Positions 1-52,909 of a stretch of 52,909 bases of DNA are shown here, one piece after another. The notes beneath the pieces are model-generated. The model was not told the DNA's origin. It saw nothing but the letters and a program-made list of their open reading frames with translations, and did no database searches. This DNA is from Geosiphon pyriformis (taxonomy: Eukaryota; Glomeromycota; Glomeromycetes; Archaeosporales; Geosiphonaceae): assembly GCA_016748015.1 (NCBI GenBank), contig JAAOMT010000492.1, positions 4,747 to 57,655 on the forward strand. The letters are read 5' to 3'. The position numbers and the translations under genes are program-made. Each line of letters opens with the position of its first letter. Positions within the stretch are counted from its first letter, which is position 1.

Positions 1-110
1 CTGATTAATGTAATTTCTTAAATTTTTTATAAATTGATGTAGATTTTTAATATCCTGTATATTATTAATTAAAGCAATGAAATAATCAATATAAAAATAG
101 ATAAACTAAC

Positions 111-260
111 CTGTTGAAAAATCTATCATTTGCAAACTTAAAACACGACTTGTATAAACCGCTCCTGGATAAATTCGCGTTGTTTTTTGTCATTGTCGTT
201 GTTGTTGAATAATTTGTTGTCGAGTCGGCGCCTTCCGCACTTTTGATTTTTAAAATCTTT
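111..260 (-). pseudogene. kinase C-terminal tail remnant
   Basis: Read on the minus strand, this segment gives a Thr/Ser/Asn-rich stretch followed by PGAVYTSRVLSLQ and a final G next to a GTTAGT sequence. The same tail ends the kinase genes and remnants near 0.9 kb, 22.3 kb and 24.9 kb (IHPGAVYTSRVLSLQ-like). No kinase domain precedes it: upstream DNA (positions above 270) is AT-rich and shows no PPEVLRGE or RPTAKE motif. The Thr-rich part and the PGAVYTSR part lie in different frames, so one frameshift separates them. It is a decayed 3' end of a duplicated kinase gene; the rest may never have been copied here. Confidence 0.6.
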
Positions 261-269
261 TGATTCAAA

Positions 270-915
270 GATTTATTTTTAAAAGGATTAATGACTAAGA
301 TTCTAAAGGGGGTTTAATTTTAATTTCATAGAGGGTTAATGCTCGACTTTAAATTAATCAAATCACATGAAAATAACATTGGCATTTTGCAATATTAAAA
401 TCACAATGTTAATGCTGATGAACACGACATTTCTAAAGCTAAGAAGAAAATGATTCAATATAAATATTATATTAACATATTAGATAATTTTAATTTAATC
501 TTCAAGCAATAATTTAAATTCTTTTATTTATAAGTTTTTATTAAAGAATATATTCAAAGAATTGAAAATTGAATAGGTAAAATTTATCAGAGCGGCTTGT
601 CACGTTTATATAATGGTGGGACTCCACTCGTTTATGATGATAAAACAATTTAAAATTTAATTAATGTTTTTGAAATACGTGAAAAATAAAGTCTAAATAC
701 TTTATTATATTAAAACTTAATAATAATTTTTAAATAAATAATGAGTAGAAAAGGCATTTTATCACATTGATCATCTATCAGATTAATATAAAAAAAATAC
801 TACTTTACGGAAGGTAGATAAAGTCTATTTGAAAATTCCAATAAAAGAAAGTTAGCATATTAATTTACTTAATAGATTCATCAATTGAAAAGCTTATAAC
901 TTATAACTTGTATGA
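270..915. other. AT-rich spacer, nothing recognised
   Basis: I see no open frame with protein-like composition and no repeat shared with the rest of the window. It separates a kinase tail remnant from the 3' end of the first kinase gene. Confidence 0.4.
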
Positions 916-916
916 A

Positions 917-2348
917 CTAACCTTTTGATTCTTCAATCCTTTGCCAACTTAAAGCACGACTTTTATAAACTGCTCCTGGATGAATGTGCATTGGAGTTGT
1001 TGTTTCCGAGTCGTTTTTTACCATTTCTTTTACATATTTATCTGATTCTAAAAACTCGAAATTCCCATGTGAAATTTCACCCAACTTCTGTCTAACTTCT
1101 TTCGCAGTAGGACGATTATTAGGCTTAACATCCCAACACATTTCAATTATTTCGGCAATTGAAGGTGGAATAAGGGGAGAAGTAATCACAGGTCTCATAC
1201 TATTAAAAACAATGTCAAATATGAGATCGAGGTCATGAGGAAGATCATGAAAGGGTGGCTTTCCTGTTGCTAATTCCCATAATAACATGCTAAAACTATA
1301 AATATCACCAGCTGTTGTAAACTTTTCTCCTCTTAAAACTTCTGGTGAAATGTATGGAATCACTCCATAAATAATTTTTTTCTTTTTTGCTTTTCCTGTT
1401 GTTTTTCCTTCATGGCTTACTGGTTGACATAATCCAAGGTCTCCAATATTTATATAATCATTCCTCAGTTGTAAAATGTTGCCCGAGTGTAGATTACGAT
1501 GAACCATATCAGAAGAATGAATATTATCAAGTCCAAAAGCTATATGACGTGCGATACGTAATTTATCATCCCAACTCGTAGAATGAAAATTTTTTGATAA
1601 ATATTTTCGCATGTCTCCATGTTTAGCAAACTCCATCACAATTCCATACTCGAATGTTTCAGCTTTTTGCGTAATCCCCCATATTGACGTGATACCAATG
1701 TTTGAATGCGGACCCCTGTGATTATACATAGGTCTTTGAATATTTAACTATTAACAATGTATAAAAGCAAATAGATAATATGATAAATCGAATAATAGAT
1801 AATATAAATAAATAGACAATAATATACAGTAAATAAATAATAGGCAAATATGAATTAAATATAAATATAAATAATAATAGTTTGTTTACCTCTTTAATCA
1901 CTTCTGAGCTGTTCCTTTTTATGATTTTTATTGCTAGTTCATCAATCTTTTGTCCCTTATTATCAGTTCTTTCTCTTTTATATTCCATTCCACCATGGTG
2001 TTTTATGGTATATTTATCAATGAATCCATCAATTAGGGTTGCTTTATAAATTATGCCGAACCCTCCTCTAGCAATTTCGTTGATATTCGACAGACCCTCC
2101 CATGGAATCCATTCATAGTAAACCAATCTATTTTTACAATTATCAGGTCGAATATAGATTGGATTCTTAATTATTTCATCAACTGCTTTATTGCCGCTTG
2201 AAAAGTTGCGGTAAAGTGTTTCAAAAAATATGAACCAGCATGCTCTACAAGAATTAGGGCCATTTTTTTTAATGCACTCTTGACAGTGTGAGCATAGGTT
2301 GCAATCATGAGTCTCTGGACGAGTTCTTTTAATTTCTTTGTGTCTCAT
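917..2348 (-). CDS. two-exon protein kinase gene, catalytic Asp changed to Asn
   Basis: This is a tyrosine-kinase-like protein of the family expanded in Glomeromycota. Exon 1 runs 2348 to 1890 (153 codons). It starts MRHKEIKRTRP, has a Cys-rich stretch (CNLCSHCQEC, then SCRACW), a YYEWIPWEGLSNI linker, the glycine loop NEIARGGFGIIYK and the ATP-binding Lys in LAIKIIK. A 142-nt intron (1889-1748) with a GTAAAC donor and an AATAG acceptor joins E to LNIQRPMYNHRG in phase 0. Exon 2 holds the GIVMEFAKHGDM hinge, MVHRNLHSGNILQ, GDLGLCQP, YISPEVLRGEKF, DIYSFSMLLWELATGKPPF and NRPTAKEVRQKL. The HRD catalytic Asp is Asn here and DFG is DLG. The frame ends in TAG at 917-919, but the stop overlaps a GTTAGT that could be a splice donor (exon end 922). 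The start is chosen by conservation among copies; an upstream in-frame ATG at 2480 exists. Phosphotransfer is doubtful, so it may be a pseudokinase. Confidence 0.85.
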
Positions 2349-2500
2349 GATGTAGATAAGTGCGGATAAGGTAATAAATGTGAAAAAAATAATATTCGAA
2401 GAGGGATTTTTTAAAGCTTTATTAGGTAGTACGTTTAGAAAGTAAATCTTAAAGGCGGCGTTCCTATTTATATTGTTCACATAATTTAATAAATCAATTT
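2349..2500 (-). promoter_or_regulatory. kinase 5' flank, conserved among copies
   Basis: The ~130 bp before the start codon include a motif of the type CTTTCTAAACGTACTA followed by AATAAAGCTTTAAA. The same arrangement precedes the kinase 5' copies at 3.77, 14.54, 26.34 and 30.13 kb. This suggests the copies were duplicated with their promoters or 5' UTRs. No TATA position can be proved from sequence alone. Confidence 0.45.
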
Positions 2501-2759
2501 AACCTTTAAAAAATGGCATTACTAAACAGGTTAACTATGAATAAATTTAAGTAGCTATAGGGCACAAATTACGCCAAACAAAGTCTAATTTGTAGAATAA
2601 CAGCAACAACAACAATAATGATAAAAATGATTTAGCAAAAAAGTTTCTCAATTTCTCTCTAAACTAAATTCGGTCTAATATATATTAAGGGAATTTCTTC
2701 TCTTACATTATCTATAGGAAAGTTTTTATAAAACAAACTAATTAGCAAGCCTAAATAGG

Positions 2760-3002
2760 TTGGGCGCAAAAACACCTCTTTTCACAAAAAAAAAATCCGT
2801 TCAGCCAATCCCGAAAGATCGCTCTGTAAAAGTCAAGATTAGGTTATATTATTTCTCGCAAACAATGAATGTCGAAATGTATGTTGAAATGCTCAACGAA
2901 CATCTTTACGAGATTCAAGAATTAATTGGAAAAGGTAGCGGGTCTAGAATAGAAGTAATCTTACTCCAGAATTTATTAAGGATAATATTTTCCAACTTCT
3001 GA
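2760..3002 (+). pseudogene. possible Tc1/mariner-like transposase fragment
   Basis: The open frame contains KKKSVQPIPKDRSVKVKIR and then QTMNVEMYVEMLNEHLYEIQ. The second part resembles the stretch of Tc1/mariner-type DDE transposases written roughly as (G)TMNxExYxxILxxHL. The frame is conserved in the duplicate at about 20,780-20,930, where most differences are conservative (K/V to K/F, S to T) until a TAA at the QE position. No catalytic Asp/Glu motif is visible here. It could instead be an unrelated small gene, so the family call is tentative. Confidence 0.35.
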
Positions 3003-3122
3003 AGGAAAATTAAAAAAAAGGTCAAAAATTTTTGGGGAATAGTTTTAGAGGAATATAAATTGCTAAAATCATTATAAAATACCAAGTAAATATGTAGCTG
3101 CCAAAAATTTATGAACGCGATA

Positions 3123-3480
3123 CATGATAATAGTTATTATTATTATTATTACTTTGTTGCTGTTTTTTCTTACTGGTAACAACAGACAAAGAGTCTCAAA
3201 TGATACAGTTGACAGAATCAGAAACTATATAAAGACATATTAAAATAATGTCGCAACAATGACAACGGTAGAAATTCATTGTGTTTTGACTCATTGATTT
3301 AATTATTTATAAAGTATATTAAAAATTTTATTTTAATTTACTTTTTTTTTATAAAGGAATTTAGTCTATTTGCCAAATGTAATAAATAAAATTTAATATG
3401 TACTTTATGCTTGTGTTAATTTTTAACACTTATTTCTTTTAATATTTATTATATATTAGACAATTATTAATAGATTTAAT
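3123..3480. other. AT-rich part of the duplicated block with a short ATT run
   Basis: A TTATTATTATTATT run near 3,131-3,150 and a degenerate kinase tail (near 3,260-3,300) are the only features. The matching stretch at about 20,950-21,120 retains the tail better: ATTCATCCAGGAGCAGTTTA encodes IHPGAVY. Confidence 0.4.
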
Positions 3481-3494
3481 TGTGATCAGACATT

Positions 3495-3645
3495 TGAATT
3501 TTCTTGTTTTGTTACCCCAACATCTCCTTATTCCATCTTGTATTGCCAAAATATCTGAAAAGCGTTGGGATGCTAATCTTGAGAATCGTCCTACTGCCAA
3601 AGAAGTTGACAAAAAGTTGGAGGAGCTTTACTGTATATATATGGT
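3495..3645 (+). pseudogene. kinase subdomain XI fragment (3' part)
   Basis: The frame reads LIPSCIAKISEKRWDANLE then NRPTAKEVDKKLEEL. This corresponds to the LIPPSIAEIIxxCWDxNxxNRPTAKE end of the kinase domain in the intact copies. CW has become RW. There is no upstream kinase domain. The fragment ends abruptly near 3,645, where the sequence switches to an inverted kinase 5' fragment. Confidence 0.75.
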
Positions 3646-3649
3646 AAAA

Positions 3650-3767
3650 AATATGAACTGGCATGCATTACAATAATTATTCCAATTGTATTTAATAGAA
3701 TCTTGACAAAATTCACGTTGCAATCATGAGCATATGGACGTGTTCTTTTAATTTCTTTGTTTTCCAT
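3650..3767 (-). pseudogene. kinase 5' exon fragment, frameshifted
   Basis: On the minus strand the start MENKEIKRTRPYAHDCN matches the N-terminus of the kinase genes at 2,348 and 26,343. After that the Cys-rich part is out of frame: a deletion after HDCN changes the reading, although CATGCCAGTTCATATTTTTT (the CACWFIF part) is still recognisable. It stops at about 3,650, joined tail-on to a kinase 3' fragment on the plus strand. The conserved 5' flank follows at 3,770-3,900. Confidence 0.7.
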
Positions 3768-3769
3768 GA

Positions 3770-3905
3770 TGTGGATAAAGAACAAAGGATAAAGAAGGAT
3801 AAAAAGGGAATAAGTTATTATTCGAAAGAGGGTTTCTTTAAAGGTTTATTTGATAGAACGTTTAGAAAGTTATTTGTCTAAAGGCGAATTCTTATTTATG
3901 TTGTT
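3770..3905 (-). promoter_or_regulatory. kinase 5' flank copy
   Basis: It shares the ATAACTTATT, AAACCTTTAAAGAAACCC-type and CTTTCTAAACGTTCTATC elements with the flanks at 14.45 kb and 26.4 kb. It serves only a broken kinase 5' exon. Confidence 0.45.
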
Positions 3906-4676
3906 TCTTCTATTTTAGCATAGTGTAAAAAATTAATCTATTAACCTTATTCATCAGACTTCGAGAAGCTACAAATCATACTAAATAGGTTTAACTATGA
4001 ACAAATTTAAGTAGCTATAATACACAAAGACCCCAAACAAGTTTCCCATTATCTCATTGTCATTTTGCCTAAACGAGTTATTCAATTTATTTGTAGAACA
4101 ATAATAACAATAATAACAGTAACAAATAACACGATTTAGGCTTTGTGAAAGCAAAAAAATATGATCTGCTTGTATTAATCAATTGTGATTTTATCTTTGG
4201 ATAAAAGTATTAACACTGTTTCTTGAATGTTAGGCTAAATATCATAAATTTACTTAGATACTGTATTAAGGCTTTAAATGAAATCAATATAGGTATCAGA
4301 GATAAACGTAATTCAATGCTAAAACAAATCTTATCTTTATGCTTTTAACTTAAAATTTAATATTAAATCCAACATAACTAATATAGTTATCTTTTATCCC
4401 TTGAATTTTAGAGTTAAATATTAATATTGGGGTTTGAAAAAATTACAAAAACAGCTCTTTATAACTTTTAATTTAACTTTGGAAAATATTTCTTAAGATA
4501 AACTTTATAAATAATTAAAGAAATATTAGTTTCTTATTTCGATCTGTAAATATAATGAATACAAACCTTTGTACACTTTTTCGAAATTAAGTTATTTATC
4601 TTCTCATAATTGTATGCGATTATTCTTAATAATAATTTTTTTTATTAAAAAATTTTTGGTTATTATAATTTAGAAT

Positions 4677-4830
4677 AGAAACCTTTTATTAGCGGCTGTT
4701 TTTAATTTTTGTTTTTGCTAGCTCTCTGTTTTTCTTTAAACTAAGTTTGGATGCTCCAACTGTAAACTTTCGAATCACTTCTCTTATCAAATTAATTAGG
4801 CTAATTTCTCATTTAAATATTCTAAATTTG
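4677..4830 (-). repeat. kinase-upstream conserved block, copy 1
   Basis: On the minus strand TTGATAAGAGAAGTGATTCG is followed by a Lys-rich stretch and ends near CAGCCGCTAATAAAAGGTTT. Related sequence lies at 14,110-14,250 (plus) and 27,590-27,720 (minus). In every case it lies upstream of a kinase 5' exon, in the same orientation as that kinase. One frame in the 14-kb copy is open for 34 codons (LIREEITKLWLKRPKLKPKA), but the frame is not kept in the other copies. It may be an old upstream exon or a conserved 5' region. Confidence 0.5.
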
Positions 4831-5300
4831 GACCTACAGTGAATGTATCTTGAAACCAAGATTTAATAATAAAATTAAAGATTTAGTGAAAACTTAACCA
4901 TCCCTTGAGCATACACTACCAGTTGATAGTAATATTGGTATTTCAATTGAAACTTCTAAATATGTAAAAAAATATTTTTCATTACATCTGAAAAATTAAT
5001 TAGAATTTTAAGCCAGTATTAATTCTTCATATAACTTATTGCAAAACCAAATTTTTTTGGGTTAAAAATATAATTTCTCCAAAGTATATATTTTTGATAA
5101 TGAAAACAAAAATCTCAACAAATCATAAAAGAATAAATATTTTTTTTATTGACTACTTTTTTTACATAGTTGTTTTTTACTAAAATCAAATTCACATAAA
5201 TAATAGAGAAATTAGGTTTTAAACCTTATATTCACATGATATTAACCGCTACCCTTGAGCAACAATCACAGTATATAGATTAAGATCATGCAATTGATTT
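4831..5300. other. AT-rich, no gene seen
   Basis: Weak similarity continues with the flank of the 27.6-kb block (around 27,895-27,990, sharing AATAATAAAATTAAAGA). No frame of protein-like composition was found. Confidence 0.35.
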
Positions 5301-5309
5301 TTTTAATAA

Positions 5310-5910
5310 TCTACCTAAAATTAAGCGAGAAAATTTCATCCACAATTCCTTCAATAACACCTTAGCTAAATCTCAAAACGTCTTCCATTGCATTGAAAAT
5401 TCTACAGAAATTGGTTTGCGAAATAGCTCCAGATATCACGAAAAGATTTCACAATATCCGTTAATTCTTTAATGATTTCTTCGATAGACATTATTTAGTA
5501 TCGTTTTCGTTCAATAATACCGAGCTTTTGTTTAAGTTCCTTCCTTTTTTGACAAAAAGTTTTTGTTTTGTTCCAACCCTCTAACAAGGTTTTCAAACCA
5601 CAAGTTCAAGCTAAAATAGAAATAATCCAAAGAATATTACACAGAATAAGTTTAAATTACAAGTAAATATTCTCTAAGTCATCAAAAAGTGTTTCCAAAA
5701 CGTTCTTCAAATTTCGATTATTGATTTATATGAAGTTATTCATACTTGCTTTACTTAATAAGTTCATTTTGTATTTCATCAATTTTCTTGAGAGAGTGGT
5801 TTTACCCTTAAGACTATAATTCACCTCTTATTGAGCGAAAAACAGGTCAACCTTATCACTAAGAAGCTCAATTCGCTTCGAATACTTGATGTTTCGAGGT
5901 TTTTCTCTTT
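5310..5910 (-). pseudogene. degenerate gene of unknown family (charged/coiled-coil-like)
   Basis: Minus-strand pieces in different frames are protein-like in series: KYSKRIELLSDKVDLFFAQ, then KKIDEIQNELIK, then LNLWFENLVRGLEQNKNFLS after a TTCTATTTTAG acceptor-like site. Next come QKRKELKQKLGIIERKR, then MSIEEIIKELTDIVKSFRDI (ATG at 5,491), then RIFNAMEDVLRF and GVIEGIVDEIFSLNFR. At least three frameshifts and several stops separate them. GC is higher here than in the flanks. I do not recognise the family. Confidence 0.4.
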
Positions 5911-6249
5911 AATTATCTAGGTGAAAGTGAGAAAACTACAAATTTACACTAATTCTTTGAGTGCCCTAAATTAGAAAAAATTTCAATACATAATCTTGGA
6001 AATTTAATTAAAGAGAAATTATCTGCTTGAATTGTCAGCAAAATGGCATCGCTAAACCGAGTTACAAAGACGCTTAATATCTGCTTAATCTTTCGAATCA
6101 CATAGAAAATTCACCAATTTTGCTGAAGAATTGGCCAATCTATACTGTGGTTGATCAAAACTTTGATCTATCTTTGTGCTTTTAATAATCACTTTTTTTA
6201 AATCTTGTACTTTTTTTCCAGTTTTATTCTCCATTTAGATATTAATATT

Positions 6250-6720
6250 TCAATACAAATTTTTTTTTCAAATCTGACGGTAAAAAAAATTATATTTTGG
6301 TTAGTATTTTTAAAAAACTATTAAATAATCTGTTGTGTGGCTTTATTAACAGTTTTTTGAATAAACTATATAGCAAAAAATTCTTTAAAGTTTTTAAGTT
6401 ATTTTATTAAATCTTGAAAATCTTTTTTAAACAAAAATAAAATACTTATATTTTTGGTAATTTAAAACAGTCTGTATGTCTTAAAAAATAATAATAAATT
6501 TGTTCTATCTTAAGCCATGATAAGAATTGGTGTTTGGAATAAAAAGTCTGAATTACTTAAAAAAACATCAAAAACAGATGCTGTTTAATAGCTTTTTTTA
6601 TTCTTAATTTCTAAATTTTAAACTTATTAATTTAAAACTTTAATCTCAAGAAAAAATTGACTAAAAATATTAATTAATTAATATAATTATTTTTGGTCTT
6701 AAATTTTCTTTAAAATAGAC
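6250..6720. other. AT-rich, nothing recognised
   Basis: It contains poly-A/T runs and no frame above background. It leads into the tandem 680-bp repeat. Confidence 0.35.
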
Positions 6721-8105
6721 TTGATCAAAAAAATAAACAGTATATAGTTTGGTAAAAAAAAATTGAAAAAATATAAATTTTTTAAGATTGCATTTGATTT
6801 AACTATTTTCGATAAGTTTTGTGATGGTAAAAATAAAAAAAAAATTTTAGATAAATAAGAGAGTTTTAAAATTTTTTTTTGTGTATTAACTAATAGTTTT
6901 TTTTAAAACTTGTTTTTAAAATACCAACTTCAAAGCGAAAAACACAATAGCAAGTTGCATTACATTTTTAGAAAAATAAAAAAAATACAAAATAAAACAA
7001 ATATACATTTTTTTACAATCTATAATATCCTTAAACAACTCAAAAAAAAGGAACAATAAAGCATATAAATAGTAATAATCAGTCAAGAAAAATTATAAAA
7101 ATGGTTTAAAAATATTAAGACAGATTATTCATAAAAATATTTAAGTTTTATCAAAATATTTACCAATAAAATTGGTTAAAAAAAAACAAATGTTTCTTAT
7201 ATTATTATTTAAAACCATTTATTTAATTTTAATTATAAAAAAGTCTTTTTAGAATACTTTCAATACTAATCAAAAAACATAAACAAAAATGTGTAGAATA
7301 AGCCAAAAACACTTAAATAATGATTGAAAAAAAAACAGTTTTTATTAACAAAACATCTTTTCAACTTTTTTAAAACATGATAAAATATTAGTATAAAGAT
7401 ACTTAATCAATTTATCTTATAGTTTAATAAGAAAAAAATTGGAAAAATATGAATCTACTAAGATTGCATTTGGTTTAATCATTTTTGGTAAGTTTTATGA
7501 TAGTAAAAATAGAAACAGAATATTAGATAAGTGGCTGAACTTTAAAAATATTTTCTTATATATTAATTAATAGTTTTTTTAAATTTGTTTTTGAAATACT
7601 AATTTTAAAGCAAAAAATGCAATAACAAGTCATATTATATTTTTGGAAATAAGAAATACAAAAAATTAAAAAAATACAGAATAAAATAAATATACCCTTT
7701 TTTACAATCTATAATATCCTTAAAAACTCAAAAAAAAAGAACAATAAAGCATATGAATCGAAATGATTGGTCAAAAAAGATTATAAAAAGTATTAGAACA
7801 GATTATTCATAGAGATTCTTCAGTTTTATTTAAATATTTAGCAATAAAGTTAGCTAAAAAAGGAATAAATATTTCTTTTATTATTATTCAAAACCATTTA
7901 TTCAATCTTAATTATAAAAAAAGTTTTCTTAAAACAACTTTAATGCTGACTAAAAAGCATAAGTAAAAACGTATAGAATAAGCCAAAAAACACTTAAATA
8001 ATAATTGGAAAAAAACAGTTTTTATTGACAAAATATTTTTTCAACTTTTTAAAAACAAGATAAAACATTGGCATAAAGATACTTAATTAATTTATTCTAT
8101 GTTTA
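6720..8105 (+). repeat. tandem duplication, two units of about 680 bp
   Basis: Anchors in unit 1 reappear in order about 680-690 bp later: AAGATTGCATTTG (6,785 and 7,460), TTTTTACAATCTATAATATC (7,010 and 7,697), and CAGTTTTTATTAACAAAA against CAGTTTTTATTGACAAAA (7,336 and 8,015). The units differ by scattered substitutions, so the duplication is old. It lies directly upstream of the Tc1/mariner remnant and may include part of that transposon. Confidence 0.8.
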
Positions 8106-8184
8106 AAGATCAAACAAAAATTTTTACATAGAAAGATTTTTACAAAAAAAAAAGACTAGGTTATTCTGTTTTGTTAAAATAATA

Positions 8185-8525
8185 AATGCTCAATTTTATA
8201 TAAACATTTTTTATAATTTCTTATCTGAAATTGAGGAATAATTGACAATTTTAATAAGATAATAACTTCAAACATACTAACAAGCTTATCAAAAAGTTTA
8301 TTGTTAAAAATACAATTAATTTGTTAAGGTGATTATTAAATAGTTCTGACTTAAATCCAATAGAAAACTTTTGGACTATTGTTAAAAAAAATATAGAAAA
8401 AAAAATGCCTCAAAATTATAATAAATTAGAAAAATTTATGGAAAAGAGTGACAAGATATTTCTGAATCTATCTTAATTGGTTTAATAGGATTAATAAAAC
8501 GGTATTATGAAATAATAATTAAGAC
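8185..8525 (+). pseudogene. Tc1/mariner-type DDE transposase, C-terminal half, decayed
   Basis: The series NAQFYINIFYNFLSEIEE, DNNFKHTNKLIKKFIVKN, LLNSSDLNPIENFWTIVKK and ISESILIGLIGLIKRYYEII matches the order of the C-terminal half of Tc1/mariner transposases. DNxxxHTSK contains the second catalytic Asp and SPDLNPIEN the third acidic residue. The pieces lie in different frames, linked by frameshifts near 8,235 and 8,445-8,450. Two TGAs stand where Trp is expected (LLR-W-LLN and E-W-QDIS), as TGG to TGA changes would give. The N-terminal HTH half was not found. This is an inactive copy; inverted termini were not located. Confidence 0.8.
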
Positions 8526-8529
8526 AAAT

Positions 8530-11500
8530 AATAAAAATTTTTTTTATTAATTTTTTTTAATAAATTATATATTATTTAACTTTCTAATAAAAGTTGTTTT
8601 ATGTAATTTAGTACATTAATTAAGACATAGTAATTATTTTTATATTTTAATTATTTTTTTATAAAATATATATATATTATTATTTTATTATTAATTTAGA
8701 TTATTTATTAGCATATTTAATTTAATTTGTTTTATAAAATTATATAATAATTTTGGTAATTACAAATCCATATTAATTATGTAATTTAATAAATTTTATT
8801 TTAATTATTATTTTTTAAAACTTAGATTAGTAGATAATATTTTACAATAAAGAAATTAATATAAAAGTATTATTTAAATTAACAAAATTCAAATATGTTA
8901 ATATTATTAAATTTAATTTAAAACATATATTTAGATAATTTTAATAATTTTATCTAATTTATATAAATATAAAAGTTTAAACAAATAAATTAATTCACAT
9001 GTAAAATTTATTACTACATAAAAACTTAAAAAAAACATTTATAGAAATACATAAAATATAATTTTAGTCTTATAATTAAATACTTATTAACAATACAATA
9101 AATTAACTAAGACTTAATATATATTTTGTAATATTTTTTTAATCTTAAAATATTAGAATTTTTTTCTATTATTAGCTATTATTTATATAATAAAGTTTTT
9201 AATCTAATTTATTTTTTTATATTTTATATTAATTTTATTTGAATTTGTATTTTTAAAAGTTGTATTAAAGTTAATATTAGAAAAAAATATTTATTATAAA
9301 TTACAATTATAAATTAAAAAAATCTTACTTAAAAAATATATATTAAAACTATTTATAATTTTCTAATAAAGATAAGTTCTTAATTTTTACATTTAACAAA
9401 AATTAATATTGTTAAAAAAAGCTTATAAAACCACTTAAAAACCACTTTGAAAATTTATTAAATTTTTTGTACTAATTTATATGTAAAATATTTTTGTTTT
9501 TTAATATTTTTGAATTTAATAAAATATTTACAATTTTATTTTAAAAAATACCAATGTTTTAATAATTAAATTAACAATATAAAAAAAATAAAAATCAAAA
9601 AACTATATTTTATATTTAATTAATAAAGCTTAATTTTGATATAAATTGAAAAAACAAAAAATTAATGGCTAAAAAAATTAAATAATCAATTAAATAATCA
9701 ATTTTCAAAATTAATATTAAAATTAATAATGTCAAATAAAATAAATTACTTAATAAACAGGTTTTTATTATTAAATTATATTGTTATAAATTATTTAGAG
9801 CTAATCATATTTTGATTATTAATGTTTTTTAGTAAAAACCAGTAAAAAATAAATATATAAAATAAAGTTTTGCTTTTAATACTCTTTGTTTATTAAACAA
9901 TAAACCACAATATAACTAATTATAAATTTTTTTACTTATTCTATAAATATATAACAATATTATTTATCAAAATTAATATTAAAACTATATTATTTAAAAA
10001 AATTATAAAACTTAATTACAAAAATATTATGTAATAAAAACTTAAAACAATTTTTAACTTTTTAATAGAAACAAAAATAATTGCTTATAAAAAATAAAAA
10101 TGTTTTAAAACAAAAAAATATATAAAATGCTTTTTTTTAATATTAATTATATTAAGATAATGTTTTTGGTAATAAATTTTCAAGCTAATAAAAAAGACTA
10201 TTTATAATTAATAAAGTATTAAACAATAGATTTTATATTTTGTAAAATTATTTGAAATAATATTTAATAATTAATTTGTTTATAATATATAAATTAAAAA
10301 ATATTATAAAAAACTTAATTAATAAAACATCAAAACAATTATAAATAGAGTTATTTTAATCTTAAAAAACATATATATTTGTTTAATATAAAAAATATTT
10401 CTTTAATTAAAATATGCAAAATAATTTTTTTATATTATATAAATATTAAATAAAAAATAATTTATATAATTTACTTATTATTGAAAAATAGCTAATAATT
10501 AAAAATAAAATCAGAGTATATTTTATTATTAATTTGCAAAAAACTAACAGAAAATTAACATTAAAATAGAAAAAAATATATTTAAATATATAACTGTTAA
10601 AATACTTTTTTTTTTTATACTTAAAAGAATAATAATAAAGATTTTGTTAATAAATAAAAAGTTGTTATTATAGAAAACTTGGTAAAATTATAGAAAATAT
10701 AAAGCTTTTAAAAAAAATAATTTTAAATAGAAGTCTTAAATATTGTATAATAAAATATTTTAAAAGTTTTAACAATTGTAAAAAAAGTTAAAACACTTAA
10801 ATAAAAGTTTGGTTTTTTGGAATAAAAATTAATATAACTACAGTTATTATATATTATTATTAAAATATTTTTATAAACTAATTAGTTTTGAAATAAAAAT
10901 TCTAAAACTTTACTAAATAATTTTATTTTACTAAAGATTAATTTTTTTTAAAAGAATAATATTATGATTAAAACTTTTACTTTTTACTTTTATTTATTAT
11001 TTAGCTATAATTAGTTATATGTATTAGTTATTAATGCTATTATATTTTAAATAATTTGTTAACTTAATTATTAATTTGATTATAACTTAATTATTAACTT
11101 AATTATTGATTTTTTTTATCAGTATATAAATGAGACTTTTTAAAGCTGTAAAAATTCATTTACACTTATATTAATTTATTTAAAACAAAAACTAATACAA
11201 TAATATTAATTATTTTATTTATTTTTCACTATTTTTTCCTTTTCTTAATTTGTATAATTGTTAGTTTTTGTGAAGTATATTAAATAAATTTTTACTAAAA
11301 ATTACAATTAATATCTTATATTGAATTCTAAAAATGTTAATATAAGGCATAGAATTATATCCGAGTATTTTTTTCTATTAATAGTATGGACTATTTTCTA
11401 TTTTCAAATTTCTTTGTTATTTTTTGAAAAAAATAATGATTGAGATATTTATGAGACTGATTTTGTATATTAAATTCTTACTAATTTTATTTACTTATTA

Positions 11501-11700
11501 AAGTTGAATTACTTTTTGATTATTTTTATCACTATACAATACTGTTTTTTTTTGCTATCTATTAGCATGTTACATCTGACTATAACAATATAATTTAGAA
11601 ATAACTTTTTGAAATTGTATAATTTGATTTAATATAAATTAGTATTAAATTTATTAAATTGTATAGTTTAATTTAATATAAATTAGTATTAAACTTATTG
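8530..11700. other. extremely AT-rich, low-complexity stretch
   Basis: About 3 kb of almost pure A/T with very few C or G. No frame looks like protein and I saw no tandem period by eye. It may be heavily C-to-T converted repeat DNA, or a structural AT-rich segment. Confidence 0.6.
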
Positions 11701-14105
11701 AAATACATTTTTATAAAATCTTAGTTTTTTTATTCAAAAATATATGCCAGTTAAATGACGCCGTTTAAGCATAATATCAAATTACCGTGAATTATTAATA
11801 TTTAATTAAATTTGGAAATCTATCAAAGACTTTTAATTTGACTTTAAACCAAAGTTTTTTAAATTAAATTTATATTAATTTAAAATTATTACATTTATTA
11901 AAAAAATAAGTATATCGAAAAATTTGAAACTTAAAAAATTCAATATTTAATAAAAATTTTAAATTAATTGAAAATTATTAATATAAAGAGATATGCGAAT
12001 TTAAATATGTTTTGAAATAAATAAATTGCTTTAAAATATTACTTACTGAATAGTTTATCAAAAATCTTTAAAATAAACTGTATTTTCAAATATTTATGAT
12101 AAAATTAAATCATGTGAATACAAATCTACTATAATAATGAAACCATAAAATTTAAAAAAAAACCAGAATATGTTAAATTATTAAAATATTTTTTATTTTC
12201 ATTCTAATATAAATTAAGTGAACATACAAAATAAAACTTTTCAAGTGGCACCTAATAATAATAAAATAAATACTATAGTAGATATTTGTTTTGAATAGAT
12301 TTCATAAGAAAATTTGTCAATTAATATTTTGGTTTATATAAAATTTCATTTTTATAAATTTTTAGAAAAATCTAAAAAGTTTTTAATTACATTATTTCTC
12401 AAAATTTTCGCATCAAAAAAAAATTTTGAAAGTTTTAAATTTAATCAATCGAATATTATACTACGTTTTTGAAAATTTCCAAGGCTTTTTTTATATATTA
12501 AAATATTAAACAATAAAGTTTTACTTTTAGTATTGTATTAATTTATAAGATTCTAGGAAATTAAATAGAATAGAAATACGGTTGCATTTTTTTAAAATTA
12601 AAAAAGGAATGATAAATAAATAAATATAATTTTGCAAAATCATTTTTAAAATTGAATTTATTATTTGTTTGATAAATATTTTTAGTATCTTTTTTTAATT
12701 GACGAAATTAAAATAATATTAGCAAATTGAAAATAAATAAAAAAACTTCATAGGCTTTGTAAATCCTTATGATAATAATTATAACTCATTTAAAATTTAT
12801 ATTAATTAGATCGAAATAAGTTATATAAACAACCATCCGATATCACACTTACCTGCAAACTTGAAACAAAACTGTAAAGTACTTCAATGGCTAATATGAT
12901 AAATTATATTTGAGTAATTTTATCAAAAGCCATTTACTATAATCTTTGTAAAGATCCTTTTTAACTATAAGAATTTTTCAAAAAGGGTGAACCTCTATTT
13001 TGACTCGATATTCGCCGAAAGGAGATTAATTAAACATTACAAAAATGATTGATAAAACCTTTCTCTCTATTTATTATTTATCATATTACTAGTTTTAGCC
13101 CTCAGATTTAATATTCCCTTGATGAAATTAATTATAATCATATTATCACTTAAATCTCTAGCTAAAAAGATTTAAATTAAGTAATATTCTAAGTAATTAT
13201 AATTTAAAAACTTTTTACAAAGAATCGGGCTACGAAAACGAATTGATAATTAATCAAATTTAATATCTAGTATACAACATCAGTGTAGGGTATCTTCAGT
13301 TAAAGTAATTGATATATTTATTGCTTGTGAAATAAAACAATAGAGAGAACTAGAAACAGCAAATAAAAAATTATTCGAATAAGAATATTTTAAAATACTT
13401 AATAAAAACTTTATTCTCATTAATTAAAAATATTAAAAAGTTTAAATATTTAGAATTTTTATATAATTGTTTTTTATGAATTTTTAATGCCAGGAAAAAC
13501 AATTTTCGTTAATGTAAAATTTTAATTAACTTATCATTACAAAAAAGCTGATAAAAATATTAAAAATCAATTTTTCTACAACTTACAAAACCTATATATA
13601 TTGTCTTTAGTAGTTTAATCTTCAACTTTTTTTGAAAATCAATTTTATTATTAATAAAAATTATATACAAATATATAGAAAATCAAAATTTATTAAACTT
13701 AGAGCATTATTTCATGCTAGAATAATGAATGTGATATCAATTTTAAAAATTTTTACATTATAATAATTTTTTTTTGAATAGTAATTTAATTATCAAGTTT
13801 ATTTGATTTCAAAAACAAAATCATTCAAGCCCCATAATTAATATTTATGTATATATTTTAAAACCCCAAAAATACTGACTTTATAATAAATTATACGGAT
13901 AATAAAACCAGTTACAAATTCCAAAACACTTGGTTCCAATTTAAAAAAATTCCAACTGATTTTATGAAATATCAGATTATTCTCCAATTGACTTTTCTGA
14001 GATAAAAGGAAAAATATCTTTTTTGATATTTAATATTTTTTACCAATTAATGATGTATGCTCAAATGATGATTAAGTTTTTAATTAATATTTAATTTCAT
14101 TACAG
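11701..14105. other. AT-rich spacer with one motif shared with 28.8 kb
   Basis: No gene recognised. AAGGGTGAACCTCTATTTT near 12,980 recurs inverted near 28,850 (AAATAGAGGTTCACCCTTT) with weakly similar flanks. This suggests an old dispersed repeat. Confidence 0.35.
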
Positions 14106-14109
14106 TTGT

Positions 14110-14250
14110 GAGATCACACTCCCATTTAGCCTAATCAATTTGATAAGAGAAGAGATTACGAAATTATGGTTGAAGCGTCCGAAATTGAAACCGAAAGCTG
14201 AAAAAAACAGATATGAAAAGCGGCCGTTAATGAAACTTTTCTGTTTTAGT
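14110..14250 (+). repeat. kinase-upstream conserved block, copy 2
   Basis: It is the same block as at 4.7 kb and 27.6 kb, about 300 bp upstream of the plus-strand kinase 5' exon at 14,543. It is GC-richer than its surroundings and includes AAAAGCGGCCGTTAATGAAA. Confidence 0.5.
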
Positions 14251-14444
14251 TTTGAACAACTACAATACCAAAATTTATTTTAATAAAAATTTTTATAGTT
14301 AAGTCATAACTTCAAAAATGTTTTAATATATAGAGAATGTAAAATAAATTAAAGACTTAAACATCTAGGTAAATTTATGATTTTGTATTTAATTCAAAGA
14401 TGTGTTAAAAGTAAAACACCGTTAATTAAGAACTCGCTTTTAGA

Positions 14445-14542
14445 CAAATAACTTTCTAAACGTACTATCGAATAAACCTTTAAAGAAATCCTCTTTGAAT
14501 AATAACTTATTTACATTTTATCCTTTGTTCTTTATCCACATC
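14445..14542 (+). promoter_or_regulatory. kinase 5' flank copy
   Basis: CTTTCTAAACGTACTATCGA is followed by AATAAACCTTTAAAGAAATC and CTTTATCCACATC up to the ATG. It is nearly identical to the flanks at 26.4 kb and 30.0 kb. The conservation suggests promoter plus 5' UTR. Confidence 0.5.
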
Positions 14543-14768
14543 ATGGAATACAAAGAAATTAAAAGATATTGTCCATATGTTCATGATTGCAACGAATGTA
14601 AACGGTGTCAAAGGAGTATTAAAGATAATAAAGATTATATTTCGTGTACGGCATGCTGGTTCATATTTTTTTGAAAAACATTATAAATACTTCTTAAGCG
14701 GTAATGACGAGGTTGATGAAATAATTAAAATTCCAATCTATAATAATAGAAAAAGTATCTCAGATTGA
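14543..14768 (+). pseudogene. kinase exon-1 fragment with one-base T insertion
   Basis: From the ATG at 14,543 the frame reads MEYKEIKRYCPYVHDCNE, CKRCQRSIKDNK and ACWFIFF and then hits TGA. The intact gene at 26.3 kb has six Ts in the WFIFFEK stretch; this copy has seven, and the +1 frame continues FEKHYKYFLSGNDEVDEIIK to a stop at about 14,768. The glycine loop and everything after it are missing. It keeps a normal 5' flank but cannot encode a kinase. Confidence 0.8.
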
Positions 14769-14866
14769 AGTTTACACATATGGTGAACCTTGATTCGGAA
14801 ACTATCAACTCGCACATTAGCTAAATTCCTTTAAGAATCTAAAAATATATAGAGTGACATATTATA

Positions 14867-15085
14867 ATGATTTCATGCCCGGGCCCCAAAACCCCGAGCG
14901 GGATAAAGTTGGAAAGCCAAGTAAGTTGTTATGTTTTTAATCCGAAAAATTCTTTAAAAGTTATTAACCATTTTTTATATATTTAGGAATGCAATGGTAG
15001 AACCGAGGCTGCATCGAATGAAGAAGCTTTCCCATCACATCTTGGTCCTTATTTAGGACAAATAATGTCACAATGTCCTCCTATG
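14867..15085 (+). CDS. two-exon gene piece of unknown function
   Basis: Exon A (14,867-14,920; 18 codons, MISCPGPKTPSGIKLESQ) is followed by a 66-nt intron with a GTAAGT donor at 14,921 and an ATTTAG acceptor ending at 14,986. Exon B (14,987-15,085; 33 codons) starts ECNGRTEAASNEEAF, continues SHLGPYLGQIMSQCPPM, and ends at a GTAACA that could be a second donor. The phases match (0/0) and GC is well above the surroundings. No later exon was found before the repeat element at 15.5 kb, and if exon B is not spliced the frame stops a few codons later (VTINHS). I do not recognise the family. The first exon could also start upstream in another frame. Confidence 0.45.
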
Positions 15086-15099
15086 GTAACAATCAATCA

Positions 15100-15495
15100 T
15101 TCTTAAATGGCCATTTTTTTTACTATTAAAAATAAGGATACTAAAATTAAATTTTTCAAGAAAATATTTATTTAGATATATTGTCTATTGCCTTTTTTTA
15201 ATAAATTTTTTTATGAATATTCTAATTATTTAACTAAATTTAAGGCTTCGCTATTTTTAAATGAAAAGGTTCAAAAAATTGAAGTAATTAAAATTTTATT
15301 TTGGCCTTGCCTTCATTGAATAAGTATTTCAGCGTGGATTTAATTTGAAGTAAAATTTCCAAATCCCAATAAAATTTGTTTTTCAATTTAAAAGTCTGGT
15401 TTTAATTTAAAATAAACATTCAAATTTTTCTCATTTAAAACTTATGGACATAAAAATAATTTCGAATTAATACTAACCATAAAATTTTTTATTCG
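15100..15495. other. AT-rich spacer
   Basis: No feature recognised between the two-exon piece and the left edge of the 15.5-kb repeat element. Confidence 0.35.
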
Positions 15496-15842
15496 TGCTG
15501 ATCAAATTAATATATTTCGATAGCAAGGGCAGAGGATTTAAGCTAATATTAACAATTCTTAAAGTTATTGCCGAACTATTATCATTTAAAAATACTTATA
15601 TTAATTACAATAGTTTATTATACATTAGGTTTTTTAAATATTTTATATCGATCATTTCAATTTCTGAATTAGATTTCAATGGGCTTAAACAATAAACAGT
15701 AAATAACAAGAGTTTATCAGAATTGGCAACGGGTGAACAATTTTGCCATTGTAAAAACCCTTCCCTGATAACTTTGTTATATACTGATAAAGTTTTATTC
15801 CTATATAGACTAGATGGATATAGAAAAGATAATTGACAAATG

Positions 15843-15960
15843 TGGCTACCTCCTCCCGCTCTTCACTCTTGTAAGAAATCTTAAACTACAACTACCCCCT
15901 CCCGCTTTTCACTCTTGTAAGAAATCTTAAACTACCCCCCTCCCACTTTTTATTCTTGCC
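15843..15960 (+). repeat. about 52-bp tandem repeat, three partial units
   Basis: Units share CTCCCGCTCTTCACTCTTG then TAAGAAATCTTAAACTAC. The second reads CTCCCGCTTTTCACTCTTG and the third CTCCCACTTTTTATTCTTG. The decayed copy is at about 44,603-44,735. Confidence 0.8.
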
Positions 15961-16065
15961 AGGCATAAATAACAGACTAACAATTATCAATTCCTCACCA
16001 CCTAACCCTAAAATTTAATTCAGTTATTTGATGATCGATTGTTCATGAGTTTCTATTCCGTATTC

Positions 16066-16405
16066 ATTGGTTATTCGAATGTTGAATTGCGAATTGCTGG
16101 TGAGTGTGGTTATTCGAATGTTGAGTTGCAAATTACTGTTGGGTGATGGTTATAATTGAATGTTGAATTCACGCATTTTTGGTGGCCGGTGGTTATTCGA
16201 ATGTTGAGTTGCGAATTATTGGTGGGTGGTGGTTATATTCGAATGTTGAAGCGCGAATTATTGGTGGGTGATGGTTATTCGAATGTAGAAGCGCGAATTA
16301 TTGGTGGGTGGTGGTTATATTCGAATATTGAAGCACGAATTATTGGTGGGTGATGGTTATTCGAATGTTGAATTCGCGAATTATTGGTGAGCAGTGGTTA
16401 TCCGT
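16066..16405 (+). repeat. about 40-bp minisatellite, roughly eight units
   Basis: The unit is close to GGTTATTCGAATGTTGA followed by ATTGCGAATTATTGGTGGGT; variants have GAAGCGCGAATTATTGG. Every well-kept unit has CpG sites (TTCGAA, GCGAATT). The matching array at about 44,850-45,290 has nearly all of them changed to TG or CA. Confidence 0.85.
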
Positions 16406-16524
16406 CAATTGTTGGTGTCAAACTAGAGTCAATCTCAATAGGGTCTTCTTTTCCCGCCGATTTTGCCAAGCCCGTTCCGTTCACTAGATAGTAGATAGGA
16501 ACAGTTTAACCCATGATGCACATC

Positions 16525-16765
16525 AATAACCATAAGTGGAAACAGACATTTAGCTGGAATGCGGCAAGCACAGAGGTTAAATAACAATTCATGTCATTGA
16601 CCGTAAGTGGAAGCAGATATTCGGCAGAATGGGTACATGCACAGAGGTATAACAATTCATGTCATTGACCGTAAGTGGAAGCAGACATTCGGCAGAATAG
16701 GTACATGCACAGAGGTATAACAATTCATGTTATAGACCGTAAGTGAAAACAGACATTCGGCAGAA
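16525..16765 (+). repeat. about 66-bp minisatellite, four units
   Basis: Units run CAATTCATGTCATTGACCGT, AAGTGGAAGCAGACATTCGG, CAGAATGGGTACATGCACAG, AGGTATAA. The first unit is the most divergent, with TTTAGCTGGAATGCGGCAAG. The 44-kb copy keeps only about two units (45,420-45,540). Confidence 0.85.
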
Positions 16766-17659
16766 TGGGTGCACGCACAGTGGTTAGAGAACACCACATT
16801 TGGCGATATAAAGGAGTTGGAAACCCCGTGCTTGGTTGAGTTTCTTCGGTTAAGGTTGGGGTTCTTTCCGGTAAAGGATGCCCCCCTCCCTCACCCAACA
16901 CTTAGAGCTAGAAGAGATACGTCAACACCCTTACCTGGATTGTTCTATCAACTAGAGGTTTTAACCTTGGAGACTTGCTGCGATTATCAGTACGACTGGA
17001 GACGAGAATGAATCTCTCTTATATTTTTTTAGTGTTCTTTAGATTCGTGAGTCGTGAGTGGTGAGTCGTTAGTCGTACTGGTTATAGCTGTTGTGTTCGT
17101 GAGTTAGTGGACGTCGGTAATTTGTCGCCGATAAAGATAAGAGTAATCCCATATAGGATAAAATTTTGCTTAAAGCAGAGAACACCTCATTATATATGTT
17201 ACTGCCTCTAAGTTGTTGATTTTGAGATCAAAAATTACGCGTTTGTTTTTCACGCGAAAACAAGAATCCAAGAATACAAGGGTGGGGTTAACTAGACATT
17301 TTTAGTAAAATTGATTTGAAGATAACCTCCTGAGTTTTTAATATGTGGTCATTAAAAACAAAGCGTCACTTTTTGAAACCTTGGTACTTTCTGGAAATTT
17401 TTTATATTATTACGCGGATCCTCATGACTCATTTTTTTTTGTCTCGGCTATCCTAAAATGGCTAAATACAATCAGTATGGGAAATCACTTTAAAACCGTG
17501 GAACCCATATCTCTTATTCAAAAATTAATCACTAGACTGACTAATGTAAATGGCCACAGCATAAAGAACATGGTGTTTATATTTCATAGCCGAGTCCAAA
17601 TAGATGTTTCCCCTTCCTTTTTTGATTGTCCATCGAAACAGACCCCCTTTTTTTAAAGC

Positions 17660-20175
17660 ATAAATTTCATATTCTTTTTCTAACTCCCTTCATACTAAAT
17701 TCTTTAATTAGCTTATCTATCAAACATCTAGACTATCAATTTTTTGAGTTAATTGCGTCATTTATTTACTTAATAAAATTGGAAAAAGCTCTTATTTGAA
17801 TAATAATAAAAAATTTAATTATTATCATTCCACAGAGGACGGCTAAAATTATGCGACCACGTTATTCTTGTTTATAATTGATGGCTCTATGCTATCATAT
17901 CTGTGTACTTTGTATAGAAATCTATTTCTGAACATAAAATGGATTGTAATCTTATATTCCAATGTAAATCTGCAATGACTAACACACATCATAAGAAACA
18001 AGTCAAATTATAAAACTTAAAATATCAAAAAGATTCTTTTTCCTGAAAAAATATTTTCACACAATTCTGACAAGGACTTAATGGAAAATATTTTACACAA
18101 GAAAATATCGTTTCATATGATTCCAAAGTTGACAGAGCTGGAATTGTGATAATACCATGGCTCGATTGAAAATCTTTGAAAGTTATGATTGTTGTCGTAC
18201 TTCACACTACTATTTAATCATCCAGAACTTAATAATGAAAATTTGATCGGAATTATGTAATTGCTGCAAATAGAAGCACGATCAAATAGTGTTTTTTGTA
18301 TAAAATCAATAAATACCTTGATTAATTTATGCACAAATAAAAAACGTGATTTAAAATATATCTGTATATTTTCTATAAATACTTTTTAAAAATTGTATAT
18401 CAAAGACCAAATTTTCAAATAATATTGATTTTGATTTATTAGTTAATCAATAAATGAATCTTTGATTTAATTTAAATTGGAACTAGTAAGTAAAAACATA
18501 TATGAAGGATTAAAAACAATAAAATAAGTGAGATAATAAAAAAAAAGAGCTTTGAATTTAATATTGTAAATTATTCAATAAAAGAAATCAATTCAATCAA
18601 CAAAGATTTAAAATTACAAATAGTTTTTATTAATTTTAAGCTGATTATATTTAATATATTTTTCTAAAAAAGTTTAAACAATTCAATAAACAAGTCAACA
18701 ATTTATTTTTAAAATAAAATATTACTCTGTATAATTAACATATAGTAGCTGAATAGAAAAATAACTATAACACTATTATTGTTAGCAAATCTAAGGAGTT
18801 TGGTAAAAAAATTTGATTTTCAATAAAACTTAAAGTGTAAAATATTCTAAAAATTTTTATGCTGCAAGATCATTTTTAACAAAAAATAATTGACAACTTT
18901 CACATTCAAAGAATTATTTTTTTTCCATATAACTTTCCAGTGATAATATGCTCTTGATCGAAAGTAAAGTATTGCATTGTTTATTTTTAAAAGAATAATA
19001 AACAGGATTCTAAATCAAAAAACTTCATTAATTTCGACAGAGATTTTTTTATAAAACAAAATCTTAAAGAAATAGATTGAGATAGGCATTTTATAAGGGC
19101 CTTGCTCGGGTTTTTTTATTTCTTAAATATTTCTTGCACTTTAGCGGGGAATTTAATTATAATTTTTTTTCCAAAAGGAAACTACTTTTTCACATACAAT
19201 CTAAAACTTAAAACCTTACATCTTACATCTCTTATACAATCCCTCTTTGAGGCAATAAATTTTAGAGAAGATAGAAATCAAGTTTCTGCAATTACTTTTT
19301 TTTTAATTTCCATATTGTCAAAATTAACTTGATAAGTTATTTAGACAAGGTTTAATCTTTATTTGATGTTTTCATAATGGATCAATCCTAGATGACATTT
19401 TTATTTTTACATTAATTAGTTAATTATTGATTATTTAACTATTTATATATTTTATCTTATTAAAATCCAATTTGTAATAATTTAAAAGTATAACTAAAAA
19501 TTATAGTTAATTAATATAATATTCTAAATTATGTAATAATAAAAAATTTGCAAAAATGTTAATAGTAACCTCCCAATATTTAAAATTTATTTTGAAAATT
19601 TTACTTTTTCAAAAAAGTATATAAAAGAATACCATTTTATAACAGACAAATTAAAAAATAAAAAATATTATATAAGAAATTTTTTAATTTTTTTATCAGC
19701 TACTTCATAGAATTGGTTTAAAAATTGAATTTAAAAAAGATTGAGAATATTTTTTTTTATAAATTGAAATTTATTTTAACTGTTAAAGAAAATGATAGTT
19801 TTTTTTTAAATGAAAGTTAGAGAAAATAATAATGATAATAATAAAATAAGATTAACATTTTTTTTATTACATATATAATTATGTTAAAACTACTATCTTT
19901 GACTTAAAAGATGAAGATTTTACCAAAGCTACTGATAAATATAAAAACAATATTTCAAAGAATAAAATAAATTATGATGATAAATCTATTTGATAATAAA
20001 TAATAAGTATAATTTTTTTAGGTTTTTATTGTCATAATTCATGTTAATAAAGTTAAAAAATAAAAAATAAACCAATATTGTAATAATTAAATTTATTTTT
20101 CTTCTAAAGATTTCTGTTTTTTATTGGATAATAGCATATCTTTATTCTGTTTTCTTTTCTTAATGCTTATTATTA
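17660..20175. other. AT-rich spacer, no gene recognised
   Basis: Short open frames occur (for example about 19,102-19,332), but their composition follows the base bias (F, L, I, K, N). I saw no conserved motif and no repeat partner. Confidence 0.4.
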
Positions 20176-20319
20176 TTATTTTTGGTAAATTTCATAAGTA
20201 ATCTTTTCTTTTCTTAAATAAGTTTCAAGTGTCTCAGTATTATTTATTTTGAAAATATAATGAGCAATTTTCTCATCTTGTTCTTCAAATACTTCTAATG
20301 GTGTTGTAATTTTTGGGAT
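20176..20319 (-). CDS. orphan 3' exon of an unknown protein
   Basis: The 47-codon frame starts IPKITTPLEVFEEQDEKIAH, continues YIFKINNTETLETYLRKEK and ends ITYEIYQK-stop. It is preceded by CTACTATAG, a good acceptor context, with an in-frame TAG just before, so it needs either splicing or a frameshift. A nearby ATG gives MKLIYIKSTIDPK in another frame, which would join the exon if one base were lost near 20,308. Composition is clearly protein-like (E, T, Y, K). I do not recognise the family. The neighbour on the right is the duplicated block. Confidence 0.45.
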   Translation of the reverse strand: MPKITTPLEVFEEQDEKIAHYIFKINNTETLETYLRKEKITYEIYQK

Positions 20320-20516
20320 CTATAGTAGATTTGATATAAATGAGTTTCATATTAACTATTTTTTTATAGAGGTGATTCTATATATCACTTAAGATAAAAG
20401 ATGGCATATTATAAAACTGATAATTATAAATATTACAAATGACTAAATTTGATCCCTGAATCTTTGGTGACACCAATGTTCATTTTGCCTAGTTTTGTTG
20501 CAGTATGCCCCAATTT

Positions 20517-21375
20517 AACCTTAAAAAATGGCATTAATAAACAGGTTAAGTAGCTATAAGGCACAAATTACGCCAAACAAAGTCTCATTTGTAGAACGAC
20601 AGCAATAAGAATAATGATAAAAACGATTTAGCAAAATAGTTTCTCAGTTTCTCTCTAAACTAAATTCGGTCTAATACATGAAAGTTTTTAGATATTAAGG
20701 GAATTTCTTCTCTTACTTCATCTATAGGAAAATTTTTATAAAACAAACTAATTAGCAAGCCTAAATAGGTTGGGCGCAAAAATACCTCTTTTCACGAAAA
20801 AAAATCCGTGCAGCCAATCCCGAAAGATCGCTCTGTAAAATTCAAGATTAGGTTATATTATTTCACGCAAACAATGAATGTCGAAATATATGTTGAAATG
20901 CTCAACGAACATCTTTACGAGATTTAAGAATTAATGGGAAAAGGTAGCAGTAGTTATTATTATTTGTTGCTGTTTTTTCTTACTGGTAACAACAGACAAA
21001 GAGTCTCAAATGAAACAGTTGATAGAAACAGAGACTATATAAAAACATATTAAATAATGTCCCAACAATAAAAACAGTAGAAATTCATCCAGGAGCAGTT
21101 TATAAAGAATTGTGTTTTAACAATGCTTATTTTAATTGACTCATTAATTTAATTATTATACAGTTTATATTAATTTACTTTTTTTCATAATGGAATTTAG
21201 TCTATTTGCCAAAGGTATGAAATTATAATAAATAAAATTTAAAATGTACTTTATGCTTGTGTTATTTTTTTCTTTTAATGTTTATTATATTTAGAGAATT
21301 CTTAATAGATTTAATTGTGAATGGTCATTTTAATTTTTTTGTTTCGTTATCCAACATCCCTTATTCCATTTGTAT
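20517..21375 (+). repeat. segmental duplication block, copy 2
   Basis: This is the second copy of the block at 2,505-3,480. It lacks some internal stretches, notably the part after GGGAAAAGGTAGC (20,938-20,950). It carries a Tc1-like fragment with a premature TAA and a kinase tail piece near 21,068-21,120 (IHPGAVY). Confidence 0.75.
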
Positions 21376-21545
21376 TGCCGAAATAATTGGGATGCTAATC
21401 CTGAGAGTCGTCCTGCTGCCAAAGAAGTTGACAAGAAGTTGAAGGAGCTTTACTCTATATATATGGTAAGAATCACTCGACAACAAAAACTTCAACGACA
21501 ACGAGCATTAATCCAGGAGCAGTTATACAAGTAGTGTTTTAAATT
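21376..21545 (+). pseudogene. kinase 3' fragment with internal deletion
   Basis: Recognisable pieces are CIAEII, then WDANPES-like and RPAAKEVDKKLKEL in shifted frames, then a tail AINPGAVIQVV. Compared with the intact gene, about 11 bases are missing between the AEII codons and WDAN (CCGAAATAATTGGGATGC here), which removes the invariant Cys and breaks the frame. It pairs with the fragment at 3,495-3,645 as part of the duplication. Confidence 0.7.
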
Positions 21546-21731
21546 TGCAAATGTTTGAAGCAACAAAAAGTTAGTTTATCTAAATTATAAGTGATAAACT
21601 TTATAATTAAATAATCTATTGTTTAATTTAATAAGCGAAACTTTTTTTTATTTTAATTTTCAAATATCATTTTTAAAACAGAAATTATTCACTTACAAAA
21701 GACGACTATTAATACACCCAATCACTTAATC

Positions 21732-22389
21732 GTGATCGATAATCTTCTTAGCAAAAAGTATATCGCTAATGGCCTTTGTTCAATTCATTATTCTGGTATA
21801 GTTCATCGTGACCTACACTCGGGCGACATCCTACAATTAGAAAAATATAGAGTAAATATTTGCGACCTTGGATTATGTCAACCCACAAACCATGAAGCAA
21901 CAACGACAGGTAAAGACGCGAAGAAAAAAAAGATATATTGAGTGATTCCATGCATTCCACCAGAAGTTTTAAGAGGAGAAAAGTTTAGAATGGCTGGTGA
22001 TATTTATAGTTTTGCATTGTTATTATGGGAATTAGCAACAAGAAAGCCTCCTTTTCATGATCGTTCTCATGACCACTTTCTCGTGATGGATATCCTTTAT
22101 AATGACATTAGACCTAAGATTACTCTCACTTATTCCACCTTCTATTGCCGAAATAATTGTAAAGTGTTGGGATGTTAATAATGAGAATCGTCCTACTGCG
22201 AATGAACTTAGGTTGAAGTTCGAGGGCTCGTCCACGGATTCCGAGTATATAGGATTAGAGAAATACGTAGAAGGAATATTAAAGAACGGCTCAACAATAA
22301 CAACAACAACGCCAACGCGTATTCATCCAGGAGCGGTTTATACAAGTCGTGTTTTAAGTTTGCAAATAATTGAAGAAACAAGAGGTTAG
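21732..22389 (+). pseudogene. kinase exon 2, 5'-truncated, stop and frameshift
   Basis: The frame covers YIANGLCSIHYSGIVHRDLH, SGDILQLEKYRVNICDLG, IPPEVLRGEKFRMAGDIYSF, ALLLWELATRKPPFHD and RPKITL. After that a frame change near 22,122 continues LIPPSIAEIIVKCWDVN, NRPTANELRLKFEG and the IHPGAVYTSRVLSLQ tail to a GTTAGT. Breaks are a TGA at 21,939-21,941 where other copies have the Gly of YGVIP, the frameshift, and the lack of the glycine loop and ATP-Lys. The HRD motif is intact, but SGN is SGD, which would lose the Mg-binding Asn. This is a dead copy. Confidence 0.85.
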
Positions 22390-22654
22390 TTTATCTATTT
22401 TTATATAAATATTTTAATTATTATACATATTAAAAATTTATATTAGTTTACTTCATAAAAGGATTAGTGTATTTCTCTGAAGGTAAGAATATATATGCTA
22501 AATTAAATTTATAAGCGATATACTGAATTCTAGATAGGCTTTATTAGATAATAAAATTTAATTTACAGTATATTAATTATAAAGGTTATTAGATGTTAAA
22601 ATAGATAATTTTAAAAAGGATATGCTCTCTTCTACCTAATCTCAATCATGTTAT

Positions 22655-22720
22655 TGAGTGTTGCCCGAGTGTAGGTCACAATTATCAGTTTTTCTTTTAT
22701 ATTCCCTTTCTCTTTGAACA
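22655..22720 (-). pseudogene. kinase scrap
   Basis: GTTGCCCGAGTGTAGGTCAC on the plus strand is the reverse complement of the DLHSGN coding stretch. It is followed by TTTTATATTCCCTTTCTCTT, which matches the exon-1 EYKRE region on the minus strand. Sequence between the two is missing. Confidence 0.6.
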
Positions 22721-24900
22721 ATTATTGCTTAACTATGAATAATCTAAGTAGCTTTCGTACACAAAGATATCAAGTTAGTTCCCCATTGTCTTTTTGCCTA
22801 AATGAGTAGTTCTAACAGATCTGTGAATAAGAGCTTAATCACTGCTACTTAAAAGTATTAAACTGATTGAAAAACATAAAACTGAAACAATATCATAAAT
22901 TTACTTAGAAAAATGAAATTAATATAGGGATCAGATATTTAAAATTTAAACGTGATTCGATGCATTTTATTATTTTTATAATTTGGAAATTGAAAAACTC
23001 TAAATGCATTTTTCCTTTCAAACAAACTTTAATAAAAACACCAAGTTTTTTTTAAAAATTTTCAGATATTTTCATTTGGAATTTCTAAATATTTAAATTT
23101 TTATTTATAATTTTTTCTTTATAGTTTTAATTTTTTCAAAATTAAAATAAAAAAGTTTTATTAACGCTCAAAAATAACTTTAGATTTTCAAAAAAAATTT
23201 TTGATGATTAATTCAAACATATTTTTCGTTAAACATAAATTTAAGAGAAATATTAAATCAACTTAAATACACAATACTATATTTCTTTATTAACTATATA
23301 TTATGTGATTATTCAAATTATATATATTTTAATTAAACTATATGTGATTTACTTACAAAAATTCATGTTTTAATAGATTAAAAAAATATATTTTGCTTGG
23401 TAAAACAAATTTTTTATTATTGAATCATATTTTTATTAATTATTTAGAGTTAACTTGATTCTGATTTTTTTGAAATCATCAAAAATTTGGTTTAATTTTA
23501 CTTCTTTTATATAATTAATTTGTTGCATACTTTTATATTTCTTATCTTAAATTTTTATTTGATTTTTGAAGAATATTTCAAAGATCTCTATATAAATAAT
23601 TTATATTTTAAGTGTTATTGTGATTATAATAGGTCAAATATTATTACTACTTCTATGATCATTTTTATTCTTGATAGATTTTAGGAAAATAAAATGCGAG
23701 CTAAATTATTTATTTAGTTCATCTTTTTAGCATAAATTGAATCTAAAAAAAATTATTTTCTAAAAATTGTGGAATATATATATTTTATTATTGGCTATTC
23801 TTTCAATGCATACTTTCTCTAAGTGCATAAATATATTTGGCTCCAAGGGTGTGCACATATAGGAATATTATTGTAATTTAATAAAAATTAATTTTATATA
23901 TATTTAGTTTTGGTATTAACAAATAAATAATGAAGATTTAATGAATTAATTAAAAAATGTATCATATTTATAGAATGGTTTGTTAAAATTATACTTGCCC
24001 ATGAACATTTAGTATATTTTATTTTAATTGTTAATAGTTTGCATTATTTTATGTACTAACGAAAATATTATTTTTTAATTTATTAAACACTGAAATTGTG
24101 AGTAAATCAAATAAAGTTTAATTAAAATATATAGAATAAAAATTAACTCAAAAATATATAATTTGAATGCTGTCACACAGTGAGGAGGTATATTATCGTG
24201 TATTTGAGTTGGTGTTAATATTTCTCGATTGATGGTGAACATTTACTGTTAAATTTTGGTCTAACAGAAAATCTTTTTGAAATTAACATATTAACATGGT
24301 CAACGAGGACGAGTAGTAGTTATGATATCACTTTACTATTAAGTTATTAATTCATTTTAGCCTGTTAACTTTAAAGTTTGAAAGAAAAAATAAAGTTAAA
24401 AATTTTTAAAATTTGATACCTCTCACTTTTAGTGAGTAGCTAAGGATAATAAAGATTCCTCGAAATGTTGATATTATAAGCAAAAGAGGTTTTGAAATTA
24501 AATCATAACTATTTATCGGCGTCTTTGTGTACTAAAAATCTACTTAAAATTAATTATATTTAAACTTAATCAATAAGAGTTCAAGGGAAACTGATCACTG
24601 TGAGCTATATCTTACAACATGATCGAGATTAGATAGGAGTTTGCAAGATTGGATTCAAACAAAAGAAATATTATTTTTTATCACTTATGAAACTAAAAAT
24701 ATTAATTTCATTATAGAGTTTAAAAATTGTGATGTCCGATCATTAAGAGTCGTCTAAATATGATAGATAGTAAAATAAGCTTTTAAATCAATTGCACACA
24801 CTGTAATTATATTTTTAATTTTGTTCAACTTCTTACCTTTTGGCAAATAAATTAATTCTTTTAAAAAGTAAAATAAATTTTGTGTTAATTAATTTAAATT
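22721..24900. other. AT-rich spacer, no gene recognised
   Basis: Some slightly GC-richer patches (24,160-24,330 and 24,580-24,660) have no consistent frame. The first 60 bp (to about 22,790) resemble the kinase 5' flank downstream of the scrap. Confidence 0.4.
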
Positions 24901-24906
24901 AATGAA

Positions 24907-26343
24907 TTAATCAATATAAAAATAGATAAACTGACCTTTTGTCTCTTCAAACATTTGCAAACTTAAAACACGACTTGTATAAATTGCTTGTGGATGAGTT
25001 TTTATCTTTGTTGTCGTTGTCATTATCGCTGTTTTTGAATGATTTGTTGTCGAGTCGTTTTTCAACATTTTTTTAACGTATTTCTCTGATTCTAAAAACT
25101 CTGAATTATAAGAAAAACGTAGTTCCCCCAACTCATTTTTAAGTTCTTTCGCAGTAGGACGATTCTTGGGATTAGGATCCCAACACTTTACGATCATTTC
25201 AGCAATTGAAGGTGGAATAAGTGGGTAAGTAATCTTAGGTCTTTGACCATTTAAAATATCCATTATAAGAATATGATCATGAGAACGATCATGAAAAGGA
25301 GGCTTTCCTGTTGCTAATTCCCATAATAACATGGCAAAACTAAAAATATCACCAGCCATTCTAAACTTTTCTCCTCTAAATACTTCTGGTGGAATGTATG
25401 GAATGACTCCATATATCTTTTTTTCCTTTGTTGTTGTTGCTTCATGGTTTACTGGTTGACATAATCCGAGGTCTCCAATATTTATAAATTGATTATCAAA
25501 TTGTAGGATGTTACCCGAGTGTAGGTCACGATGAACCATACCAGAGGAATGAATTTGTGAAAGTCCAGAAGCTATATTCCACGCGATCAATAATTTATCA
25601 GACCAACTCATAGAATGAAAATTTATTGATAAATATTTTCTCATGTCTCCATGTTCGGCAAACTGCATCACAATTCCATACTCGAGTGTTTCAGCGTTTT
25701 GCGTAATCCCCAATATTGAAGAGATCTGTTGTAAGCACCCACCGTTATTCATAAACATAGCTCTTTGAATATTTAACTGTAAAAAAGTAAATAAATAATA
25801 TCATAAATAAACGATAAGATATAATAAATAATATACTGTAAATAAATAATAGATAAATATTAATTAATAATATATATATATAAATATAAATAATAATACT
25901 TTGTTTACCTCTTTAAACACTTCTGAACTGTTGGTTTTTATAACTTTTATTGCTACTTCAGTGCCTATTCTTTCTCTTTCAAATTCCAATGAACCATGAT
26001 GTTTTATACTATATTTATTAATTAATCCATCAATTAGGGTTGCTTTATAAATTATACCGAACCCTCCTTTAGCAATTTCATTGATATTCGACAAACGCTC
26101 CCATGGAATCCATTCACAGTAATATAATTGAATATAAGGTGGAGTATAGATTGAATTTTTAATTATTTCATTAACTTCTTTATTCCCGCTTGAAAAGTCT
26201 TTATAATGTTTTTCAAAAAATATGAACCAGCATGCCGCACACGAATTATAATCTTTATTATCTTTAATACTCCTTTGACACCGTTTACATTCGTTGCAAT
26301 CATGAACATATGGACGATATCTATTAATTTCTTTGTATTCCAT
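24907..26343 (-). CDS. two-exon protein kinase, tyrosine-kinase-like, intact motifs
   Basis: This is the best-preserved kinase of the window. Exon 1 (26,343-25,909; 145 codons) starts MEYKEINRYRPYVHDCNE, has CKRCQRS and SCAACWFIFF, then YYCEWIPWERLSNI, the glycine loop AKGGFGIIYKA and VAIKVIK. A 132-nt intron (25,908-25,777; GTAAAC donor, TTTACAG acceptor) joins in phase 0 to LNIQRAMFMNNGG. Exon 2 has GIVMQFAEHGDMRKYL, MVHRDLHSGNILQ, GDLGLCQP, YIPPEVFRGEKF, DIFSFAMLLWELATGKPPF, IVKCWDPNPKNRPTAKEL and a Thr-rich tail ending IYTSRVLSLQMFEETKG. All catalytic residues are present; DFG reads DLG. The frame runs to TAA at 24,907, but a GTCAGT at 24,935-24,930 aligns with the donor-like site of the other copies. 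A further 3' exon is therefore possible. An in-frame ATG six codons upstream is less conserved. Confidence 0.9.
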
Positions 26344-26470
26344 GATTTGGATAAAGAACAAAGGATAAAGAAGGATAAAATATGAATAAGTTATTATTCA
26401 AAGAGGTTTTCTTTAAAAGTTTATTTAATAGTACATTTAGAAAGTTATTTGTCTAAAGGCGAGTTCTTAT
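26344..26470 (-). promoter_or_regulatory. kinase 5' flank
   Basis: On the minus strand, TTTAAAGAAAACCTCTTTGA and AATAACTTATTC lie between a CTTTCTAAATGTACTATTAA element and the start. It matches the flanks at 14.45 kb and 30.0 kb. Confidence 0.5.
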
Positions 26471-27190
26471 TTTATATTGTTTCTTCTATGTTCCCCATAG
26501 TGTTACAAATCAATTTATTAACCTTATTCATCATATTAAATAGGTTTAACTATCAACAAATTTAAGTTTCTTAAGTACACAATATACTAAAAAAGTTTAT
26601 AATTGTCTCATTGTATTGTTGGGCTAAATGACCAGTTCAATTTCTTTGTAGAACAACAACAACAGTAACAATAACAAATTAGGCGCATAAAAATTACTGT
26701 ATGATTTAATCATATGACCCCTATCATTATTAATCATTTTCTGTTTTACTATGAATAAAAGCATAAACACTGTTTCTTAAATTTTGGCCTAATGCTAAAA
26801 CAAATTTTAGCATTATCCTTTTAAATATCATAATATCACATTTCATAATTTAAAACAGTATATTTTATTGATAGGTGAACTTAATTTTTTAAACTTTTTT
26901 TCGTATAAAGAATAACTTTGACTCGAAATAAAGCAATTTTTTTAAATAATATTTTTAATAAAAACACAATTATTTATATTCAAATAGTATATTTAAAATT
27001 CAGCAATAATACGCGTGTAAAGAAAATCAAGTTACATTATCAGTTTATCCTTAGAGATTCTTAATAAATTTTTTTTGAAATTGGCAAAAAAAAGAATCTT
27101 ATATTCTTTCTATATAAGGGAAAATGTATTTGCTTGTAATCGATGGCATTTAATAGCATAATTCTAGAAAAGCAGTTTTTAATAAAGAAA
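26471..27190. other. AT-rich region between two kinase 5' ends
   Basis: It includes AATAGGTTTAACTATCAACA and AACAACAACAACAGTAACAA, resembling sequence upstream of the kinase copies at 2.5 kb and 4.0 kb. No gene recognised. Confidence 0.4.
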
Positions 27191-27195
27191 TCATT

Positions 27196-27259
27196 AAGCA
27201 TTTGCCACACTGCAATTATGAGCATATAGATGAGTTCTTCTAATTTCTTTGGGTTCCAT
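27196..27259 (-). pseudogene. kinase start fragment
   Basis: The minus-strand frame MEPKEIRRTHLYAHNCSV matches the kinase N-terminus and then stops after VANA. Only about 20 codons of exon 1 remain. A conserved 5' flank (27,260-27,330) and the upstream block at 27.6 kb follow. Confidence 0.65.
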
Positions 27260-27589
27260 GATGTGAATAAGTGCGTAAAAAGCATATAATGTGAATAGAT
27301 TATATTCGAAGAGCGTAGGTTTAGAAATTTTTTTTTTAAAGCGGAGTTGGTATTTTTACTGTTTCTTCATATTAACAAATCATAAAATGTCGTTATTCAT
27401 GAAACTAGTATTCGATGCAAATCATACTAAATTGGTTTAAAGCTCAAAATGAAATAAATATAGGGAATCAAAGACATTTTAAAAATTTAAATATTAATTC
27501 GAATTTTCATAACATTAAAAAATTTATCTTTTAAAATGCAATAATATATATATTTTTATTAATAGTGTTAGTTTTAGTTTGTATAACAG

Positions 27590-27720
27590 TAAAACAGAAA
27601 AGTTTTATTAACAGCTCCTTTTAGTTTCTTGTTTTTATTAGCTCTTGGTTTCTTTTAAACTAACTTTGAGTTCTTCAATCGAAAACTTTCCGATTATTAA
27701 TTAATCGATTAAAGGTATTT
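27590..27720 (-). repeat. kinase-upstream conserved block, copy 3
   Basis: It aligns with the blocks at 4.7 kb and 14.1 kb (AGTTTTATTAACAGCTCCTT, then TAGCTCTTGGTTTCTTTTAA). This copy has more stops in every frame. It lies about 330 bp upstream of the kinase start fragment at 27,259. Confidence 0.5.
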
Positions 27721-27899
27721 TAAAGAGATTCTCTTAGGTATATCTATAAATAAAGCTTTATAAACCAATTAATTAGAGAATATCAAAAAAAGGTAGTTTA
27801 AATTTCAAATGCCAGAGTGATCCCACAACTGCTAAAATCAAAATTTCGCCGCTAATTTACATTAGACCTCAAAATCATTTAAATCTATCAAATTTCAAA

Positions 27900-30005
27900 T
27901 CATGTTGTTTAATCATTTTTAAAAGCAAGAACTCGATAATAAAATTAAAGAGTTAATGAAATTTAACCGTTACAATATTATTTAACAAAAGAATTTTAAT
28001 TTTTTAGTATAAACTCTTAAATATGTAGATATGTAGAAATGCAATTTTTCTTAACTTATAGAGAATAAGCTTCTCATAATTTAAAAAATTGATAAAATAA
28101 TTAAAAACTTAATTTTAAAAAAAGCAAGTATTTTTAAAATTTTTAAAAAAATACATAAGCAATTATAAGTTATAATGCTCGAATAATAATATTTAAATAT
28201 AAAATAAATTTAGTTATCATTTTATTGTCTTAATATTTTTTTCTTTTTAAAAAGTAATAATAAAATCTTTTAATATTAATCTAATTTTATTATATTAATT
28301 AAAGTTAAAATAAAATTAATTTTTATTGCTCAATTGTAAATTTTGTAAAATTAAATAACATTATTAAAATACCACAATATAATTTATTTTGAATTAAATA
28401 AAGATTTTTAAACAAAAGATATTTAATTTACATTTAAAATTGAATATAAATATAAAATATAAATTTGAAAAAATATATTATAAATAAAATTTTGATTATT
28501 TGTTTTATTTACTGTTTTTATTTTTTTAATGTTCTTTTTAAAATATAAAGTTTAAAACTTAATCAGTTATTTCTTTATTTTGGAATATTAACAATTTTTT
28601 TATATGAAAAAACTCGCTGCACTAATGTCATACCTCCAATCTATTGTGAAATCCTTTCATTTAAGTGATGAATTTCCTAATAAAAGATCTTGAATAAAAT
28701 ATCAAATTTAGGTAATATAGAGTAGATAATCAATTATTTAAGTAATTATTTTGCTCAACTGGCTTCCAAGTTAGAAATATTAGATTTTTACCAATTTTTT
28801 TTGAGAAACCTTTAATCTAGTTTCGCCCTTATACCGGTTCAAATAGAGGTTCACCCTTTAAAAAATTATTATAACTAAAATAAAATTTTCTTTTTAAAGT
28901 TCAAAGTAAAAGACTTTGATAAGAATTCCAAATCTAATTATATCATAATTTTTATTTAAATACTTTTCAGGTTTGAATAACCTGAAAAATATCGAACTAT
29001 TTATTTATTAATTTATTTTTTATTTATTTTATAGCCACCTCTATGTTAATTTAATTAATATGTTTAATTTCCATAAAAATTTCAAATGCTTTAGAATTAT
29101 TATCATGAAAATTTATAAAGCCGATTAAGTTTTTATTGTAATTTTAAATTTCTAAAAATTTACCAAAGTCATTTTAACTCCAATTATATAGATTAAACAA
29201 AGTTACTGAAAATGTTTATTATTAGACAAATAATTAATTCAATATAAAGTGTTTTCTAAAAAAAAAGGAATATGCAAAATAATAAATATTGATTATTTCT
29301 TTTTTTAATTTTTATAAAAATATAAACATATTTTTATTCTATCTTAATTTCATAAAATTTTATAAAATAAAAGTAAATTATTTTTGTTCATTATTTAAAG
29401 ATCATAAATATAAAATTTAAAATCAATTTATAAAATTTGTTAAATATTGACATTTAAAAAAAGCGATGAAAATTTTTCACAAACGCAATATAATATTTGA
29501 TCACTATCTAAATTTTTAATATTATTTGATATTAAAAACTCTCAACATACAACTTTTCTTAATACGAAATCAAATTTAAAAAATATTCAAATCAAAAACT
29601 TTTATTTTCAACTTCTTAATAATTCTGATCAATGATATATCTATTATTAAATTATATGAAAATAAACTTTTTTTAATTATAAAAACCATCAAGCTCATCT
29701 ATTAATAGAATATATTATTATGAAATGATTTTCAGTGAATAAATAAATTTAATTTACTCCTCGAATTACATTTAAAATTTTGAATATCTCTGATACTTTA
29801 TTGATTTTCATTTAAAGTCTTATTTTTTAATTTAAATTACACATTTTAACTAAAGATCTGAAAATGATTAATGAAGCAACGATTAAATTATATAGCATTT
29901 TTCATACTTCACATGAAACCTAATTGTTTTTATACTTGTTTCGCTATAAAGGAATCAAACTATTTGTTTAGAATATGAAACTTTATGATTTTTAAAAATA
30001 TAGAA
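27900..30005. other. AT-rich spacer, old dispersed repeats
   Basis: A stretch near 29,080-29,450 resembles parts of the repeat pair at 36.7 and 42.0 kb (AAATTTATAAAGCC, ATTTCATAAAATTTTATAAA). The 28,850 motif is shared with 12,980. No gene recognised. Confidence 0.35.
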
Positions 30006-30019
30006 ACAGCCTTTAAAAA

Positions 30020-30143
30020 TCTTTCTAAACGTATTATCGAATAAAGCTTTAAAAAAAACCTCTTCGAATAATAATCTATTCACATATTATATTTTTTCCT
30101 TTATCCTCTGTCCACTGTCCACATCATGGGAAACAAAGAAATT
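30020..30143 (+). pseudogene. kinase 5' flank and first six codons, cut by a junction
   Basis: CTTTCTAAACGTATTATCGA, AATAAAGCTTTAAAAAAAAC and the CCACATC-ATG context are the standard kinase 5' flank. The ATG at 30,126 starts MGNKEI (GGAAACAAAGAAATT), and kinase similarity then stops at about 30,143. The next bases (TCATCAAGTTTATC) belong to a coding stretch on the opposite strand that reads best with TGA as Trp. This is therefore the left breakpoint of the Mollicutes-like block. Confidence 0.7.
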
Positions 30144-30275
30144 TCATCAAGTTTATCTAAATTCTTTTGAGCTTCTTCGGCTCATATTACTTTATAAATT
30201 TATTTCTTTAAGAATGAAATAATTTATTTCAATTTACTTTTTTTAATCCTAAACTTTCCAGCAAATCATTCTCGG
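30144..30275 (-). pseudogene. bacterial-type coding fragment at the junction
   Basis: In code 4 the minus strand gives ENDLLESLGLKKVNWNKLFH (W from TGA at 30229-30231) and, in another frame, VIWAEEAQKNLDKLDEI (W from TGA at 30182-30184) up to the kinase junction. One frameshift separates them. No family recognised. It may be the 3' continuation of the ribbon-helix-helix gene next to it. Confidence 0.45.
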
Positions 30276-30321
30276 TATGAAATTATAGATTTTTTTTTCT
30301 TTTCTTTTTTGTAATATTTTT

Positions 30322-30486
30322 CTAATTTACTAACCTTTCTAAATATCAAGTTAAAGTCTTTAAAAGGTAAAATTCACGAGGTTTATAGATAAGATTTTCA
30401 AACCTTTTTAAGTTTTTTTCTAAGTGTTGTTTAGTTTCTTTAGGTAAATTTATAGTAGTTAACCTAATTTGGTTTTTAATTCTTTT
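30322..30486 (-). pseudogene. ribbon-helix-helix-like protein, second copy
   Basis: The frame has KRIKNQIRLTTINLPKETKQ, HLEKNLKRF, KPREFYLLKTLTWYLERL. The beta-strand/LPKE/helix/REF/helix order, (R)LTTINLPKE...PREFYLLKTLTWYLE, is that of small DNA-binding RHH proteins (CopG/Arc/MetJ fold). The W of TWYLE is a TGA at 30346-30348. It is homologous to the neighbour at 30,532-30,741 (ELPKxLExxLENIKK...PKEFIVYETLVKYIE). The frame then meets TAG at 30322-30324. A start codon was not identified. Function would be transcription repression or antitoxin-like binding; no toxin partner is visible. Confidence 0.5.
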
Positions 30487-30531
30487 GAACTTTTATCAAT
30501 CTTCTCTAATGTATATTTTTTTTTAGTCTCG

Positions 30532-30741
30532 TTATAAAATCCCTAAAGCTTTCCAAACTGAAAATTTTTGAATATCCTCTAACTTTTCAATATACTTAAC
30601 TAAAGTTTCATAAACAATAAATTCTTTAGGTTGCTCACTAACTTTTTTAATATTTTCAAGACACCTTTCTAATTTTTTAGGAAGTTCTAATTTAATTTCT
30701 AACTTTTTTAATTTAGATTTTGTAACAATCGATTTTATCAT
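30532..30741 (-). CDS. ribbon-helix-helix-like small protein
   Basis: This 69-aa frame runs MIKSIVTKSKLKKLEIKLEL, PKKLERCLENIKKV, PKEFIVYETLVKYIEKLED and ends FSVWKALGIL. A basic N-terminus, a short beta strand (LEIKLELP) and two helices with the P-K-E-F turn fit the RHH fold of CopG/Arc-type DNA-binding proteins. It contains no TGA, so it is also open in the standard code. A paralogue lies just downstream on the same strand (30,322-30,486), which makes a tandem pair. No Shine-Dalgarno sequence is obvious. The family call rests on pattern only. Confidence 0.5.
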   Translation of the reverse strand: MIKSIVTKSKLKKLEIKLELPKKLERCLENIKKVSEQPKEFIVYETLVKYIEKLEDIQKFSVWKALGIL

Positions 30742-30843
30742 ATTTGTTATTATTTATATTATAGTTTATACTAATATAGATTTTACACTATACAGTTGTT
30801 TTGGTTTATCAATTTTTACTACTCCCACATTAGTTCTTTCCAT

Positions 30844-31095
30844 TTAAGCTAAACTAATATTCTGACTATCTTTAATTACTGCTTTAAAATTGGGAATAAT
30901 ATTTTTAGCATCTTTAATATTATCTCATTTGCTACTTCTTAAACTAATCTTTTCTAAGTTAATTAAGTTTGATAAGTCTAGTTGAATAATACTTTTACAA
31001 TCAGTTATTCATAAGTTCTTAATTTTTTTACTCTCATCTTTATCAAATTTAAGCACTTGAACTGCTTTCTGCCAATTATTCAAGAAAGATAATTA
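30844..31095 (-). pseudogene. leucine-rich-repeat-like fragment
   Basis: In code 4 the minus strand reads FLNNWQKAVQVLKFDKDES, KKIKNLWITDCKSIIQLDLS, NLINLEKISLRSSKWDNIKD, AKNIIPNFKAVIKDSQ to a TAA at 30844-30846. LWITDC...LDLSNLINLEKISLRSS is spaced like leucine-rich repeats (L-x-I-x-x-C, L-x-L-S-N-L-x-N-L). The Ws in NLWIT and SKWDN are TGAs at 31009-31011 and 30925-30927. Upstream, KTENKPFNYLSW lies in another frame, so the N-terminus is broken. LRR proteins are common in bacteria that live in host cells; this is inference. Confidence 0.5.
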
Positions 31096-31223
31096 AAAGG
31101 TTTGTTTTCAGTTTTGTTTTCTAATTTACTTTATTTTTGTAGATGAGGAAAATAGGGATAAAAAAAACCACTAGAACACCAACACAAAAAGGGTGATTAA
31201 AACATTTAATTTAAAATGAAATT

Positions 31224-31942
31224 ATGGATAGAAATAATTTAGTGCAAACATTCGAAAATTTAACAATTAAAAATGATCTAGAAGAATTTAAAGAAAAGGT
31301 TATCCAAGAAATAGCAAAATTGTGAAAACAATTAGAGAAAATCAAGAACAACTTCTTGACTAAAATAAGCGGAATATTAACAACAAGAAAACTATTAAAG
31401 ATATTGAGAAATATTTAACTAATAAAAAGAAAAGGTTAAATGTTAAAAGGATTAATACTTCTTGGTCACATGACAATTATTACCATTTTAAAAAACATGG
31501 TTTAGACAGCAAGGTTAATATCCACTTTGACTATCCATTTGAGAAAGTATAAAGAAACTACAAACTAAGTTTCACTTGTAATATAAATTAACTAGTCGTA
31601 GATCTGTAAAAAAATCAGAGGATCAACAATAATCTTTTTTATGAATCTTGATATTTTATTACTACATTAGAAAATACTTATAAAAAAGTTTGTGATAATA
31701 GAAATGAGTGTCCTATTTGTGGTTATAATTGTGAAAAATATTCTTGCTCAACATTTTGTGAGTTTTGCCAAAAGAAAACCAATCTGGTTCAGAAGTGTGA
31801 TTGTCAAGCCAAAGAAGTTAAATGGGAAGTTAAAGAAGAAATAAAAAGTTAGTTCTTCCAAAAAAATTCTTCTTCTAATGACCATAATAATAGTGACAAT
31901 GATCAAGTTTATGACTATAAAGACTATGAGTATAAAGAATAA
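31224..31942 (+). pseudogene. broken code-4 gene with Cys-rich zinc-finger-like region
   Basis: From an ATG at 31,224 the frame reads MDRNNLVQTFENLTIKN and KEKVIQEIAKLWKQLEKIK (W from TGA at 31323-31325). A +1 shift near 31,345 leads to a frame that stays the same to 31,942: IKDIEKYLTNKKKRLNVKR, INTSWSHDNYYHFKKHG, LFYESWYFITTLENTYKK (W from TGA at 31649-31651). It then gives CPICGYNCEKYSCSTFCEFC, CDCQAKEVKWEVKEE and an acidic Asn/Asp tail. Several TAA and one TAG interrupt it. The CPIC...CEFC...CDC pattern suggests zinc binding. Length would be about 240 codons. Family not recognised. Confidence 0.5.
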
Positions 31943-32128
31943 GAAAGAAAACTAATCTATATAATGACTAAAAGACAAGATATTTTATATTTATTCTAAA
32001 GACAAACAAATAGTTTTCTTTTCTTATTATTAACTACTAAAACTGAACCTAAAACTGCTACTATTCTAACTAAAATTAATATATATAAAGTGAATAAAAG
32101 TTCGAATTGTGTTGTTTTCTTGTTTTAA
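31943..32128 (+). other. possible further coding fragment
   Basis: MTKRQDILYLF then TAA, then a Thr/Leu-rich frame to about 32,126. It may be a decayed hydrophobic segment or chance. No clear feature. Confidence 0.25.
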
Positions 32129-32335
32129 TTAAACCAACTCATTTCTTTTGTCTTTTAATTCTTGATTTTCTGCTGGGATTCGATTAGTTTTTTCTCTAGT
32201 TTTTTGTTTTAATTCTCTTAATTGTTTTTTTAAATGGTTTTTCTCCAGTACAAGTTTTTCTATCTCTTCTGTGCCTCTTATTAAATTTCATAATCTTAAT
32301 ATAAAAAAAATATTTTCCCAATTATTCAAAAAAAA
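32129..32335 (-). pseudogene. coiled-coil protein fragment
   Basis: The code-4 frame reads FLNNWENIFFILRLWNLIRG (W in RLWNL is TGA at 32288-32290), then TEEIEKLVLEKNHLKKQLRE and LKQKTREKTNRIPAENQELK, ending NELV-TAA. Heptad-spaced Leu/Ile make a coiled coil. FLNNW also begins the LRR-like piece at 31,090 (FLNNWQKAVQVLKF), which suggests a shared domain border. The 5' end is broken by TAA. Confidence 0.5.
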
Positions 32336-32465
32336 TTAATACTTAAACAAATCAACGAGAAAAAAATCCTTGGCTCTCATGTGAGACAAAATGCTAACAT
32401 AATTGATGCACAGGTTGTTAAAAATAGCTAAAACAACTTTCTAAACTTCTTGTAAATTAATTTTC

Positions 32466-32618
32466 CTAGTATTTTTTGTAACATCGAGAACATGTGATTA
32501 AAATCACTGATTTGCCTTGATTATAACTGTCTCAATTCTTTAAAACTTTATAAGATAATTCATGTTTAAAAATAGGTAAAAAACAACCATGACAAATGAT
32601 AGGAATTTGTCGAGACAT
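32466..32618 (-). CDS. 50-aa two-CxxC protein, intact only in code 4
   Basis: ATG at 32,618 and TAG at 32466-32468 bound a 50-residue frame: MSRQIPIICHGCFLPIFKHE, LSYKVLKNWDSYNQGKSVIL, ITCSRCYKKY. The W at residue 29 is a TGA (32532-32534). In the standard code it would stop after 28 residues and lose the second CxxC. Paired CHGC and CSRC about 30 residues apart resemble a small zinc ribbon, as in some RNA-polymerase-associated or ribosomal-type proteins. That length and Cys spacing point to metal binding, but a specific family is not claimed. It overlaps no other good frame except the Lys-rich frame just upstream. Confidence 0.6.
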
Positions 32619-32692
32619 TTTGACAAATTATTTTTTTATCCTTAGAAATTTCCTCATTATTGCTTTGTCTCTTTCTATTTTCATTAATATTT

Positions 32693-32790
32693 TTATCTTT
32701 TTTTCTTACTACTTATTAGCCAAATTGAACCAATTACTAATATTACTGATCCACCAACAATTAAAGTTGGTTTGATTTAAGAATTATTTA
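32693..32790 (-). pseudogene. C-terminal membrane anchor fragment
   Basis: FLNNS, a TAA, then IKPTLIVGGSVILVIGSIWL and ISSKKKR-stop. A 20-residue hydrophobic segment followed by a Lys/Arg tail fits a single-pass C-terminal anchor with a positive inside end. The N-terminal part of the protein is not found. Confidence 0.45.
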
Positions 32791-32839
32791 AGAAAATAAA
32801 AGATTAAGAAATAGATAAAAAGTATAATTAAAATAAATT

Positions 32840-33088
32840 GTGAAAATAGAAAAATCGAAAGAAAAAATAAAGTTTTTTCTCACCAATTTGAAAGAAAATT
32901 TGGAGGATCAATTGAGTAATTCTATTAAAAAAAATAAAACAGAAATGAAAAAGTTAGTAGCCAAAAGATTGGCGGAAATAGAAAAAAAATGAAAAAATCT
33001 AAGAATCTTTTTATTAGTTGTTGTGTGTTTTTTAGTTCTTTTATTGATCATTGTTGGAGTATTTTTTTATTTGTCAAGAAATAGTTAA
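32840..33088 (+). CDS. 82-aa coiled-coil protein with C-terminal membrane anchor, intact only in code 4
   Basis: From GTG at 32,840 to TAA at 33086-33088 the frame gives VKIEKSKEKIKFFLTNLKEN, LEDQLSNSIKKNKTEMKKLV, AKRLAEIEKKWKNLRIFLLV and VVCFLVLLLIIVGVFFYLSRNS. Residue 51 is a TGA read as Trp (32990-32992). Read as a stop, it would cut the protein exactly before its 24-residue membrane segment. The first 50 residues are charged and helical. With code 4 the gene has no other defect. GTG start is a guess; the first internal Met is residue 36. Role unknown. It is one of three anchor-type products in this block. Confidence 0.6.
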
Positions 33089-33135
33089 TTTTAGTTGGTT
33101 GTGATAAAAGTAATTCTAGAAACTAAAAAAAAGAT

Positions 33136-33190
33136 TAGAGAATGAGACATAAAATAAATAAAGAATGAGACATAAAATAAATAAAAAATG
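33136..33190 (+). repeat. short tandem repeat, about 23 bp, two to three units
   Basis: AGAATGAGACATAAAATAAA repeats with TAA linkers (GAATGAGACATAAAATAAAT twice). It lies between two convergent anchor-type genes. Confidence 0.7.
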
Positions 33191-33316
33191 TGATAATAAC
33201 TAGTATCTCCTCTGTATGAGCTCTGCAATCTATATTTTTTTGTAGTTCTTATTTACTTAATAAGAAACTCACACTGAATTTGTTTTCTTCATGTTTTTTT
33301 TCTATTCTTTTAATTG

Positions 33317-35108
33317 CTATTCAATTTCTTCATTAGCTTTCCGTCCTTGTTGGAAATAGACAATTAATTCTACTAATCCTAGCACCACAACAGCCACAAT
33401 TAAGAAATCTGCTAATATTAGTGTATTTGAAGATGGTCCTCTTGGTGGTTGTTTTTCTTGAGCTTTTTTTATTTTTGCAATCTTAGCTTGAATTTCTTTT
33501 ATCAGATTTGTAATAACTTTTTTTTCAGAATCTTCTAAATTATTAGTAAATACACCATTCTGAATAGTTCCACTTTTAGTATATTCTTTTAAGTCTTTCA
33601 ATTACTTTTCTAATTGAGTTTTTTTATTTTCATTTTTTAAATTTTTTCCAGAATAATTAGGGTTGAAAAATTTAAATAAATCAATTAGTTTTTTAGCTTT
33701 ATCAACTTACTTTCTAGATGCTTAGCGAGCTTTCTCTGAGGAATAAGTTCGTTTTTAAATTTTTCTTTTTCTGTAGCCTTTAATATCATTTTCATTAACA
33801 CTATTAATTTTTGCTTTAAATGAAGCTTCATCAACAAAATCTTTGTTTCAAATCTTTCTTAAAAATTCTGCTTGCTTTTCTTTAAAAGTTTTTTGCTCTT
33901 CTTTAGTATCTGTGTATAATTTTAATCTATAGTCAGCATAACCACTTCCATCAGTATGTTTATATATATTGATCATTTCTCGGCCACCAGTTTTGTTAGT
34001 TTTAGGTTTCTTTAATTTAGTTAATTTAGCAATATCTTTTTTAGTAGCACCTTTAACTCCGCAAATTTTCTCATGATTCCCACAGCTTCAAATGCAATTT
34101 TCGCATCATTATTTGTCATGCTATTTTTCATGGCAGTCCTTTTGTCTTTATCACCTTCAATTTTGTTGATTTCAACTTCTAATTCCTTTTTAAAAAGATC
34201 AAGAAGAGAATCATCAGGTTTAAGAGGTTTGTTAATTAGTATTAAGATTTGGCTGTTTATTTCAATAATTTTATTTACTATTTTCTTCCTTCAATGTTGT
34301 TATATTTTTTTGTAGCTAGTATTGTTTTTCCCTGGGTTTTTCAACAAGTAATTGAATAATTTTGCTCTAGCTTCATTCAACTCTTTAATTTTATTAGATT
34401 GATAACTTTTGTAATTTTTTTCGAATGTTTCAATAAATTTTTTTATTATTTGGTAATTATCTTCAACTTTTTTCTTGGACCATTTAGTGCTCCGGCGTAG
34501 TTATTAAAATAATTGCTTTTATTTCAATCTTTGCCATGATTTGCTTTGCTAATACATTTGTGATGCTTCAATGTATTATAATAATTATTTAGTATTTGAA
34601 ATTTACTTATCCTGTTTTCTTCAATTTTATTAAAATAAAGTAAACATTTGTTATTATTGACATCATATCTTTCATTATTTTTACTAATTATATTTTTATA
34701 AGGTATTTTATAAAAAAGTAAATCAATAATCTTATCAATATTTGGTGCTGTTCAAGCATTTATTGTCATTTTAGAATATGGAAAATTATCTATTCCAGTT
34801 TCCAATATTTAATCATTATTGTTAATCATACTTTCAGAATGATTACCATAACTTATAATAGAAAAAGAAATAAAGTCAAAAAATTAACAGGTTTAAAGCC
34901 ACAACATTTATTTCGTTTAGTTTCTTTGCTATAGTTACTGTTATTTATTACACTAATAAAAAATTTACCATCCTAAAAGAAATCAATTAATGCTTTGTGA
35001 TATTGAGTTATTAAAATTCCTTTGTATTTCTTATCAAGACTAGAAAAATACTTTTTAATTTCACTAACATTTAAACTGTTGAAATGAATTTTCTTAAAAA
35101 AGACATAC
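33317..35108 (-). pseudogene. large code-4 protein (about 590 codons), broken, with C-terminal membrane anchor
   Basis: Pieces in order: FFKKIHFNSLNVSEIKKYFS, YKGILITQYHKALIDFF, FISVINNSNYSKETKRNKCC, NAWTAPNIDKIIDLLFYKIP, KDWNKSNYFNNYAGALNGP, VEDNYQIIKKFIETFEKNYK, LFNYLLKNPGKNNTSYKKI, QHWRKKIVNKIIEINSQILI, FKKELEVEINKIEGDKDKR, NDAKIAFEAVGIMRKF, VKGATKKDIAKLTKLKKPK, REMINIYKHTDGSGYADYRL, KQAEFLRKIWNKDFVDEASF, KKLIDLFKFFNPNYSGKNL, then EDSEKKVITNLIKEIQAKIA and an anchor LILADFLIVAVVVLGLVELI ending NEEIE. The Ws of NAW, KDW, QHW and KIW are TGAs. Three frameshifts (near 34,880, 34,475 and 34,062) and about seven TAA/TAG stops break it. The last 94 codons (33,317-33,601) are open. Family not recognised; architecture suggests a surface or secreted anchored protein. 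Confidence 0.6.
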
Positions 35109-35109
35109 T

Positions 35110-35310
35110 AATATTATTATATAATTTAAAATTGCGATGAATTGATAATTGTATTGGGTTGTGATTAAAAAAGACAAGTTGTTTAAGCAGAAAAATGGCA
35201 TACTTTTACACATCTGATTTTCACAAAAAAAATTATTTTGCTAGCTTTACCACAATACTTTTATTTGCATAACACTCCTTTTAATATTTTTGGGATTTAT
35301 TTATTAATAT
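35110..35310. other. uncertain right flank of the Mollicutes-like block
   Basis: No clear frame and no fungal repeat recognised. No kinase sequence continuing from the left breakpoint (30,143) is found here, so this is not a simple insertion with both kinase halves retained. Confidence 0.3.
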
Positions 35311-35570
35311 GTAATTAAGGAGAGGTTTATTCATGAAAATAACTCAGATGAAAGTTATAATTATATCAAATCTAAATTATGAATTGTGAATATTTTCAAT
35401 AAAAATATTGATAGTACAATGCTGAAAGACTAAATTTTAACTCTCGATATTGGACACTAGAGAGATTAAAGTTGACATACTTTGAATATAAGAGATTTAA
35501 AACATCAATACTGGTAGAAAAGAGCAGAGTAAATAACGCAGTGAGTTTCTCATGTTGCTGAAACCATAGA
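35311..35570 (+). pseudogene. possible further code-4 coding fragment
   Basis: One plus-strand frame reads YVIKERFIHENNSDESYNYI, KSKLWIVNIFNKNIDSTML, then after TAA/TAG stops ILTLDIGH, HTLNIRDLKHQYW and ITQWVSHVAETIEYIHYLC. The Ws of KLW and TQW are TGAs. An AAGGAGAGG precedes an ATG at about 35,334, but in another frame. Composition is protein-like although it is cut by TAA/TAG. It may belong to the Mollicutes-like block or be chance. Confidence 0.3.
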
Positions 35571-36590
35571 ATATATTCATTATTTATGCTAATCTCTATA
35601 ATTTTGATATATGCTATTAATCTACTATTGAAAAGAAAAGATATAACTAAAAAATAATGCTAATAGATAAAAATTTTTGCAGATTTTAAGGAATTTACTA
35701 AAAAAGTTGAGAGTTGTCTTTGGTAAATTATTTATTTAGATTTTATATTTTTTTAAAACTTTTGCTAACTAAAATATTGGAGCTTATGTGATTTTACCTA
35801 ATTAATTTCTACAATAAATTCATTCTTTATTATACATATAATTTAATTTTTGAAAGATAAAATAAAAATATTACTACGTTTTCACTGTGCATTATTATTA
35901 ACAGTTAAATGCTAATAACTTCTTCACAAATTAGTTTTTATATTATCTTTATTAAAAATAAAATTGCAAATGTGACAATTAAGTATTATGTTAGTTGTAA
36001 TTAATTGTAACTATATAATTTGAAATCCTCATCAAGTAAAAATTAAGCATTACTTTAATTGAAACTGATTGAGGTTTTATCTTTATTTTTTATGTATGCA
36101 ATCTTTTTTTCAATTAAATGTATTTTTATTTGACTAATTATTTATTTTACTTTTTTAATATTATATATAAATGATTTTATTATTTTTGTTTTTAATTTTA
36201 TAAAAGCTTTATAAATTTAATTGGTATGACGTTTGTTTTCTTATAAATCATGTTATATGTTTAATTTAATTTTATTTAAAGAAATAATAGATTGATCTTT
36301 AAATTTGTTTCTAAGAAAAACTTTTTTATATTATAAAGTGTTTTTTAAATAATATAAAACAAAATAGTGAAAACTATACATGTATAATAATTGATTAATT
36401 TCAAGTCAATTTTGTTAAATAGTATGTAAAAAACTTTGTCAATAAAGATAGCATTAACAAAAGTTTTTAGTCAAACTAGTTGCAAATTCCCAAACTCTCA
36501 TATATATTTTTGAATTGTTCATAAATTGCCAAATTTTAAAAACATAAATTGTCAAAAAAGTAAATAATAATAATAAAACTTAATTAATTC
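35571..36590. other. AT-rich spacer
   Basis: No frame, motif or repeat recognised. Confidence 0.35.
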
Positions 36591-37920
36591 TGGCTAAAAG
36601 CTTAAATCTATAATAAATAATTAATCTGTTGAATTCATTTTTCTAAATTTAATTTGGATATAATTTTTTTTAGTAATGTCTATTAATTACGAATATGGAA
36701 TAGCAAGTTTGAATCCAAATGTTAAAAAAAGCTTTTAGTCTTAAAATCTTAAAATAAATTTTTAGATTCTGAATATTTATAAAGCCTATAAAGTTTTTAA
36801 TTTTACTAAAAATTCAGCTAAATTGTTTTAACCCAAGTTTTATAAATGAGAAAAGGTACAAAAATGTTTATTAACCAAATAATTATTTATGAAGCTATAA
36901 CAAAAATATATTCTAATTTTAAAAAACAATTTTTATTTTATTTTTTCTTCAAAAATCTTATAAATTAATTTAATAAAATTAAATTGTTATTATTAACATA
37001 TATTATCAATCGGTTTATAAACATTATTATATTTTAGACTTGAATGAAAGCTTTGAAAATTCAAAAATGCAATATAATATGTAGACAAATTTTAAAATTC
37101 ATAAAACACTAAAAAAATTTAATCAAAATTGAAAATTTCAAAAAAAAAATTTTTTAAAAAATGAAATTTTATAATAATATTTTTAATTAAAATAAATTTT
37201 TTAACTAAATAATAATCAATAACTTTTATATATTTTAATAAATATTACGTATAATTTTTAATTAATATATAATATATTATTTTACTCAATAAAAATTAGT
37301 AATATTATATAATATTAAACTATAGATAAACTTTTAATTTGATAATAAATTATTGTAAAACTTTTAATCACGAGTTTTAAAAATTAGTCTTTTATATTTT
37401 TTATTAAATTAATTAATAGAATTTAGGTTAGGACGGTTAGATGGCTAATCAATTCCTTTAAGCTAGTTCACCTAGAAGGAATTTTTTAGCTTTATGGTAA
37501 ATGTGATTCAAATCGTTATGATGTTGGAATCGCTAATAATTGGCTACAATTTTTTGAAATTTCTCAAATTACCTGAGTCTAATTGAATTTAAATTGGCAA
37601 AAGTATAGCAAATCTGGATGATATAAATTTTATTCAAAGACTTTTTTTTCAATACTAACGATTACATATTAATATTTTTAATTATCAAGGTAATTTTTAA
37701 TAATATTTCAAAGTTATTACTTTTTATTTTATTTATACTTATAATTTGCTAGTAATTTAAATAGTGCTTAAATAAAGAGCATGCCAAATTAGAATAGGTT
37801 CTTTAATACTTTTATATATATTAATAATTGCGTTAATGATAATTTATTATGTATTACAGTACTTTGATTTCGAATGTCATAACAAAATAATTTTCGTGCA
37901 TGATTTTACTGGCTGTGAGA
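36590..37920 (+). repeat. dispersed repeat, copy 1
   Basis: Stretches recur in order at 42,040-43,350: GAATTTAGGTTAGGACGGTT against AAATTTAGGTTAGGAAAGTT, TTATGATGTTGGAAT, AGCAAATCTGGATGATAT against AGCAAATCTAGATGATAT, and GTGCTTAAATAAAGAGCAT against GTGCTTAATTAAAGAGCAT. Differences are mostly C/T and G/A. No protein frame was seen. Weak similarity to about 29,080-29,450 suggests a third, older copy. Confidence 0.7.
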
Positions 37921-38003
37921 AGTTAACTTGTGTGAGTTACCAGGACAATTAATATTCAGAATCTTCCTATGATTGAGAATGAGGGTGTCATAGCATTGTA
38001 GTA

Positions 38004-38102
38004 ATGAATGGGAACACAGTTACTGTGAAAATTCAGTTGAATTGTAATGACTGTTGCGGTAAAGTACTTAAAAACTTAACAGTTCAATTTTATAACGAAT
38101 AA
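38004..38102 (+). CDS. 32-codon Cys-motif frame, possible metal-binding fragment
   Basis: MNGNTVTVKIQLNCNDCCG then KVLKNLTVQFYNE-stop. The pattern V-x-I-x-L-x-C-x-x-C-x-x-x-V-x-x-x-L is similar to the first strand and helix of HMA (Atx1-type) metal-binding domains, which are about 65 residues long, so this is half a domain. It could be chance in a short frame. No continuation exon was found. Confidence 0.2.
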   Translation: MNGNTVTVKIQLNCNDCCGKVLKNLTVQFYNE

Positions 38103-38140
38103 ATAAAAATGGGTGACAGCAGAAATAAGTGAGAGATTTC

Positions 38141-38167
38141 GTGATATTGATATTGATATTGATATTG

Positions 38168-38207
<40 letters not shown>

Positions 38208-38208
38208 G
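38141..38208 (+). repeat. microsatellite, GATATT then ATT units
   Basis: Four GATATT units are followed by about 13 ATT units. The 60-aa minus-strand frame across it (poly-Asn) is a repeat artefact. Confidence 0.9.
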
Positions 38209-38209
38209 C

Positions 38210-39484
38210 AGGCATCTGAATTCATATTGAAACGTTTGGAATTTTAACATTAAATTAAATTAAGATAATTAAAAATTAAAAATTTTCAAAATTAATACTC
38301 TCAAGATTATTTAAAACAAATATAATAGAATCGAAAATTCTATGCTTTTTAATTACGTTTTAAATATTTTTAAAGTAGTAGCAAATTCTTATTACAACAA
38401 TAACAATTTTTGTACTCAAGAATCTAATACTCTGTAAACGAATTTCGATATCTTACATCTATTTGGTACAAAATTATAATTGAAAAATAATCTTAAAATC
38501 TTGGTTACCTATTCTAAATATAAATACTATTATTTGAACTTTTATTTATTCCCTTCAGTAGACTAATGCTAAGAAATTTGCGTGAACTAATTTAAATTTT
38601 ATATTTTTATAAATACTTTGTAAAATCAAATTTTTAAACTGTCGAAATGAAAATCTTTTAAAGCCATCCAATCACTCACACTGTGTTCAATAAATTCAAA
38701 CCGAATAAGAAATTTTAACTTTTACAAAATATTCAATGATATTCAACAAAGATTTCTTCTTTTTTATGCCAACCCTGATTAAAAAGTCCTGAATTTAGTT
38801 CGTTGTAAGCTATATTTCGACAAAAAAAATTCCGATAATAATAATTGAGAAAATTTCCAAGTTGTGAACTTTTATAAAGACAACAATATTGTTTGGATAA
38901 TCTGGATAGTATGTTATACTACCTGTGAATAAAAGTCAAAATCTTGTAAGCTTTCAATTTAAAATTTAAAATTTTAGATCAATACGTGCCTGCAATTAAA
39001 CTTTATTACCATTAAATAATTTTAGTTTTATATATCTCATATCAAATCCTTTACAATAAACTTTCAAGCATAACTAACTATCATACTTTAAAATTTTTAA
39101 AAAATTTGTTTGCTCTTATAAATATTAGTTTAACTAAATTTTTTTCTCAATTCTAGTCCCAAGAATTTTCACCATTTATATAATAGTGGCCGACGTATTT
39201 AATTGAGAAAGTTTAGGTTGCCTCAAATTAATATATGTATTAGATATTTGTTTTAAATTGAAAATTCACAAAAATAATAGTTGATATAGTATAGCTGTAA
39301 AAAAAAAAAGGTAAATACATTAGGAATTATCTTTTTTTCTATAAAATATAAAGCTATTAATATGAGTGCAATAATAGCAATCGCAATTATGTTCTCAAAA
39401 ATTAAATGAAAGAATCAATAGTTAAAGAAATAAGTATTATATGATACGTAAATTGATACAAGTCAAATATTTCCATGGATTTAC
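38210..39484. other. AT-rich spacer
   Basis: I see nothing of note. Slightly GC-richer patches at 38,640-38,960 lack a consistent frame. Confidence 0.35.
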
Positions 39485-39678
39485 CTAATGAGTCTCAATA
39501 TATTCTGTATCTTTTACAAAAGTATTATCAATAATAACAGCCACTAAATAATCTTTATCTTTTTCACTAAATTTGCTTGCTTTTTAATACTGCTTCCACA
39601 ATGACAATTCTTAAAATGCTGTAGTTTTTTAGAAAAAATGATATTTATTTTGCCCCATCCCAATATTATTAACTTGTT
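39485..39678 (-). pseudogene. degenerate coding remnant with CxC motif
   Basis: On the minus strand NKLIILGWGKINIIFSKKLQ continues HFKNCHCGSSIKK. After a one-base shift it reads SKFSEKDKDYLVAVIIDNTF, VKDTEYIETH, then TAG at 39485-39487. The series is protein-like across the shift. No family recognised. Confidence 0.35.
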
Positions 39679-39679
39679 A

Positions 39680-40740
39680 CAAAAGAGGGAAAGTAATTTA
39701 GCTTTTATCAAAAAAATTAAACATTACTATCAAGTCTAAATACCTTTGATATTATCTTTTGAAATTAACTAAGAATTGAATAAGAATTTATGAAAATACT
39801 TTATTCAAAGTGAATTGAATCAATCATCCATCCAAAAATATAACACAACTTTTTATATAAAGATAAAAAAATTTAAATCCCAATTTACCAAAAATATTGC
39901 CGCAATATAAAATAACAATTATCTATCAACTAAAAATAAATAGAGTTAATTTTTAAATATAGATATATAAAATAAAAATTAATAGTAATATATTATGAAA
40001 ATAATTTTATGCGAAAATTATCTACGTTTATTCCCAACCGATACTGTATATGCTTTTTTTTCTTTCTTATTTTATTTTAATAATTATCATTTATACGTTT
40101 CCATGTCATAGAATCCGTTCAAAATAATCCATTTGACTATATCTAGGTCTTTAAATTAGATTCTTAATCATTTGTTGATTACTTAAAAAATCTTTATTAT
40201 TCGTTTTCAGTTACTATATTTTTATTTCATATCTGCTGTTGAAACTAGATTGAAGTTATAATATTCAGCAACGAAAAATATTTTTTTTATACTATTTCTT
40301 TCTTTCTCTAACAAGGAAACTAATTAAAAAATAATTTAAATTCCTATTTGCTTAAAGGTTCTTCCTTGGTGGTGAGAGGGAGAAATCATTGCAAATCATC
40401 AATAATTGTCTTTTTGCTATTTTCCATATAAATAAATAAGTTTTTCTTACATCACTTTTCAAATTATATATGCTCCTATAAATAGTTGGGTGATGATTTA
40501 AATTCTAATCAGATCGAAAAAGCAATTTTAACGAAAATAATTAAGAATTCCATTTCTGATTTCGATTAGCCTGAAAAAAGTTCCTTGTTCCCCTACAAGC
40601 ACGACAGAAATCTTGGAATTTTTCAAACTTTAATTTTTAATAATAACAGATCACCTGGTAGATCACATATTTGCATAAAAGTCGGTGCCATTCTCTAAAA
40701 AACTGCATATTGAAGTATTAATATTTCATAGCTTTTTATT
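39680..40740. other. intergenic, upstream of the BTB gene
   Basis: AT-rich without a recognised gene. GC rises from about 40,540, approaching the BTB gene, which may include its promoter. Confidence 0.35.
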
Positions 40741-40749
40741 ATCTCACCG

Positions 40750-41468
40750 ATGGGACCCCAAAAATACTTTTACGCTTTATCCAATAATTTCGGGAATCTA
40801 TTTGACAGTCAGAAGTTCTCTGATGTTTGAATTATAGTTGGTGAAGCGTCTAATATTAGAACTTTTCAAGCTCATTCGCAAATTTTAGCAGCAAGATCAC
40901 CCTATTTTGCTGTAGCACTCTCTAGTAATTGGATTAAAAGGGAAAATAATACAATTATCTTCGCCAAACCGAATATTTCCCTTAATATTTTTGAGGTAAT
41001 TCTCAGGTAAGAATTTTCTTGCTTCAAAAGTATTTTGACCAATATAAATTCACATGCTTTATTTTCCTGCACAGATATATTTATAATGGCGAGATTTCTC
41101 TTGATAAACATGAAGTAACTACCATTTTAGAATTGCTTATTATCGCTGATGAGCTTATTCTAGAAAACTTTATTGAACACCTTGAAGACTATTTGATTGA
41201 ACACCGTGCAAAAGAGTTAGAAGAAAATTTCGCTACTTTGCATAAAACTTCATTTATACATGATTCTTTCAAAAAGTTACAAAATTTCTGCACCGAAATA
41301 GCTGCTAACAATCCAGCAATAGTCTTTAACTCGCAAGATTTTACCTCCCTCAGTGAAAATGCACTTTCTTCAATTTTAACCCGGAATCACCTAAATATAG
41401 AAGAATCTGAAATATGGGAAAAAATTGTGAACTGGGAAATTTGTAACTTGTCGCCTCATACCAAATGA
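40750..41468 (+). pseudogene. BTB/POZ (BTB-BACK) gene, one in-frame stop, truncated C-terminus
   Basis: Exon 1 (40,750-41,006) reads MGPQKYFYALSNNFGNLFDS, QKFSDV, then TGA at 40828-40830, then IIVGEASNIRTFQAHSQILA, ARSPYFAVALSSNWIKREN and NISLNIFEVILR. A 68-nt intron with GTAAGA donor and TGCACAG acceptor joins in phase to exon 2 (41,075-41,468): YIYNGEISLDKHEVTTILE, LLIIADELILENFIEHLEDY and then a BACK-like helical region, to TGA. The H-S-x-x-L-x-x-x-S-P-Y-F and IF-x-x-ILRYIYxGxI patterns are diagnostic of BTB domains, which often act as adaptors for cullin-3 ubiquitin ligases. The stop lies at a position of the DVxIIVGE strand that is usually Thr or similar. The C-terminus ends early in the BACK region, with no TLDc or Kelch part. 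Likely a recent pseudogene. Confidence 0.8.
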
Positions 41469-42040
41469 AGTTATCTTCTGCTTTTTAATTATATATCTTT
41501 TACTTATCAAATCTCTATGAATAACATTTCTTTATGAAGGCAGAAAATCTCCCAGGTTAGCTTTTTTGCAAGCCATAATTTTTTTACAACCTTCATTTTA
41601 GAGAAGTTTGATTTAAGATAGTTTTTCTGTTTGTATATTCTAAAACAAGCATGTAGTCCTTTCGACCATTTGTTGCAATCCGACAAACTTTTTTTAATAT
41701 TTTAGAACCAGTTTGTATTTAATAACTCAAAAATTATTTTTTCCTGAGTTTTTGTGACACTATAAAATTTCATAATAGGTTAAACTTCTTAAAAATTGCA
41801 TCTTTATAAAATGAAGATTTATTTTAAGAGTTATATTCTATGAAAAATATATTTTGAAAGTGATAATATGAATGTGAGTTTATACTTCTTTAATAAACTC
41901 TGTCAATTCAGATGTATCATTTTTCAAAAATTGTTTTAACTGTTTCAATCCAAATCGCAAATCTTATCAATTTGGCACTAGAAGTCTTAAAGATAGTTTA
42001 GTAATATTTATTAGTTAATATTTATCCATACCTTTATAAA
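41469..42040. other. AT-rich spacer
   Basis: It follows the BTB gene; no further BTB-BACK or TLDc sequence was found. Nothing else recognised. Confidence 0.35.
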
Positions 42041-43350
42041 TATGTATTAAAAAATTTAAATCTACATTTAAAAAAAGCTTTAAGGCTTAAATTTCTATAA
42101 GTCTTAATTTTAATTTTCTAAAAATTCTGTTAATTATTTTAATTCATCTTTATTTATTAAAAAAAAGGATCAAAAGATTTTTAATTATTTATTAAGCCGT
42201 CCAAAGATAGATCCTAAATTTTAAATTTTAAAAATACAATTTTGCAATTTTAATTTATTAAAAATTTAAAAATATTTTTATTCTATTTAAATTCACAAAT
42301 CTTTTAAAGTAATTTAATAAAATTTTATATTAATTATCAACATAAATTATCAATTGATTCACAAATCTTATTATATTTTAAGTTTTAATGAAAGCTTTGA
42401 AAATTTTAAACGTGGAATATAATATTTCGAATTTTATAAAACATTAAATATTTTAACTGAGACTGAAAAATTTTAAATAATTTTTTAGATATAAATCATT
42501 ATCAAAAAAGTACTATAATTGAAATAAAAAATTTTATATCCTGTTTTTTGTTAAAATCTTATAAAAAATAATGTTATTTTAAGTGAATAGAAAATTTTAA
42601 ACTATTTAACTTGTGTCTTTAAGAAATTAAAATAAATAAAAATAACTTTTATATATTTTTTTAAATATTTGTATATAATTTTTTAATTAACAAATGAAAT
42701 AGTAATATTATATATTGTAAAGTTTTGAATCACAAGTTTAAATAAATAGTGCTATTTTTTTACATACTTTATTAAATTAAATCAAACATTGTGCAAGATA
42801 TCTTCCCCTCCATAAATTTTTTCGAAACCTTTTTCTATGTTTCTCTTGACTATGCTTTAAAGATTCTAATAAAATTTAGGTTAGGAAAGTTGGATGGCTA
42901 ATCAATTACTTTAGAAAAATCACTAAAAGGAATTTTTAGCTTTATGATAAATGTAATTCAAATTGTTATGATGTTGGAATTACCAAAATTTCTTGAATTA
43001 CCTGATCTAACTGAATTTAAATTAGAAAGAGCATAGCAAATCTAGATGATATGAATTTATCCAAATACTTTTTTTACATATTCTATGTTGTTTATTTTTG
43101 ATACTAATGAATAAATAATAATATTTTAATTAATTAATAACTTTTATTTATTCAACCTTATAATTTGCTAGTAAATCAAATAGTGCTTAATTAAAGAGCA
43201 TACTAAATTAGGATAAGTTTCTTTAATATTTTTTATATTTAATATTTGTCTCAATTATGATTTATTATGCATTATAGTGCTTTGATTTCGACTGCTATAA
43301 CGAAAGAATTTTCATACATGATTTTCCAGCCATGAGGAGTTAGCTTGTGT
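42040..43350 (+). repeat. dispersed repeat, copy 2
   Basis: It pairs with 36,590-37,920 in the same orientation, with several small deletions. It ends near TTAGCTTGTGTG (43,344), matching TTAACTTGTGTG at 37,923. Confidence 0.7.
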
Positions 43351-44189
43351 GTCAGTTTTTTGATTTCTTTAGTCTTAAACTTTGGCTGACTAAATAGGCC
43401 CTTGTGCTGATTTAATAAATTTTAAAATTTCGCCTCTGAAAAAATTTTTATTAATATCACAAATATAATGTTAATTAATCAAAATAGCATAGCTTATGGA
43501 GAAAAAAACAGTCATTTTAAATACTTTTTACAATTTCGCAAAGTTTAAGAATGGTTTCACAGATTTTTTATATTTTTAATTAAAATTAGAATTTTTGCTA
43601 AAATTGTATTATTATAAATTGAAGTAACAAGCTAACAGATAACCAAAATAATTTAAAAAGAAATTAATAAAATAAATGCATTAAACTAAAATGAACTAAT
43701 GATCATAAAAATTTTTTGTTTTCAAAACTGTTTTAAATATTAAACTTTTATGCAAAAAATTACTATAACATGAGTTTACAATATTAATCTCTGTATTATT
43801 ACATCCCAAAATTTTGAATATATTTCTTTCATCAAATTTAGAAAGTACCAAAAATAATTTGAGCATTAAAAAAATTACTTTTGCATAAATAAATAAAAAT
43901 TTATAATTAATTGAAACGAAACTTAATTTAAAAGATTTAGATATTAGATTTTATATGACAATAAAACTCTTGTCTATTTGACCCAAGAATTATTGCATGT
44001 GATTGGTTTTGACAATAATATCTTAAGATATATTAAAGTCACTTGAGCATCAATAACTCCCAAGTAATAAATTAAGATTTCACATATTTACGATAAGAAT
44101 ATATTAAATGACCAGACTGAACATAAATTTTAGCAAGTACTTTTATTCATTGTTTTTTTTTGAAAATGCTAAATTTTTCATTCATAGTT
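43351..44189. other. AT-rich spacer
   Basis: No gene recognised. Confidence 0.35.
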
Positions 44190-46230
44190 AATCAAATTAA
44201 TATATTTTGATAGCAAAGGCAGAGAGTTTTCGGTTTACACATTAAAAAAGTATATTAAGTATGCTCAATAATGCCTAAATTTTAATATTTAAATTCAAAC
44301 TTGTGTAAAAAAGGTTTCAAGGATATTTAACCAGTGGTTTAAAAATAAAGTTATTATTGCTTGGACTTAAGCCAATATTAGCAATTCTTAAAGTTATTAC
44401 CAAACTATTATCATTTAAAAATACATATATTAATTACAATAGTATATTATATATTAGGTTTCTTAAATATTTTATATTGATCATTTCAAATTTCTGAATT
44501 AAATTTCAATAGACTTAAACAATAAACAGTAAATAACAAGAGTTTATTAAAATTGGCAATAGGTAAACAATTTTTCTATAAACTAGATAAATATAGAAAA
44601 AATAATTGACAAATATGGCTACCTTCTTCTGCTCTTTATTTTTGTAAGAAATCTTAAACTAAAACTACTCCTTTTTATTTTTCACTTTTATAAAAAATCT
44701 TAAACTACCTTCCTTTCACTTTTTATTCTTGCAAGACATAATTAACAAACTAACAATTATTAATTTCTCATCACCTAATCTTAAAATTTAATTCAGTTAT
44801 TTGATGATCAATTGTTTATGAATTTCTATTTCGTATTCATTGGCTATTTGAATATTGAATTGTGAATTACTGGTAAGCATGGTATTTTAAATATTGAAAT
44901 GCGAATTATTGGTAGATAATGATTATTTGAATGTTGAGTTACAAATTATTAGTAGGTAATGGTTATTCAAATGTTGAATTTGTGCATTTTTGGTGAGTAG
45001 TAATTATTAAATATTGAGTTGAATTATTGGTGAGTAGTGGTTATATTTGAATGTTGAATTCATGTATTTTTAATGGCTGGTAGTTATTTAAATATTGAGT
45101 TGTGAAATATTGGTGAGTGGTTATATTCAAATGTTAAATCACAAATTATTAGTGAGTGATGATTATTCAAATGTTAAATTTATACATTTTTGGTGGATGG
45201 TAGTTATTCAAATATTAAGTTGTGAATTATTATGGGTGGTAATTATTCCACTTTTAAATTCACAAATTATTGGTGGGCAGTAGTTATCTATTAATTATTG
45301 GTATTTAATTAGAGTTAAACTCAATAGAGTCTTTTTTTTCTGCCAATTTTGCCAAGCCTATTCTGTTAGCTGTGATTTTATTAAATAGTAGATAGGAATA
45401 GTTTAACTCATGATACATATCAATGACTATAAGTAAAAACAGACATTTAGCTAGAATGTAACAAACACAGAGATATAATAATTCATGTTATAAACTATAA
45501 GTGAAAACAAATATTCAGCAGAATAGATGCATGTACAGTAGTTAAAAAACACCATATTTGGTAATATAAAGAAGTTGAAAATTTCATGCTTGGTTGAGTT
45601 TTTTTGGTTAAGATGAAAATTTTTTTTAATAAAAGATGCTTTCTTTTTTTATCCAACACTTAGAGTTAGAAGAAATACATTAACACTTTTACCTGGATTG
45701 TTTTATTAACTAAAGGCTTTTAATCTTGGATACTGCTATAGTTATCAGTATAACTGAAAATAATAATAAATCTCTTAAATTTTTTTAGTGTTCTTTAAAT
45801 TTGTGAGTCATAAGTGGTGAGTTGTTAGTCATACTGGTTATAGCTGTTAGGTTTATAAGTTGGTAAATGCCAATAATTTGTTACTGATAAAGACAAGATT
45901 AATCTCATATAGAATAAAATTTTGCTTAAAAACAGAGAACACTTTTTTATATATATTACTGTCTTTAAGTTATTAATTTTGAGATCAAAAATTATGCATT
46001 TGTTTTTTATGCAAAATCACAAAAACAAGAATACAAGAATACAAAAGTGAGGTTAACTAATATGTAGTAATTAAAAACAAAACATCACTTTTTAAAATCT
46101 TGGTATTTTCTGGAAATTTTTTATATTATTATGTAAATTCTTATGACTAATGTAATATTAAACAGATCTTTATGACTTATTTTTTTTGACTCTGTTATCT
46201 TAAAATGGTTAAATACAATCAGTATAAAAA
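44190..46230 (+). mobile_element. dispersed element of about 2 kb, C-to-T/G-to-A converted copy
   Basis: It is colinear with 15,496-17,480. CTACCTCCTCCCGCTCTTCA becomes CTACCTTCTTCTGCTCTTTA. GACATTCGGCAGAATGGGTG becomes AATATTCAGCAGAATAGATG. GGATGCCCCCCTCCCTCACC becomes AGATGCTTTCTTTTTTTATC. Changes are overwhelmingly transitions that lower GC, on both strands, and CpG is almost absent. It also has an extra ~150 bp near 44,225-44,370 and lacks ~60 bp present at 15,740-15,800. Confidence 0.8.
44850..45295 (+). repeat. decayed minisatellite, about 40-bp units
   Basis: Units like GGTTATTCAAATGTTGAATT and ACAAATTATTAGTAGGTAAT correspond to the CpG-containing units at 16,066-16,405. There are more units here (about ten) than in the other copy. 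Confidence 0.75.
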
Positions 46231-47983
46231 TTAAATTTACATTTTTTTTAAAACTATGAGATTTATTATAATATTTAATTTAACTCTTCTCTTTGTTTAA
46301 AAAAACAATATAAATAGTCACAAATGAATTAGTTATTAAAAACATAACATTCATATTTTGTATTCAAAAAAAATTAATATACTAGATTGAATAATGTAAA
46401 AAAATGAAAAACTACCAGACATAGCCAATATATATACTTTCTGTTGTAACACAGAATCTGAAAACACAACTGTTTACTTAAACTACAGTCTTTAAATATT
46501 TAAGATTATATTTTCAGTCTAATTTCAACATTAAATACTAAAAAAAATAGAGATTTAGCAATGGGCAATAAATAACAAAGAATTAGAAAAGTATTAACAA
46601 TTAACAAATAATTAACTATCTAATTTAAAAACCTGAATAAAATTGAGTGCATATTTTAAATGAATTCTATTTTATGGAAGTATATCTCCACCTCAATTCA
46701 TGTAATAAAAAGTTTGAATATTGGTAAATATTTACATTTTTAGATAAGTAATTAATTTAATGTACTTAATTTAATCTACTTAAAGAGACTTACTGCCAGC
46801 CTGTTTACATAAGTTAGTCAAAAAATTAGGCACAACATAGAATTTTTAATTATTATAAATAATTCTTAAAAGTTGTATTCAGTAAATTATTATTTATAGT
46901 CAGCCAAAATTTATAGAGTTATTGAATATCTAGCATTCAAGATTTGTAATAGGGTTTTTATACTGGATTTTATTCTAATTTTAAATATTACAAGTAGAGG
47001 AAAATTAAAACTATAATGCATAGGTGCTAAGAAACTCAAGTTAATTATCTTTCTATAACGAAAAATTATTAGTAAATTTTGATATTTTTTTTAATAATTA
47101 AATCTTCTAATTAATATTTCTCTGGTTTTTTCTATCTCTTCGGTATAAAAATATTTCAAATGAAATTATTATTAATTTTTGGCTATATTAAACAGAACAT
47201 AAAAATAAGTATTCAGTATTAACCCATTTTAGCTGAAAATATTTAAGTATAATTCAATTTTATTCTTTTGTAATGATAAATAAAATTATGTTTATTTTCA
47301 GCATCGTTAAAAAATTACTTTTCAACAAATAGAGTAAAAAATATATAGAGAAATTTAAATTTAAAACTGTTTATTTTCATTTTTAAAAACTAATCTTTAC
47401 AAAATATTAATTAATACTTATTAATTTACATTTTTTATTATATATAAACTATGACTAATCAGATATTAATATAAATAAAATTAATATAATATTATTTAAT
47501 TGCAAAAAATCCCAAAAAATTTTGTTACCACTTTTTTATCTAATTAATTTTCACATTTTACAGTAGAAATTTAAGAATCCAAGTATTTTTCCTAAATAAA
47601 CAGTAAATTTTTTTATGTAATATAAAATACATAAATTATTTATTTAACTAAAAAAAATGTAGTAATAAATCCTTGATGCCTTTTCTAACAGTTTGAATAA
47701 AACATATTTTTCAATAAAGGTTACAAACTTTATTTAAATAAATATTTTTTGAAATATAATATAGGTTTACTATGTTTATTAAATAATTTTTGTTTATAAT
47801 TTAAACATAATACATTATTTTGTTATTTTAAATATTAAATATTATATTTTTAAAATTTAAATTATTTTCTGTTATTAATTAAAATTTTGTTAAAAATTTG
47901 TTTAATATTACACTAACTTTTTAATAAAAAATTCAAATTTTATAATATATCTTTTTTTATTATGTAATAACAAAGGCTTATGC
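46231..47983. other. AT-rich, weak coding trace
   Basis: At 46,415-46,490 the plus strand reads LPDIANIYTFCCNTESENTT, with the two Cys and acidic residues loosely like the zinc-binding end of LINE-type elements. This is too short to claim. Nothing else recognised. Confidence 0.25.
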
Positions 47984-48312
47984 TTAATCACATGTGATCA
48001 GCCACTCAAGCCAGCCATACCCTAAGGACCAACACAAATTCGAGATAAAGAACAAGCTCTTAACAAAACTAATATTCAGATTAATTTCTTTAACAATACC
48101 AATCTTATGAATTGCTATATTATTGTACAAAAAAACCGAACTTTTAACATCAGAAATTACCAAACCAGCATCATTAATTAGACCCCTTTTCTTATACTTT
48201 GCCAGATCAGATCTCTGTGAGCCACGATCTAATCTTAAACAAGATCAATGATATGTAGAGCAGCAATATTAACCTAACCAAACTTATAAACAGATTCAGA
48301 AAACCAATCTGC
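47984..48312 (-). pseudogene. decayed coding remnant, probably from a transposable element
   Basis: Minus-strand reading: ADWFSESVYKFG, TAG, VNIAALHIIDLV, then after a frameshift LRLDRGSQRSDLAKYKKRGL, INDAGLVISDVKSSVFLYNN, IAIHKIGIVKEINLNISFVK, SLFFISNLCWSLGYGW to TAA. GC is clearly above the flanks. TAG after KFG may be a changed TGG. Family not recognised; repeat origin is inferred from context. Confidence 0.45.
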
Positions 48313-48875
48313 AAATAAATTGTTTTAATTAACAATATTTTTAATAACTTTTAAGTTTTAAGAACATTTATCAATTAAATTTGATTTACAAAATTTATTT
48401 TTTGAAATGCAAACTGAAGTTTTAAGAAAACAGATAGTTATAAAAAAATTTTTATTTGCATTTTTTTGAATATTAAAAAACTTAATTTTCAATAAAAATA
48501 ATGGAACAAAATTAAGTATTTCGAGTTTATTAGAAAAAAAACTCCATTTTAAAAAATACTGCATAGAAAACATCTATTTTATTCAAAGTTATCTTATTAA
48601 ATATTGATTTTAGTGTATTTTTATTTTACTGTCTGTAAAATATCAAACATTATCTAATATTTATTATTTTAATTAGTGAAGTGAAACATGATTATATATT
48701 ATAACTTTATTATCTGGCATAAAATAAGCTATAGAATATTCTGTCAATAAAAATTTCTAGAATAAGGTATTATTTTTTGAAAAATGTATGATTGAATTAA
48801 ATAAAATTAAATTTATTTATTTTTAATATAAAAAACTTCATACTTCTTGGCAAAAAAATTTACTTGCTAATATTT
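48313..48875. other. AT-rich spacer
   Basis: The 71-aa minus-strand frame here (48,358-48,573) is rich in F, K and N, as expected by chance in such DNA. Confidence 0.35.
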
Positions 48876-49220
48876 TAAGCCAAGCAATATGGCAGGCTTA
48901 TAATCTGTTTTTCTAAACAATAGCACTCTGAAAAATTTTAAAATCTGTTAGACAATAAGATATTCCTTCAAAAAAGAGTCTACAATCTTGTTCATTATAA
49001 GGTTTATTTTCACTAACAAAATTGCTAAGTCTAGCATTTTTAGCTTTGCTATTTCTAAGAAAAACTTTCTTTTTAATCCAACCAATTATTTCTAAAGTCT
49101 TATAATTGTGGGTTATACTTGCTAATAAGTTGGCTAGCTTCTTTCATTTTAATTCTGCTTACTGTTATTTCTTTATTATTACATAATTAATAAAAATCAG
49201 CTGGAATGAATCTGTCTTAA
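48850..49220 (-). pseudogene. second decayed coding remnant
   Basis: Minus-strand pieces: DRFIPADFY, LCNNKEITVSRIKMKEASQ, LISKYNPQL, DFRNNWLD, then in another frame KVFLRNSKAKNARLSNFVSE, NKPYNEQDCRLFFEGISYCL, TDFKIFQSAIV, ACHIAWLKILASK. Stops (TAA/TAG) after NPQL, SAIV and KNRL are all where a Trp or Gln could have been. With 47,984-48,312 it may represent one larger decayed element. Family not recognised. Confidence 0.4.
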
Positions 49221-49859
49221 CTGTATTAAAGTAACAATTTAAACTTATTTCCAAGTTAATATTCTAAAGAGATATTTTCAGCTTTTTTTTAAATTCAATT
49301 ATCTAATTGCTTTATATTATGCAATTTAAGAGGCTTTGAAATAATATTTAATTAAAATAACTAAATGTTTACAAATTTTTAATAACTACCTGATATGAAA
49401 TAATAATGTTAAAGATCTTTATATAAAGTTTTAGGTAAGATTCTTGCAAATACATTTAAACCATACCAATAATTTGTGAATATTATCAATAAAGTGTAAT
49501 TTGAGAAAAGTTTGAACAGATATATTATCAAGATATAAGATTGTCAAAATTTTGTAATAATTAATAAGAAACTTACTAATTAGCATTATTATTAGTATTT
49601 ATTCAATTTATGTTGAAAATTTTTTATAGATTACAGTTACTTGATTAATTAGCAAAACATTTAGTGGTCTAAATTGGTTATTAAAAATAAATTAATAATT
49701 AATTAAAAAAACTTATATATGTTTTAACTCATATATAACAAGCAATATTTTGGTTTTTAATATAATTATACTTTTAAAAATAACAAGTTCAATACTTTTT
49801 GACAACCTAGTGGTTTGTACCAAAAAAAAATTTCTACTTGGTACTTGTAATAAATTCTC
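49221..49859. other. AT-rich spacer
   Basis: Nothing recognised. Confidence 0.35.
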
Positions 49860-50225
49860 AAAAGCAGTTTCTATATAAGCATTATATATTTGGTTTTCTA
49901 ATTAATTAAAGATCACATGAAATTTTAAAGTTAGTGAAGCATAAATTGCAATTGACAAAAAAATAACAAACAAAATTATTAGAATTACTTTTTAAACATT
50001 AATTATAAATAGTCAAGAGAAAAATTTATATGGTCAATTTCTAAAAACAGTTTCCATAAAAGTATTATATATTTGGTATTCCAATCAATTAAAGATTACA
50101 CAAGATTTTCAAATTAGTAAAGCTTTAATTATAATTAATAAGAATTAAAAAACAAAATTATTAGGATCACTTTCCAAGCACTGGCCATAAATAATAAACA
50201 AAAAATAAAAATTTATATGAGTACA
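49860..50225 (+). repeat. tandem duplication of about 180 bp
   Basis: AGCAGTTTCTATATAAGCAT, TTATATATTTGGTTTTC and AATTAATTAAAGATCACA recur about 180 bp later as AACAGTTTCCATAAAAGTAT, TTATATATTTGGTATTCC and AATCAATTAAAGATTACA. Confidence 0.75.
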
Positions 50226-50860
50226 AAATAATATTGAGTTATTCTGGTATTAAATATATCAGCATAGAAATACAGTAAATATTAAAACGTTTTATAAAGT
50301 GCTAACAAGTCTTTTTCCAAGCATTGGCCATAGATATCTATAAAATAGAGACTTGTATAAGATAAGATAACATCAAATTATTCTGGTAAAAAGTGTCTTA
50401 GCATAAAATATAGCAAATACTATCAGGTATTAAAAAGTCTTTTTTCAAGCATTGGTTATAGATATTTATAAAATGAAAACTTATATGAAAGTAAAATAAT
50501 ATTGAGTTATTTTGGTAAAAAGCATATTAGTATAAAATACAGCAAATGCTAAAATGTCTTATTAAGTATTAATAAATCTTTTTTTAAGTATTGACTATAG
50601 ATATCTATAAAATGAAAACTTATATAAGAGTAGAATAATATCAAGTTATTCTAATAAAAAATATCTTAGCATAAAATACAGCAAGTACTATCAAATGCTA
50701 AGAAGTCTCTTTCTAAGCATCAGTCATAGATATTCATAGAATAGAAACTTATATAAAGATAGAATAAAATTAAGTTATTCTGGTAAAAAATATGTTAGCA
50801 TAAAATACAGCAAGCACTGAAAGTTCTGTCAGGTGCTAAGAAGTTTTTTTCTCAATTTTT
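50170..50860 (+). repeat. about 135-bp tandem repeat, five units
   Basis: Each unit has CCAAGCATTGGCCATAGATA (variants), AAAATGAAAACTTATAT, TTATTCTGGTAAAAA and TTAGCATAAAATACAGCAA. Unit starts are near 50,172, 50,314, 50,440, 50,583 and 50,712. Divergence between units is moderate, again mostly transitions. No protein frame passes through the array. Confidence 0.8.
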
Positions 50861-50869
50861 AGATCAATA

Positions 50870-52909
50870 AAGTCTTACTTTTTTTAAAAAATTAGGATAA
50901 TGAAAAATAATATAAGAGAAATAAAGCAACAATAGTAAAAATTAATTTATATTAGATATAATACTATGTAATCTTTTAGATATTAAGGTTAACTATTAGT
51001 AGATATATAAAAATTGTCAAATATAAATAGATTTTTTTTTATTTATATACAAAAGTTCTAAACATGTGCTTACAAAAGTTTAGAGATTTTTTTCAAATAA
51101 AAAAATTTAAAGACTAAAATATATCTTTTTAAGTCTTGAGTTTTTTGGTAAAACACATCTTTTTAAAGGCCTCCACAGTGGTTGAAAAATATTGTACTCA
51201 CAATCTACACAATCTTTTATTGTTTGTTAAAGACATAGATTAACAAATTTTTTTTATTATAAAATCATAGCCAAAATTATCTTAATGTTCAATATGACAG
51301 CAAAAATATTAGAAAAATTTTTCTTTACAGTTATAAAATTCTATTAATTTTCCATGTATAACTTTACAAACAAAGCTATCTGAACAGTTTATCTGTATTA
51401 AGGCCTAAAAAAAGTTTGTATTTTATTATAAATTATTTTAACTGTTCACATTTTCTGAATTTTATTTAACTTTTTTTATTAAATTTACCAACATTTTTGA
51501 AAAAATTTAGTGTTGAAAAGATTTATACACATTTCTGGAATTTTAATTAATACTATACTTATTTCAATTTATATTTCTAATGTTTCTTAATATTTAAACA
51601 TTATAGCAGTCTGTTTATAATAATTATGTATTAAATACTATATATTTTTACAAAAAACAGTAAAAATATTACTACTTGATAAATAAAAAAAGTCAAGTTG
51701 TTAAAAATTTTAAAGACTTATATTACATATATTACAAATTTTATATAAATTAAATCACAATATGATTCTTATATGTATTTTTATTATTTTCTGTATTAAT
51801 TTATCTTAATATTCTTTATTTTAATTTTAATATTAAATTGGCTTAAATATATTATAACTTTATTAAAAAACTGCAAAAAGCTAAATTAAAGAGCTTAAAT
51901 AAATTTTGTAAATTTGCAAAGCTAAAATAGTTTTTTATATTTATATAAAAAAATATACTGTGTTATAAATAAAGCTTAATATAATTATTAATAACTTCTT
52001 TGATAATTATAGCTAAATATTTTTACTGTTAAATTTATTTATTTTATTGTTTAAAGAAAAATTTTAAACTTTTAACTCTTAAATAATTTATAAAAATGCT
52101 ATAAATAAAAAAGTTTTATTTTTTATTTAAAAATATATTTTATTAATTTTTATTGAATTACATTTATTTTTTATATATTTAAAACAGTTAATAATCAACT
52201 AATTCAAACTTTTTGTCTTGAAAAAAAAAATTATTTTCAAATATAAGAAAATAAAAACATGATCTTTGTAATTATATTAATTACAAATAAAAAATACTAT
52301 TTATAATGTTATTTATTAAAATAATACTTAGAAAACAAAATATTCAAAAATTATACTTGAATAAAATAAAAAAAGTTAAAAAAATATTATACTTTTAATT
52401 TTATGTAAATTATTAACTTGTTTTTTTTACCTAAAATTTTTTAAAACTTTAGACTTTTAAAGTCATTTTCATAAGTGCTTTGCATAAAGTTTTATTTTGC
52501 TTTTTTTCTGCTTATTTAAATTATTTTTACTGTTAAATTCATTTATTTTTTAAAATAATTTATTAAAAATTTATAATAATGAAATAAAATAAAATAAATA
52601 TGTTAAAAAAACATGTTTAAATATGATAATTTGTCACAGAAAAAAGATTTGATTGTCCAATTTTATATTAAAAGTAAAATATAAAAAAAAGAGTTTAATA
52701 ATAAATAATAAGTTTAGAATAGTTAATATATAGAGTTTGTTTTTTGTATATTTTAGGATAACTATATAAAAAAACAGTTTTGTTAAAAGTGTTTTGGTAA
52801 ATTTTGATTTTACTAGAAGTATTAATTTTATCTTTAATATTTTTTGTTATTGTTATCAGCTGAAATTTAAGCCATAATTACTGTTAATAATAATAAAAAT
52901 TTAAGCCAG
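50870..52909. other. AT-rich end of window
   Basis: No gene, repeat or RNA recognised. Confidence 0.4.

Follow-up and report, generated by a model that had tools for sequence, protein, structure and literature searches.

Structure of the locus

The window, a 52,909-nucleotide stretch (4747-57655) of contig JAAOMT010000492.1 of Geosiphon pyriformis, contains at positions 30144 to 35110 a coding-dense and apparently foreign block, which stands out by its excess of coding signal and its single copy in the assembly. Immediately to the left, at positions 29996 to 30143 on the plus strand, lies the 5′ leader of a fungal kinase copy together with its initial six codons (MGNKEI), cut at the left edge of the block. 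This leader matches kinase copies at 3897-3750, 26473-26326, 14446-14560, 2456-2331 and 27313-27242 with 74-78% identity, and all five matches end at position 30143, six codons into the kinase. Since all five copies cease to match there, the junction 30143/30144 between host and block is a sharp breakpoint. On the other side, similarity to the flank repeats is weak again from about 35.7 kb and clear from 36.1 kb; the right edge was therefore placed only approximately, at about 35,110. Inside the block, only a few short and weak matches to the repeats filling the flanks were found. The GC content, determined in 1-kb steps, was 0.23-0.25 between 30 and 35 kb and 0.16 at both 29-30 kb and 36-37 kb. 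Several partial kinase copies are present in the window. Two better-preserved copies in the flanks carry PF07714 (E-values of 1.3e-40 and 3.1e-38) and a flank exon carries the BTB-associated BACK domain PF07707 (5.2e-07), in agreement with the original prediction, made from the letters of the DNA, that fungal sequence with kinase copies and a BTB gene surrounds the block.

Within positions 30,144 to 35,110, 24 stop-free stretches of at least 60 codons were counted under genetic code 4, in which TGA is read as tryptophan. First-order Markov simulations yielded 10.3 ± 3.1 such stretches, and none of the 300 reached 24. The longest stretch of the block was unexceptional, being equalled in 46 of the 300 simulations. 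Under a codon model derived from two Mollicutes genomes, in which TGG and every stop codon were neutral, the coding score of the block was 215.6; second-order simulations gave 101.4 ± 14.3, and none of the 60 scored as high. The signal was present on both strands. All three comparison stretches of 5 kb scored lower than the block, i.e. 153.8 for a kinase-bearing stretch (0/60) and 100.9 (1/60) and 84.3 (17/60) for other flanks. Per codon, a stop-blind model trained on Mollicutes placed 33,227-34,062 at the top of all segments of at least 60 codons in the window (0.307), followed by another segment of the block (0.244); host kinase pieces reached 0.239, 0.216 and 0.211 and the BTB-BACK exon 0.230. 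An earlier decode, in which the region served as its own background, proved too weak, and a six-frame contrast took its place. The latter labels almost the entire window as coding, and hence scores and simulations alone were relied on. As the coding score exceeds the simulations on both strands, the block is a genuine, dense set of gene remains on both strands. Introns were not apparent in it by eye. The predicted distinct block was thus confirmed with regard to its sharp start at 30,144, its excess of open reading frames and its coding signal. In the 124.7-Mb assembly of 406 contigs the block occurs once, and a search for protein relatives elsewhere in the assembly with two of its pieces gave a next best E-value of 0.6 for one piece and no match for the other.

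Gene remains within the block

The largest feature is gene A (33317 to 35107, minus strand), a pseudogene for a single large protein whose C-terminal part has a transmembrane-like helix. It extends from about 35,107 down to 33,317 and falls into no fewer than four frame segments, separated by at least three frameshifts. The path from 33,317 to 34,808, comprising about 497 codons in frames that were chosen blind to stops, contains four TGA codons (33848, 34291, 34524 and 34752), no TGG codon and TAA codons at 33602 and 34300. Three more TAA codons lie between 33,707 and 33,755, where the reading shifts to another frame. The stretch 34809 to 35107, which has a TAG codon at 34973, probably belongs to the same gene. 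The frame changes together with the TAA codons at 33,602 and 34,300 show that this segment of the block is pseudogenic. They also contradict the claim that the frames become intact only when TGA is read as tryptophan, and of the claim that the block is still readable they leave standing that it can be read in pieces; as whole genes, its reading frames are decayed. TGA made up four of the ten stop codons on the gene A path, compared with a background share of 0.21, which was not significant (p = 0.14). A 44-amino-acid piece at 34,976-35,107 resembled Phage_int_SAM_4 with an E-value of 0.087; with 17 block queries run against Pfam this was attributed to chance, and a Xer-type recombinase was discarded as an assignment.

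The other remains are short. A minus-strand frame at 30144 to 30382, abutting the left junction, contains two TGA codons with two TAA codons between them and reads ...YREwFAGKFRIKKSK and KVIwAEEAQKNLDKLDE (w, TGA). It is followed on the same strand by small basic protein 1 (30325 to 30492), with one TGA at 30346-30348, and by small protein 2 (30532 to 30741), which has 69 amino acids and is open under the standard code. The two share 27% identity, a weak likeness. Judged from its sequence, small protein 2 is possibly an antitoxin of the RelB or ribbon-helix-helix type: it matched an NCBIfam RelB-like family (E-value 0.0014; 18.8 bits, below the cut-off of 50) and phrog_4085 (0.0006), but also the unrelated SWIRM-assoc_1 (0.0008), and its AlphaFold model consists of helices only (pLDDT 61). 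A minus-strand fragment at 30844 to 31092 with two TGA and one TGG appears by eye to be leucine-rich-repeat-like, and family searches in Pfam and NCBIfam gave no family above cut-off for it. On the plus strand, a coiled-coil piece with a basic tail extends over two frames from 31224 to 31549 (one TGA, one TGG); the tail showed a weak match to RnlA_toxin_N (0.0015; 19.2 bits, cut-off 24). Also on the plus strand are a cysteine-rich piece (31610 to 31849; one TGA, one TGG), zinc-ribbon-like by eye and assigned to no family, and a coiled-coil piece with a segment that appears transmembrane-like from its sequence (32837 to 33085; one TGA). A further coiled-coil-like piece (32132 to 32335; one TGA, one TGG) lies on the minus strand. 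Every family match obtained with block pieces was below its curated cut-off, and the weak RelB and RnlA matches were not relied on.

Reading of TGA codons

The original prediction had also regarded the extension of frames as special to TGA. However, the excess of open reading frames with TGA read as tryptophan (z = 4.9) was matched both under the standard code (6.0) and when TAG was read through (6.2), and the length of code-4 frames was rejected as proof of code 4 on the basis of the TAG and TAA controls. Fifteen code-4 reading frames of at least 60 amino acids lie wholly in the block, several of them antisense overlaps of each other, and one or more TGA codons occur in 12 of the fifteen. Under the standard code, only three open frames reach 60 amino acids; these include 34,073-34,315, which lies antisense to gene A, as well as the C-terminal part of gene A at 33,317-33,601. 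The frames judged to be real contain ten in-frame TGA and five TGG codons, a count that is biased towards TGA by the selection of frames under code 4 and omits the TGA at 34,090, beyond a frameshift. The left-edge frame adds a further two TGA.

Three Mollicutes genomes use 7.1-9.2 TGA and 1.2-2.8 TGG per 1000 codons, and the four TGA and zero TGG codons of gene A are close to the expectation for Mollicutes of similar GC content. In hand-picked segments, the ratio of TGG to TGA was 3:12 in six from the block and 16:5 in five from the host (Fisher's exact test, p = 0.0019), a comparison leaving out the kinase segment 1791-2591 (four TGG, no TGA) and four block segments. When all decoded block segments (1491 codons) were counted, the ratio was 8:20, which equals the background ratio of the block (0.40), so that decay alone could yield the excess of TGA over TGG. 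At 23 aligned tryptophan positions in host kinase copies, with overlapping matches counted twice, 17 TGG, four TTG and two other codons were found, and neither TGA nor TAG. A both-sides-coding test was positive for the block (p = 0.036) and also for a fungal flank (p = 0.0039), and is therefore unreliable. GC at the third codon position relative to the first and second was 0.71 in host and block alike, which excluded codon-position GC as a discriminator between host and donor. The region at 15-20 kb was rejected as a second code-4 block, since its largest code-4 frames are due to a minisatellite. Code 4 is thus a plausible, though unproven, reading of the block.

Searches for a donor

No credible homologue was obtained when one block piece each was searched against phages and genome contigs and two pieces against plasmids, and six scans of block pieces against viral contigs gave no credible relative. 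Likewise, two block queries found no credible homologue among 320 Mollicutes genomes from the order of Mycoplasmopsis iners. Weak matches near chance level were seen in three genomes for the first query (best 7.1e-5 per genome, 20.5 bits) and in ten for the second (best 8.7e-4); all three loci of the first and six of the ten of the second were inspected, and none was convincing. With a kinase of fungal type as the query, matches were obtained in 216 of the 320 genomes (best E-value 4.1e-24; identities of up to 35% among the matches listed), without any outlier. As such a kinase is to be expected in Mollicutes-related endobacteria according to excerpts of PMC10507103, the 320 genomes probably do not include these endobacteria, and the negative donor searches are accordingly weak negative evidence.

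The assembly itself gave no matches to PF07733 (bacterial DNA polymerase III alpha) or PF00589 (tyrosine recombinase); in control genomes the same searches were positive, for PF07733 in 10 of 14 and for PF00589 in all 14. Matches to ribosomal proteins S12/S23 in the assembly were confined to two exons of one host-type gene, with a TGA within its intron.

Origin of the block

Gene remains on both strands, the sharp left junction, the single copy and the absence of two bacterial marker families from the assembly are best explained by foreign, bacterial-style DNA within a fungal contig. Taking all bacterial donors together, a decayed nuclear insertion is the probable origin. An old single insertion into the AT-rich fungal nuclear genome, with a Mollicutes-related endobacterium reading TGA as tryptophan as its most likely donor and with subsequent pseudogenisation, has about an even chance of being correct. 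Of the predicted transfer from Mollicutes to fungus, the part concerning foreign, bacterial-style DNA was supported; a Mollicutes donor is weakly suggested by the top score in the codon model and by the TGA codons without TGG in gene A, against which stand the negative or unspecific code-4 tests and the lack of a credible homologue in the searches above.

Such an insertion might have arisen from a fragment of a few kilobases of escaped endosymbiont DNA that was joined at a chromosome break, probably by end-joining, with the 5′ end of a member of the expanded kinase family as the acceptor site. Full expression on arrival would have been impossible, because the fungus reads TGA as a stop, and the genes of the block would since have drifted as pseudogenes, presumably without function. 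That the block is a multi-gene code-4 piece of a Mollicutes-related endobacterium in a Glomeromycotina nucleus, dead on arrival and thus a fossil of a transfer across the code barrier, is a tentative reading with slightly less than an even chance.

The alternative that survives best, although unlikely, is a decayed AT-rich foreign element with the standard code, such as a relative of large DNA viruses, a plasmid or a standard-code bacterium, in which the TGA codons would be ordinary nonsense mutations. The excess of open reading frames, as strong under the standard code as under code 4, and the three frames open under the standard code are consistent with this, and excerpts of PMC10640383 provide a viral precedent in the endogenous 1.5-Mb asfarvirus-like region of Rhizophagus irregularis, where intron-like sequences occur in 22 predicted genes and transposons are fewer than in the remainder of the genome. 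The GC content of that region is, however, higher than that of its host (36.6 vs 27.9%, same excerpts), compared with 0.23-0.25 in the block. The six scans of viral contigs and the TGA and TGG counts of gene A also argue against a standard-code element.

An assembly chimera is improbable. The DNA of a living endobacterium would have been misjoined into the fungal contig, and the broken genes would be the bacterium's own pseudogenes, as might be expected from parts of PMC11423566, which report that, among 389 public Mucoromycota assemblies, 19 contain sequence of Mollicutes-related endobacteria, and describe the genomes of these endobacteria as generally rich in pseudogenes. The block is, however, flanked on both sides by fungal sequence, its GC content of 0.23-0.25 is below the 29-33% of the endobacterial genomes recovered in that study, and the assembly contains neither bacterial marker family, its sole S12/S23 matches belonging to a host-type gene. 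Least probable are degenerate host genes or repeats in which G-to-A and C-to-T decay turned TGG into TGA: the equal codon-position GC in block and host exons, the TGG:TGA ratio at background and an AT-shifted host-repeat copy, suggesting that such decay may occur here, would fit, but related DNA is lacking elsewhere in the assembly, as are protein relatives for the two pieces tried, and none of the 23 aligned host tryptophan positions had turned into TGA or TAG.

Insertions of endosymbiont DNA into host nuclei are known, for instance from Wolbachia into the genomes of insects and nematodes. The bacterial insertion preferred here resembles these as a multi-gene bacterial stretch, in single copy in a host contig and decaying to pseudogenes; it would differ in that the host is a fungus, in that the likely donor reads TGA as tryptophan and in that the donor is deduced. 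If dated, the insertion would place a past partnership with an endobacterium in this fungal lineage, and it would test whether a differing genetic code dooms such transfers.

Endobacteria of the Candidatus Moeniiplasma glomeromycotorum type are AT-rich and pseudogene-rich, have leucine-rich-repeat proteins and are annotated with the Mycoplasma code (excerpts of PMC10507103 and PMC11423566). Unlike these, the block lies inside a fungal contig and has a lower GC content, and XerC/D, enriched in many of them, was not found in the assembly with PF00589. The search of open papers yielded no account of endobacterial DNA within a fungal chromosome. Kinase and leucine-rich-repeat genes have been transferred from host to endobacterium, as stated in part of PMC10507103; the partners would be of the same two kinds here, with transfer in the opposite direction. 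The bacterial genes of Rhizophagus irregularis, for which parts of PMC5982333 give donors outside the known endobacteria, also moved from bacterium to fungus, whereas the locus described here holds a block of several gene remains.

No match to the tyrosine recombinase family PF00589 was obtained at E <= 0.001 across the 124.7-Mb Geosiphon pyriformis assembly; the identical search detected the family in all 14 control genomes.

One kinase family (PF07714) was clustered in the window, where better-preserved, partial and broken copies were found in both orientations (1-4000, 14400-14770, 20800-22450 and 24900-27400). A repeat unit was also present twice in the window, at 15534-17174 and 44363-45930; these copies had diverged from each other and shared 75-92% identity in pieces. 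The copy at 44363-45930 was strongly AT-shifted compared with the other, and its differences look like G-to-A and C-to-T changes, a pattern that repeat-targeted or methylation-linked decay would produce.

A 168-aa frame with eight TGA codons, obtained at 15981-16484 when TGA was read as Trp (code 4), was rejected as the spurious product of a minisatellite with units of roughly 40 nt, indicating that scans for code 4 call for caution. A further tandem repeat, comprising about four copies of a unit of roughly 130 nt, was observed at 50202-50827.
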